The position numbers were made by a program, and so were the translations under genes. Shown here piece after piece: positions 1 through 64,000 of a DNA stretch of 64,000 nt (position 1 is its first letter; every line of letters starts with the position of its first letter). The stretch covers positions 372,001 through 436,000 of the forward strand of contig NBAZ01000011.1 of NCBI GenBank assembly GCA_002794735.1, in the 5' to 3' direction. This stretch comes from Pyrrhoderma lamaoense (lineage: Eukaryota > Basidiomycota > Agaricomycetes > Hymenochaetales > Hymenochaetaceae). A model generated the notes under the pieces. That model was given only the letters and a program-made list of their open reading frames with translations, made no database searches and was not told the origin of the DNA.

Positions 1-1612
<1,612 letters not shown>

Positions 1613-2047
1613 ATCAACCCATTAGAAGTAGTAGAGCTAAGAGGAATATATCACTATATGTATTTTAATTGTAGCAAAGGATATCATGTAATTCTACCCA
1701 TACATTCGATTTCGATAGCAGAGAGGACTAGCAAACTTGAGGGGCTATTGTACTAATAAGTAAATAACTACTGTGGGATTAAAAAGAAAGAAAAGGAGAG
1801 AGTATAACAAGCATAAGAATGGTAACATTGTCTGTACATGAGTGCGCAAAGTCATTAAAATTTCGAATTGAAGAGAAAAAAAAACGTCCGTGCAAATGTT
1901 CAAGTCCTTGAAATTAAAAATAGAGTCCATGCATGAAAAAGCCCAATATTACCCAAAAAAGTAAAGATGAACGAGAAGTCCTTGCATAATAGCTAAGTAG
2001 TGGATATTTTATAGTCCATGGGTATGAAATTAGGTAGATGGAAATAT
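1613..2047. other. Convergent intergenic region, gdhA/laccase 3' ends
   Basis: The two flanking genes end towards each other. The sequence is AT-rich with A- and T-runs that could serve as poly(A) signals. No credible open frame was seen. Confidence 0.6.
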
Positions 2048-4618
2048 CTATTTGCTCAATAGCGCGGTATCGGGATTGTTTTGATTGTAAATCGGACAGA
2101 GATCATACCATGAGTCTGTTACCAGGTGATGAGTATCCACTAGTACTAGTAGATTGACGCAAAGCGACAACTTACCACTTATCTCATTATGACTTTTAAC
2201 TTCTTCCGGAGCCTCCGCCAAAACTACACCAAGACCAGCTTGAAGATGCTGGAATACAAATAAGTCGAGCTGGAACAACAAGACAATTCAAATGATACTA
2301 ACCCAGTCGATATGACAATGTAAAAAGTAAGGACCTTTAAAAAAATAACGAATAAGACCGTTGTGTATTTGTAATATTCTCGTTTCCTTACCAGGATTAT
2401 CGGTCCTGAAACGGAACGTGACGAGATCTCCAGCAGCTCCAATGTTGACGGTATCACGACGCACGGGGTTCGCATAATTGTATGTTGAATTCCCGGCAAC
2501 ACGGATAACATCAAATGCGTGACCATGAAGATGGAACGGATGCTATGCCAGTTCTCAGTTTATGCCCTATTTACTGATTAAGGTCACAACTTACGTTTCC
2601 ACCGCCGGGGATGACAATCTCAATAGTCTTATTCATTGGAAGAGTGAAAACACTCCCCGATGGAAGAAGGTCTTGAGCGCTTGTACTTCCACTCAGTATT
2701 TGCAAAAGAATGGGGACACTTGGTGCCTTGAAGGAAGAATTGTTGATGAAGAAGGACCCATTTTGGAAGGCAATCGATAAGTTGAGAGTAAGATCTGCAC
2801 CTCCAGCGTAAGGTTCACCAGGCTATAATATAACGAAGAGACATGAAAAACTGTTATCAAACACTAGAGAAGGTGCACGTACTGCTCCGGGGTTGATCAG
2901 AGGCTAAGGGAGAATGGTTAAGTTATAGGACATTAACGGGATTGCAGCTATAGATAACTTACATGAAGGTCAGCTTCATTCAAGGAGACAAGGTCCGTAG
3001 AGTCGCTATCCGAGTCGCATGGCTCTGTTTCCGAAGCTCCATCATAACGGAGAATTGCAGAGTTAAGTCCGTAGGCTGTACTTGTGTTTGATGCAATACT
3101 CGGCACAGCTCGTATCCCTTCATCGCTGTTAAGGATTTTCTTTTAGATAACGATAGAAATCGGGGTGAGACTTACAATAATTATCAACCGGCTTGTCCAT
3201 TGTTACTATGATCGAGTAACGTTGACCTTAATCAAAACATCAGTAACGCCTCCAATTTGTTATTCAAAGAAAAAATGCATACTGGAGAAAATCTGTAAGG
3301 AATCCACGGTAACCGGTTCAGTCTCGATACCATCTGCCTCAATGATTGTCATATTGTGCCCGTCGATTGAGAAGGTGTAACTGAGGAGATACTCATCAGT
3401 TATACACTGCGATAAAGAATGATAAAACCAGCTCACGCAGGATCACAACTCATATTGATAAGTCTGAAACGATGACGCTTCCCAGGCTGAGCTCGAATTA
3501 CAGCTAGTTCACTGGTCGGATTTGCTGACCACCTGCCGAGACCGTTGACCAAGGTAGAATCTGCCAGTCTTTAATATGAAGTCGACTAAGTATACAGTTT
3601 TAGAAGATTCAAGTAGAGAAATAGACTTACGGGAATTTTCCAGTAGCTCCAGGATATGCGGCAGGTGCTACTGTGTGATACCAGTCACTAAGTGTGATGA
3701 TAGTAGACTCTATAATGTGTGATAAGTTTAGAATGTTTGTACAAATAATTTGCAGCCAAACATTACCATCATCAACGTCATATAAACTCTGATGCGGATC
3801 CTCCGGATCTAAGCTTGGTCAATAAGAATCCCATTTGAATGGCGCCTGAAAACGTACCATAGATAACTAGTGGTCCCCTCAAACCGTCACAATATTGAGT
3901 CGCAACATGGGAGTGGTACCTATTTGATAAGCTCGCCATTAGAGATAAAAGTCGGATAGAATAAAGTAGCGTATCTTACCAGTATGTTCCCGTTTGCTCT
4001 GGGTCAGTGAAGTTGTACCTGTTTGAATAAAGAATAGTAGTTGAGTGTCTGCCAACAAGGAGCATTAAGGCAAAGCATACATGAAGCTGTGACCGGGAAC
4101 GAGTGGACATTGAGATACGAGAGCAACGCCATCCATATCTGTCGAGTGCTTTTGGAACATGCCGTGCCAGTGCTAAAATTCAAACCAATACGTATTCAAT
4201 AATCTTAGCCATGCAAAAGAGTGATTAGATAGCTAACAATAGACGTAGATCGATACATTGTTGAATCGGTTAAGCTATCAGTAACATTGATCTGCAAAAT
4301 GACTAAAATGAGTACTCCGTTTTGACGTGTTCCTTTTGAAAAACTACTTACAAGGAACCTATCACCTTTGCTTCCAGTGATAAGTGGCCCTATTACACCT
4401 CCACCAGCAGTCACGGCCCTGTGGGTAATGTTTGAGAGTTGATCAGCAAATGTAAAATCTATCACTCACGAGCGCTCGTATCCATCCGGAGAAACCTGAG
4501 CATTGAGGATATTCAAGGGAAAGTTGACAGTCCCGGATGTATCATTATCACAGCTCTCCGCAAGAGCAGTTCTAGTAGCCAGAAGCGCTACTGAAAAGAA
4601 GAAAACGAGTTTGGACAT
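2048..4618 (-). CDS. Laccase (secreted three-domain multicopper oxidase)
   Basis: Oxidises phenolics with reduction of O2 to water; secreted, with roles in lignin or phenol turnover or pigment chemistry. The start ATG at 4616-4618 opens a classic signal peptide ([20 protein letters not shown]). The copper ligand regions are all visible after splicing: [25 protein letters not shown] and HCHIDWHLQAGL. The T1 axial position (Cys+10) is Leu, a state associated with medium-to-high redox potential in this family. At least eight short introns interrupt it, for example between HCHIDW and HLQAGL. The last exon ends [26 protein letters not shown], so the length is normal for a basidiomycete laccase. 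Substrate cannot be told from sequence. Confidence 0.93.
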
Positions 4619-4680
4619 CTTGCTCGACTTCGGTCTGAGCGAGGACTCCGGTTTGGGGAATTCCCACTAGCACATTTGTT

Positions 4681-4689
4681 ATATTTATA
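4681..4689 (-). promoter_or_regulatory. Putative TATA box of the laccase gene
   Basis: The minus strand reads CTATAAATAT here, about 65 bp upstream of the laccase ATG. It is the only strong TATA-like element close to that start. Confidence 0.45.
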
Positions 4690-6699
4690 GAATCTCGAAC
4701 TTGCACAACGTGGATTACTATTTTATGAGTAACTGCTTGCCACCGGAGCTTGAGAAATAGAGTACAGCCGACATACTTCGTGCCGCTCGGCATTAATGTC
4801 TTCAATCCTTAGGACAAGACGGTCTTCAAAGACGTTGTTTTCACGGAAAGATACATATTTGGTATACATATCCCTAATCAGAGTAATCCAGGGGATTTGA
4901 GATTCAGACTAGACGGATGATTGACATAAAAGGCAGTGAATTTTGACTAAAAAAGTTAAGCCTAGCGTTTAAGAGGACTAGTTTCATATGTGGCACTAAA
5001 AACGCGGTGAATACTGTCCAGGGTAAGTAAAACATAACCCGCGCCCATCTTCCGATCACCTACAAGAGAGGCAGAAAACATGTATAAAACGTGATATAAT
5101 GATAGGAACGGAGCAGGACGGTGATGGACAAGGTCTGTAAACGACGCTAGTTTGGGGATGTAAGCGAAGCGAGAGTGATACGACACTATTTGTATATGTT
5201 TGTTCTCTAGTCAAGAACCCGAATTTTATGAGTTTCACGTATTCTGTAGATCAAGAAATGATTTTCGCTATTAAACATTCATTGTTTTTGGAATGGCTGT
5301 GACTTTTATTTCGATTATTCATGCTACGCCTCAATTGAAAGCTGATGCAGTTCAGATTTTATGTCTAGGGCTGTGCTAGATGAGCAGGGTTACTCCGCTT
5401 CGGCGATGCGTTGAAGAGATTGTTGACCGAGAGTCATATCTGCTTGTACTTAATATAAGAAAGAGGATATATACAAATTTATTTGGATCTATTGAAATAT
5501 TCATACATGCTAAAACGCCGTGGGGAACTCTTAGTCGCTATCAATAAATTTTAAGCTTACTCCTCCAGATGATTATATGCTATTACTTGACTTCCATTTG
5601 CATCGGTGGATTAGATGAACACTGTGCGTACAATCAAAGAATACACCGCTTTGAGCTTGTTATGTATAGAATATTACTCAACTCGGTCTTTTAATTGAAA
5701 GGAGCCAATGTGTTGAGAGCAATTTCTCAAAACGATCAGAGGTGGCGAACACATTTTTGTGACGGTGCACAATATCGCCTTTGAGTCCGATAGCATCAGC
5801 CGTAACCATTGAACAGTAGGTTGCTAATCATGTAGTATATATATATATAATTATAGGACATGTTTTTAGGAACATTGGGATCATCAGACGATCTCTGAGG
5901 GAGGAAATTTGATATTTGTCCAATTCAATGCAAAAATAACATTGTCTTAAATTTGAAAAACGTTTGTCATAAAAATAAGTGCTAACAACAACAGACTAGG
6001 ATATACAGAACTACATAATAGGGTCTGCGCTCTTATAAGCACCCAGCCCTAAAGTTCTTAGTTACAGAAAGCATGAGAATAAACTATGAAGAAGAGTTTG
6101 AAACTCCAGGCACATTTTTATACAACTACAACCGTATATTAATAGTAGCAGCAACTACTATACAATTAAAGACCGAAAAATGAAGTCCACAAGTAGAAGA
6201 AAAGTGAGACCCAAAGAAATGAGATAGTAAGGAGTGTATGGTTACTGATGGAGAAAGAAATAACTTATGTGAAAACGTATAAAAATATTCAACAAACCAC
6301 CAAAATTATCAGAGCCAGTTTTACAGAGATAATTAGCCGATTCCGAAATCATCCAGTATGGATCATCGCTTACTATAGCGATAAGAAGCTTCACGGTATT
6401 AGTAGAAGAGGCGAAGTATTTTTGTTGTACGAGCTAGACCATTCGGGATTTGGAAAGGGTGAGAGAAAACTAGTATGAGTAGTATTCCGTTCCCATCATC
6501 CTACTGTCCATACGAAAGGATTTCGCAAGACTAGACTAACGATTAACTTCCCTAAGCTCGTTTCGCTTGTCACTGCTTACAAATCCAGTTTCGATGCGCT
6601 GAAGTGATGGTTGTGGCGTGTACGCTCGCCTATGAACAATCCTTGATTTATCAAGTTGCCTATCAAAAATCAAGTAGGTAGTGATGATGCTATGCCGCC
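4690..6699. other. Intergenic, laccase upstream region
   Basis: About 2 kb of AT-rich sequence with a short TA microsatellite near 5836-5850. Open frames here (for example 6248-6478) have no recognisable motifs and no exon structure. I see no gene. Confidence 0.5.
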
Positions 6700-7468
6700 G
6701 AGGAGTAGAAGGACAGAGATGCCGCTGACAGGAGAGGGTCAATTATGCCCACTCGGTGAAGAAAGTCCGGTTTTCCTGAAATGCCAGCAAACTGCTATAA
6801 CTTCAAGTCCGGGACCTGTCCAGTACTATTCACCATACTGGAGGTTTCGAAACTCGGCCGACTGAAAGTGCTATCTCGTACTTGTAAAAATATAGGATAA
6901 CCAAGGAATAGCATGAGGAGTGCACCAGCGAGTATACAAAGCATCCCAATGTTTGATAAACCTCTAAAGGAGCAGAGCACAAAATGGTCATGAATCACTT
7001 TCCCATTTTCAGTGAGAGGTAATTTTGGGTCATGTAAAGCATCGTCGGGTTCAGGATCTGAAGTATGCCATATGAAAATTGGGTCTTCATTGGAAGAGCT
7101 CTGAGAAGCTAGTGTTGATTTTTGCAAAGGTGATCCGGGAGCCTCTCGGTATATGGCGCAGAGAAACGTGGTAGGGAGGAAAACGAGGACAGGCTGGACA
7201 TACGCCGCGAGCTAGTCCCGTACTATGTTTTTTGAGGGGTGAAAAATTCAACTATATGTTAATATCCGTCTTTCGATGTGATAAAACAAATAACCCATAC
7301 AGGATAGGGCCCATAGCCATATTCATCAGGAAGAACATCACTTGCAGTGTGTTGGGATGTAGGTGAACGAGGGGAATCAGGGCCATAAGAGTCGAATTGT
7401 CTGCTTGCAGGCAAGAACGGACGTGACTGGGCCTTCTCGAGGTCCACCACAACACCAGCCTCAGACAT
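6700..7468 (-). pseudogene. Remnant of a KRE6/SKN1-like beta-1,6-glucan synthesis protein
   Basis: The minus strand keeps the N-terminal half of a type II membrane protein of the KRE6/SKN1 family. There is a start (MSEAGVVVDLEKAQ) at 7468, then a possible short intron, a Ser-rich stretch (TSSRRMSSLSSFSS), an acidic segment (DPEPDDALHDPKL) and the characteristic transmembrane block (RGLSNIGMLCILAGALLMLF, then GYPIF). This is followed by NSTGQVPDLK and a weak IIDP motif near 6740. One frame shift lies near 7145. The GH16-like lumenal domain that should follow, several hundred residues with a WPxxWTMG motif, is not found in the next 2 kb. I infer a truncated, dead copy. A gene split by an assembly error is the alternative. 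Confidence 0.6.
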
Positions 7469-8515
7469 ACTGAAGAAAGTAAAAGAGATAGTTGGTTGCC
7501 AAAGAGAAACTTGGCCACTAGTTTTCCATATTTGACCTATGTATGGATGAGTATAATTCGGGATGGAGGACCGTTCGTGAGATGGATAAGCTCTTTTATT
7601 ACCGCATGCTTTTTCGCACTAGCCGAGCCCAAAACGGATCACCGGCGTCAATCCTAAGCGAACATTGAAAAATTAAATCGATGAACTGAGATGGCATCTT
7701 GTAACAAGCTATACAGATCAATTAAGCTGCAGTGTGCTCAGTCGTAAATTTATAATACCGAACTCAGAACTAGATATTCATCAAAAGTTTTCGACTCACG
7801 TTCCATTAATTGTGGCGAGCCAGGGGACTTTATTAAACCTAACCCCAGAAGGTGTAGGTATTGTCCTTTCCAGGCACTGCCTGTGAGTAATTATACAAGG
7901 TTCTGGCGTTTTGCTCATTTGAGAAAAAGACAACTTCAGTGAGACTGATGAAGAAGTATTCATGATAGATGGTTGAGTGTTTGTGCGATTGCATTTTTTG
8001 TAGATTATCTTTCCTTATTAGGTAGGTAAAGCAATTGAATAAAACATTGGAAAAGTATTTACATGAGATTCATTGTCTACTACGTCCAAGTCATAGACAA
8101 CTATTCAGGGCGATACAGGGATCACCTTATCTCCAGATAACGATAAGTATGTACCAAACCTTTTTTCTACTGTTCCTATATACTGCTATACATGTACTGG
8201 CTTCAAATCTGGGCTGCTTTCTGGAAGAAACTACGATCCTCATCGCGATCTAGACTTAAGCTTAAATCGAAAATTTTTAGACGTGATCTTGTGTTACATA
8301 ATATCTACACATCCTGTAACACTATTGTCACGACTGTAACAGCATCAAGTTACAAGTCACATTTAATTACAGTGTGTGACAAGCTCATAACGATGGACTA
8401 ATATAGTGCGTTTGTGAAGGTGGCATATGGTACCATAAAGCAAAGAACATTCATTCATTTTTCATCATCTAGCTGAATACAAGCAACATAATTGCACACT
8501 CTAACGCATGTTGTA
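7469..8515. other. Intergenic region
   Basis: Between the divergent KRE6-like remnant and the coiled-coil gene. AT-rich, with no coherent exon chain on either strand. Confidence 0.5.
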
Positions 8516-11500
8516 ATGCACGAGCCAGATGAACCTTTGCCGCATTCCCAGCACGGCGATGAGTCAACAAATTCTCCTCGGCCAGCTTCCCCTGCAGATT
8601 CTCAGATGACCAACAGTTTGTACCGAGCGAACTCGACAATGGATGAGTTGACCGCTACTCTTGCAAAGGTTTCTCGCGCTCCAACTCCAGGTAGCTTTGC
8701 TAGTGAACTACTCAGTTGTTGCTGTGACAATCCGGATTGTGCCCACCTCCTCGCTGGACTGAACACCAGGCCAAAGTTGAATCTCGCCTAATTTTATGTG
8801 CAGGTAGGACTTTCTTTTCCTGACCAGCGTGTAGTTACAAGCTAACAGTCTAATCTTTTGATAGAGGTAGGACAAGCGTTACTGGAAAAACACGAAGCGT
8901 ATATTCGAAGGCACGGTAATCGTGTTGATTCCGAGGTCCGTGAAGAAACAATATTTCCATTTAAATCATCATTATTCACAAGACATTCTAGTCAGAAGAT
9001 GACTTATCTCGCCCTGAAACTCCGACTGTTCGTCTCCCTTTACAGGACCCAGAATATCGGATCGCTGAGTTAACCAAGGAAAATAAAGCACTTGAGAAAG
9101 TAATACATCGTATATATCAATATGATCTATTGCGGTTATCTGACTTATTGTCATTATATTCTCTAATGCTTTGTCGTAGAAATTGAATACAGCCCTTATC
9201 AATACGGAAGTCGCAGAATCGTCCAGAAAGACCTTACTTAGAGAGCTAGAGAAGCAAGAGAAACTGTCTCTCAACTCACCTTAACCAAGCGAAGTCTACT
9301 GGATGGGAAGTCCGCCTTAGTGCGATTACTCAAGATAATGATGATCTCCGTCAGGAACTGGACGTTGAAAGACAACGAGCGAAAAGTGCGGAAGCTCTCG
9401 TTCAAGCTTTAAGAGAACGTTGTGGTCTGTACAGTTTCTACACTTTATAAATGATTATTCATTCTAGTTATAATTCTAGCTAAGTTACAGTCAGAGAATA
9501 GTCATATTTATGATGAGCTTGAGCAGCAAAAGCAGTCTAGGACTGATCTCTCTCAAGAAATTCTCCGGGATGCACGGGCTCGATTGCAAATGGTCCAGCA
9601 ACAGGTATTATCGTTTTTCCATGTTAAATATTAGTTGTACTAATAATCCTTGTTAGCAATTCGGCCGCACCTTAGTGACCAACTCCCCTGAAGTGAATCA
9701 AGTTATGGAATCACTTGTTGCCGATAATGAGGCTCTGAAAAGAGATGTAGCTGAGTTACAGAATATTCTTACTGAAGCTCGCGAAGATGTGAGGATGATG
9801 CGGGAAGAAGTAGGAGAAGCACGAGTCTCGAACGGGAGTATGAGAACAGTTTCCGTATCGCGCCCTGCTCATGTTCATACATATAGCTGGGCTTCATCAT
9901 TCGGTCAGGCACCTCTATCCCCTGTCTCACGAAGTGCTGGACAATCCACACAACCAACCGATGCAGAAACATGTCCTAACTCTCCTCCGATATCGCGTGC
10001 TGCATCGGAGAGACGTCCTTCTGTGATATACAACCCAAGACCGAGATATCCGCCTTCTCATCTGAATTTTGATCCAGATGCCCAAAGTACGCGATCAGGA
10101 ACACCAGATCTCGCGGAAAAGAAATCTCCTCGAAGGCCACTAATGCTTCTCACTCAAACAAAAGGGGTCCAGACCGATGAAATTAGTTGGTCAAACCTTT
10201 TCGGTCCCGTATTCAGGACACCGACGGATGATGGCTCTTCCGCCACTCCTCCTGTGGATGGCCGATCTGAGTCTTCTTCGATCACAGACTCACAAGCACA
10301 CGCATCGACGATTGCAGCCGTTGTTGATCGAGCCAGTACACTCTTTCAACGACTATCTCAGGCGGATGCTCGCACACTTTCGAATCGCTTGAAACGTCAA
10401 CGCCTTGCGGGCGATGTTTCGCACTTGTCTCATGCAACTGTTTCTTCAATTCTCACTGAGGCACATGCTTTGAGGTCTCACTTTAGAGGAGTTCTTGAGG
10501 ATGAGCGTGCCATAAGCACATGCACAAGACGGGATCTACGTGCACTGCTTTCTCTACTTCGGGAGATTTTCGTAGAACTTGGACAGATTCGCGTTACACT
10601 TAATGATATTATTCTGAATCCCTCATTAGCCCCTAGAATCGCTGAAGCAGCAATGGATTCTTCGAAAGGGTTGGATAATCAAGAACGTGCAAATAAGCAT
10701 GCATCTTCTGCTGCTGGGGGTTGGATGGCACCCCTTTCTAAATTATTTGGAGGTGTGACTACTACAACCCAAGAGACCAAAACAGCCGATCGTCCTGTGA
10801 CTTCCAGTCGTCCAACCTCTGGCCCTCTATTATCTTCGTCAACAGTAAAGCAGAAGCAAGCTAAGCTTGTGCCAAAACTGGGGCCGGCCCTCGCAGCCAC
10901 TACGACGACAGTTAATGTTGAGTTCACTGGTGTCGGTGTGGGTAGATCAACTATCTCGAGTGACTTGACTACCAGTACTGTTGTCAAGCTGAACCGAGAA
11001 CCTGAAAGTTCCTCGACTCCGGTACCTCAAGCATCGTCTTCGAGAGCAGCAGTCATGGATATTTTTGCGGGGCACCGCCAACACCGACTACGGATCCTTG
11101 GGTATTTGTTTCTGGGAGACCTGAGCGCAAATTAAGAAACCCCCAATCTACTATGGATATGCGGGCTGCAACGCTTACAAGATCAGCTATCAAACGCACT
11201 AGCTCCCGCCTTCCCCGCCAGGTCGATGCAGTCGTGGATTTAGATTTGGCAATACAAGATGATGATGAAGACAATGAGGACGCAAATGTTCCGGAGACAC
11301 TCCTTGAACGAACACTTCGTCCCCGTGGTCTATCAGACTCTTCAATACGGTCCTCATTTTTAGCTGATGAGGAAGGACCCCAATCTCCAGCCGTGAATTA
11401 TCCATCCGTCCCGGTATCTACTCCTATTTCTCCTCCCCGGCCCCGTAATAGTCATTCAATACCTGGGAACAGTACCCTTAGACAAGGAGCTTATCCTGGA

Positions 11501-11836
11501 TCGAGGGGGTCCGTTCTTAGAGCTTTTAGTAGGGCTTTCACTATTCCCGCACTTTCTGTTCCTAGCTCCTTATCCACACCTTCCAAACCGCCATCAGAAA
11601 CAACATCAGACCCACCCACTTCGCAATCAACCTATGCATCAGATACCACAATCACTCGTGCAACATCTCCTAGACGAATGAACATCCTTCCAAGCTTTGC
11701 CCACTGGGCTGCCACTCAAGCAGGTCTTGACGCAGATGCGACAGAGGAGTTCGTTGGTAGTGTTCGTGATCACATCGATGATGAACAACTTGGAAGTAGA
11801 CGTGTATGGCTTGATATGCAAGGTCGCGAAATTTGA
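8516..11836 (+). CDS. Long coiled-coil / Ser-Pro-rich protein with several frame breaks
   Basis: Function unknown; resembles conserved agaricomycete coiled-coil proteins. The first in-frame ATG is at 8516. The N-terminus is Ser/Pro-rich, then comes a Cys cluster (LLSCCCDNPDCAHL), then heptad-like helices (VGQALLEKHEAYIRRHG; ELTKENKALEK; DELEQQKQSRTDLSQEILR; VMESLVADNEALKRDVAELQ). A long low-complexity region and a second helical region (TLFQRLSQADARTLSNRLKRQRL) follow, ending RRVWLDMQGREI-stop. Introns fall near 8791-8864, 8936-8992, 9098-9178, 9426-9478 and 9605-9657. Homology-like continuity needs one-base corrections near 8755 (a Trp codon reduced to GG), twice at 9245-9285, and in a G-run at 11069-11073. 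After the last break a clean 200-residue frame resumes. These look like sequence errors or very recent damage. Confidence 0.6.
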
Positions 11837-12332
11837 ACTCAAATATCTTATGTATTCTATCGGACGCTTGGACTAACTGCATTCCTTGCTTCATTGTTCT
11901 ATGTTATCAATTGCAATTCTCTTTTGTTTCTTTTTTCTAGGCACAATTCTAATACCCTCACTGTATCTTAACATGTAATTATATGAGAAATATATCATTC
12001 CTTCACGACGTATCAACATTACCGAGATTACATATAATATCAACTATATGTAAATTACTACATAACTGTATACTAAGCGGACGTGCAGTCTACCGAACAA
12101 TGTCGCAATCCTCAAAAAAAGTCACTTGTCGATCCCATGTAAAATAAACTAATAGATAAATGTTCGAAGGTGGAGAAGTAAAAGACAGCATATCAAATAA
12201 ATTATTCAAAGAACCATATATAAAAAGTAAAGATGAATGTAAACCAAAACAAAACAAAAGAGTTCGTTGCAAAGAAAGACACCTAGTTCAGAGGGTGAAA
12301 AAACGCGAGAAATAGAAGAAAATGGCAATTCA
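11837..12332. other. Convergent intergenic region
   Basis: AT-rich 3' flanks of the coiled-coil gene and of the Ser-rich membrane protein. No gene seen. Confidence 0.5.
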
Positions 12333-13962
12333 TCAAGGCTTTCCGATAGATGCAGAAGTAGCGTACATGATTTCTGATAGAGAACTAGAGGACCCACTTT
12401 GGTCAATGTAAGGAGGCGGTACTTCCTGCACTACAGCGACTAACCCACCAGCATCACGGTGCTGGATGATGATATTGACATTATCTTTGTTGTTTCGAAC
12501 AGAAAGGGATGATGATGATGGACCCTCACGTCTGGGGACTTCTGACATACTATATGAAGAGTTTGTCCGAGAGTCTTGTTTTAGGTTATGAGAGCTCGAA
12601 TTTGTGTCACCTCCGAAATTGCGCGGCACAGCCATGTAATCCCCGCCCAAAAGGCCGGAACTTACACCTCTATTTCCAGCCCACGCCTCTGAAACTATTG
12701 CTGGCATGCCCTCATGTCGGCGGCGTTGTTGTTTACGAGATCTCCAAAAGAAGAAAGAAAGTATGAGGGACGCAAATACAACCACTGGAACGATAATGGC
12801 GATATAAAGTGTTGTATGAGATTCGGAGGGGCTAGAGGGGCTAGAGGAACTAGAGGAACTAGAGGAACGAGATGAACTAGAGGAGCTAGAGGAGCTAGGA
12901 TCATTACTTGATCCCGACGGATTCACAGCGTGCTGTATTCCATCAGCCGAATTTGATGAGGTTGTCTCGAGTCCATTACAACTAAGGTCAAATTGCTCGT
13001 TTGAAGTGGGGATTATACCCGTGCTTGTTCCCCAGTTTCCATTTGCATCCGATACAGAGACTAGTTTGCGGCGAAATATCAACGCAAGTCATAGATGTTA
13101 TTGTTTCAGTGAAAAACGTTACCTATCATCTGGCTACTAGGATCTGCTCGGTTAATATAAGTCATCGTATCATCGTCAATACCGAGTGTAAATTTGTGAC
13201 AACCGAGGAATTTACAACTGCAATTGACACCGTGTATGGTTTCGTACCCCCCGTGGTTATGAGCCCTAGAGGTTCACACGGCGCAAGGGTCCGTGACGTT
13301 ACGTTTGAGCTGATGGTCATATCTACGGAAGATTGTGGTGCTATGCAGCTTTCATCATCGCCTTCAGTATATCACGCAGAGTTAGCGCTGTCTCAGATGT
13401 CAAATCAGATTTCCCATACCAGTAACCGTGGACAAGAAGGGATAGTTCCCACCAGAGTTTCCATCGGCATCAGCAAGTACCATCACCATTTGAGAGCCTG
13501 TAGATTGTTATGGGTGAGTGTTTAGGGGTACAACAGGATATTACAGCTTCGTACCTCCCACTTGATTTGCCTTCCATATGAGATTTTGTGGATCAGTACC
13601 AACTTCACTTATAGTCGGAACACCACTTGAAGAGGAATGGTTAGATCTCGATGTTTCACAGAAATATCCGAAGTAATAGTTCATTTGCCTACTTGACTTT
13701 ATACGCAATCAAATAGTACGGTGGGATACTCGTTTCTCCAAGCTTAGGGTCTATCTTAATGCCATATTCAGCACATTGCTGGAACGAGGTTAAACTCTAC
13801 AAAGATGTTAATGCGGAAATTCCAAATTCAATATAATCCAAGGAATTAGCATACCCCATCCTTAAACTCCCAGAAAAATGTCGACTGTCCAGTCTCGGCT
13901 TTTGTAGAGTGGGTAAATAGAGTTACTAAACCAAGAACTAGGTGAATCCTAGACGTTAACAT
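12333..13962 (-). CDS. Ser-rich single-pass membrane protein
   Basis: Uncharacterised agaricomycete surface protein. The start ATG at 13960-13962 gives a signal peptide (MLTSRIHLVLGLVTLFTHST, cleavage likely before AETGQS). The ectodomain is spread over several short exons, including FQQCAEYGIKIDP, ISEVGTDPQNLIWKANQVG and a terminal VSDANGNWGTSTGIIPT block. A serine-only mucin-like stalk follows, then a membrane helix (LYIAIIVPVVVFASLILSFF), a basic stop-transfer (WRSRKQQRRRHE) and a cytosolic tail with many Ser residues and a PPPY motif near the C-terminus. The architecture resembles wall sensors or adhesins in general, but I cannot assign a function. The stop is at 12333-12335. Confidence 0.75.
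12825..12905 (-). repeat. Short tandem repeat encoding a poly-serine stalk
   Basis: Imperfect tandem AGAGG(A/G)(A/G)CT units on the plus strand. On the minus strand they encode a run of serines with a few Arg and Pro residues, just outside the membrane helix of the surrounding gene. Such tracts usually vary in length between strains. Confidence 0.75.
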
Positions 13963-14480
13963 TTATTATCTTAGGCAACTGTATGAAGCTTCCTATGTCG
14001 ACGAGGTGGTAAAAGGGTAAGATACACATGCTGCGAAGGACTCTGATGAGCATCACCGCAACGTCAGGTACCAAACATTTCTGGCGAATGAGCAGTTGTG
14101 CGCATTTGATATAAAATGGTAGCGTCTATCGGGCTCGGAAATAGAGCGATTTCAATCATGCGCTCGCTTACCAAAAAGTATTCAGCGCTTTTAATTTTTC
14201 AACTTAAAGGATCAACACGGGAAAAAAGACTTTGAAACTTGTATCATATCTGCTTTATACTGTTATGCTGTTAGAGATAGAGAAGTTAGCCAATTTTCTG
14301 ACGCAGTAATTTGGTACTCACATGAAATAGTCTATGGAGATATGAGAGTGTTACTTGATTGGAAATTACACATAAACACCATATACAACAAAAGAAGAAA
14401 AAAACTACCGAACAACAAGAAAAAGTTCTACTGAGTCCAAGATAAGTCCGACGCAATAATCACAACAAATGCAAATGTTG
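13963..14480. other. Intergenic region
   Basis: AT-rich upstream region of the Ser-rich membrane protein gene, reaching to the 3' end of the GH16 gene. No gene seen. Confidence 0.5.
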
Positions 14481-15870
14481 TTATAGTAACAAGAGATAAG
14501 AAAGATCAAGGATATAAAAGGTGCGCACCAACCACCACAGTGGTCTTTGCGTGACTCCAGTACTCTTTGACTGGCTTACTTGACCAGTTGAGCTGGAACT
14601 ATCCGAAGCAGATGTTGGGCTCACGCTTGTTGATATCACAGTAGTCGCTGATGCAGCACCGGTTGTGTTTTGGAAAAGCTTTATATATGAAATCTCGAAG
14701 TAGGCATTATCGTAATTATCCGGGATTTGTACGAGATCAAGGCATGATCCTGATCCGCACGTCTGTTGATATACGGAAGATTGCCCAGCATAATTTCCAC
14801 AGATCGTTGTTCCAATTATCAAGGTCTGTGGCTTTATGAACTGCTCTGTATTGCAAAAAGTAGTGGGATAGGAAGCAGTAGGCAGACCCCAGCCATCTGG
14901 ATTCGGGGAATCCGAAGGAGATCAGCCGGGATGGACCCTCGAGCAAAGAACCAGAAAAATAACCCGGTATCATTCCAATTCATAGCATACACTCCATTTT
15001 GAGCAAAACTCGCACCATAAGAATTCCCTGGAACCTCTACAATACATCCTTGGTTGAAGTTCGTTTGATTGAAGCAATCGGTCGAGATAAGAGTTCCAGT
15101 CTCCATGCTATTCGAGATTGAAGCATTTGGATGGGTGCACCCGTTCAAAGTGTGGAGCGATATTCTATTTTGTGTTTGCAAGTTCACCTAGGTAATACCT
15201 CAGTAAAGATAATTGCAACATCATCATAGACTTACTCCCTCAACAAAATCGATTTCCCCATCGTCGGGCCAAGCTTGACCCTGGCTCCAGAATGCAGGCC
15301 AGACTATCACGTGTCTGTTAGGAACTCAATTGGGATACTAGATACAGAATACAAACCTGAGCACTAGCAGATATTTAGAAGTCAGTAAGGACAGTATTAT
15401 AAAGTAATTCGCCAATTATACACACCCCATATGGCATATGGACGGCATCAAATAGTAGTAGGTTACCGTTTGTAAATGTGTATGAACTGAGTAATTTCAC
15501 ACTCGCTCGGCCATAAGTTGAGTCATTCCTCCGTCGGTCGTGTTGTCGACCTTGATAACATAATTTCCAGCTGAGTTCAAGAAAGTTAGATTTTGTTGTT
15601 GTGCTGCTTCTTGAGTTTGAAACAGAACATTTCCGGTGTTGTTCGTATCAATTCCAGAGTAGAAAATCCAATTGTTTAGACTTCAATCATACAAGGATTA
15701 CTCAGAATGGGGCGCTCGACTTTGAAGTTGATAGCAGTTACATACAAATTTGCTCCGGAATGTTCCTGGACCAACTGCCAATGTGTCTCAGTAGACTGAG
15801 CGAGCGCTCGCCGCACGCTCGCAGCAAATACCAAGGCAGCTAAAAACGAGATAGACTTACGGGCGAGCAT
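14481..15870 (-). CDS. GH16 beta-glucanase-like surface protein, possible GPI anchor
   Basis: Probable endo-1,3(4)-beta-glucanase or wall-remodelling GH16 enzyme, secreted. The ATG at 15868-15870 starts a signal peptide (MLARKSISFLAALVFAASV). After introns the mature part reads GANFLNNWIFYSGIDTNNTG, then the sugar-binding Trp region (VIVWPAFWSQGQAWPDDG) running into GEIDFVEG. That supplies the E-x-D-x-x-E catalytic signature of GH16. Next come ISLHTLNGCTHP and MNWNDTGLFFWFF. The C-terminus is Ser/Thr-rich and ends in a hydrophobic tail (FYILDLSYLLLL-stop), compatible with a GPI signal. Two one-base deletions are needed to keep frame: in an A-run near 15527, and near 14919, where the Pro/Asp-rich segment before NPDGWGLPTASYP continues in another frame. 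Confidence 0.82.
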
Positions 15871-15902
15871 CAAAAGGTGGCAAAATGATGAATACAAGCC
15901 TC

Positions 15903-15909
15903 TTTATAG
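15903..15909 (-). promoter_or_regulatory. Putative TATA box of the GH16 gene
   Basis: TATAAAG on the minus strand about 33 bp upstream of the ATG at 15870. Confidence 0.4.
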
Positions 15910-17088
15910 CCCTAATCCAACGGTATAATGTCGACGGCGTGGGTTCGCTTCATATCAAACACGCTGCTCCTAAATGCCGTCATGTTCCGGACTTTCGGTC
16001 ATCACCTATCATTGAGTTACACATGGATAATGATGTCTAAGATGTTCCGCAAAACGCAAGGTAGCGGTTTCAGGTAACCAAATGTCTACATATGATACTA
16101 AATTCTCTGGTAGAGCGCAGTAGTCAGAAGTAGCCGTCAGAATCGATGTTTATTACGTAAGCATTCGATGATAATTCTGTATGCAACCTTGAGCATGAAT
16201 TTATGCTAGCTCATTATGATTATAGGTATTACTCATTGTTCGCGAAACAATAGCTTAAAATTGTATAGATTCGGTAATTGGCATCTAACCTCAAATTAGT
16301 CTAGTTCCTGCGAAAGTCGTGCAGAAACAGCTACTGCATTCTGCCAAGACAGAATTAAATAGATCGTTTCCATATGAGGAATGTAGAAAGTGTTATAACG
16401 AACTAGACGATTCGAAATAATCTACTTCAAGATGCAATTGGAACGGATTAGACAGAATATAGGATATAGATATAGAATTCTTCCGCTGATAGTGTATAAC
16501 TTCCAATATCTTCGTGATCTCAAGATCGATATCATATTGTACACACTATAGTAAGGCTCAGGCCACTCTTATGGAAAGACATCTACCTTAGCTACCTGCC
16601 AAGGAAAATAGATGTTCTTCTTATTACACCTGTTACGTATCGTGACCCTGCGGCGTGCCTTTCTACCAAACTTTGATTGACAAACTATCCGCCAAGTTAA
16701 ACAAGCAAAGCAGATCGACGATTCAAACAAGTAACCCTTAATAAAGTATGTATACAGATTTCTATACTCTCTCGTGAAAGAGACGAGATGTTTTCAGTGC
16801 AAGAACTCATCAAAGCGTTTGAGATTACATGTGAGGCATGAAAGATATGGTGTAGATTGATAGTATACAGTATTTGGATGAGGGATAGAAAGCAAAAAGT
16901 CTACAATCATCCGAGGAGTAGTACCGTGGATTGTGTCAGATGATATATATGTAGTTATAAATCAGCGTGAAGAGATCGAGGCAAACAATTGGTAGCTCAC
17001 AAAACGCTCATCTGATATGGTAGTTTAATATAGTTATTCTGAAAAGTCAAAGTTCTGACCTTCGTTGGAAGGCATGAAGTGTTGTACT
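15910..17088. other. Intergenic region
   Basis: About 1.2 kb of AT-rich DNA between the GH16 start and the Fic gene stop. No coherent coding signal. Confidence 0.5.
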
Positions 17089-18828
17089 TCATTCATGAGA
17101 AGGCGAACCGAGCTGGATATTTTGCAGCGAGTGCATTGTACCCTTTGCGAAACAGTCCGCAAGCGGAGCAAGATCGCCATTGTAAGACTTTTTGGAGATC
17201 GTATATGGAATTAAGTTAAAGATATACACTCCTTAAGATGGAGGTAGATTTACCTTTCTTATAGCCGCGTAGTAGTCGATTTCGTACTCCTTTGGCACAC
17301 AAATAGGGGGGTAGCCCTGACGTAAGAGTGGTATCGATGCTAGAAGTCTAATTGTTCTTCCATTCCCATCCTACAAGTAAGCTTTAGCGAGAGTATAATA
17401 GTGTATTTGGGGAGATATACCTCAAACGGGTGACAGCTACCCAATGCTGTTTGGAGCCAAGCAGCAACAGCATATGGATTTCTCTTCCAATTTTTTATCC
17501 ATTGCTTGAGAAAAAGCATGCGTGAGAACGTCTTTACGAACAGAAGAAGAAGGAGACAAAACTTTGCCTATCCTGCAGATATAAGAAAGCTCCTTATCGA
17601 CCTCGTCCGGTGGACAACATTCAACATTGAAATTCGCCGAAGTGATATAAACCCATTTTCGAGTCCTTGTGCGCGTTAATCCAGTATTCAGGTATTTAGT
17701 GAATTCTGCATTTATTTTGGAAGAACGCATAAGAATCCTGTGTGTATCAAGTATGAGCTCAGGGGTAAGTTCTCCACTGTCTTCTTGAAACGTGTGTAGG
17801 TTTTCGTATGCCTGATAAGATTTTTTTATCTCAGAAGCTACGAATAAATATTTGAGGTATTTTCGCTCACCCTAATTGTGTCCTTTAGAATATCTCTAAT
17901 GATCTCTTCATCCTTTAAAACACTATCAGGCATACAGAGGACTTGCCCCTGAGCGACTCCGTGCGTGATTATTTCGTAAGTAGACTAGTATCATAACCGG
18001 TTAGGGATATTGGATACTTGAATGCTACTTTCGTAGATGAATCAGCTCACGGCATTAGTCAAGAGAAAAGCATCTTCAATTTGATTGGTCTCAACCGATA
18101 AGAGAGTAACTAGCTTTTTCCATGCGTTTCCGCTCCCTAGTCTGAGAAGTCTGGCCCATTCATCTCGTATCTGATTTGCGGTAGCGGTGGGAAGGGAGAA
18201 AACTCTGGAGTCTTTAGTGTTTTCGAGGGTCTCCATTCTTGAATAAATATCTTAGTTTGAACGTCGGACCCTAAGATGTATAATAAAGGTAAGTACTTCA
18301 AATTAACGTGCATAAAGTTACTTGCATTGCTTCTCGACACAGCCATCAGTGTACGAGACAAACTGCTGTACAAATTCTTCGAAGACACGATCTTCTATAT
18401 TATCTGATTTTAAGCGTTCCAAAGCCTATCGTATCGTATAAAATACATAAAATATAGCATATATCGACGAAGCTCATACTTCTTTATATAACTCTAAAGC
18501 CGTTGTCGGTGAACCAAGATGTGCTCGAACATCAGCAACTCGAATCAATAAGAAAGGGGTTGGATATTTTGGTAAGAGATAATCTTCCATAAGTAAAGCC
18601 GCATTACGGAGCTCAGCGTCTGTTTCGGACGTTGCGATACTATTCCAAAGGAGATGATCGATCGCATTAGAAAGAAGCTCGGGAGGCACGTTCTACATAC
18701 TGATTAATGTTTTTATCTAGGACCATCAGTAAGCACATACATACTCTTAGTTGTTCCGCGGTATAGCGTGCACCGGACTGGAAAAGCTTAGGAACATAGT
18801 GTTCAGTAATACTGACTTCTGGCAACAT
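17089..18828 (-). CDS. Fic-domain protein (putative AMP transferase / de-AMPylase)
   Basis: Fic enzymes transfer AMP (or related groups) to target hydroxyls or remove it. The ATG at 18826-18828 gives MLPEVSITEHYVPKLF. A helical N-terminal region follows (NVPPELLSNAIDHLLW; ALLMEDYLLPKYPTPFLLIR) that may be a repeat-type scaffold. The C-terminal Fic core reads SCHPFE/DGNGRTIRLLASI across an intron at about 17370-17420, a full HPFx(D/E)GNGRxxR motif. It continues LLRQGYPPICVPKEYEIDYYAAIRK and ends YNGDLAPLADCF...SPSHE-stop. An A-run at 17490-17496 seems one base too long for the frame joining the VDKELSYICRIGK region to NPYAVAAWLQTALG. I saw no clear inhibitory (S/T)xxxE(G/N) helix. No cytotoxic role is implied. 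Confidence 0.72.
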
Positions 18829-20748
18829 GCACGCCTAGACGGTGGAGGCTGAGAAAGAAGTAAATATGTTCCGCACTATACAATACTATACTAAATCAGA
18901 TAGAGATACCGAGCACTATAGAGTCACGTGTGATTATGTGTACTATTTCATTGAGATCAAAAGTCTAGAGAGTCTAGAATCCACCCACGGAAACAGAAAG
19001 GAAGATAGCTCTGGTTGGATGGTATTTTTGACATTGATGAACTCAAGTCGGATGCATGACCTAGAGTAGCGCCATCATATGAAAGCTCAGTATAGTTAAA
19101 TTCAACACGGAAGACACTAATCGGACTGTATAGTGCTTCACTTTAGGTGGTGTGTTGATCATGTATAGGATTCTGACTGCTAACCAGGTACAGCACGTAC
19201 CACGAGTTTACCAAAGAGGCTAAGAGAGTATTGCTAGAGGTGATCTGGAGGAAGAGGACAGAAGGGACAAGGAGTTAAGCCATTCGTTAAGATTAAGCCA
19301 AGACATGATTAATAGACACGTAAGTCTATGATTGAACACGGGTAGAAGCAGATCACTGGAAACTTCTCCTTCTTATAGACTATTGAAGGAACCGTTTGAT
19401 TCTGTATCCCATCGGAGAGAAAGGATGCCATAACTGATCGGAGGATTTCACAGGAGGTCAGTGCACATATCTATCTTCACGCTGGGTGAACTTCTCGGTG
19501 TTTCGGACTGGGGGATCGGATAAGCAGTTTACTTGGGCGATTCGACAAAACAAGCAAGTGAAAATCGAAACGAGGTCTTGTCACCTGTCCTCGGGTCTTG
19601 TCAAGGGCCACTACATTATTGCGCAATTCATATGCAGCTCTAGGAGAAAAAGAAAACCGTGTCGACGCCAAAATCTGGTATCTCATACGTATATTTTAGT
19701 CTATTGTCAATTTTGTATCAGCTTCGGAGCTTTGCGTTTAATTTTTGATATTCGGAAGAGGATTAGACATGCAGGTAAACGTGAAAATACCAAGAGAAAA
19801 ACAAAGGTTCAAGACTAGGTCATCATATAATACTTGCCACGCTGTTGCACTTTAACTTTCATTTTATTGGAATTTGTTTCTTGAGGTTCGCGGTACTCTG
19901 ATCATTAATATTCTGAAAACGTCAGCGAAGAAATAAAAATACTTTGGGGCAGAGTTGTTTTAATGTATGTGGACAGAGTTTGCGCTTAGCCCCTTAAGCG
20001 TTACAGTTACGTCACACACAACTGTCACGCATCAATCATTCTCGTCTTCTTCCAAGTTCTTACCATTGACCATCACCTTCACTGTACTCAACAGAGTCTT
20101 CTGACTTGTCTGTGCTCCGCTTATTTTACATTCCGTGGAGACTTTCTATCGTCTATAACTTCTCAGGAGACACGCTTTTCCCCGCAGTTCTAATCTGACC
20201 GAGTTTTGGAAGCTTCAAATGAATACCTCATGGTCTCCTGACTATTCTATAACCAAAAGGACGGCGAAGGGATATCCATAATCGTACTACGATGCTTACT
20301 CATTGATGAGGTGGCTTGCAATTGTCGATCAATATTATTATGTTTCAGTTTTACTAAGTGTTCACTCGGGAGTTACCTCACATAGATGGGAATTACACGT
20401 GCTCGCTGTCTGAGCTCAATTCCATCCTGTGAGTATTTGTGCCTCCGCTTATCAGCACTTCAGTTGAGCTCGTTTATCCGTACTGGAAATCTCGTTATCG
20501 CTATATTCAGGCATGAACCCCTGCTTCACACCCGAAATCCACTCATGTGTTCCTCTTGTCGTCAGGCGACGCTACGCCGTTACAGGAAGTGATCCTTTTA
20601 GTAGTCACCATATTTTACTTCCGCCTCTTGCGATACTGACCAACACCGCGGGTCATTCGCATTTTTCCATATAATATAAACTCCATCCTCTCCTGTCTCA
20701 TTGATTCAGACACGAACTCTTGAGTTCAACCACAGAACACTCGACACA
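18829..20748. other. Intergenic region
   Basis: About 1.9 kb. The right part (20000-20740) is CT-rich, as is usual upstream of basidiomycete transcription starts. TATAAA occurs at 20675-20680, about 70 bp before the next ATG. No gene recognised. Confidence 0.5.
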
Positions 20749-21559
20749 ATGCCTTACCCTCCATCTCATACTCAGCCTCGTCCTATCCTCAAGCAGTATT
20801 CTACTCCACTTCGGACTCAAGCGTAACATCCTCTTACACTCCTTCATTGTCTTTGCCGGGAGTTAAAGTGCATTTTCCTCAACATCCATTCCCAATTGCA
20901 TCAACCTATGCCGCACACAGTCCAAACGTATATGATCGTTCACCAATCTCTGTAAAACCCAATGAATGTGCCCTCCCTGCTCGTAATTGCCGTACTTACC
21001 GCCCTGGATCTCCGTATGTCAGCTCCAAGGACTTGAATATGGATATTGAAGAAGAGAGTGGAAGCGACATCGAATGGACATCTTCGACCCCTGGCGTGGC
21101 TGGAACGCCATTGAAAAAACACCCACATGTAAGAGAATAACAGGGTTTAGCACTAAAATTAGAAGAGATAGCAATGGTATATCTCCTTTCCTTTTCCTCG
21201 CTAAATGTTGCTTATGCAATTTTAGACTCATCTTCCTCACGTTCACCTCCTCTTATTCCTGACATGTCGTCAACGTCTTCTTCAGATGATTCTGATCAGC
21301 CGCCACGTGATCATTTCCTACGGACTTCTAATCCAACCTTCTCCTATACTTCTCCTCAGTCCGATAATTCCAAATTGGCGTTTCTCCCTCACCCTCATAC
21401 TTCAAGGCTGGACCTCGACCTCGAGGTCGTAGTCGTACCCGGGATTCTCCGCACCGCGGACGCCGTGAACGTGCACATGTTGATGAAGGCTGCTTGGGTG
21501 GATTCTGGTTAGGAAATTTCCTGCAAACTTCAATCTTCTTACTGAATGTTTCTCTTTAG
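20749..21559 (+). CDS. Small Pro/Ser-rich basidiomycete protein (MPYPPSH...GCLGGF type)
   Basis: Uncharacterised. The ATG at 20749 gives MPYPPSHTQPRPILKQYS. After a break the sequence continues SDSSVTSSYTPSLSLPGVKV, then HFPQHPFPIASTYAAHSP and YDRSPISVKPNECALPARN. An intron (about 21129-21224) leads to SSSSRSPPLIPDMSSTSS. The C-terminal stretch is Arg/Gly-rich (GPRPRGRSRTRDSPHRG) and ends near DEGCLGGFW. I know this pattern, with a start like PILK and a GCLGGF end, from many agaricomycete genomes, but no function is known to me. One-base breaks near 20801 and 21408 separate three frames whose content otherwise matches the family. Low-complexity composition suggests a disordered, possibly nuclear or regulatory protein. 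Confidence 0.62.
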
Positions 21560-22329
21560 AACTTTGGCTATATGCGCTATTAAATATCGTACAAAAGTGT
21601 TGAAACGTTTTTATCATGCTACTCTTTGTTTTCTTATAACTTTACTTTGCATTTATTCGGACTACTCACACTGTTTCGTCGTCCATCGATATGCATTTTT
21701 CCTATCTGTCAAGTCATTTTTGTTGTAATACTACTGTACATGTACTTGTGATCCAGATTTGTGACTTCCTACATCATTTTCATCACATGCATTTCATCAC
21801 TTCACATCCTAACTATTAGTTTTGGTATTAATTTTTTGAAACTAGTTGATCATAATCACCATATCAAACACCTAACTCACAGCCTCATTGTACTAGGTGC
21901 AATGGATCCTCTTATCATCCCTTCCGTAGTAAATCCTTCTTTTGCCCTCAAAAATTGAAATGCTCTTGCTTTGTATCGGAATGCGAGAGATAACCTAGTA
22001 TATTCAACTCTGGAAAAACTAGCCTTCTAATTTTATTTGAATAGGATGTGTAGTCTCACAAAATATTTGCCAAATTCTGTGTTGAACCATATTCACTATA
22101 TCGTCATAATCTGCGCTCTGTGTTCTCATTGATGAAAGAAACTCTTGTAAGATACATTCTCCAATCGAAATTCCTTTCTTTTATCCATCGAGTGTTGAAT
22201 ACAAGAGCTCCCCAAGACATTGGATGCCTTCGGAGATAGTACGATTTACGGGATCGTCTATCCATCGGGTGCAGCAAGAAGATCCATCGGAGAAATATCA
22301 TTGACGTCCTTTTTAACCAAGCAATATTT
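21560..22329. other. Intergenic region with a degenerate coding trace
   Basis: AT-rich. On the minus strand around 22090-22270 there is a broken reading containing DDPVNRTISEG, QCLGELLYSTLDG and SADYDDIVNMVQHRIW. It looks protein-like but has an internal stop, no start and no recognisable family. Confidence 0.3.
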
Positions 22330-24400
22330 GTGAATTCGCATAGCATTATAATAAATCAAGCATGTGTCAATCTTATCTCGGACCAATATTTTGTTCTCTC
22401 CGGATTTCTAATGTATCAACAAGTTAGTACCGAGGATGCTAGCCCTAATAATGTTCGTAAGATTAGAGCTTCACTTCCCATACACACATAGTCATATTTC
22501 TATGATGGCATACACTTTTCCATATCCTATAAAGCTTCCTGGTCATGCAGGACTCAAAGTTCCTTCCGTATCATAGCTCAATATCATCCCCTTCGAAAGA
22601 ACAGACACAGATCCAACACTCTCGTTCGTCCTCCGAATTACAAGTTGATGCGGAAGTCTCTCTTTATACTACCTTTGTTCCATTTGATAAGCTTGCGGAG
22701 TTTGTTCTGTCAGTGATAAAATCGATGGAAAGAAGTCAAATTTATATGGAGAAATAACTACAGAGATGGAAAAGCAGAAGGAGGGGTTTAAGGTGGAATT
22801 CGATGACGATTTGAAGCAATGAGTGTGTGTCCTTTGTCGTGATCAAGCATAAAGGGCAATTTCTTGCCTTACCAGATGAGAGAACGTCCCAGTAAATAGA
22901 GAATTTAAACGTCATTATCATTTCATATGACTTCTTTTGTCGTGCAATTCAACCTAATCAGATATCCGAGGAGCAATGGACCATGTACTCACCTGGTAAT
23001 AATTTTGTCGGCTTCTTAGTGTCTATCTACTTGGACGAAGCGACAAGAAACACGTTTCTTAGCCCCAAGTCTAGATGTAAGTTAAGCCCCCTATTTTTTT
23101 TAGGAAATTGCAATAATCTTCTTCTCATCTTTTGAAATTTCTAGTAGTTTTTCGAGTGTGAAAAAAAACAGATGTAAATGTATCATGTGACCTTCTGAAT
23201 ACTTGTCTGTGTCAGACTGTGATTAGAGTGAGGCTAACAAAGATTAGCTTCACGAATGCCTGAGTCCGTTTGTGAGGTTGAGGTAGTATGTTTCCGTGTA
23301 CCATTTGATCGTGTCTTGCTTGTGAGAAATTAATTTGCGGGGGGAAGGAATTAGAAGCATCTGATGATGAATTATGGTATCCCGTCATTACGTTTGCTAC
23401 GGTCTGCTGATTATTATTATCGGAATGTTTCGACGTGCGCTCTGTTTCTGTCTCCGATGGGCTTGCCCAATATCTGTCGCATGACGATTTTAAGTACGAA
23501 GATCGGTATGGCGTTCAACTGGAGTAGAAACACGCTTGTCTCGAGTCGAAGTCGAAGGATTGTCTGATGTCTTGGCATGATTTCATTCTCGTACAGCCGT
23601 GTAGGGCACCTTTGTTGTTATTTTTCGCACCTTGACTCTGATTTGGTATGAGATGGTTATCAGCGTCCTTGGAATCCGTGTCACCTGTATGAGAAGACCC
23701 GGTTGCCCATCTCTGAGCCTACATGTTATTATGGTCTATTGACCAAATGATTCAGTTTCAGTTCCATGCTTTGTTTTGGGATCGTTGATAATGGTTGATA
23801 AATTATGGACTGGCGATGAGAGGTTATAGAGGCCTACCTGGGATACTTCTTTGAAAATACAATTAAAATCTTATCATTCGAGGAGAAGACGTATGCATTC
23901 TCTCATCAATAGCATATCTGTTTCGTAATATAGGAAAGTGTGATGCATATCATCATCGTAATAATTGGATTCTTTCAATGTCGAAAGCAATCACAGCACT
24001 AAATCAAATACGGGATGCTAGTTACTAGTTAGAAATTTGTAATGCCAAACTTACGTAATAAGATACGTTAATAAGTTAACTTTCTCCTTTGTTTATACCC
24101 TTCTTTCAGCGTTCAGCTAACTTCGCTATCAGCCATACCTTGTAACTTCTTGCTTGGCACTGATCTTCTCGTATTCAGAAGGAATAGCTCATTGCACACG
24201 ATTATCAAACGTGGCTACTTCTCGGGCGATGGTTTTTGAGCATGTTTTTCATAGCATGGATTATTGGGAAATAGGCCTACCCTATGTGAAAGTTTTGGTA
24301 TTTTGAAAGTAGGTTCAGCGCATTGTGGCGAATCACCGCTTGTCGAATGAGACCGATGCATCTCAAGTTTATAGATGCCGCCCTACCTTGTCTTATTTTA
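22330..24400 (-). pseudogene. Decayed tandem copy of the neighbouring gene family (left copy)
   Basis: This segment aligns by eye with 25410-27500 at an offset of about 3.08-3.09 kb. Compare the near-identical 'gtcatg-aggactc-aa-ttccttccgtatc' at 22542 and 25618, and 'cattgtggc' with flanks at 24321 and 27415. The minus strand still spells fragments such as DFITDR, LIKW and YGRNFES, matching the intact copy. Stops and frame shifts riddle it and the C-terminal third is absent. It is a dead paralogue, not an allele. Confidence 0.6.
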
Positions 24401-24886
24401 AACGTATCATGATTGCATGTCGAAGACGATGCTTCAAAAACTCGCTGCACTGCTTTTCCTTCTTAGCTAATATGGATTCTTGATTATTGAGCAGATTCAC
24501 GCGGTACCCTCACATCGGACATTGGTATTCTCGTTCCTGGTATACTATCTTCCTAATAACGATATCTAATAATATCAAACTCTCCAGAAATTTGCATATA
24601 TGCACGCACCAACTTTTACCAAAATCATCGAAAGGGGTGCTATACTTTACAGATTATCCCTATTTCATTTTTGGCAGTCAATCAGACAACACGCTTTATA
24701 AGGTTGTCAATACACATCTATCCTTTACATGAGGAAAACTTGTTTGTACTTGCACTTGTGATACGGTTTTGAAAGTTCCAAATTCCTTGCACTGCTTTTA
24801 TCACCCTGATCACAACAACAATGATTTTTGGAATAGATACTTTCAAAACTAGCTGGACACATGCTAAGAATTATATATTATCTTAT
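24401..24886. other. Spacer between the two tandem copies
   Basis: AT-rich spacer downstream of the intact copy. No gene seen. Confidence 0.4.
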
Positions 24887-26771
24887 CTATGATCGCACTC
24901 GTCGCTCAAATAACTCCATCATACCTTCCGGCAGCAAATTTCTCTTTGTGTCCCCCTCATAAACTTCGAACGTCTTTTTAGAAACACGGAATACTAGAGA
25001 TAATCGAATATCTTCGCCTTTGAATAGCACCAGCCTCCTGATCTCTTTTAGCAAGATGTATAGCTTATCAAACGAGTGCTGTTGAACTTTCTGTTGTGTT
25101 TCTGAGATCTCATCCTTCAAAGTGTAATTAAGGATCCTTCGAAAACGTCCCCTTTGATGAAATGCAAGATAATAGTGTGGAGTTTGGGAGAAAAAGAGTT
25201 GTGGGAAGGATTGCTCCCAGTCGATATTCCCTACTTCGCTTTTGGTGCTCATTTCAATAAGGGAGCTCTGAGGAACAAAGACCCCCCATGTACAATTCGG
25301 ATATCATCATTGGTGTGGAGATGATCCTCGGAAATCGTCAGTTTATCCAGTGCAGCAACTAGTTCATCTTTGGGGTAGCATTACTGGAAATAATTTCTGA
25401 AGAATCGTTTCGCTGTTGTGTTGCCTGATCAAAGTGCAAGCATGCATCAACCTCAAAGCGGACCAACAACTTCAAATCTCCATAGTCCTAACAAATCAAT
25501 CATAAATTAGCAATGAATATTATCGCCCCCAGATAGAAACCCAGAACTTTGTTCTTACGCACATAGCTAATGATTCTATGATGGCTAACACTTTTCTCGC
25601 ATCCTATTAACGATTTTGTCATGTAGGACTCGAAATTCCTTCCGTATCCTAGTCTTCCTGAATCTCTTTCTAGGGAAGTCGGCTCAGTGCGTTCCATCAA
25701 TATTGTTCGCCCTCTAAGTTGCAGGTTGATGCGGAAATCTCTATCAATAGTACCCCCGATCCATCGAATAAGCTTGCGAATATTGTTCCTATCGGTGATA
25801 ATGTCAACAGATGAGAAGTCGAATTGAGGTGAGAGATGCTCAATTGCGAGGATAAGCGGGAGAAGGGGATAAAGCGGGACACGATAACGATTGGGATCAA
25901 TGAATGAAGCACCATCATCACGATCGAGAGTAAAGGGTGTTGGCTTCCCCTGCCAGATGGGTGGACATCCTTATAGAATGAAGGATTGAATATCAGTACT
26001 ATTTCATATGATATCTTTTATCAGGTAACTCAGGCTAATCAAGTATTCGAGGAACGAGTCGAATATTTACCTGGTACTATTATTGTTGGCTCAGTCTCGT
26101 CTGTCCAGTTGTACGAAGCAACAGGGATCACGTTTCTTGGCTCTAAACCTCTATGAGAGTCATCAGGTTTCTTATCTTGAAAGGAAATTACTATAGTATT
26201 CCCATCTCCGCTCGATCCTTCTAATGGCTTCTCAAGAGAGAGCCTCCACAAAGGTCGGTTTTGTAGACCTTTTAAGATATCTGGGTCAACCTCCCCACGG
26301 GAACAAAACTCTTTAGGGGTTTGTATTCGCGAGATCGTGAATTAGGCACTGAAGGCGTATAGTAAAACTCTGTTTCTTTCGGTGATCTTATCTTAGGAGT
26401 GTAACTTGCATATGAAAAAGAAGTAGAAGCGCTCGATGAGAAATTGCCAGATCGCATTGCCACGTTCGTCTTGGTCTGGTGATTTCCATCAGACTGTTCT
26501 GATACCTGGTTGCCCTTTCTTCTCCACTGGGCCAGTTCCCTACCTGTCTTATGCTTATCTAGAGTGCGAAAGTTATTATGGTGTTTGCTTGGCTGGTGCT
26601 ATGCTCATCTAGAGTCGAGGCTGAAGGTGCGTCTGAGTTCTTTGTAAGAGCAAGTCCCTTTTCTCGAACTCGTATTCTCCTTGCCATGTTGAATACCTCT
26701 TTCTTCCTTTGCGGATTCCTACTTTGATCTGGTTGGAGATGAATATTGACCTTGGGGTCCGTGTTCGTCAT
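24887..26771 (-). CDS. Fungal protein of unknown function (RNNIRKLIRW family)
   Basis: I recognise the sequence pattern from many agaricomycete and ascomycete genomes. Members are sometimes labelled geranylgeranyl-pyrophosphate-synthetase-like, but I see no DDxxD prenyl-diphosphate motif here, so I do not adopt that name. The ATG at 26769-26771 gives a polar N-terminus. The core after splicing reads RGEVDPDILKGLQNRPLWRL, ASYNWTDETEPTIIVPG, GASFIDPNRYRVPLYPLLP, then FDFSSVDIITDRNNIRKLIR and YGRNFESYMTKS. The C-terminal part contains DWEQSFPQLFFSQTPHYYLA. One-base breaks are needed near 26300, 25370 and in the C-run at 25282-25287, plus one near 26560. A decayed tandem copy lies directly to the left. 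Confidence 0.6.
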
Positions 26772-27607
26772 ATAGGAGTGACTCTGATCTTGCTTCAGCT
26801 ACACATAATCTATTGAGGTTCTATACCGTTAACTCACCATTAAGTTTAATCTCAAACACTCTCGTACTGTGTTGGAGTGGCCGATGCTGTATGAAATCCT
26901 ATAGTCCTGATGACGATAGTATATAAAGGCTCATTTGGGATTCCGGGAGACTCTTCATGTGTGTAAGCGGAACTCTAATTTTGAGGGGCATAGATGATGA
27001 ATATTTTTATCATCAAGATTCTTCTACGTTCCGTGATAGAGGAGCGAAGTAATTTAGTAGATTTCATCAAAGACAATTTGTTATATAAGATGCTTAGTAA
27101 TAACATAATATAGTATTGTATGATTCAAATTATAATTATGTAATATATTATGTTATATTTACTTTCAAGGCATCCACATCACACTAACTTTCGCTTATAT
27201 CTTTCTCGATTACACAGTAACCACTACTTCTCTCCCAACAAATTATTCAAATTAAATCTTCCCGTCATAAAGGATATAGTATCTCATTACGACACTTCAT
27301 CAAATGGGTGTCGTTGCTTGATACAATACTCCTTAAAATGCTATTATAAACATGGGAATTCAACTTTCCCGTTATGAAATTCTTCGAGATGCAAACCCTA
27401 AATTAAGTTCCGTGCATTGTGGCAAGTCAACGCCGGGCCCTTAGTACTTGTCAACTGAGACAGGCATCAACTAAGGCTAAAAAATGCCGCTCTAATCTGT
27501 AATATTTATATACGTATCACGCTTTCAGGCCGTAATCACTGTTTTGATGTTATTACCCCTCATCTTCTCTGTCAAAACCCAGCTTCACAACCTTTATCTC
27601 ATTAAGA
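26772..27607. other. Intergenic region, upstream of two divergent genes
   Basis: Contains the right end of the tandem duplication (to about 27500) and the upstream region of the NRPS-like gene. Very AT-rich near 27080-27160. No gene seen. Confidence 0.45.
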
Positions 27608-30230
27608 ATGGTCTCAGACCATAGATGCCTCCCAATGGAGCCTTTACCTCAAATCCAAGCCTTGGCTTGTGAAACCTTTCAAGTCCCCCCACTTGATGGA
27701 ACCCTTACTCTTCCTGAGCTCTTTGATTGGCACCTTGAGAACTCTCCGGAACATCCTTTGTTCATCTATGCGGACTCTTCCGGAAAGGAACATCAAGTTA
27801 ACTGGAGAGATGGTGCTTGTGCTATCTTCAATGCATCCCAGGAAGTTCGAAGACGTGTGGGCCGGCCAGCCAATCGGGTAGGTCTACCTCCTACAATCAT
27901 TGTGGTTCTCTCAGCAGCAGGTAATAGTCACGACAAAACTCCAAGAGAAACTCACTGAGAGCTCATGTATACTAGATACCTTAACTTATTTTATGACTAT
28001 TGCGGGTATACTTCGTGCAGGATATACCGTTTTCCCAATCTCCATTCGAAACTCACCTGCCGCTGTTGCACATCTTTTGAACCAGGCTGAGATCTGTCAC
28101 ATCTTAGTAGGGGAAGAGGAAACTACTACAGCATTATATTCCTCTTCAATCAAACTCTTAAACGATGAAGTGAGAGAACGAATAAGGGCATCGCCGATCC
28201 TTGAGTTTGATTTGATTTTCAATGATATCGGCAATGCAACTCCCCCGTATCTCGAATCAGGATTTGATCTAGACAATATTGCTTTTATTTTACATTCTTC
28301 TGGAAGTACAGCTTTTCCTAAACCTATATTTTGGACTCATTACAAGGCGCTACAGCTGTCATCTATTCCTTGTATGTTAATCCCTTATCTACAATAGGAT
28401 AGTTACTGACGATGCGACAGACTTCGGAGAACAAGATATGTAAGAATAAATTATGATAGCAATACCAAAATCACATCTACATGATCGATGATTGAACTAT
28501 AGGTGTGGAATCAGGTTTGCATGTCACTGTATACCGATGTAAGTCTTCAGTGAGAACGCTTTTATTTTTAATGGTGATTAAGCCTGTTCAGGTCCCACTG
28601 TTTGGGTGTTATGCAAACTGGTTGGACGGTACGTACAAAATAACTTAACCTGCAGAGTTGAAAAAAGTGATGTTGGATATCATTCTTGATAGGCTACCAC
28701 TGGCGTTGTGATTACAGGGTTCGAGCCGAGAAAAAGGCCCATAATACCAAGTCCCGATGCTGTGATAGCTGGTGCTAAAGCGACAGGAAGCGAACTAGTT
28801 TTTTGTATCTCAAATTTTATCAAGGTGGGAGCCAGACACTAGACAAAATTATCACATACATACTTATATATTGTAACCAGGCTTGGAGCCAAAATAAAGA
28901 AGACATAGAGTATCTATCTAACACTCGAGGGATAGTAAGTCATTAGTTTATATTAAAGAATATTGGATCCATGTTGAGGTTACTAGCTCTATGGCGGAGG
29001 ATTATTGTATAACAAACTAGGGGACTGGATATCCGAACAGAGTATAACGATACATATGATATACGGCTGGTACGTATGAATACGTTGTGGGCATATATTT
29101 ATTTCAGTAATGATGTGCATTGCTATATGCTATATAATCAAGCTCGGAAATAGGTTTGATGAGCCCAACGATACTGAGTAAGCTCAACACTATCGTATCA
29201 AATAAATTGTGCTTTTAGTAACTTAGAGTAACACGCAGGAGAGTCAATGAAAAAAGATTGGAGCTATTTCCGTATAGCAAGTAACATTGAAGGACGATTC
29301 ATACCCGACGGTCTTGGGAACTATGAATTAGTTGTTATAGTGCGTTTTTTTTTTTTGTATTTGATAGAAAGGGATATTTCTCATCGTAGTTTGGATCTAA
29401 AATTTTTATCAGCCGGGAAAATACAAGACACCCTGCGTTTTGAACACAAAATATAAAGGCATAGATGCTTTTGCCACAGGCGATCTACTTACACCTCACC
29501 CATTAAAGCCTGGTTACTGGAAGATGTGGGGTCGTATCGTAGATCAAATCGTACACTCTACTGGCGAAAAGGTGCTTATCAATACTTTTCTGAAAGTTCT
29601 TCTAAGGCTGATTTTACGATAGACAAACCCGGCTCCTTTGGGTATTTCAAACACTCACTCACCTAAAAAGTTGTACGATCACTTAACGTTATTTGACAGA
29701 GATGATAGTAAATCAAGACCATCACATCAAAGCTGCGGTCATATTTGGTGAAGGACGGCTCAATATAGGGATAGTAATAGAGCCATTACCTGAACACGCA
29801 ATCGATCCTTCGGACAAAAGCAAAATAGTCGATTTTTGTCGTAAAATATGGTGAGATTAATTGTATCGCAGAATCAGGCTTTTCCATTCCATTTCTCACC
29901 CTCAAACTAGGTGTAGCATTGAAGAAGCAAACAAAGTTGCTCCGAGACACTCGCAAATAACTGAAGAAGTAAAAAAAAAATCTGCTTTTTTCTACCAAAA
30001 TAGTTTTTTTCCTTACCTCTGATTAATCAATTTTGTCACAAAAGTTTATTTTGATTGCCTCGCCGAAAAAACCGTTTATGTACACGGCGAAGAACACTGC
30101 ATGTCGACAGGCTGTGATAAGTGACTATGAGGACGAAATAAACGAACTCTATGAAAGTGCCGGATCCCGAAAGTTTGGTTGGTTGCAATCGGTTGTTCAT
30201 TGCCTTTCAGCGAGAATGAATATTTTTTGA
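27608..30230 (+). CDS. NRPS-like adenylate-forming enzyme, adenylation domain only
   Basis: Activates a carboxylic acid as acyl-AMP. The ATG at 27608 gives MVSDHRCLPMEPLPQIQALA. About eleven introns splice cleanly, and no frame break was needed. Core motifs in order: A3-like FILHSSGSTAFPK, MQTGWTATTGVVI, A5-like YGCSEIGLMSP, A7/A8-like ATGDLLTPHPLKPGYWKMWGR then IVHSTGEK, and the A10 lysine region MYTAKNTACRQAVISDYEDE. Basidiomycete relatives usually continue with a carrier (phosphopantetheine) domain and a reductase. Here the frame stops about 20 residues after the A10 region (RMNIF-stop), and I saw no carrier serine motif downstream to 30561. It is either a stand-alone adenylation enzyme or a C-terminally truncated copy. 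Confidence 0.8.
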
Positions 30231-30561
30231 TACGACTGCGCAAGAAGAAATTTTGGTAGACTTTATTCCTTATAAACCCATATTTACAGTTATAGTAACC
30301 GTGTACTGTTATGGAATATAGGCATACTTACATAGAACTACTATACATACTCGTGAATAGATAAAGAGATAGTATAACTGAGAAAGAGTAACTTCGTAAT
30401 ATTCATCAATTTTATGAAACATGGGAATCATTATGGCGTATCAATAAGTTACAAGATCTGTCTGCGCTACCAAAATCGCAAACAGTCTACCCAGAAGTTG
30501 AGTTGTAGTCAAGGTTGCACTATAATGTTAATACACATATCGAACTAAATATGCTACGGTT
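30231..30561. other. Convergent intergenic region
   Basis: AT-rich 3' flanks of the NRPS-like gene and the permease. No carrier-domain or reductase sequence was seen. Confidence 0.5.
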
Positions 30562-32857
30562 TTAGACAAAAAAGGCGGACAAAATACTAAATCGTAGAAA
30601 CTTACAGTCTGGGTTCTCTTGATCCGTTAAATCGGAGAATGCTATAGAATAGATAATGGATATCAGAGCCCCGTAAGATCGGGGATCAGATTAGTTTTTT
30701 CTGTTACATACCATTTGCTTTTGACACTTCTCCATCAGCCATCTCTCCACCAACCCTGGTCTCATTTAATCCCTGAGCGCGTCTTTTGAGGACATTCAAG
30801 CGCATCAACCTGGCCCTAAGGAACACGATAGTAGCCAATTGTATTGCATAGATGATGATATGTGTTGTCCACGCCTTTATATACCGTGGGCCATCAGTAG
30901 AAATGAAGACTTGGGACCAATTGCATTTCCGACCGCCCATGCTCTGTTTTTAAAGTGAAGTTAGAGTTTTGAGAACGTGTTGGCAGTCTGGTATGGCTCA
31001 TCACAACGTACACGAATATGAATGTAGTAGCTATGACTTGCTTTGTCCGTCCAGCAACATTTCCAGACATAACTGCTAAGTTTAGAGTAGCAACCGCAGC
31101 GAAGGCATTACAACAACTGGTTATGTGTGTTCGTTTAGTAGCCGTATCTGTAGACTGACGTAGTCTAATAAGACTTACTAGTAAGCCAATAAAAGCCCAA
31201 CCTTGGTGTGGCTACTGATTTGAACAGCTGGAATGATGGATATGTTGAGAACGTTCTATTTTAAAGAATCTATAGGGGCTCGACCACTTACTCAAGAAGA
31301 CTATCGTTCCGGCTACATTTGGTAGTGAATATATCTACTCGGACTTAGTTATTCTCTTTCAGTAGCAAACAAGATGAAAAGCTGAACTTACAAACGCGAA
31401 TAGTAGCCTTTGTTTATATAGTTTCGCTAACCAGACGCTAGAGAATAAGAAAGTGACAATTACCGCTCCTTGAGCGATTGCGAGTAAATATGTTTGCAGC
31501 TGCGTGAACCCGAATTCCTTGACGATGATGTTGCCAAAAGCACCAAATCCACCGGTAGGCAATCCATTAGTGAAACTGATGAGAGTAACGGACCAAACAG
31601 TTGGATCACGAATGGCTTCGTATGCTTGATACATCTTTACAACATTAAACTTTAGTTCATATAGTACTATTAAAGTACAATTGAAGACTACCTTGAACTT
31701 CTTGTTTTGTAACCCAGTTTGGTTCGTACGAACACGTTCAGCAATGAGCCGCTTATCTTCTTCCGACCAACATTTTGCTTTTATCGGGCTATCAGGAAGC
31801 CAGTAAACAACGAAGGCACCCCAGACGACTGTTATACACCCAAGCATCTATTTATTTTGAGTATGTAGATAAGATAAACATCTAATAAAGGGATTTAAGT
31901 TAGAGTTAACGCACCAAAAACAGAATTTGCCAATTCTTGATAGCAGCATTCTGGATTTGAGCGACGCCATACGCGATCAAACCTCCAACCATCTGTTGAA
32001 AGCCATTGCATGCATAAAATGCACCAATAGCTAAGCCTTGTTCTTCTCTTGTATACCACATAGTGGATCTGTTCAACAAGAAAACGGCAAAAACAATGCT
32101 TGTAAGACATAAACCGAAGGGCGAAGGGAAAAATCTTACAGGAAAACAAAAGTTGGTTGACATACGCATTCGAAGATGCCCAATAGAGTTCTCACGATAA
32201 CGAGTCCCGTAAAGTTGTTACAAGCGGCGTACAAGCAAGAACTGTCCCCAAGCAATGATACTGTAGGCAATCAAGAGGTCAATACAGATAGTTGACAGCT
32301 GTAAGCAAGCATGTACTTGAAACCAAGATATTTAGCGATAGGAAGGCGCTGGATAAGGCGGTTTGTTGGGAATTCCCAAACAAGACTATGTGCTTGTTAG
32401 TTTATTCATAAAGTTTTCTGACTGGAGTACATACATGGCCAGATAGACTGGTGGTTATGAGAGTTAGGCTTGGTTTTCTTGTCTTTGGGCGTTCTTACTC
32501 ACCACAAGTCGTCAACCAAGAATACTGATTCCCAACCAAATGGGTATCATCTATAATACCCATTATGCTGGCAAAGTTGATCGTTCCCTTGTCAAGTGCC
32601 TGCAAAAAGTATGTCGTGACCATGACCACCAACACTCGTTTGTGTACCATCATCCGAAGGCGTCTATTGGTTTGTTCGTCGATGACAATCTCAGTATCTG
32701 GGCTATTTTCAAAAAACTCTGCCACCTCTGCGTCAATACCTTTCACTGGTGCGGCATTTGAGACTGGAGAGACTACAGAGCTCCGTAAGGAGTACAAGTC
32801 CTTTTCAATATCATCGCCGTCGTTCAAAGCCGTACTAGGTTGGATGGAGGGCGACAT
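30562..32857 (-). CDS. MFS permease, anion:cation symporter (Dal5/allantoate) type
   Basis: Plasma-membrane importer of small organic anions; members move allantoate, vitamins, or sugar acids. The ATG at 32855-32857 gives MSPSIQPSTALNDGDDIEKD. The cytosolic N-tail leads to VVMVTTYFLQALDKGTINFA and MGIIDDTHLVGNQYSWLTT. Later exons give MWYTREEQGLAIGAFYACNG, GGLIAYGVAQIQNAAIKNW, CITVVWGAFVVYWLPDSPIK and RVRTNQTGLQNKKFK, the standard order for the family. A last short exon (AFSDLTDQENPDCK) follows an intron at about 30640-30713, and the stop is at 30562-30564. Two one-base deletions lie in one exon: the G-run at 32243-32247 (AWG-TVLAC) and 32226-32231 (C-HAACNNFTG). It is divergent from the GH105 gene, which hints at import of a pectin-derived sugar acid. 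Confidence 0.82.
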
Positions 32858-33198
32858 TCTTGTCAGTAGTTGGTTCAGAGTCGAGATCGAGAGTGCATTT
32901 TAAACATTTTAGTAGGCTGAAGACTTGTGATCAATTTCCCGTTTACCGAATCCCCGTGGGGCCCCGCACCTTTTTACTTCAGAGACATGTTCCTAGCGTT
33001 AGTCGATAATTATTGAACGCGGATCACAGGGCCGGAGATGCAATGATACCGGGCCGGGAACCTTAAATAACGTGACCTTTTTGTGGAATAAACCAACTTC
33101 CGGGACCGCTGGCCATAAATTATGATAAAACATTGAGATTTGCTCGAGATGCTAGACGAGGTGGTGATCACTTTTTTCGCCCTCTTGTCGCCATCAAT
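32858..33198. promoter_or_regulatory. Shared divergent promoter, permease / GH105 hydrolase
   Basis: 340 bp separate two divergent starts. The sequence holds GC-rich islands within AT-rich DNA: a palindromic block around 32950-32972 containing GTGGGG (a fit to the CreA/Mig1 consensus SYGGRG), and CCGGGCCGGG near 33045-33056. A carbon-catabolite-controlled bidirectional promoter is an inference from position and motif only. Confidence 0.35.
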
Positions 33199-34411
33199 AT
33201 GTCTTCAGCACAGTCGTGTGTGATAGCCAGTGTTGCAGACAAGTCTTCAACGCTATCTCTGATCCGAAAGCTTATTCATTGTCTGGTCAATATCACTGAT
33301 GAGTCCGGGGAATTTCTTATGACCCTAGCCGATGGACGAGTCATTGACACCAAAGGTTGGAATGATTGGGAATGGACACATGGAGTTGGACTTTATGGAC
33401 TGCTCAAGTTTTATCAGATTACTCTGGATGAGTCTGTCCTCCAAATTATTCTAGACTGGTTTAGATGCCGGTTCGAAGCTGGGACAACAAAGAACGTAAA
33501 TACCATGTCACCTCTATTGACCGCAGCATATATGCATGAGGGGAATAGAGCAGATTATACGGTACATCTTGAAAGTTGGGCAGAATGGGTGATGCATGAC
33601 ATGCCGCGAACAGAAGAAGGCGGACTGCAACATGCAACATACCTAACGGAGAACAAGGGACAACTTTGGGATGATACGCTTATGATGAGCGTATTACCAC
33701 TAGCCAAAATTGGTATTGTACTGGGAAGGAGGGACTATGTCGAAGAGGCGAAACGGCAATTTCTGCTACATGTGAAATATCTTGCAGATGTTGAGACAGG
33801 ATTGTGGTTTCATGGTATGCGATCCACGGTTGACGGTTTATAACTATCAAGCTAAAATGTCTATTTTTTATACCAAAGGATGGACTTTTGAAGGCCGTAA
33901 TCACTTTGCACGGGCCCGTTGGGCACGTGGAAACTGTTGGATCACTATATCAATACCTGACTTTCTTGAGCTTCTCTCGCCGTCTACATCTCCAGATCCT
34001 TCCTCTCCTGACCATGGCATCCGTTTATTCCTCATAGCCACACTACGTGCGCAGGTAGATGCACTTCTCCCTTTGCAAGATTTTGAATCCGGTCTATGGC
34101 ACACTCTCCTCGATGATCCTACTTCATACTTGGAAGCATCTGCCTCTGCGGGATTTGCTTATGGCATTCTCAAGGCATTGCGCCTCCGCCTCCTTCCCAG
34201 AGAAAATCCAAGGTACATGGAATGTGCACTGCGAGCAATCAAAGGCGTGATGGAGAATATAAACGAGAAAGGTGAACTTGAGAGAGTTAGTTTTGGGACT
34301 CCGGTGTTTGAAAGTTTGGAAGAGTATGTGAATGTGAAGCTTACGAGCATGCCATACGGACAGAGCTGCGCCCTGCTTGCGTTGACTGAATACCTGAGGT
34401 TGTTTATTTGA
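33199..34411 (+). CDS. GH105 unsaturated rhamnogalacturonyl hydrolase-like enzyme
   Basis: Probably removes the unsaturated galacturonyl residue from pectin-lyase products; no signal peptide is evident, so it is likely intracellular. The first in-frame ATG is at 33199 (MSSAQSCVIASVADKSSTLS). Six-hairpin-fold landmarks are GWNDWEWTHGVGLYGLLKFY near the N-terminus and GQLWDDTLMMSVLPLAKIG, whose Asp residues fit the hydration-type active site. After one intron (about 33813-33880) come GWTFEGRNHFARARWARGNCW, SASAGFAYGILKALR and the C-terminal SMPYGQSCALLALTEYLR, which are the family's usual closing motifs. The length of about 380 residues is normal. No frame break was found. It pairs with the divergent permease gene, suggesting uptake and cleavage of pectic disaccharides. 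Confidence 0.82.
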
Positions 34412-37099
34412 AAATCGATAAGCATTTCATGTTATTATATATATCTGATATATTTAAGGAGTTCTATCGTAATGTACGGTACATAGACTTGTAGGTGTAG
34501 TACAGGAAGATTCTTCCGAGTCGATCATACACATTCGCGTAGCAAATACTTAAAAGTGGGACTTGCGTAACAAGGAATTCTCTCTGACAAGAATTTTCAA
34601 AACAGTGGATAGTACTCGCCTTTGCAACTTTTTTTTCGACAAACATATCATTGAGGTGAAGAGTTTATGGTTTATCTACGAAGCGTAGTAGCTATGGCAG
34701 GCGTGTTATGTCATATGTCATTTCGAAGTCTGTCCTTGTACCCTCTTTTCTAGTGGGCAACTGGAAGGACACATTAGATCGAACTGAGAAGTCCGCATTT
34801 ATGTTTCTTATTCAAGTACCACCATATCGCCGATCGAACTATCTTCATTTTCTCCTTTCTTGATGTAACGACAGTGGATCAAACTATTTTCCTTAGATAG
34901 TAAACTCAAACAAGTTCATGACTCGATACATTACCATTCTTCGTTCTACCTGAATATTTTTGCACGCTAAAATAGTGGTCGACCTGCCTTAAGATGAGAC
35001 AATATATGTACGTTATCCCACAGTAGCATACGACCGGTGCACTTGAGGCTTTCATGTTCATGGTGTTTACTGCAATGCGATTTTCGTGCTGTGGTACTAT
35101 AAAACCCAGGAGACAACGGTAGATACTTGTATGCAGACTTACACAGGTTCAACTACCTCTAAATGTGAGGGTCACCACAGCTGACAATCAGGAATATAGT
35201 GTTGTACGACACCATATGCGTACTTAACCAATAAACGTAATACCGATTTTTTTTTCGGTTGTTGATATTCTACCTTCATATAGTACTTGTTATTGTTATA
35301 ATAAGCTCTCGAGCTATAAGTAAGCGAATAACAGACATAACTCGTCAAACCTCGCTTAATTCCGTGTGCGATGGATTGGAGACCAGAAGTCCTTCGGCCA
35401 ATCAGTATCGAATCTGAGAACGTGTTGTATTCAAGCATATTCAAAAAATATAGTAATACGATATCTGGAATTCCAAATTTAACAATTTTCGATAACCTTT
35501 ATTCCTATAAAACTAGAGGCCCGTACCCAAGAACGTCACCATACCCCAGAGTTGCCCCTCTCATATCGAGCATTCCTCTACTCACCTTTTGCTTATCCCC
35601 TCCTCAATTCTCCTCTACACCGCAGAATGAGCATCTTCCTGTACAAATCCGATTTGCGACAAGCTTATATCTACGGTATCCCGCAATACTTTACTCGAAA
35701 ATTGTTCAACTGTGTGTTTGATCTGTATTATTTTTACACTGATAAAAAGTTACAAACTTCAAAAAAACCATCAGTATCCGTCTTCACGCTTTTTGATATA
35801 TGACTTTTTAGTGAGTGTTCTTTCTACTTCAGAACAAGATGTCCTGTACTGACATAAAGTCTTCAAGTACTCACTTTCAGCAGCGAAATTGTAATATGGG
35901 TGAATAAACTGCTTAGTACAACGGGCTACAACATGTAATAATTATCAAATCATACCTTCAGCGAGCTAGATTTAGCATTGGGAAGATTCTCTTCTTTACT
36001 GTGCGTATCAACATCTGAATCAAAATCGTTTCACTGATTGAACTGAATACTTAGGTCCGTTATTACTCTGTCATTTCACTTACGTAGGTTCTCTTATACT
36101 TGGTTATATTCTTAACGAGGCTATTAAGTTATATCTTCAGGATAATAAATACAAGTTAAGGATTTGTTCTTGTTACTTCAGACTTTTTAAAGTTTGATTT
36201 TCCTAACAACGATATAGTCTTACTGCTCCCTAGCCCATCAGATCAGGTATTGTTAGCACCGGATCTAAAAGCTAGCAAATACTGACTGTTATGGAAGCTG
36301 TGCGTTTCCATTTCTCCTGATATATCTTCTACTTATAGCGTAGTTTGACGTAACAACCTATAGATGTGAGTAAACCTCAGTTGCAATCTTCTGTATCTAG
36401 CCACAAATTATCGACATTAAGTTCCATTTTTAGGTATATTATGGATCCGATTTCATTGGATCACTGGTGTAATCATGGGGAACCTGACCGAACGTAAGCT
36501 CCTATTCTACTCTATCAGTTGTCGATCTATATATAATAATGTCTAATAAACTCGTCCAAAGTTACGCTACAATGTAGAATATTATGCACTATATGATCGA
36601 AGCAGGACAATTCTTGCGATTTTGATCACAACTTTCGTACTAAATCTGACTGCTCTTACAGTGATTAGCACTGACGTTATGATAAAAGAGCAAGGTATAA
36701 TACTTGACGCCAGTCCTAATTAAGTTGTGGAAAATACTGATGCACCCTTCGTTATGATTAGCAGCCAATCTCCATTTTGGAGAAGCGCAAGACACGCATA
36801 TATGTAACCCATTAAATCTGTCGAGTCTCTTCAAGTATATTTGGATTCCGGTAACTAGCTCACGAGGATGTCTTATTTGGGCTTGCCTCTTTTCAAAGGC
36901 TTCCTTAATTTGAAGTATCATGGCACGAAGGGAGCTTTAAACAGATTAACGATCTTCCTTGTTCGGGACTCAATTGTCTATTCTTTTTGCGTGAATATTG
37001 TTAGTTCTATTATAGACTTCATGCACTAACCAGTCATTATACAAGTGTATTTATGGTACTCCTGGTGAACGATGAAAACTAAACTTTTGGTCAGATTTT
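34412..37099. other. Long AT-rich intergenic region
   Basis: About 2.7 kb with stops in all frames at short spacing and no exon chain. The open stretches (for example 35371-35721) lack homology-like motifs. Confidence 0.5.
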
Positions 37100-38000
37100 G
37101 ACCTTGGTGTTGTATTTAGTGGCGAGGACGTGGGTTTAGAGTCTGCCTACACCAGACACGATGCTCAGGCTAAGATTTAGGGGCTAAATAGCGAGATACT
37201 CGACCTCGACCGTCAGGCCGAGATCTCGGTCGGACCGTAGAGACTGATAGAGACCTCGAGGCGAGCTGAAACTTCACAGACCAGTAAAAGTAGTAGAAAC
37301 GTATAGAACAGAGCCCGACCGAGGCTGTAGTTTGAGGTAAAAGTGTATGTATTTCAGTCCGCCGGGCGACTTTGCAGTACGGTCAGAGCGTTACAAGAGC
37401 GCCCGGCAGCCTAATAAAGCAGAGGAGAAGTAGATAATAAGTACAGGAGACTAGTAGAGAGATACTCGGGGGGGGGTGAATAGAGTGGGAAGTAATTGAT
37501 TAACTACGGCCTCAAGTCTGGAGGCTTATATAGCAAAACGCGAGATAAAGGTTAGATAATAAGGAAAGCATGGTGTCCAGGTGGCTATATGCCACTGGAC
37601 GAAGGTTTAAGCTATCAGAAACGAGGGGTCGTATAAACGAACCCTACCTCGAGTAAGAGTGGAAAGTGAAGCTAAATAGTAAGAGAAATGAAGGAGGCGC
37701 GCGGCCGAGTAGTAGCAATGGACTTCTCGGCGAGTTAGAAAGTGCATTATAAATGCACTACGACCAGCCAAACACTTAGCTGGTCCTACAACGAACTTGT
37801 CTGGACGATTGGAGGCGTGAGTGGCTTCATTTGCACACACTACTAGTACATACGCGAAGTGTTGATCGTTCAATAGAAAGAATTCATCGAAGTCCCAGTC
37901 GGATATGCATTCGCAGTATCTAGTGTTATGAGCCAAAGGCTTCTGATAAATATCAGAGAGAAGTTTGAAAGCCGAGGTTATCACAGAAGTAGTACCACCT
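37100..38000. mobile_element. GC-richer transposon-like block (possible LTR relic)
   Basis: Base composition shifts abruptly here compared with both flanks. Visible structure includes a CCGAGATCTCGG palindrome near 37222, a G8 run near 37470, a near-perfect inverted repeat GTCCAGGTGGC/GCCACTGGAC at 37574-37599, and a minus-strand TATATAAG box near 37530. On the minus strand 37607-37984 is open without recognisable motifs. I saw no paired LTRs, integrase or reverse-transcriptase motif, so this is at most a solo or eroded element. Confidence 0.3.
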
Positions 38001-38346
38001 TCTCACTGTCAGCTTTCGAAGGACAACGATTAGTTGGTGATGTAGGGATAATTAAAGATGAAATACAACTTTCTACTTTTAATAGTAGTTAGACTCCCGG
38101 TATCAACAAATGTCTTGCTTGGGTTTTTCTTAGTATTTTCTGCGATATATTTAATATTTGTGTTAATTTTGAAAAATGTAATTGATTGTACTTGTTTAGA
38201 TTGGTTTACACGGACCGAAGTAAGCCGACCAATCAACTCGTGACCATTTACGGCAACTCGGGAGACGCGGAAGACCATCTTACACAAAACTATTCATATC
38301 AACGGCATCATTGTAAAGCCATGGATTTCTCACTCTGCTGGCAACC
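38001..38346. other. Upstream region of the lactate dehydrogenase gene
   Basis: AT-rich leader. No separate gene seen. The ATG at 38347 has an A at -3 and G at +4 context (ACCATGG). Confidence 0.4.
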
Positions 38347-40498
38347 ATGGTGCTTACCCTTGCTGAGATATCAAAGCATAACTCAAGATCATCGTGCTGG
38401 GTTATAATAAAAAATAAGGTGTATGATGTGTCCGACTTCCTAACTGTACGTTTTAACTTTCTATCTTTTGTCCAGCCTATTTTATAAAGGCTCGCCAGGA
38501 ACATCCCGGAGGAGCTAAGATCATACTGAAGTATGCCGGAAAGGATGCTACAGAAGCCTATGAACCTATACACCCTCCAGACGCACTTGACAAGAATTTA
38601 CCACCAGAAAAGCATCTTGGAGCTATTGATGAACGATCAGCAGAAGAGATTAAGAAGGCTTCTGAACATAGGAAGAAAACACAAGACGAGCTACGTGTAG
38701 AGAAAGCGCAACGTGAAAAGCCGCCTTTGAATAGAGTTCTAAACCTTAGTGAGATGGAGGTACAGTAAACGAGTGTTTATATCAGCCAACCTTACGATCA
38801 TATAATGTGACTTCTTTAGGCAGTTGCTAAAAAAGTTTTATCATATAAGGCTTGGGCCTACTACTCATCTGCGGGTGATGACGAGATCAGTAAGTGTACT
38901 TATCTTACATATTATATATATATATACATATATATCATCAATGCATTACATATAGCTCACGCCGAGAATATTCGCGCTTTCTCTCGTTTTTTCTTTAACG
39001 CGCGAGTATTACGTCCAATCAGCCAGTGCGATACTAGGACAACGTTACTCGGGTTTTCATCTTCCCTTCCAATATTTGTATCAGGTGCAGCGCTAGCTAA
39101 ACTTGGACATCCGGAGGGGAGGCCAATATCACTCGTGGATGCGGCAGAGCGGGTATCATCCAAATGGTGTCAAGTAACGCTTCACTCTCGGTCGAGGAAA
39201 TTTCAAATGCACGCGTAGATCCCGACCAACCCATCTGGTTCCAACTATATAAACATTCGGACGAAAAAGCTGTTGAGAGAATCAGGGAAATAGAAAGGTT
39301 GGGGTATGGTGCAATATTTTTGACTGTTGATGCACCTGTAGTTGGGCATAGAGAAAGAGATATACATGCACCCTTCGTACTTGCAGATCAGGAGCGTGAG
39401 GCAGAGCGGTTAGCAAGAGGAGACCAACAATCAGTTTTACCCCAAGAACCTGAACCAGACGAAATGGGAGAGGGAACGGGTAAGCTGGGCGTCCATTCCG
39501 TCCATCACTAAACTTTTGAGCTTTGACGTTGCTTTATACTAGCTGGGGTACTCCTTAGTGCTGTCGACAGGGATATGTCATGGAAGAAGGTAAGCTTTTT
39601 TACTCATTCTTTCCTGGTTCAAACCATTGACCTTCGCCTAGACCATCCCCTGGCTTAGGAGTGCGACTAAGCTGCCGATAGTCATCAAAGGTATTCAATG
39701 TGTAGAAGATGCAGTTCTTGCGGCTGAGGCTGGCGTCGATGGTATCCTTATATCTAATCATGGGGGTATGTCTTTCAAAAAATATCCTGAGACATGAAAC
39801 TTATCAGTTTTCACACTAGGCCGACAACTCGATTAGTATGTGTAATTACGCCTTCTTGTTATCCTCTATATTCAATTTTACACCGGCCTTAGCTCTATGC
39901 CTTCCATTGAGGTTCTATATCGTTTGCATAAGCGGCGACCAGATGTATTCTCTAAAGTCGAAGGTATATATCATATTATGAAGATATTTTTACTCGTTAA
40001 TCCAGACTTATATCTTATCAAAACACCAGTCTATATAGATGGAGGCGTAAGACGTGGTACAGGTATGTTATATAGCTTTCTGAATGCTCATGTCTGATCA
40101 ATTCTTTTCCCTACTAGACATACTAAAGGCGCTTTGCCTTGGTGCTAAGGCAGTAGGTATGGGTCGACCCTTCCTTTATGCTCAAGGTGTAAGTGCTTGG
40201 ATAACATTTTTATAAATACAGTGTCTAATCGCTACGATCTGCAATCCTATCAATGTTTTTCTTATCCCTCGATATTACAAATTATAGGCCTACGGAGATG
40301 CGGGTGTTGAGCGCATAATTCGCATACTCGAAACAGAGATCAAACTAGGGATGCGCCTCCTCGGAGCGACGTCATTGCAGGAGCTTGTTCCCGAAATGGT
40401 CGGTATGGTTGCGTTTGACACTAGTTCCCATACTAAAATTATTTTCCACGCAATAGATTGAGCGAGTGGACTGGCAACCTGTAACTGCAAGACTCTGA
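38347..40498 (+). CDS. CYB2: Flavocytochrome b2-type L-lactate dehydrogenase (cyt b5 + FMN domain)
   Basis: Oxidises L-lactate (or a related 2-hydroxy acid) and passes electrons through heme. The start [18 protein letters not shown] leads straight into a cytochrome b5 domain with the heme motif [16 protein letters not shown]. The hinge [15 protein letters not shown] opens the FMN barrel: [94 protein letters not shown] (catalytic His), [16 protein letters not shown] and the C-terminal [12 protein letters not shown]. About nine introns splice in frame. One break sits in the G-run at 39116-39119, where HPEG continues as [13 protein letters not shown] in another frame. No presequence precedes the b5 domain, unlike yeast Cyb2, so mitochondrial targeting is not evident. 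Confidence 0.88.
38908..38936. repeat. TA microsatellite inside a CYB2 intron
   Basis: An ATAT-rich simple repeat within the intron between the cytochrome b5 hinge and the FMN domain. Likely length-variable. Confidence 0.6.
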
Positions 40499-42575
40499 AA
40501 AGATGATAGATTATATTTTATGAACATTTCAAAACTTGTTTCTTACGTTCATACCGGAGCGAGTAATGTCTAGTGTTAATAATCGACTAGAATCAGGAAA
40601 TGGCATTTAATGCTCCAACGCCGAAGAGTAGAAGTAAATTGTCACTGAGTTTACTCTAATAAATCCCCCGCTTTACTCTAAGCGCCTATACAAAAACAAC
40701 AAGAGTTTGTTAATCACTGAGGATTCATTCAAGCTTGCCAAGAGGGAAAAGATGTTCAGGTTGTAGACTTCGACAAATAAAGCACATTTGCAATCCGAAC
40801 CGCCGACGAACGTAAGAGCAGGGCCAGACCATACAGGCGGTAAGAAATCCTTAACAAGAATAGAAGACACATAAGGGTGATTTCTTTATGATATTCTCAA
40901 TACACGCACACGTTCACGAAACAGATTTCTCAGATGAATAGAGAATGAGCGAAGATGATGTGCTACTAAACTTCTTGTCCACTTGCCATACTGTACCAGG
41001 GATCTCTCCGAATGAGCTTCTTCGGGTTACTGTTGGTGACATGGGCCTGGTTCACATAAGAGTTTGAGGGGGTTTTCTACTGAAGGAAGCTACCAAGAAG
41101 ATTTCGAATCGAGCTGACTTTCTGGTCAATGACAACTTCCTAGGCAGAAGATATTAATACAAGCAAATGGAAAATATGATACAATTTTAATTAAGAAGGG
41201 AGATAGAACGAACATAGCGGGACTTAAGAGCTGAATATGTACTTTTTTTCTTTGAGACAGAGTAAATCATGGAGAACAAATGTACCAGTAGAAACGACTC
41301 CAGTGTAAGTCAGGCCCAGTGACCTCTAAATGAAACGCAAGAGATGAATCAAATATAGTATAGGGCTTCGGACTCAATGGAAAATATCAAATATACCGAC
41401 AAAAACTCCGTTCACACTGTAAGAGTTCATGGGAAGGATCGTCTCCTTGTGATCCATAGGAAAGTCTGAGAGACAAAAATTCAATATAGTGCGAAGACCG
41501 TCCGTAGGTGCCTCATAGTAACTTCTAGGTGCCGTCGGCGTACCCAGATGCACAAAACGAAGTGGTAGTAATTGAAACAAACAAGCATGTTCGTGCATGA
41601 GAGCACATACGTGAGTTCTAAAAGGACCTGACAAATTAATGCTAGCACTTTGTATATCCCAAATTAGAGTCTCGATACAAAAGAAAACAGAGCAGTATCA
41701 TCAACTATACCAAGACAATAACGAGTGTTGGTCTCAGAAGCAAACTTGGATTAAGGAGAGGTAGTTAAGAAACTAGGCCAACGAATAGTGATTGGTCTTA
41801 GAACATACTATTCTTACATTCACAAGAGTATAAAAGAGGTAAGATGACGCATGAATAATATCCAATTACATATAAAAAATAAGAAATCGAATCTAATCAC
41901 ATTCCAATTACAAAAGGTTCGATCCACTTTACGTAACGGTTATAATAATCTAATGGGTCATTCCTGCGACCTAATCTCTTGATATTGTCGCTCATTTTTC
42001 AAGTACCCATCAGAAAACTAAGAATATGCATTAATCACTCGCGAATTATCTACCAGAGCTATATCATCTTTTGTCCTTTAAATAAGGAAAAAAAGTCAGT
42101 CTCAAACCCAAATTCGGAATGAGGATCAATCATATATACGAATTTCATTCCATTTGCATGTATACATTTGACTGAAGAATCTGATAATATCTATGGGTTT
42201 TAAGATATTGCTCCTTATATTTAAATTTGATATTATAGATCGGATCATAAAGATAAAATCTCCCAGCGCCCGCGTTTTCCCCACGAGAGCATGTTCCGTT
42301 GTGTATTACATCAAAGGATAGGGTCCATAGTATAACTATATAACCGACAACGTCGGAGAGATTTTACCCTGGTTTCATGGTTTACACATGTGTACTTCTT
42401 GATGGCATGGGCCTTGTTACACATTGGACCAAATGGAGCGGTGTCACAATAAAATAAAATGAAAATCTGAATAATGTTTCAAAAAGTAATATTACACGTT
42501 ATAAACTCTTTGCGGTTGAGCTCAGTATATATTAAGTAAAGCAATACCGAAAGGGCAAACAAACGAAAAAAAGCT
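40499..42575. other. Intergenic region with weak minus-strand coding traces
   Basis: About 2.1 kb. On the minus strand two short open stretches look protein-like: about 40673-40870 (FLPPVWSGPALTFVGGSDCK) and about 41374-41600 (FVHLGTPTAPRSYYEAPTDG). They could be exons of one decayed or unresolved minus-strand gene. I do not recognise a family and could not build a start-to-stop model. Confidence 0.3.
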
Positions 42576-45451
42576 ATGATCTCACTTCCACTTGTCCATT
42601 TCAACGATGCGTATACTCTTCGACATAGAGATTTCGATGTATCCCATTTTGCTGGAACCGTAGACGCTATTCGAGAAACATGGCCAAAGAAAAAGGGAAA
42701 ACCAGACGGTCTTTTCTTGTTTAGCGGAGATGTATGCTACTGTCCAAGCTCAGCGACTTCTAAGTGTATTTCTAATTATACCTCAAGATATTTGGGCCAT
42801 CGGTGGAATCCACGTTCACTCGAGGAGAGCATATGGTGAGTTAGGAATAAACATCGCCATATTCTAACTCAGACTAACTGTGAGACAATATATCCATATA
42901 AAGACACCTGTTTTAAATGAGCTTGAGATCGACGCTGCTTGTTTAGGCAATCACGATTTTGACTTTGGTTTACCTCAACTAGAAAAGGTGAATTTCCTTA
43001 CTGCATATCTATTATTGCAGTGACAGAGCAGCTGCTATAAGTTGATTTCACGCTGTAATTTCCCATGGATACTAAGCAACATCATCGATACTGGAACTGC
43101 TAAATCATGGGCTCCTTCATACTGGACAACTGAAAGATGCGGCATAAAAATTGGTGTGATAGCACTAGTGGAGGCTGATTGGGTACCTACTGTTATGAAC
43201 TGGGATACGAGGTGAGAGTTAAAGTCATTGTCCAATGTGAAATTTTTTCTCAATAGGCGAAGACTACAGCATTCCCCTATGTTGGAATGTGCTATGTCAT
43301 TGTCTAAGGAATTGCGTGATCCACAAGGTCCTCACTGCGTAGATATTATAATTGCTCTTACACACTCCAGGCTTCCAAATGTAAGCGTGATACAGAGTAT
43401 TTCCCATGAACTCAGATTCTTACCCTCGGAAAACAGGATATCGAACTAGCTCAACAATGCAATGCACGACCCTCAAAGAGCTGTCCTAATTTAGCCGATT
43501 TGCATGGAATCGATATCATTCTTGGCGGTCACGGCAAGTAATTATCGTACACTTGTATACATACAAAGAGCTTACATTAAGTTGTTTCTAATACAGATCA
43601 TTTCTACTATGTGAGCAAGGGTGTCAGCTATTTACAGATTATGAGTGCGACCCCTTCACGGAATTCGCAATCATGAGCATGTCGAAGAAGTATATGGTTC
43701 AGAAGCAGATGATGGTGTATTAGTGATTAAATCGGGGACCGACTTTCGTGCGTTAATGGCGACTTGTCGTGTGCTCTGAATGATTAAGTTACAAGCTCTA
43801 ACAGATGATCTGTCGTCTATCGAACTGGTGCTAGAGAATTCTTGTCCCGGAAGTATTCGACGAAAACTCATCAAAGAAGTTCGAGGTTAGCCTAGGCTCT
43901 CTCTCCTTGATGATGGATCTTAGAATCTGATATGGAAAAAATAGGCAGAAGACATTGGATAAATGGCCACTCCCCTTCTTCTGAAATAGTTCGGAGAACA
44001 ACAGATGAAGTACTCAAGAATGTCGACAAAATGCTCCATGTACCGATTTGTCATACTTTAACAACTTGGGATATCCGCTCCGAAGTTGTCCGAACGCGAG
44101 AGACAGCTTTTGGCAATCTGGTTGCGGACTCCTTGTTTGGGGGCTACGCAGACGTGAGTTGAGCACCGATTGTTATGTTTTACATTTATTATAAATCAAA
44201 TCCCTAGTTACTCGAAGAATGGACGCATCGCGATCTTGGAGAGAGAGCGAAAGGCAATGAACTCGTTGATGGGGTGCTTATTTGTGCTGGAAGTTTAAGA
44301 ACAGATACAATATATTCTCCAGGTCTGTATATAACAACTTTTATGATTAAATTTACTTAATGAATAACGTAGGTGTTATCTCTGCATACGACGTCATCAA
44401 GATTTTACCCTTTGATGACCCGATCGTGGTCATTGATATTTCTGGTGATGCCTTATGGGATGCTATAGAATGTTCTTTAAGCCTTTATCCAGCTCTTGAG
44501 GGGTGGGTTATCGTTGATAATTAGATTTGAACTTGAGAACTCATCTATATGGTGAAACTTGTTCTTCTCCTTTCGATAGTCGCTTTCCCGTAGTCGCTGG
44601 CATGCAAATCACCTGGAACTCTTCAGCCCCACCTATGCACCGACTTCGAGCTGTCGAGTTTTTAAATACGTCTTGGAACGAATTAGACGAACTTCACAGA
44701 GACGGGAAATCAAAGAAAGCTATGTCTGAGCCGAATGATTTGCATAAGGGGAATATACACGTGGCCCAAAAGAACCTGAAGACTTTATATACTGGTATGC
44801 AACGTAAGGTGTATGGTGTACCAAATATCAAGGGCTCTATGGATGGAGAAGCCCTTTCCTTAACTGTCTTACGAGATAAACCTCGGAGCCGAGAGACTCT
44901 AGACAGAAACAAAGTTTGTGAGTATGGATTGTTTTGGGGTGTAAAGTGTTGTGCTGATAACTATACTATGTTAACACACGAATGTCGTTTTAGATCGGAT
45001 TGTTACCGCTGAGTATATGGCCGAAGGCTACGATGGTTTTCTACCCCTCAAACAAGGTCGGTGTATTATCGGCCACGAAAATGGGCTAATGATGTAAGGA
45101 CTCTTGTTACTTTTGCGTCGAGAAAATTGACATCGCTTTTTTATGAAAAATTTTACTGAATAATTGAATCTTTTCAGGTGCGAAATCGTTCGCAGATATC
45201 TCATTTCCGGTAACATTTTGAGTGTGAAAGACATTCAGATATTGGCAAATTTCGAAAGTATAAATAATGAACCTCTAAAGAATATTCAAGACGAAAGTGA
45301 CTTTCATACCAACTATCTTGAAGATAATCTGACTATTAAGGGGGAACTGTTGACTAACATAAATATAGGAGAATCATCCCTAGGGGTAGTAACACCTCTA
45401 CTCGACGGACGTATCCGGGATGTTGCGCCTTCGGCCGATGTATCTAGCTAG
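42576..45451 (+). CDS. 5'-nucleotidase / UshA-family metallophosphoesterase
   Basis: Hydrolyses phosphate from nucleotides or related esters using two metal ions. The ATG at 42576 gives MISLPLVHFNDAYTLRHRDF, the first metal motif (HFND). FLFSGDV then supplies the second Asp, and after introns come LGNHDFDFGLPQLEK (the GNHD signature), IIIALTHSRL and ILGGHDHFYYVSKGV. The C-terminal 5'-nucleotidase domain includes ETAFGNLVADSLFGGYAD, DPIVVIDISGDALWDAIE (usual G-D-x-L-W) and AEYMAEGYDGFLPL, followed by a long tail ending PSADVSS-stop. No signal peptide or membrane anchor was seen, so it appears cytosolic. One intron uses a GC-AG donor near 43536. Exon borders between 43610 and 43990 are uncertain. 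Substrate is not predictable, but the surrounding genes favour nucleotides. Confidence 0.8.
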
Positions 45452-46121
45452 TTATAGTGTGACATGTTATACTACTACTGTATCTTACCAATGGTATACT
45501 CTATTGCACCAATATCGCGTGACGTAACGTGTACTAAGTAACGCATCTTTTTCAAAAACTAGATGCGCTAGAATTCTTCGGTGGATTTACAGCCATTAGT
45601 AATTTTCATGTACCTCCGGTGACTATATAATGCATACCTCTTGAGAGAAGTACAGTTGGCCATTTCAGTTCTCGTCAACTTTCTCCCGTGAGTATGAAAA
45701 CAGAAACAACAACAGGTTACCAAAGAACGTCAAGTCATTTCCGATTCGGAGTTCGTCTTTCTCCAAACTTCTCAGGGAAGTAGAAATAGTAGCTTCATTT
45801 ATTGACACTCGTTGCTAGCTCTCGGCTTAGGGCTTGGAGCTCAGCAGTAAGAACGCCATATACATTTCGCATAATTTTTGGTGGAGTTGGAAAGAATAAA
45901 TTATTGTTCTGATGGTACATGCGGTTTATTTCGTCATTGCACTAGGATAGTTAGAATTATTTACACTCGACTTATTATAATTGATGAGCAATAGGAGTTG
46001 CGATTTATGGGAACCATCTTCATTGCCGGTAGACTACAATGCGTAAAATACAGAGTCCATATCTCTTAAATAGTAACAAATTCAACGAAGAAGATAGATT
46101 TGTATGCTAGACGTCCCTGGG
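45452..46121. other. Convergent intergenic region
   Basis: 3' flanks of the nucleotidase and adenylosuccinate synthetase genes. AT-rich; no gene seen. Confidence 0.5.
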
Positions 46122-47981
46122 TTAGGTGCTCTTATGCTTTACAACAATCATATCGTTACGGCTCGGCCCATTACCTACCCAACCAATAGGAACACCGACA
46201 TAATTTTCAATAAATCTGACATAGTTTTGAGCACCTAGAAAAATGAGTTCAGCTTAAACGTACAAAATGCGTGAAAATTTCGCTTACCTATCGGAAGATC
46301 CTCCCAAATTTTGCACGAGGAGATGGGCGTTAGCCATCCAGGGAAGGTCACGTACTGTGCTTCAACTCGAGCATAAACATCAAGATCGCTTGGGATGTAA
46401 TCGATTTCCACTCCATCAAGCTTATAGGAAACGCAAACCTTAATCTCAGGTAGTCCATCGAGAACATCAAGTTTCGTAAGGTTCATATGGGTATATCCCG
46501 AGATTTTAGCTCCATATTTGACCACTACCAGGTCTAGCCATCCACAGCGACGTTTTCTCCCTGTTGTTACACCCCATTCATTACCTACACGTTGAAGGTA
46601 TTCCCCAGTTTCCTATGAAATTTTGGTCATTATTAACAGAACGGGACAATGAAACACGCGAATTCACATCAAAAAGTTCTGTGGGAAATCCTCCTGAGCC
46701 GACACGGATTGGGTAGCTGATAGTAAGATGTATAAAGAATTGAAAGTAGTTGATATCGTGACTTAGACTAACCTTCTGACTACAAATTACGAGTTAGTCT
46801 TTTTGTTAGTATCCCAATAAAAGCCGTATATGCTCACCAACTCCTACAACATTCCCTATTTTTGTAGGGGGGATGCCAAGCCCTGTGCAAACACCCCCAA
46901 TTGTTGTGTTACTACTTGTGACAAATGGGTATGACCCAAGATCGATATCTAGCATCAGTGCATTGGCCCCTTCTACTAGAATCTTTTTCCCGGAATCGAG
47001 AGCGTTATGTATGAATTTGATGCCGTCAACAACGTAAGGGCGGAAGCGCTCAGCTAGCACCTAAAATAGGGCTTCTTTGTCAGGATTTCTTTTTCGGATT
47101 AAGTATGGGGTGCGAAAGTTACCTTGTAACGCTGGATCTCACCCTCAACATCATACTCAAATCTTCCAAACCTTTTGAAGTGTGTTTCTATTAAAGCTCG
47201 GAACTTTTCCTCGAAATCTGGGGCATATAGGTGATGAACTCGAAGCCCGGACCTCGCCGCTTTGTCTGAGTAACAAGGACCGATACCACGTCCTGTCGTT
47301 CCTACCCTTTATTGACAATATACTTAGCAATAAAACGGAATCTGATGCGATGATCATACTTCTTGCTTCCAAGCTCTACCTCGCGCAATCCATCCACAAT
47401 CATGTGTGAGTCAAATATCAGCTGGGCCCGGTCACTTACGAACAGACGGCCAGTGCAATCAAGCCCCTTAGCTTCAAGCCCTTCTAGCTCCTGGAAGAAG
47501 CTAGGCACATGAACGACTACACCGTTTCCAATGAAGCTTGTGCAATTCTGATTGACTAATCCAGAAGGTAAAAGATGGAAGAAGAATGACGTTCTAAGGT
47601 GCCACCTTGTCAGCAAACTCAAACTACACTAATTTGAAAATATAGATCTTACGATTTGTTTCCATTGAAGTTTTCTACTACAACTGTGTGTCCAGCGTTA
47701 TTTCCCCCAGCACATCGAGCACAAACATCTGCCTGCTGGCCTGCGGAACATAATCAATCAATTTATTTGATATTCTAGTTATTTTGGACTACACGTACTT
47801 AAGTGATCCGCGAGCTTTCCTTTTCCCTCGTCACCTTTACATAGGAAGTAAATAATTGGGAAACGCAGCACGGTGTTATATACCTACCCCATTGACCCCC
47901 AAGGACAACACAGACTTTCGAACTTTGAACGAGCTGTTCTGAATCTGTGACTCCAGTTAATGATGAAGAAAGTACAGCCAT
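46122..47981 (-). CDS. ADE12: Adenylosuccinate synthetase
   Basis: Joins IMP and aspartate with GTP hydrolysis, the first committed step to AMP. The ATG at 47979-47981 gives [17 protein letters not shown]. The GTP/IMP loop spans an intron: [18 protein letters not shown]. Next come [78 protein letters not shown] with [30 protein letters not shown] and the C-terminal [24 protein letters not shown]. The aspartate-binding loop, normally (K)AYTTRVG, reads [15 protein letters not shown] at about 46690-46720. The splice phase just before it (donor near 46841) is off by one, probably a lost base. All other motifs are canonical. It neighbours RNR2 and APT1, so the region is rich in purine genes. Confidence 0.9.
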
Positions 47982-48903
47982 TGATACTGAGTAGTAATTG
48001 AGAAAGAGAGAAAATTGTTCCAAGACCAAGAGATATCTGTGTTCATTATGCCTCTATTTATACCAGCAAGGATCGCGGATGAAACTTTTGAAGAGAGAAG
48101 TGCCAAGGGTCCAGAGGCGTCCTCACAGCATCTTCTCATACAGGTGGGTTATTGTGACATATGCTCCATCTACGGAAAGGAAAAATCGCACGAAGACTGG
48201 TGTCGGGATTGAATGGACTTGCAAATGAAGCAATTTGTTCATGATCGGTGCAGTGGTCGCTTACATGTAACAAGTCAAGTGGTTTTTAGCCAAACGTCAA
48301 GTGGTGCGTGTTTTTGGACTTCCTATTATGGTACACAGTCATATAGATGCTCCGTTTACCAAGGAGTGGCCCCTCGGAGATTCGATCAAAGCAGCTTTTG
48401 TGATGGTCGTGAACATCGGAGCCATACTCTCGCTTCTTTCCCAGCGCTCAATCGGATATTTGCACCCGAGAACAATGACTTCCTCTCATTCGGTAACTGT
48501 GAGACTTTCGGATTAGGCTTTGTCAATATTCACCATATTTATCGTTGCTTACCTTTTTCAAATTTTCATGGGGCTTTAGGGCTTGGTTTTCCGAATGTGC
48601 TAATATTGGCTATCAGAAATATGCAAATATTCTTATGAAGGTAATATATCATTGATTAACTTTCTTTTAAATTGATCAGATCTGATATGAATCGCAATGG
48701 CTATGAGCGTTGTGCGTTTTCAGGCTAAAATTGTTGTGATGATACATTTACTATCTTTACAGGTTTATTTTTAAGACTTTTTAATTATTTATTTATAACG
48801 AATCAAAACGAGATGCAGATGTATTTATAACTAACACCCTAGCCATTTACTCACAACCATATCGGCATGTGGCGATCTTTGGGTATTGCACAACATGACT
48901 AAT
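47982..48903. other. Region with unassigned plus-strand open frames
   Basis: Lies between the ADE12 start and the RNR2 stop. Plus-strand open stretches at 48048-48143 (MPLFIPARIADETFEERSAK) and 48301-48516 (VFGLPIMVHSHIDAPFTKEW, then a hydrophobic NIGAILSLL) look protein-like and could be exons of a small gene divergent from ADE12. Splice phases do not join them cleanly and I do not recognise the product. Confidence 0.3.
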
Positions 48904-50382
48904 TCAGAAATCCTCTTCAAGGGAGCTAATATGTTTGTTCATTAGTCGACTTAGGTCCAACTGGAATGCGTTCAAGGTCAGGTTACGTACAATAATTTGC
49001 CGTTTAGCGTCTTTTTCTCATTACTTATATTCACGTTCGCTTTCTTGTAATCCGATACTCTCCTCTCAAAGAAATTTGTCTTACCCTGAAGGGAGCTGGC
49101 CAAGAAATTCAGTAAATTCCATCACGGTATTACGCAGGTTCACAACATACATATTTTCCATAAAGGGGAATGGATTAGCTGAGTTCCATACTTTCTCCGA
49201 ACCCAGCGCAACGAGTAGATGGTCTGCAACGAACTCAATATATTGACACATGAGGTCCGCGTTCATCCCTATGAGTGCTACCGGAAGAGCATCTGAAGAT
49301 GAGGGGAAAAATTCTTAATTAGTATGTTGTATACTAAGGGTAGTATCCTTGACTAACCGGTCAAGAACTCTTTTTCGATCGATACCGCTTCTACTATGAT
49401 ATTACGGACAGTGTCGGGGTGCGGGCGTTTTCTCAGGTGACTAAAAAGCAGGCATGCAAAGTCGGTATGCATACCTAAAAGAATATGCTCTGTCAGCTAA
49501 ATTCGCCTCTCGTAATTAGAAGAAATGTGCCTCCCTTCATCTCGGGAAATGAGTTCATTTGAAAATGAAAGTCCAGGCATAAGATTACGCTTCTTCAACC
49601 AGAAGATGGAAGCGAAGGATCCAGAGAAGAAGATTCCTTCTACCGCAGCAAAAGCTACAAGACGGATAGCAAAACTTGAACGACGGTCCGATATCCACTT
49701 GAGTGCCCATTCTGCCTTCCGCTTTACACAAGGTATAGTCTCTATGGCATTAAAGAGGTGATCTCTTCTGGCGGGATCCTTGATGTAGGTGTCAATGAGG
49801 AGAGAATACGTCTCCGAGTGGATGTTTTCCATCATTATCTGGAAACCATAGAAGCAGCGGGCTTCCGCTACTTGTATTTCACTTGAAAAGCGGTCCAGAA
49901 GGTTTTCATTGACAATACCGTCAGAGGCCGCGAAGAAAGCTAATACATGGGAGATGAAATGCCGTTCGTCATCGTTCAAACGGTTCGTCCAATCTGGAAT
50001 ATCCCATTGGAGGTCTATTTCCTCAGCCGTCCAGAACGATGCCTCAGCTTTCTTGTACATATTCCATAACTGTTTCCCTCTATCAGACGAAATACTATTG
50101 AGGGGTCAAATATCTGGCTTACATCAGAGTACTGAATAGGGAAGAGAACGAATCGTTTCTTTGATTCTCTCAATAAAGGTTCTTCATCTTGGGTTGGATC
50201 AATATACAAGAACCTCAGCATGAAGTGGCATACTTACTGTCCGGAAGATCAATCTCGCCAACATACTTTACCTGCTCTTTCCAAGAGTCTTCCTTGTCCG
50301 ATTTTAATTCTGTAGATTCTTGTAAGACGTTCGGAGCAACTTTATTAGAAGTGGGCTGAGATGAATTCGTTGTAAGAGTCAT
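48904..50382 (-). CDS. RNR2: Ribonucleotide reductase small (radical) subunit
   Basis: Provides the tyrosyl radical and di-iron centre for making dNTPs; partner of the large subunit R1, cytosolic. The ATG at 50380-50382 gives [20 protein letters not shown]. The iron and radical region is canonical: [48 protein letters not shown] with the radical Tyr, and [20 protein letters not shown]. After an intron come [18 protein letters not shown] and [20 protein letters not shown]. The last introns resolve to [19 protein letters not shown] and a terminal exon spelling FSLEEDF-stop, the R1-binding tail. The donor of the intron after SRDEG (49533-49534) reads GG instead of GT; one lost T from GTGAGG would explain it. 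Complete and probably functional. Confidence 0.93.
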
Positions 50383-51241
50383 TATGGATTTCTGAAAGAT
50401 GAGGTAACTTTGGTATATGGTATAGAATGGTGTCGAGTGACTGTAGTATTACTGTCCCGCTTAAGTTTATATTCTAGAAATTAGACGGGCTCATAGAAAA
50501 GGTAAAGCAGATGAGCTAGTGATGACCAGGACTGCTTTGAAATTCGCAGAAATCCACTCCGCATCCTGCTAGTTGTTCCTCAAATTGAGCGCTGGCTACT
50601 ATTCAGGTATCTTCTAAGAATACATAATTTTTTTATGAGGCTTAGGGTCCAATTCCGATGTTAAAGCTGTTAACCCGGATCAAATTAACCGGAAGTCTCA
50701 GAGGTCTTTGTCTTTAATCGAAAGGGACAAGGTTACTTAGCAATGTAAGAGAAGTGATCCTCTTAGACATGTAAAACGCGGAAAAGTCTGGTGTCCGACA
50801 AATAAGAAATTATTGGGCCAGGGCTGGTTTGGAAGGAGCATCACAAGTCTTGGATGAGTGTGGTGTTTGTGTTTTTAGATGATCTCTTTCTCACGGTCAT
50901 TCGGAACGTCTATTAGATTAGATTCTAAGATTGTAAGATGTATCGGTCAGGGTACGTTATTCCTAAATAGCTTCCGAGTTGAGGTGGATCAATATCTAGT
51001 ATAGCATTTATGATTTTTTGGATCCGAATTGCAATTCTCACGATGGACTCCATCGTATGCAGTGGCCCTTAAACATAATCCGGGGAATTTGAAAATAGAT
51101 TTAGCAAGACTAATCATATTTGACATTAAATTATATTGGTATCTGTCACCATTTGCGGTGATTCTCTGAAAAATTAATACCCGACCTTTTCTTGAGGACT
51201 TTGCCACTTGGCGTGACTACAGCTCATCCTCGACGAGGAAT
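50383..51241. other. Divergent intergenic region, RNR2 / dioxygenase
   Basis: About 860 bp between divergent starts. AT-rich with no gene. It may hold both promoters. Confidence 0.5.
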
Positions 51242-52674
51242 ATGAACCTCTCCGTTATCGACCTTGATATTTTCCTATCCAATCCTCACGACTCTGAAAT
51301 TGTGAGACAAGAATGTGATAAAGTAGATGGCCATTATTCTACCATATCTTCAGAGCTAATCGAATTTCTCTTTCAGGCAGTGGAGGCACTTATAAGTGCT
51401 GGTGCACTTGTCCTCCATGATTCTCGTGTTTCCGAATCAGACAATGCAGCTTTTTTAGATTTGATGGAAGACTACTTCGCTCAGCCGATGTCAGACTTAC
51501 AGAAGGATGTGCGTCCGGAGTTACAATACACTGTTGGAGTTACGCTCGAAAACACAGAAAGGCCTAAATGCGCAGTTCATGAACCTTGCCAACGTGTGAT
51601 AGAGCAACTCGCACCTGAAGAAAGACCGATAGATGTATCAGGACATTCTCCGGACCCGAAATCAAGATTTTTTTGGGCTATGACTGAAACTCCCCCGTAT
51701 GAATAGCTTTTGAAACAATATCCTCGATAAAGTTACTCACGAAACTAGGTACAAGACGCAATTCCCAACCCTAAATGCGGAAAACGTGATTCCCCAGGCG
51801 GAAGATCTCAGAAAGAGATGGACACCAGCTATGCAAACTTGGGGAACATACATGAAGAATGCGTAAGCTGGGAAAGCATTCTCTTTACCCTAATTACTAA
51901 CGAAATGATCTTAGTGTCGAAGGCCTTGCAAAGATGGCAGCTATTGGCTTCGGGCTGCCCGAAGATTTCTTTACTAATGCCGGAAAATACGGGTGAGTCA
52001 CGATTATTATTATAAACTTCAACATCAGGGCCACTCACGCCTTGTCTAGTCCACACCGTCTGGCCCCGACATCTTCTGATTTGGTCAAGTATGGGCAGAA
52101 AGATCAAATTCTTGCGGGGTTTCATACGGATCTTAACTTCTTGACAATTCATGGAAGATCGCGTTACCCTGGTCTGAACATTTGGGCACGCAATACAGGA
52201 AAACGTATAGCAGTGAAGATCCCGGAAGGTAATTTTCTTCTAGTTCAGGCTGGTAAACAGCTTGAGCACATGACTGGTGGCCTCGTTAAGGCCGGATATC
52301 ATGAAGTCGTGGTTACTGAGGAGACCCTTAAGGTATAATAAAATAGCAATAGGTCCCCTTTATCTCCAAATAACAGGACTTATGTTCGAATACAGGTTTT
52401 AGAAGTACGCAAGCGTGATTTTCCAGAAAGGCCACTTTGTCGTATATCGTCGACCTTTTTCTGGCACCTGTCGTCGGATTACGACCTCGCTCCGATACCA
52501 TCACTAGTTTCTAGGAAGGCCAAATATGGAGAAAATTTAGATGTTTCTGAATATCCAAAGATGAAAGTAGGACATCAAGTCCAAAAGTAAGTTTATCAAA
52601 CTCGGGCTCGGTATCAGTATTGAATCCATTTTCTTATTTTCAGCGAGCTTAAGCACATAGCATTGATGGCATGA
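51242..52674 (+). CDS. Isopenicillin-N-synthase-like 2OG-Fe(II) oxygenase family protein
   Basis: Non-heme iron oxidase/oxygenase fold; substrate unknown. The ATG at 51242 gives MNLSVIDLDIFLSNPHDSEI. The N-terminal DIOX_N part contains VEALISAGALVLHDSRV, and the middle has RFFWAMTETPPYKTQFPTLN across an intron. The catalytic core reads AGFHTDLNFLTIHGRSRYPG, giving the H-x-D iron ligands. The distal His follows in AGKQLEHMTGGLVKAGYHEV. It ends with FFWHLSSDYDLAPIP and ELKHIALMA-stop. Six or so introns splice in frame without repair, including a tidy GC/GTAAG border near 51860. This is a widely conserved fungal clade of the family. Its position beside APT1 and the kinase-PurC-HisG gene makes an oxidative tailoring role possible, but that is inference. 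Confidence 0.8.
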
Positions 52675-53034
52675 ATGGAGAATTAATTTAATGGGCCTAC
52701 AGAAATGATAAGAATTGTACAATCACTCAGGAGCATGAGTTATGCATATACTGACAACTAAACACTGGCGAACGCCACTCCTTAAATGAATAATATATTT
52801 TTTTGTTTTACTCACTCTGATAGCTTTAAAGGAAATAGACAAAGTCTCCTGTAACAGATCAATTGAATAAAATAGACTATTTCGTGTTGTTATGATGCTT
52901 ATAGGAGTGTGCTGCATGCATGAGCGGACCGGCAATCCGTGGTGTTTCTAACCCACGCGAAGCGTAAACAATCCAAGACAAGAACCTTTTGCTTTAGTCT
53001 ATCACGAAGTGTCCGTACAACATTATTCCAATCG
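52675..53034. other. Intergenic region
   Basis: Short AT-rich spacer between two same-strand genes, presumably the APT1 promoter. Confidence 0.5.
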
Positions 53035-53770
53035 ATGTCCAGCGACGAATATTTGCGAAGTTTGTTAGTTCCGTGTCCCGACTTTCCTAAGAAGGTTTGA
53101 AGCTTCCGATTCTATCAGTTCCATTTACATTGGTGCTAACGGAGATAACAATACGACAGGGTGTTGTATTTCTTGATATGAGCCCGATATTAAGCAATCC
53201 ATTGGCTTTTGAGACGCTTATATCCAACCTGATGAATCACTTAACCCAACACACTCTCCATCTATCACCGAACAAGAAGATTGATGCAGTAATTGGTCTA
53301 GATTCAAGAGGGTTCATATTTGGCCCCATAATAGCATTAAGACTAGGCGCCGCGTTTGTCATGGTCAGAAAAAAAGGGAAGCTCCCAGGAAAGTGTGTTG
53401 CGGCGTCATTCGAGAAAGAATACGGCTCCGTTAGTGTGCTTTGAGCTTCCAAAGGGAGACATGCTGATACCTTCGCGTTTGCTTGATCAGGACACGTTTG
53501 AAATGCAATCGGGCATCGTCCTTCCAGGACATAACGTAATCGTAATAGATGATCTCATTGCAACGGGTAAGGAGCTGCTTACTGATATTGTGGATACCTA
53601 TATTGAAAAAGATTCTCGCACTAGGCGGGTCTGCTCGGGCTGCAGGTAATTTGGTCAGTCAGCAAGGCGGCAAGGTGTTGGAGTACATTTTCCCTTTTGA
53701 ATTGACATTCCTATCAGGGGCTGCCAAGCTTGACGCCCCGGTATATTCTGCTGTAAAAATTGACAATTGA
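53035..53770 (+). CDS. APT1: Adenine phosphoribosyltransferase
   Basis: Converts adenine and PRPP to AMP (purine salvage, cytosol). The ATG at 53035 gives MSSDEYLRSLLVPCPDFPKK. An intron leads to GVVFLDMSPILSNPLAFETL, then DAVIGLDSRGFIFGPIIALR and FVMVRKKGKLPGKCVAASFE. A second intron (about 53434-53490) lies between EYGS and DTFEMQSGIVLPGHNV. The PRPP-binding motif VIVIDDLIATGGSARAAG is complete across a third intron. The protein ends KLDAPVYSAVKIDN-stop. The length of about 185-190 residues is normal and no frame break is present. It converges on the kinase-PurC-HisG gene, with 213 bp between the stops. APRT would recycle any adenine released in the neighbouring pathway. Confidence 0.92.
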
Positions 53771-53983
53771 AATTTGTGCATGTGGATGTGCAGGTAATCC
53801 AAAACAAGGCTGAGAGGAGTTGGCGATGAATCAGAAGAAGAATTTGAGATTGTAGAAACGCATGTCACGTTATGTAGTACGTAATACATTGGGTTGATAT
53901 ACACACAATATAGCAACAAATCAAAAGTTTAATACCCTTATCTGCGTTATTCTTATCTCCATCGTTATCCGTCATTCCACAAA
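53771..53983. other. Convergent spacer, APT1 / fusion gene
   Basis: 213 bp, AT-rich; both transcripts end here. Confidence 0.5.
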
Positions 53984-56383
53984 TCAAATACTCTTAGACT
54001 TGTAAATTCCAACAGTCAAGTCCCCTTTATCTTTAATAACACGCCAAATTTCAAGTCCATTTTCTACGAGGGTCCTTCCAGATGAGACTACTGCATCACA
54101 GAGAAGCTGACCACCTTTGTTGTCGTTTGCTAGATAGCTTTCCGAAGACCCTGAGACATGTTGTAACGAATACAATTCTTCGCTGATTCCAAGTCCGCTC
54201 AGATACTCTTTTACCATAACGGGGTGCTCGACAATAATTCGCGCAGGCTTATCCTTGGTCCATTGATTCACATCAATGTTTGCTCCAATACGAGAAATTA
54301 AAGCTAATTTGATGTCGGGATCAGGAATCGCGTATAGTAACACCGATGTCGGAGGCAGGTTGTCTATGACAGAGTTGTATGAGATTGTAAAGTCTATCAT
54401 ACCCTCCTCCATTGCATGAGGCATATCCTTGGGTTTCATTGGGACGAAAACGACATTGTGGGTATCGAAGTAGTGCTTGAACTTTTGATTGTCTACCACT
54501 TCAGACTTGTATCTTAGGCACCTCCCAGAAGGGCGATGTATCCTAATCCCAAGATTGGAGAGAGCGAAGGAATCGCTTTTGTCTGCGTACTTTGAACAAG
54601 TGATTCCCACTCTGAACGTCTTTAGTGAGATCGACGCATTAGACAACCGGTCCTGGGATATGAGACGATGGTAAAGACTTTTGTATCTAGGTAGTAAGGT
54701 GAATCGTGTGTCTGAAAGAATGCGTTGCGCCACTAAGCCATAGGGCTCGTCGGTCGTGAGCATTTCGCTCGTGTGGAAACTATGAGACGATAGATACGAT
54801 CCGAGGAGCTCATTCAGCTGCACCCACTTTGTTGTAATCTTATCTTTGGCAGAGCTACCCCCGGCTCTCCAAATATCTTTATCAAAAGCACTCCCGTCCA
54901 CTCCTTGGCCCAAAGGAGGTGCCCGCCATTTGATACGCATGCAATCCTGATTGATCTCACTCCAAGCCTCCGTACCGTCCTTATCCACAAGAATGCAACC
55001 ATCTTGAACTTCAAGTCCAATCTCGTTCAAGTACCACTGTATAGTGAGATAAGTCCGAAGTGTTATTATCTGTGCATTCTCGACATGCTGGAAAGGGGGT
55101 ACAAGATCTTCTGGGACACATTTATCTCCCACTGGCTTTGCTCGTTTGGTGAGGTACTCAGCATAGAATGGCTCTTTTCCCACGCTCTTCTCCATTAAAT
55201 GATAGAATGGATGATCCGCTACATTCACTCCCTGATAAGTATGATTTGGGTTGCGCCAGTCGAATCGGACGTATGGACCTCCACGATACTCTCCAGTTTC
55301 TAGACAGGCTGCAGTAGATTCGCGCATCCCATAGAAAGAGTGTTTATCTGTGCCTAAACACATCGCTTTGTAAACAGTTTCAATTGGAGTAGTTTTTGTT
55401 GCCCGAACGTAGACTATCCCATGCTGGTTGATGCCTTCGTAGGTATGATCTACACCAGAGCGATGGAACATTTCGAGAAAAAGACGAGATCCTTGCGCAC
55501 GAATAGACGAAAGATGGGGTATCTCAGCGGTAGCCTGCATTGAATGCGAGTATATTGTAGGTTTCAAGACGACAAACAGATGATCCGCGAAATAATCCGT
55601 TAGGGGAGTTTCAACTCGATAAACTTGTTTTGATTCGCCCTCAATCACAAGACGAAGAGCAAGAGGAATCTTCTTCTCAGAGACGGTGAGGAATGTGGGT
55701 GAGAATTTGCGATCATAAGAGTTAACGATGTTGTAGATGAGACTAGGATCGCGCAAACATTGTTCATGAACATCAGCAGGTTTGAATAATGACTTTTCGT
55801 GGCATTCCTTCTGCACTATCTCCGACAGTCGTTTGGTGTAGTCTACTCCCTCAACTGGCTCAAATGTGTTCGCTAGCTCGTAGACATGTTCCAAGGTGAG
55901 CGTTTGAAGCTTGAGTTCCTCTACTATACTCAATACGTCTGGTCTTTCGATATAGGAGATGATCTCAGCAACAGTATCGCTGATTGATTTTCCATCGTCT
56001 GTCCGTACAATAGGATACCCGAAAAAAGCAGCCAGTTCCTTAAACCGCGCACGGAAGTAGAAAAGGGCCTTTTCGCTCTCCCATTCATCGGATTTTGGTC
56101 TAGATGCTATCCTATGTTGAAGACTCTTAATGTCGGCATCGAGCACAATACGCAGTATGCGGCGCTGCTCCCCGTCTACTGTGTAAACAGTCTTGGGTTG
56201 CTTACGATCATCAGATGGGAGCTGGAGAGTATAGACGTCCAGAGCTTTCACATCGACGTCATGCTGTGGATCAGTGTCCCCGCGAGTAAAACAAAGGTAT
56301 CCTGCATCGTTAACAGCACGACAGAGGGTTGTTTTTCCCGTAGCATCGTTTCCGTGAAGAACTATAGTGACTGGATCTGCCAT
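53984..56383 (-). CDS. Three-domain fusion: nucleoside/nucleotide kinase-like + SAICAR synthetase-like + ATP-phosphoribosyltransferase (HisG)-like
   Basis: A single uninterrupted 799-residue frame in an otherwise intron-rich region. The start is the ATG at 56381-56383 (MADPVTIVLHGNDATGKTTL). Residues 1-150 form a P-loop kinase-like domain, with Walker A GNDATGKT at 11-18. Residues about 240-510 look like PurC/SAICAR synthetase: SKQVYRVETPLTDYFADHLF, TPIETVYKAMCLGTDKH, then the family's acidic nucleotide-binding segment DGCILVDKDG at 461-470 and SEINQDCMRIKW at 475-486. Residues about 588-799 look like HisG: GMIDFTISYNSVIDN at 661, PARIIVEHPVMVKEYLSG at 713, then the PRPP-type loop LLCDAVVSSGRTLVENGLEI at 760-779. 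The nearest known architecture is Cns3 of the Cordyceps cordycepin/pentostatin system (kinase plus HisG); Streptomyces pentostatin synthesis uses separate HisG-like (PenA) and PurC-like (PenC) proteins. Catalytic competence of each domain is not proven here. Confidence 0.82.
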   Translation of the reverse strand: MADPVTIVLHGNDATGKTTLCRAVNDAGYLCFTRGDTDPQHDVDVKALDVYTLQLPSDDRKQPKTVYTVDGEQRRILRIVLDADIKSLQHRIASRPKSDEWESEKALFYFRARFKELAAFFGYPIVRTDDGKSISDTVAEIISYIERPDVLSIVEELKLQTLTLEHVYELANTFEPVEGVDYTKRLSEIVQKECHEKSLFKPADVHEQCLRDPSLIYNIVNSYDRKFSPTFLTVSEKKIPLALRLVIEGESKQVYRVETPLTDYFADHLFVVLKPTIYSHSMQATAEIPHLSSIRAQGSRLFLEMFHRSGVDHTYEGINQHGIVYVRATKTTPIETVYKAMCLGTDKHSFYGMRESTAACLETGEYRGGPYVRFDWRNPNHTYQGVNVADHPFYHLMEKSVGKEPFYAEYLTKRAKPVGDKCVPEDLVPPFQHVENAQIITLRTYLTIQWYLNEIGLEVQDGCILVDKDGTEAWSEINQDCMRIKWRAPPLGQGVDGSAFDKDIWRAGGSSAKDKITTKWVQLNELLGSYLSSHSFHTSEMLTTDEPYGLVAQRILSDTRFTLLPRYKSLYHRLISQDRLSNASISLKTFRVGITCSKYADKSDSFALSNLGIRIHRPSGRCLRYKSEVVDNQKFKHYFDTHNVVFVPMKPKDMPHAMEEGMIDFTISYNSVIDNLPPTSVLLYAIPDPDIKLALISRIGANIDVNQWTKDKPARIIVEHPVMVKEYLSGLGISEELYSLQHVSGSSESYLANDNKGGQLLCDAVVSSGRTLVENGLEIWRVIKDKGDLTVGIYKSKSI

Positions 56384-56388
56384 AATGT

Positions 56389-56400
56389 CTATGAAACCAT
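56389..56400 (-). promoter_or_regulatory. Minimal upstream ORF in front of the fusion gene
   Basis: ATG-GTT-TCA-TAG ends five bases before the main ATG. If the transcript starts further upstream, scanning ribosomes would meet this three-codon frame first. That could lower or condition translation of the fusion protein. Confidence 0.35.
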
Positions 56401-57193
56401 TAGTATCAAACAATTCACAACATCCTATCGTGCACTGAACACACCAGATTTCTCTTTGTCCGCAAATTTGGATGTTTAAAGCTGGGAAAAAACTTAATGA
56501 TTCTAACGAAATAATGACTCTCTTTAAATGGAGACTTATAGTAAACGGTAACTTAGTTTATTTCTTTCAGGATACTCCCTGAGTGCTATATCCAATTCAT
56601 GGATGTTAGACGGAGACTGGGTCTATGCATTGACATAAAGTTTGTGTTTGTACATGTATTGGCGCTTTGATGTGGACCTGTACTCTCAGGGATGCAGGGA
56701 TGTATAGAAGAAGAAGAGCGGTAGAAATGGGGGCCGGTAGGAACTGTGAACTACTACCGTCCAGGATTGTTTGTGAATATTTGTTTGGAGATCAGCCGAT
56801 GCTGCGTGTGAAATATGTAAGACTCCGAGTGTTTCATCGGGATCTCGACTCTCGGCTCGGCGGTGCCTTTTCTAGTTTGACTTGGCCAATTTCCACTCCG
56901 TCTTTTTGAGATTTTCTAAATTTCTTTTCTAATTTACTAATTTTATGTACTGTTTTTTTTTCTGCTGGTAATTTTACACCTCCGTAGCACGTGGCGCTCT
57001 CCATGGGAAAAGGATGATTATGTTTGGTTTCTATCCGAATGTGGGGTCCTTACAGAGTGACAAGACAATGAAACTTCCATTGATGGCTGCATCTGGTGCA
57101 TTTAGCGCCCAATTTCCGCGGTCGTAATACTCCGAATACCAAATTTCCTTTGGGCCTTTACTTGCTCCGAACATCCATCTACCTGGCTTCAGA
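56401..57193. promoter_or_regulatory. Shared divergent upstream region, fusion gene / exporter
   Basis: About 790 bp separate the ATGs of the fusion gene and of the MFS exporter, placing both promoters here. The sequence has GC-richer patches (for example 56690-56760) and CT-rich stretches near 57090-57190. An open frame at 56667-56909 has no motif and is not called. Co-regulation is inferred from geometry only. Confidence 0.4.
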
Positions 57194-59414
57194 ATGAGTA
57201 GGCCTCAGTCAGTCAAGGAGGACTCAGGTACTCAAGTTGCCAGTCAAACAGTACCCGTCAATAAAGTAATCGAACCAGAACGATTTGACACGATCTCAGT
57301 GACAAGAAGGATTCTCATCCTTGTCAGGTATGCCCCATCTCGAATACCCCAACTTTCTTACAGGCTAACCGCCTAAGCCAGTCTAGGACTATGCTCCTTC
57401 TTGTAAGTAGCCAGACTTCATGCAAGTAAACTCTATAGTAACCCCCTTCAAGATACGCTATTGAACAGACGATCGTTGCGACATCTGTTGATACTATCGC
57501 ATCGAAGCTCGCAATAACAGGCTCTATAACTGTATGCTACTTCAAATCTTATTGATACCTCAAACTAACACCGTAAAAATCATCACACAGTGGATAACTA
57601 ATTCGTATCTCCTTACTACAACTGCGTTCCAACCCATCGTTGGTCGTATCACGGTAAGCAAGGTTACAAAGGTGCATCCGTGCTCGGGAACTAACGCTGC
57701 TAAAATAGGATGTTGTCGGTAATAAGGCTCTTCTTCTAGGAGAGCTATGGTATTCATCATCGGGAATGTTATTGCCGGCAGTGGAAATAGTCTCACTCAG
57801 CTTGTTGCTGGTAGATTGATTAGTGGAGTTGGGGGTGAGATTATCAACCTATCCAAAATGTATGCTCAGTAGTTGACTTGATACATTTGAAGGTGCCGGG
57901 CTCTTGTCTATCTCATGCATCATCATCTCAGGTATGCATTATTAACCGTTGTATGCGCTTGTATAATTACAATATCCCATAGATATGACCCATGAACGTC
58001 AACGAGGTTCATATCTTAATTTCATAAATGTTGTATTCGTTGTAGCCGATGCCATTGGGCCTCTTATTGGAGCATCGTTCTCTGAAAAAGCATCCTGGAG
58101 ATGGATCTTCTTCTTCAACATTCCTTTTGGTCCCTTCAGTAAGGAGTTTCTCTACTTTTTATACTACGATCAGTTATCTCATTACTAAATCTCTCTAGTT
58201 ACTCTCATACTATTATTCGTTCTTCACACAACCCCTCCTAGCTACAAAATCACTTCTTTCAAGCAGGCAGCGACAAAAATTGATCTATGGGGAATGTTTA
58301 CTCTTGTATCTTCCCTCACACTCCTTGTTATAGCTTTAAACTTGGGAGGAAACTCCTTCGCTTGGGACTCAAGTACCGTTATAGGGCTTTTCGTGGGTGC
58401 CTTTGTCTCTTTCGTGATTTTTGTCGCCGTGGAGAGATGGGTTGCTATCAACCCTGTTATTCCAGTATTTCTGTTGACTCGCTGGGATAGAAGGAACGTT
58501 CCAATCATGGTAGTAGCAAGAACTCTATTATTTTTCCATTTGTTTTCTACGGTAAGGCAGAGATACAACAAAAAATTGAATTTTGCTTACCTGACCTCTG
58601 CAGACGTTTTATGTTCCCATCTTCCTCGGAGCTGTAAAGCAATTATCCCCGATCGTCTGCGGTGCCCTAATTACACCATTCCTGATTATGGCGGCTATAG
58701 CAAGTACTATAACGAATCACGTTGCATCGAAGTTTGGTCACATCCGACCCCTTTTCATGGCATCGCTGGTGATCCTTCCTGTTGGGATGGGTCTTATGTC
58801 AACACTAGACTCAAGTGCTTCAATAGGAAAAGTAGTTGGATACTCACTAATTTGTGGTGTTGGATTTGGATCAGTGAGTTTTCGAAATAACTATGATGAT
58901 GATTTTGGACCTCAACTGTTACATATCAGGGAACTCAAATCTCCCTTGTCATTGCTCAAAATGGGGTTGAGGTTGAATATCTTCCGACGGTCACCGCTTT
59001 TGTTAGCTCTGCCCCCAATCTCGGTGGTGTTCTGGGCGTTACAGTTATTGGAGCCATCATTACAAGTCGAGTCAAATCTGAGTTGAAAAGGCTTGCTCCT
59101 GAATTGGCCTCTAGTGTATGTAATCATTCTTTGGGAACAACCGTGCTTTTGTCTGATCGAAGACACCATTTTAGCTCAATTACAATGACCCGTTATCTCT
59201 AACGGGATCTGGTGTCAGTCAAGAAGATGTAGCTTTCGCCTTTTCAAAAGGTTTTAGGGATGGTTTCCTCACACTTGCCGGTATTGCAGCATTCCAGTTT
59301 GTGATCTGCCTCTTCTTGCGCAGGATTGTCTTAGATGATGGATCAAAGTGGCATGCGGCGGAGGAATCTGAAAAAGCCATCGACGACAAGGCACAAAAAC
59401 AGGCAGTTGTATGA
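57194..59414 (+). CDS. MFS drug exporter, DHA2 (14-spanner) family
   Basis: Proton-coupled efflux of drugs or metabolites at the plasma membrane. The ATG at 57194 gives a 40-residue cytosolic tail, then RRILILVSLGLCSFL and the motif YAIEQTIVATSVDTIASKL (D1-like). WITNSYLLTTTAFQPIVGR, IGNVIAGSGNSLTQLVAGRL and MTHERQRGSYLNFINVVFVV follow, with DAIGPLIGASFSEKASWRWI as motif C. Later exons give LDSSASIGKVVGYSLICGVG and VTAFVSSAPNLGGVLGVTVI. It ends KAQKQAVV-stop after about ten introns. One break near 57736 (KALLL, then MVFIIGN) needs a lost base. It lies between the fusion gene and the HD gene, a plausible exporter for a nucleoside product; the Cordyceps system uses an ABC transporter instead. 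Confidence 0.82.
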
Positions 59415-59877
59415 CAAATGTCGGATTGACTATATTGGGTTTTTGAGTTGAATAACAAGCAAGTCGACTTACAAGTACATGTAGTTGAATATTATAGTAC
59501 GTTTACTTCACGAGCGACAATGATTGGTGACATGACGGCTTAGTAATAAACGGTGTTATATTCGTCGATCGTCGCTTTTTCATGAAAATTTCTCGGCGAT
59601 TCTGAAACGATCACTGAAATAAGTAGCTTTAATACCTCGTTTCTTTCCACTGAGATTTCGGACTCTTGTTAAAACTCTTCTCATATTAGTTAATATATGC
59701 TAAGGCAAATAGTGTGATATCTATATCGTCAAATACTGTTATCAAACTTGCAGTGCGGGCGCGCTCAGGCAACCTTATATAAGAAGCCAAGCCAAAGAAC
59801 AGAGTGGTATACAACCTTTTCCAACTTGAATCCTTGTTTCATAATCTTCTCTCCGTACGGTCAAAGAGTGAATCGAG
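59415..59877. other. Intergenic region
   Basis: AT-rich spacer between same-strand genes, including the promoter of the HD gene. No gene seen. Confidence 0.5.
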
Positions 59878-61216
59878 ATGGAAATGGCAGATCATGCAGC
59901 TAGTGCATGTTCAGACTGTACAAGCTCCGTAGAAAAACGCGAAATAAAGCCTTTCTATGTGTCTTCTGGATCCGACGCTCAAGACCGATTAGCGTTTTTC
60001 CATATTTTGGAGCGACTTAAAGTAAGCTTATGTGTCCCTGTTCCTCTAGCCTATTCTCGAAATGAAATGAAATGAAATTCAAATTGATTGATGCGACTTT
60101 CATTGTTTGTGTTTGTAGACCCAGAAAAGAACAGGATGGATTGGTCATAAGGTCTGTCCCTTAAGTTTTCTATCATGCCACATTGATGGATATGTGCGTA
60201 ATACTAATGTGTGGGGAAACAATTCCCAAAGATACCGTCCCCTGAAAGGTAAGCGACTAAAGCGGGATACGGTAAATAAACAATTCGTATTGAATAGAAT
60301 CCCATATGTTTATTTAGCATAAGCGATCATATGTATCGAATGGCGGTGCTAGCGATGTGCACCAGTGACCAGAAGCTTGACATATCAAAGTACGTTTAAC
60401 ACGAATCGAAGTTAGGGAAGTGTTAACATACACTCCATCCTAACACCGTTGTTTCCTTTTATGAAAGATGTGTTATGATGGCTATTGTGCATGACATTGC
60501 CGAAGCTCATAGTGAGTCAGGTACACATTGCGGTAACCTCTGAAAAACCGCTAATTCTTAGTTTATTATCAACAATAGTTGGTGACATAACTCCGTGAGT
60601 TCTAATCGTTCCGTATTCGTAATAGCATTTCTGACAATATTCCCGTAGACATGAAGGTTACTCGAAGGCAGACAAGGAAGCCTTGGAAGCAGTAAGTTTA
60701 GCTCTTCATGAACTCCTTGACACCCATCCTTAACACCTGAAGTAGAAGGCGATTCACAGTTTCGTAAACGAGATGCTACACGGCAGCCCCGCTGCACTGC
60801 GCATAGAGGCTCTCTGGAAGGTAGGGCACAACTTCAAAAATCCTTAGTCCTTGCTGACGAGCTTACCTGTCAGGAATACGAAGAAAGGAAAACACCAGAG
60901 GCAAAATTTGTGAAGGTTTGTGTTTTTGTGTCATACCGGCCTTTTGAAGATAGATAATTTGTTCTTGCTTACAGATCTAGATCGGTTCGAGCTGGCTCTT
61001 CAAGGTAAGAGTAAGTTATTGAACTTGCTTAAGCATACTAACCTTCTGAAAGCCTTTGAATATGAGCGCGACTACTCAAAACAACTTCAGTGCTTCTTTG
61101 ATCCTTGTATCCCTCATATCAATCATCCAGAAGTCAAGACTTGGGCCAATGACTTGATGGAAGAACGAATCTGCAATAACTACTCTTTAGATCAGACCTC
61201 TGCGAAAGAGAAGTAG
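59878..61216 (+). CDS. HD-domain metal-dependent phosphohydrolase (YGK1/HDDC2-like 5'-deoxynucleotidase)
   Basis: Removes 5'-phosphate from deoxynucleotides or related nucleotides. The ATG at 59878 gives MEMADHAASACSDCTSSVEK. After short introns the fold reads LAFFHILERLKTQKRTGWIG, PSPESISDHMYRMAVLA (first His), VMMAIVHDIAEAHIGDITPH (the HD pair), KADKEALEAKAIHSFVNEML and LDRFELALQAFEYERD (last Asp). The stop is at 61214-61216. The phase at the intron starting near 60915 is one base short, consistent with a G lost at the exon end. The same protein class includes Cns2 of the Cordyceps cordycepin pathway, which removes a phosphate from the nucleotide intermediate. But an HDDC2/YGK1-type gene is also a normal housekeeping gene of fungi, so the link must be tested. 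Confidence 0.85.
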
Positions 61217-61456
61217 TCCAATTCCTCCGAATTTCTGTGTACTTTTGAGGTTTTGAGGTTGTGATGACGATAGTGCTTGGAACATATTTTTTGTCACGGA
61301 GTTCTATCTCTAACCATATTGTATCAATGTAATACATCTACGCATACACTACAAATCTGAAAGCTTATAGAACTTTTCTTTAAGTTGCACTGAATCATCT
61401 AATAGAGGAATAACCAGTTTTGAAGGCATTCTCAATGGCCTTGTAGCGTATATATA

Positions 61457-62917
61457 TCAAACTATGTCCTGCTTGAGAACATAACGATAGCGGACGTGGT
61501 TCGTCCTAACGTTCTCTACCGCTGTCTTTACATCCTTCATAGGGAGTTCGTGAATCCTTGAGTGAAGTGTGCGTCACTGCACTGATGAAAAGTATTTTGA
61601 TACAGAGAAAACTTACCATGGCTTTATTCCTTTCTTTGCAGCGAGATCTAGCATTTCGAGGGCCTCTTTCTTTGAACCAATATGGGATCCACCAAAAAAA
61701 CATGCATTACTAGCAAAAATCATGGCCTTGATACCAGGAAAGTTGCTATCTGGAAGTCCAACGCTGATCATCTTTCCGTGGACATCAAGCATCCTCAAAG
61801 ATGTCGACCTTAGCAGATTCACGAATGTATAAGATCCATACTCACGAGAGATATTCAGCAAAAGGAAAATTTTCATCAGCTTGGTCACGAGTCGAGACAA
61901 TGAGATCAAGAGTCATTGCATAGTTTTTTTCAAAGCCCTTTTCCTGAGTGATAACGACGTGGTCCGCGCCCATCTTCTTGATGTCGTCCCCTTGTTCTGT
62001 TGATGAGTGAACGCATATACCTCAGCTCCAAGAGCTTTGGCAAACATAACTGCGTAATGCCCTATTTACACGATCCCTGATGTTAATCATTATTGACGAG
62101 AGTCTGTATACCACACACCAATCCACCAATTCCGATTATGCCAACCTTCTTCCCGGGACCAGCACCATTACGCTTTAGTGGAGAATATACTGTTAGTCCC
62201 CCACATAGCATGGAACAGGCATCTGCAGATGATATGGAGTCTGGAATAGGGAACACAAATTGTTCATGAGCAATGATCCCTGTTGAATAGCCTCCTTGAG
62301 TACGGATGCCGTCCGGATGCTTGGAGTTCTTTGCCCCTGGAGGTCAGCCAGAATGCATTAGTCGTCACAAGTGGAACATACGTACGTATGTGTCAACCTG
62401 TTTAGGACAGTAGTTTTCGTTGTCACTTTTGCAATATTTACAGCTATAGCACGAAGCGACTTGAGCCCCGACTCCAACGCGATCACCAGCCTTTATATCT
62501 TTAACCTTTGAGCCTACACGTACTGCAGTCCCAGCAATTTCATGGCTTTTGTAAATAATGTCAGTGAGAAAGCGAGGATGTGCAGGCTCATGTCTCCCGT
62601 ACCCAACTACGAGAGGAGTTTCGATAGCTCCCCAGCCGGATGTAATGGTGTGAACATCTGAACCACAAACACTAAGGTGTTATAGAGGTTAAGACAAGAG
62701 TGGCAATAACACGACTAAGGACTGTACCTACCCACAATGAGTGATAGCCACTTCAACGTCAGTCTCTTCCCACTTCTTCGACTTGAACTCGATGATGCTG
62801 AAGTCGTTCCACTTGTTTGCATCTAGCAAAGTGCTAGATAGTTAGACAATATGAGAGGAAGAATCGACGTTTTTACATACCAGTGACTGCATAACCTTTG
62901 AATGTTTTTTGAGACAT
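61457..62917 (-). CDS. NADP-dependent alcohol dehydrogenase, cinnamyl alcohol dehydrogenase (MDR) type
   Basis: Zinc medium-chain dehydrogenase that interconverts aldehydes and alcohols. The ATG at 62915-62917 gives MSQKTFKGYAVTD. The catalytic zinc region is CGVCGSDVHTITSGWG then VVGHEIAGTAVRVGSKV across an intron. The structural zinc Cys cluster is ASCYSCKYCKSDNENYCPKQ. The cofactor-binding part is GKKVGIIGIGGLGHYAVMFA. It continues LDVHGKMISVGLPDSNFPG, FFGGSHIGSKKEALEMLDLA and ends NHVRYRYVLKQDIV-stop. One G appears lost in the run at 61988-61991, just before DDIKKMGADHVV. The length is usual (about 350 residues). Convergent with the HD gene. It could be a tailoring reductase of the neighbouring pathway or an unrelated aryl-alcohol enzyme. 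Confidence 0.87.
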
Positions 62918-63725
62918 CTTGAAAGGGGATATCAGCGTGAAAAGAAAGGTCAAAAGCAGATAGTATATGAGAAGATATACTCCCGTGGACTCCGCAGACG
63001 GGTTTGAAATGAGTACATCAATGACGTAGTACTAATAGTAGAGCCAGCCCTCCTCGATGGCAGGAAATGGCACCTTTTGATACAAGAGTCATAATCATAG
63101 CATAGAAGAAGCTCAAAGTAGCTATTGCGAGATATTTCTCTCTTACCGAGATTAACCAACCAACAAGATAGTTATTGTTCCTCAGAGCAAGTACGACTCG
63201 AGTTACAAGAAAGGGAGTTAGCCATGTAGTCAACCAGTATACCGAGGCATGTTGCATGTATCTATTGAAGATATGCTATTGGCGAGCTGGAGTTTTGACA
63301 TTGTGCTTCATTAATTTTGATTCTTGACACATTGTACTCTCAATTCAAGAGAATTGCGGTGCATCCTTCATTGTGACGTCGCGTTCGTCACATTACCTAT
63401 TAATAGTCTTCTATGAGGCATGTGATCGCGTTACCTCTCATTTCTGCGATTCTAAGGTAATCTATAAGAAAGCTGGTGATATCATTATAGCCCGTGGTCC
63501 GAAGGTATACACTAGTTAAGCATGCGTGATACGGCGTCACTATGTAAGTGAATAAAGAGGGTGAAATATGATAAGGTATAAAAGAAAGATATGCGATCCA
63601 AAAAAAGCAAACAAATATATGATAAGTGTTCCGATGATTGAAGTGAGAAATATGGTCGTTATAAGCAAGGGAAGGGAAAAACAATGTTTGTGATGAGATG
63701 GGATGATATGTCAGTGTTGCTTTAT
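62918..63725. other. Intergenic region
   Basis: About 800 bp between the alcohol dehydrogenase start and the next minus-strand stop. No gene seen. Confidence 0.5.
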
Positions 63726-64000
63726 TTACCAATTCCATTCTTCACTATCAGCATCAGATCCAGTAAGAATCTTGACGTCTTGTTTAATCATAGCAGGCGG
63801 AGCGCTCGTCTGTATAGGTGTAGGTCTGGGCTTTACTCGTTCTGGAGAAAGCGAGACCATGCTAGTACATTGTATATCAGACCCAAGAAAATCATCGTCA
63901 TCAAGTAACGATTGAGGCGAAGGTGTTCTGTTTGTATCTGAAGGACTTTGAGTAATTGCAGACGATCCTAGTGCGGCAAAGAAAGAATGTGACGCATCTG
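63726..64000 (-). CDS. C-terminal part of an unidentified acidic/Ser-Pro-rich protein
   Basis: The minus strand is open from the window edge to the stop at 63726-63728. It reads HSFFAALGSSAITQSPSDT, LLDDDDFLGSDIQ and ends DADSEEWNW-stop. The composition (acidic, Ser/Pro-rich, Trp-containing end) suggests the disordered tail of a larger protein such as a kinase or trafficking factor. No domain lies in the window. Confidence 0.5.
   Translation of the reverse strand, partial: DASHSFFAALGSSAITQSPSDTNRTPSPQSLLDDDDFLGSDIQCTSMVSLSPERVKPRPTPIQTSAPPAMIKQDVKILTGSDADSEEWNW

What the first reader, a model, noticed from the sequence alone, without database searches (positions are those of the whole stretch)
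53984..56383. Kinase-PurC-HisG three-domain protein: candidate pentostatin/coformycin-type synthase in a basidiomycete
Seen: one intact 799-residue frame with a P-loop (GNDATGKT, residues 11-18), a SAICAR-synthetase-like middle and an ATP-phosphoribosyltransferase-like end with an SSGRTLVENGL loop. Known: HisG-like PenA and PurC-like PenC build the 1,3-diazepine purine analogue pentostatin in Streptomyces, and Cns3 of Cordyceps militaris (N-terminal nucleoside kinase, C-terminal HisG) underlies linked cordycepin/pentostatin formation. Inference: this gene performs the same chemistry, with all three activities on one chain. I am not aware of a described basidiomycete locus of this kind.
Basis: partly seen in the sequence, partly recalled or inferred. 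Interest (0 to 1): 0.94.

Follow-up and report, generated by a model that had tools for sequence, protein, structure and literature searches.

The report
Fungal pentostatin-type synthase of Cns3 family
A fungus, probably of a wood-rotting mushroom family, carries an intact gene of the same family as the Cordyceps gene linked to the drug pentostatin, beside spare copies of adenine-nucleotide enzymes, and longer relatives suggest how the drug's seven-membered ring could be made.

The parts
53984..56383 (-). Cns3-family gene, 799 aa, no introns
55934..56383 (-). residues 1-150: P-loop kinase domain
   Evidence: G11, G16, K17 invariant in 17 of 17 rows
54791..55666 (-). residues 240-531: SAICAR-synthetase (PurC) fold with family-specific site residues
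53987..54625 (-). residues 587-799: short-form HisG (ATP phosphoribosyltransferase) fold with PRPP loop
53091..53770 (+). APRT-like phosphoribosyltransferase; second genomic copy on C4 (57% and 54% identity in two pieces)
   Evidence: approximate gene model
51242..52586 (+). 2OG-Fe(II) oxygenase-like gene
   Evidence: approximate gene model
48991..50382 (-). ribonucleotide reductase small subunit; second genomic copy on C4
   Evidence: approximate gene model
46066..47981 (-). adenylosuccinate synthetase, divergent second copy (other on C8); 95% to Pyrrhoderma noxium P0242
   Evidence: approximate gene model
42576..45451 (+). 5'-nucleotidase-like gene (another family member on C8)
   Evidence: approximate gene model
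57391..59496 (+). MFS (TRI12-like) transporter
   Evidence: approximate gene model
61457..63031 (-). zinc alcohol-dehydrogenase-like gene; possible but untested reductase for the last step
   Evidence: approximate gene model

Best explanation
The gene is a basidiomycete member of the Cns3 family and makes the 1,3-diazepine (pentostatin/coformycin-type) base of an adenine nucleoside analogue, as part of a purine-nucleoside gene cluster. Proposed route: (1) the HisG domain joins PRPP to N1 of an adenine nucleotide (ATP, dATP or AMP-type); (2) host HIS4-type (HisE/HisI) and HIS6 (HisA) enzymes turn it into the PRFAR-type ketose, in which C1 of the added ribose is a CH2 next to the amide; (3) the PurC domain activates the carboxamide with ATP and C1 attacks it, closing a seven-membered ring, after which the rest of the added sugar leaves; (4) a dehydrogenase reduces the ketone, and a nucleotidase and transporter finish and export the product. 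The kinase domain supplies or re-phosphorylates the (deoxy)nucleoside substrate. Shown: domains, folds, conserved motifs, family, neighbours, and that relatives carry HisA-HisI-HisE on the same chain. Inferred: every reaction, the place of PurC after HisA, and the product.
For: Fold matches for all three domains. 54% identity to C. militaris CCM_04438, named 'Bifunctional cordycepin biosyn...' in the listing; Cns3 is reported to give pentostatin (PMC8719641 and PMC12648386, passages). The 12 three-domain rows form one clade, 100/100, in a 26-row tree. 39 of 39 long relatives tested (of the 64 of >= 1100 aa among the 120 listed) match HisA, HisI and HisG and 34 match HisE at E <= 0.01; the order PurC-HisA-HisI-HisE-HisG was read in four (Pfam gave no PurC hit for P0039 and no kinase hit for P0035). 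Woesearchaeota L023: adjacent PurC, HisG and HisA-HisI-HisE genes, hisD not found in that MAG. [quoted passage not shown] coli hisG (PMC13055916, discussion part 1 and passages). The host has SAICAR-synthetase, HisG and PRA-CH genes elsewhere. Neighbouring second copies of ADSS, RNR2 and APRT.
Against: No metabolite or enzyme data. Domain roles of Cns3 are themselves unsettled: a review credits the HisG domain with turning adenosine into pentostatin and says cordycepin was made in yeast with cns1-cns2; another calls the function of PenC unclear and suggests an amide- or C-N-bond-forming step, not C-C ring closure. No PenB-like short-chain dehydrogenase was seen among the fragments and models scanned. 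Pfam and NCBIfam scores are weak. Pyrrhoderma noxium has the ADSS copy (95%) but no Cns3-like protein named for it is in the list (120 of 138 shown), so the tie between the gene and its neighbours may be loose. A test for a HisE remnant in the Cns3 linker was inconclusive. HIS6 of the host was not searched.
Confidence: 0.65

Rival explanations
1. The protein makes a different modified purine or C-nucleoside by similar opening steps (HisG plus PurC), not a pentostatin/coformycin-type diazepine.
For: hisG homologues also sit in the pyrazomycin cluster (PMC13055916), and a search with the SAICAR-synthetase homologue adeA gathered pentostatin, coformycin, adechlorin and pyrazomycin clusters. The neighbours here include ADSS, RNR2, APRT and a 2OG oxygenase, which the papers seen do not give for cns.
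Against: The closest characterised relative is Cns3, tied to pentostatin; the six-domain relatives carry HisA, which a C-nucleoside route does not obviously need (inference).
Confidence: 0.2
2. The main role is the cordycepin-type one: the kinase domain phosphorylates adenosine at 3'-OH and the rest protects or regulates.
For: Kinase role reported for Cns3 (PMC8719641, passages).
Against: No cns1/cns2-type pair was recognised; the HD gene is the only copy found and of the widespread type. The kinase part also aligns in viral and rotifer relatives. Most invariant columns of the 17-row alignment lie in the PurC and HisG parts.
Confidence: 0.07
3. It is a fused primary-metabolism enzyme (histidine/purine).
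For: HisG and PurC folds.
Against: The genome has separate HisG (C22), SAICAR-synthetase (C2) and PRA-CH (C4) genes; scores are far below the hisG/purC equivalog cut-offs; PurC signature residues are changed.
Confidence: 0.04
4. It is a decaying, non-functional gene.
For: An intron of the neighbouring RNR2 copy has no canonical donor by eye, which could mean decay or an assembly error in the region.
Against: Intact frame, motifs present, 88% identical full-length relative.
Confidence: 0.04

Closest known systems
Cns3 of Cordyceps militaris (CCM_04438, P0012; that this locus tag is Cns3 is recalled, supported by the listing's name)
   Same: Same three domains in the same order, 54% identity, same clade.
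   Different: Piece between PurC and HisG measured by my pattern is 17 residues here against 89-90 in 6 of 7 named ascomycete members matched (Periconia 19); in a sub-clade with Gymnopus (100/99); neighbours differ from the cns genes as described in the papers seen.
Six-domain proteins (Fadolivirus P0039, bdelloid rotifers such as Adineta vaga P0086, metagenomic P0035/P0036)
   Same: Kinase, PurC and HisG parts align at 33-40% identity.
   Different: They carry HisA-HisI-HisE between PurC and HisG; the window protein does not.
PenA/PenC (pentostatin) and AdeC/AdeA/AdeK (adechlorin) of actinomycetes
   Same: HisG-like plus SAICAR-synthetase-like (plus HisA-like AdeK) used for a diazepine nucleoside (passages of PMC12648386 and PMC13055916).
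   Different: Separate genes in bacteria; their sequences were not compared here.
Woesearchaeota operon L023
   Same: PurC-like, HisG and HisA-HisI-HisE genes; its PurC shares DWRNP, DKDxWR, K/GT and DxC with the family.
   Different: Split genes; PurC 25% identical in the best segment.

Membership tests
Cns3 family (kinase-PurC-HisG) | Three domains in the order kinase, PurC, HisG | tested here: met
Cns3 family (kinase-PurC-HisG) | Same clade as C. militaris Cns3 | tested here: met
   12 three-domain rows of 26, 100/100
Cns3 family (kinase-PurC-HisG) | Makes pentostatin | not testable with these tools
   needs LC-MS or enzymology
cordycepin (cns) gene cluster | cns1 oxidoreductase, cns2 HD phosphohydrolase and cns4 transporter alongside | tested here: inconclusive
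   Window has an ADH, an HD gene of widespread type and an MFS pump; Cns1/2/4 sequences were not at hand
HisG (TIGR00070 equivalog) | Score at or above 75.75 bits | tested here: not met
   30.9 bits
HisG fold | Short-form ATP phosphoribosyltransferase fold with PRPP loop | tested here: met
PurC (TIGR00081 equivalog) | Score at or above 189.9 bits | tested here: not met
   13.6 bits
PurC fold | SAICAR-synthetase fold | tested here: met
pentostatin/coformycin pathway | PenB-like short-chain dehydrogenase for the last reduction | tested here: inconclusive
   none among 10 fragments and 7 crude gene models scanned with Pfam, all within 38-64 kb; 1-38 kb was not scanned with Pfam

The most novel reading that the evidence does not exclude
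The six-domain proteins of giant viruses and bdelloid rotifers are single-chain synthases of 1,3-diazepine nucleosides (adenosine-deaminase inhibitors); the fungal cordycepin/pentostatin gene, including this one, descends from such a chain by loss of HisA-HisI-HisE, its host's histidine enzymes taking over those steps. This would fix the unsettled role of PenC as ring closure on a PRFAR-type intermediate.
Probability: 0.42. Interest if true: 0.88.

Novelty: new variant of a known kind. Interest (0 to 1): 0.68.

Why it matters
Pentostatin is a clinical adenosine-deaminase inhibitor whose ring-forming step is not settled (function of PenC 'remains unclear', PMC12648386). A family in which the needed histidine-pathway enzymes are fused to the PurC-like domain, or lie in adjacent genes with it, gives a concrete and testable pathway. 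The basidiomycete locus adds a neighbourhood with second copies of ADSS, RNR small subunit and APRT, which suggests deoxy-type products, precursor supply or self-protection (inference). It also corrects the two-domain picture of Cns3 given in the review seen.

Tried and rejected
HisE remnant in the ascomycete linker: it lines up by eye, but hhalign gave score 14.2 (E 0.034) against up to 18.6 in 100 column shuffles: inconclusive, not claimed. HD gene as a Cns2 counterpart: dropped, since all 5 pieces found in the genome lie on C11 and the named relatives in the list (120 of 1354 shown) are HD-domain/5'-deoxynucleotidase proteins of many basidiomycetes. The own-genome search with PF13023 found nothing, not even the window gene, probably because of short exons, so family searches by exon can miss copies. 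IMG/VR scans with P0039, P0115, A1 and A2 gave no confirmed locus, so viral gene context was not seen. A first gene-model run with poor parameters was replaced; all models stay crude. A first host ADE1/HIS1 alignment used the wrong strand and was redone. A HisI expression was badly made and matched 0 of 64, so the order check built on it also gave 0 of 64 and is void; Pfam counts are used instead. The quick 36-row tree was replaced by the careful 26-row one (26 of the 73 rows of A3); the long branches P0105 and P0070 were among the rows left out. A structure match that VIA-align does not list is no evidence of absence. Searches of print (rows shown of papers found): (20 of 29; 5 of 5; 20 of 78; 20 of 257; 12 of 65; 0; 8 of 4,050; 2 of 2; 8 of 392), 94 (8 of 161). 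In what was shown I saw no six-domain family, no viral or rotifer link to pentostatin and no basidiomycete cns3; most subscription papers are not held, Xia 2017 and Ren 2020 among those I did not read.

Full report
1. What is there. The stretch 53984-56383 holds one intact 799-residue frame on the minus strand with ATG at 56383; the plus strand has many stops. It has no introns, whereas the crude models of its neighbours have several each. Base shuffles of the gene gave no open frame above 217 codons in 2000 trials. One match to it was found in the 30.65 Mb assembly, itself.

3. Sites. The P-loop residues G11, G16 and K17, G769, T771, N775 and L777 of the HisG loop and many PurC residues are invariant in 17 of 17 rows. 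Compared with pieces of the host's own ADE1, the PurC part keeps the E-x-x-D-x-x-R and D-K positions, but reads K where ADE1 has R and GT where ADE1 seems to have GS (that spot spans an intron in ADE1), and DGCIL where ADE1 has DTKFEFG; the PurC of an archaeal HisG-HisA-HisI-HisE operon shows the same K, GT and DxC. I read this as a PurC turned to another substrate; that is inference.

4. Family. The search gave 138 proteins at E <= 0.001, 120 listed: metagenomic P0002 (88%), Gymnopus androsaceus (two), Mycena metata, many ascomycetes, among them C. militaris CCM_04438 (54%). That CCM_04438 is Cns3 is recalled; the listing names it 'Bifunctional cordycepin biosyn...'. It matches SAICAR_synt over 245-519 at 5.2e-6, above cut-off, while its HisG match is weak (0.018). 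A review describes Cns3 as kinase plus HisG (PMC8719641, passages); another paper lists a SAICAR synthase and ATP phosphoribosyltransferases as separate unigenes of the cordycepin cluster (PMC6006141, passages).

5. Six-domain relatives. 64 of the 120 listed are >= 1100 aa. Of these I scanned 39: HisA 39, HisI 39, HisG 39, HisE 34, SAICAR 19, at E <= 0.01. The PurC motif EGESK is present in 62 of 64 and DWRNP in 61 of 64. In P0039 (Fadolivirus), P0105 (name cut at 'Bodo'), P0086 (Adineta vaga, longest contig 16.9 Mb) and P0035 the recognised domains come in the order PurC, HisA, HisI, HisE, HisG, with kinase hits first where present; Pfam listed no PurC hit for P0039 and no kinase hit for P0035, though both align there. 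The viral label rests on the names of P0039, P0070 ('uncultured virus') and perhaps P0105; four scans of IMG/VR gave no locus.

6. Tree. In the careful tree (26 of 73 rows) the 12 three-domain rows form one clade (100/100) whose sister is the six-domain pair P0035/P0036 of unknown origin (100/100); Fadolivirus groups with two rotifers (98/98). The root was placed by my choice on five rows of about 910-1000 aa of unknown origin; two of these were scanned and have no recognisable HisA-HisI-HisE. Loss of these domains in the fungal line is the simplest reading because the sister and the next groups have six domains, but it depends on that root.

7. An archaeal operon. The genome-collection scan gave one confirmed locus out of 78 stretches: L023 in a Woesearchaeota MAG. 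There PurC (7830-8792), HisG (8785-9456) and a HisA-HisI-HisE chain (9453-10649) overlap or abut. HisD was not found in that MAG, of unknown completeness. So the same five activities lie together in a setting that is probably not histidine synthesis.

8. Surroundings. Crude gene models and Pfam give, around the gene: 5'-nucleotidase, adenylosuccinate synthetase, RNR small subunit, 2OG oxygenase, APRT, then MFS, HD hydrolase and zinc ADH. Further family members lie elsewhere for RNR2 (C4), ADSS (C8), APRT (C4) and the 5'-nucleotidase (C8). The window ADSS is 95% to Pyrrhoderma noxium and 62-67% to the other listed proteins, bar one at 56%, which puts the host in or near Hymenochaetaceae. The HD gene is the only copy found and of the widespread type, so I leave it out of the cluster claim. 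That no Cns3-like protein named for P. noxium is in the list is a point against a tight link, unless it is unannotated there.

9. How it most likely works. The HisG domain adds PRPP to N1 of an adenine nucleotide; HisE/HisI and HisA steps (a PRA-CH gene is present on C4; HIS6 was not searched) give a PRFAR-type ketose; the PurC domain closes the seven-membered ring by ATP-dependent activation of the amide; sugar loss, reduction, dephosphorylation and export follow. That ribose C1 enters the diazepine is recalled from older labelling work, not from a call. In actinomycetes the opening steps of adechlorin are said to be analogous to histidine synthesis, starting from a chlorinated AMP, with AdeK keeping only HisA activity and AdeC and AdeL not rescuing hisG (PMC13055916, discussion part 1). 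A review instead suggests an amide or C-N bond step for PenC.

10. Verdict. The new content is the six-domain relatives, the archaeal operon and the purine-enzyme neighbourhood. Function remains untested.

Noticed in passing
window 49481-49550 (minus): By eye, one intron of the RNR small-subunit copy lacks a canonical GT donor; could be unusual splicing, decay or an assembly error.
   Followed up: no
P0073, P0078, P0086, P0088, P0089, P0091, P0092: Bdelloid rotifers (Rotaria, Adineta) carry the long form, although animals lack histidine synthesis (recalled); the two put in the careful tree group with Fadolivirus, suggesting acquisition from a virus or its host.
   Followed up: partly
L023 7830-10649: Woesearchaeota PurC, HisG, HisA-HisI-HisE genes in a row, with a Nudix/NrtR-type regulator gene just downstream and hisD not found.
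   Followed up: partly
P0107, P0111, P0113, P0115, P0120: A form of about 910-1000 aa with PurC and HisG and a middle not recognised by Pfam as HisA/HisI/HisE in the two members scanned (P0113, P0115).
   Followed up: partly
window 38347-40461 (plus): FMN-dependent dehydrogenase-like gene (Pfam on its last piece); the cytochrome-b5-like start is a label by eye.
   Followed up: no
window 1949-4869 (minus): Multicopper-oxidase (laccase-like) gene model, label by eye.
   Followed up: no
P0012 about 610-665: Conserved linker before HisG in most named ascomycete members matched, absent in the window protein; HisE-remnant idea not significant.
   Followed up: yes
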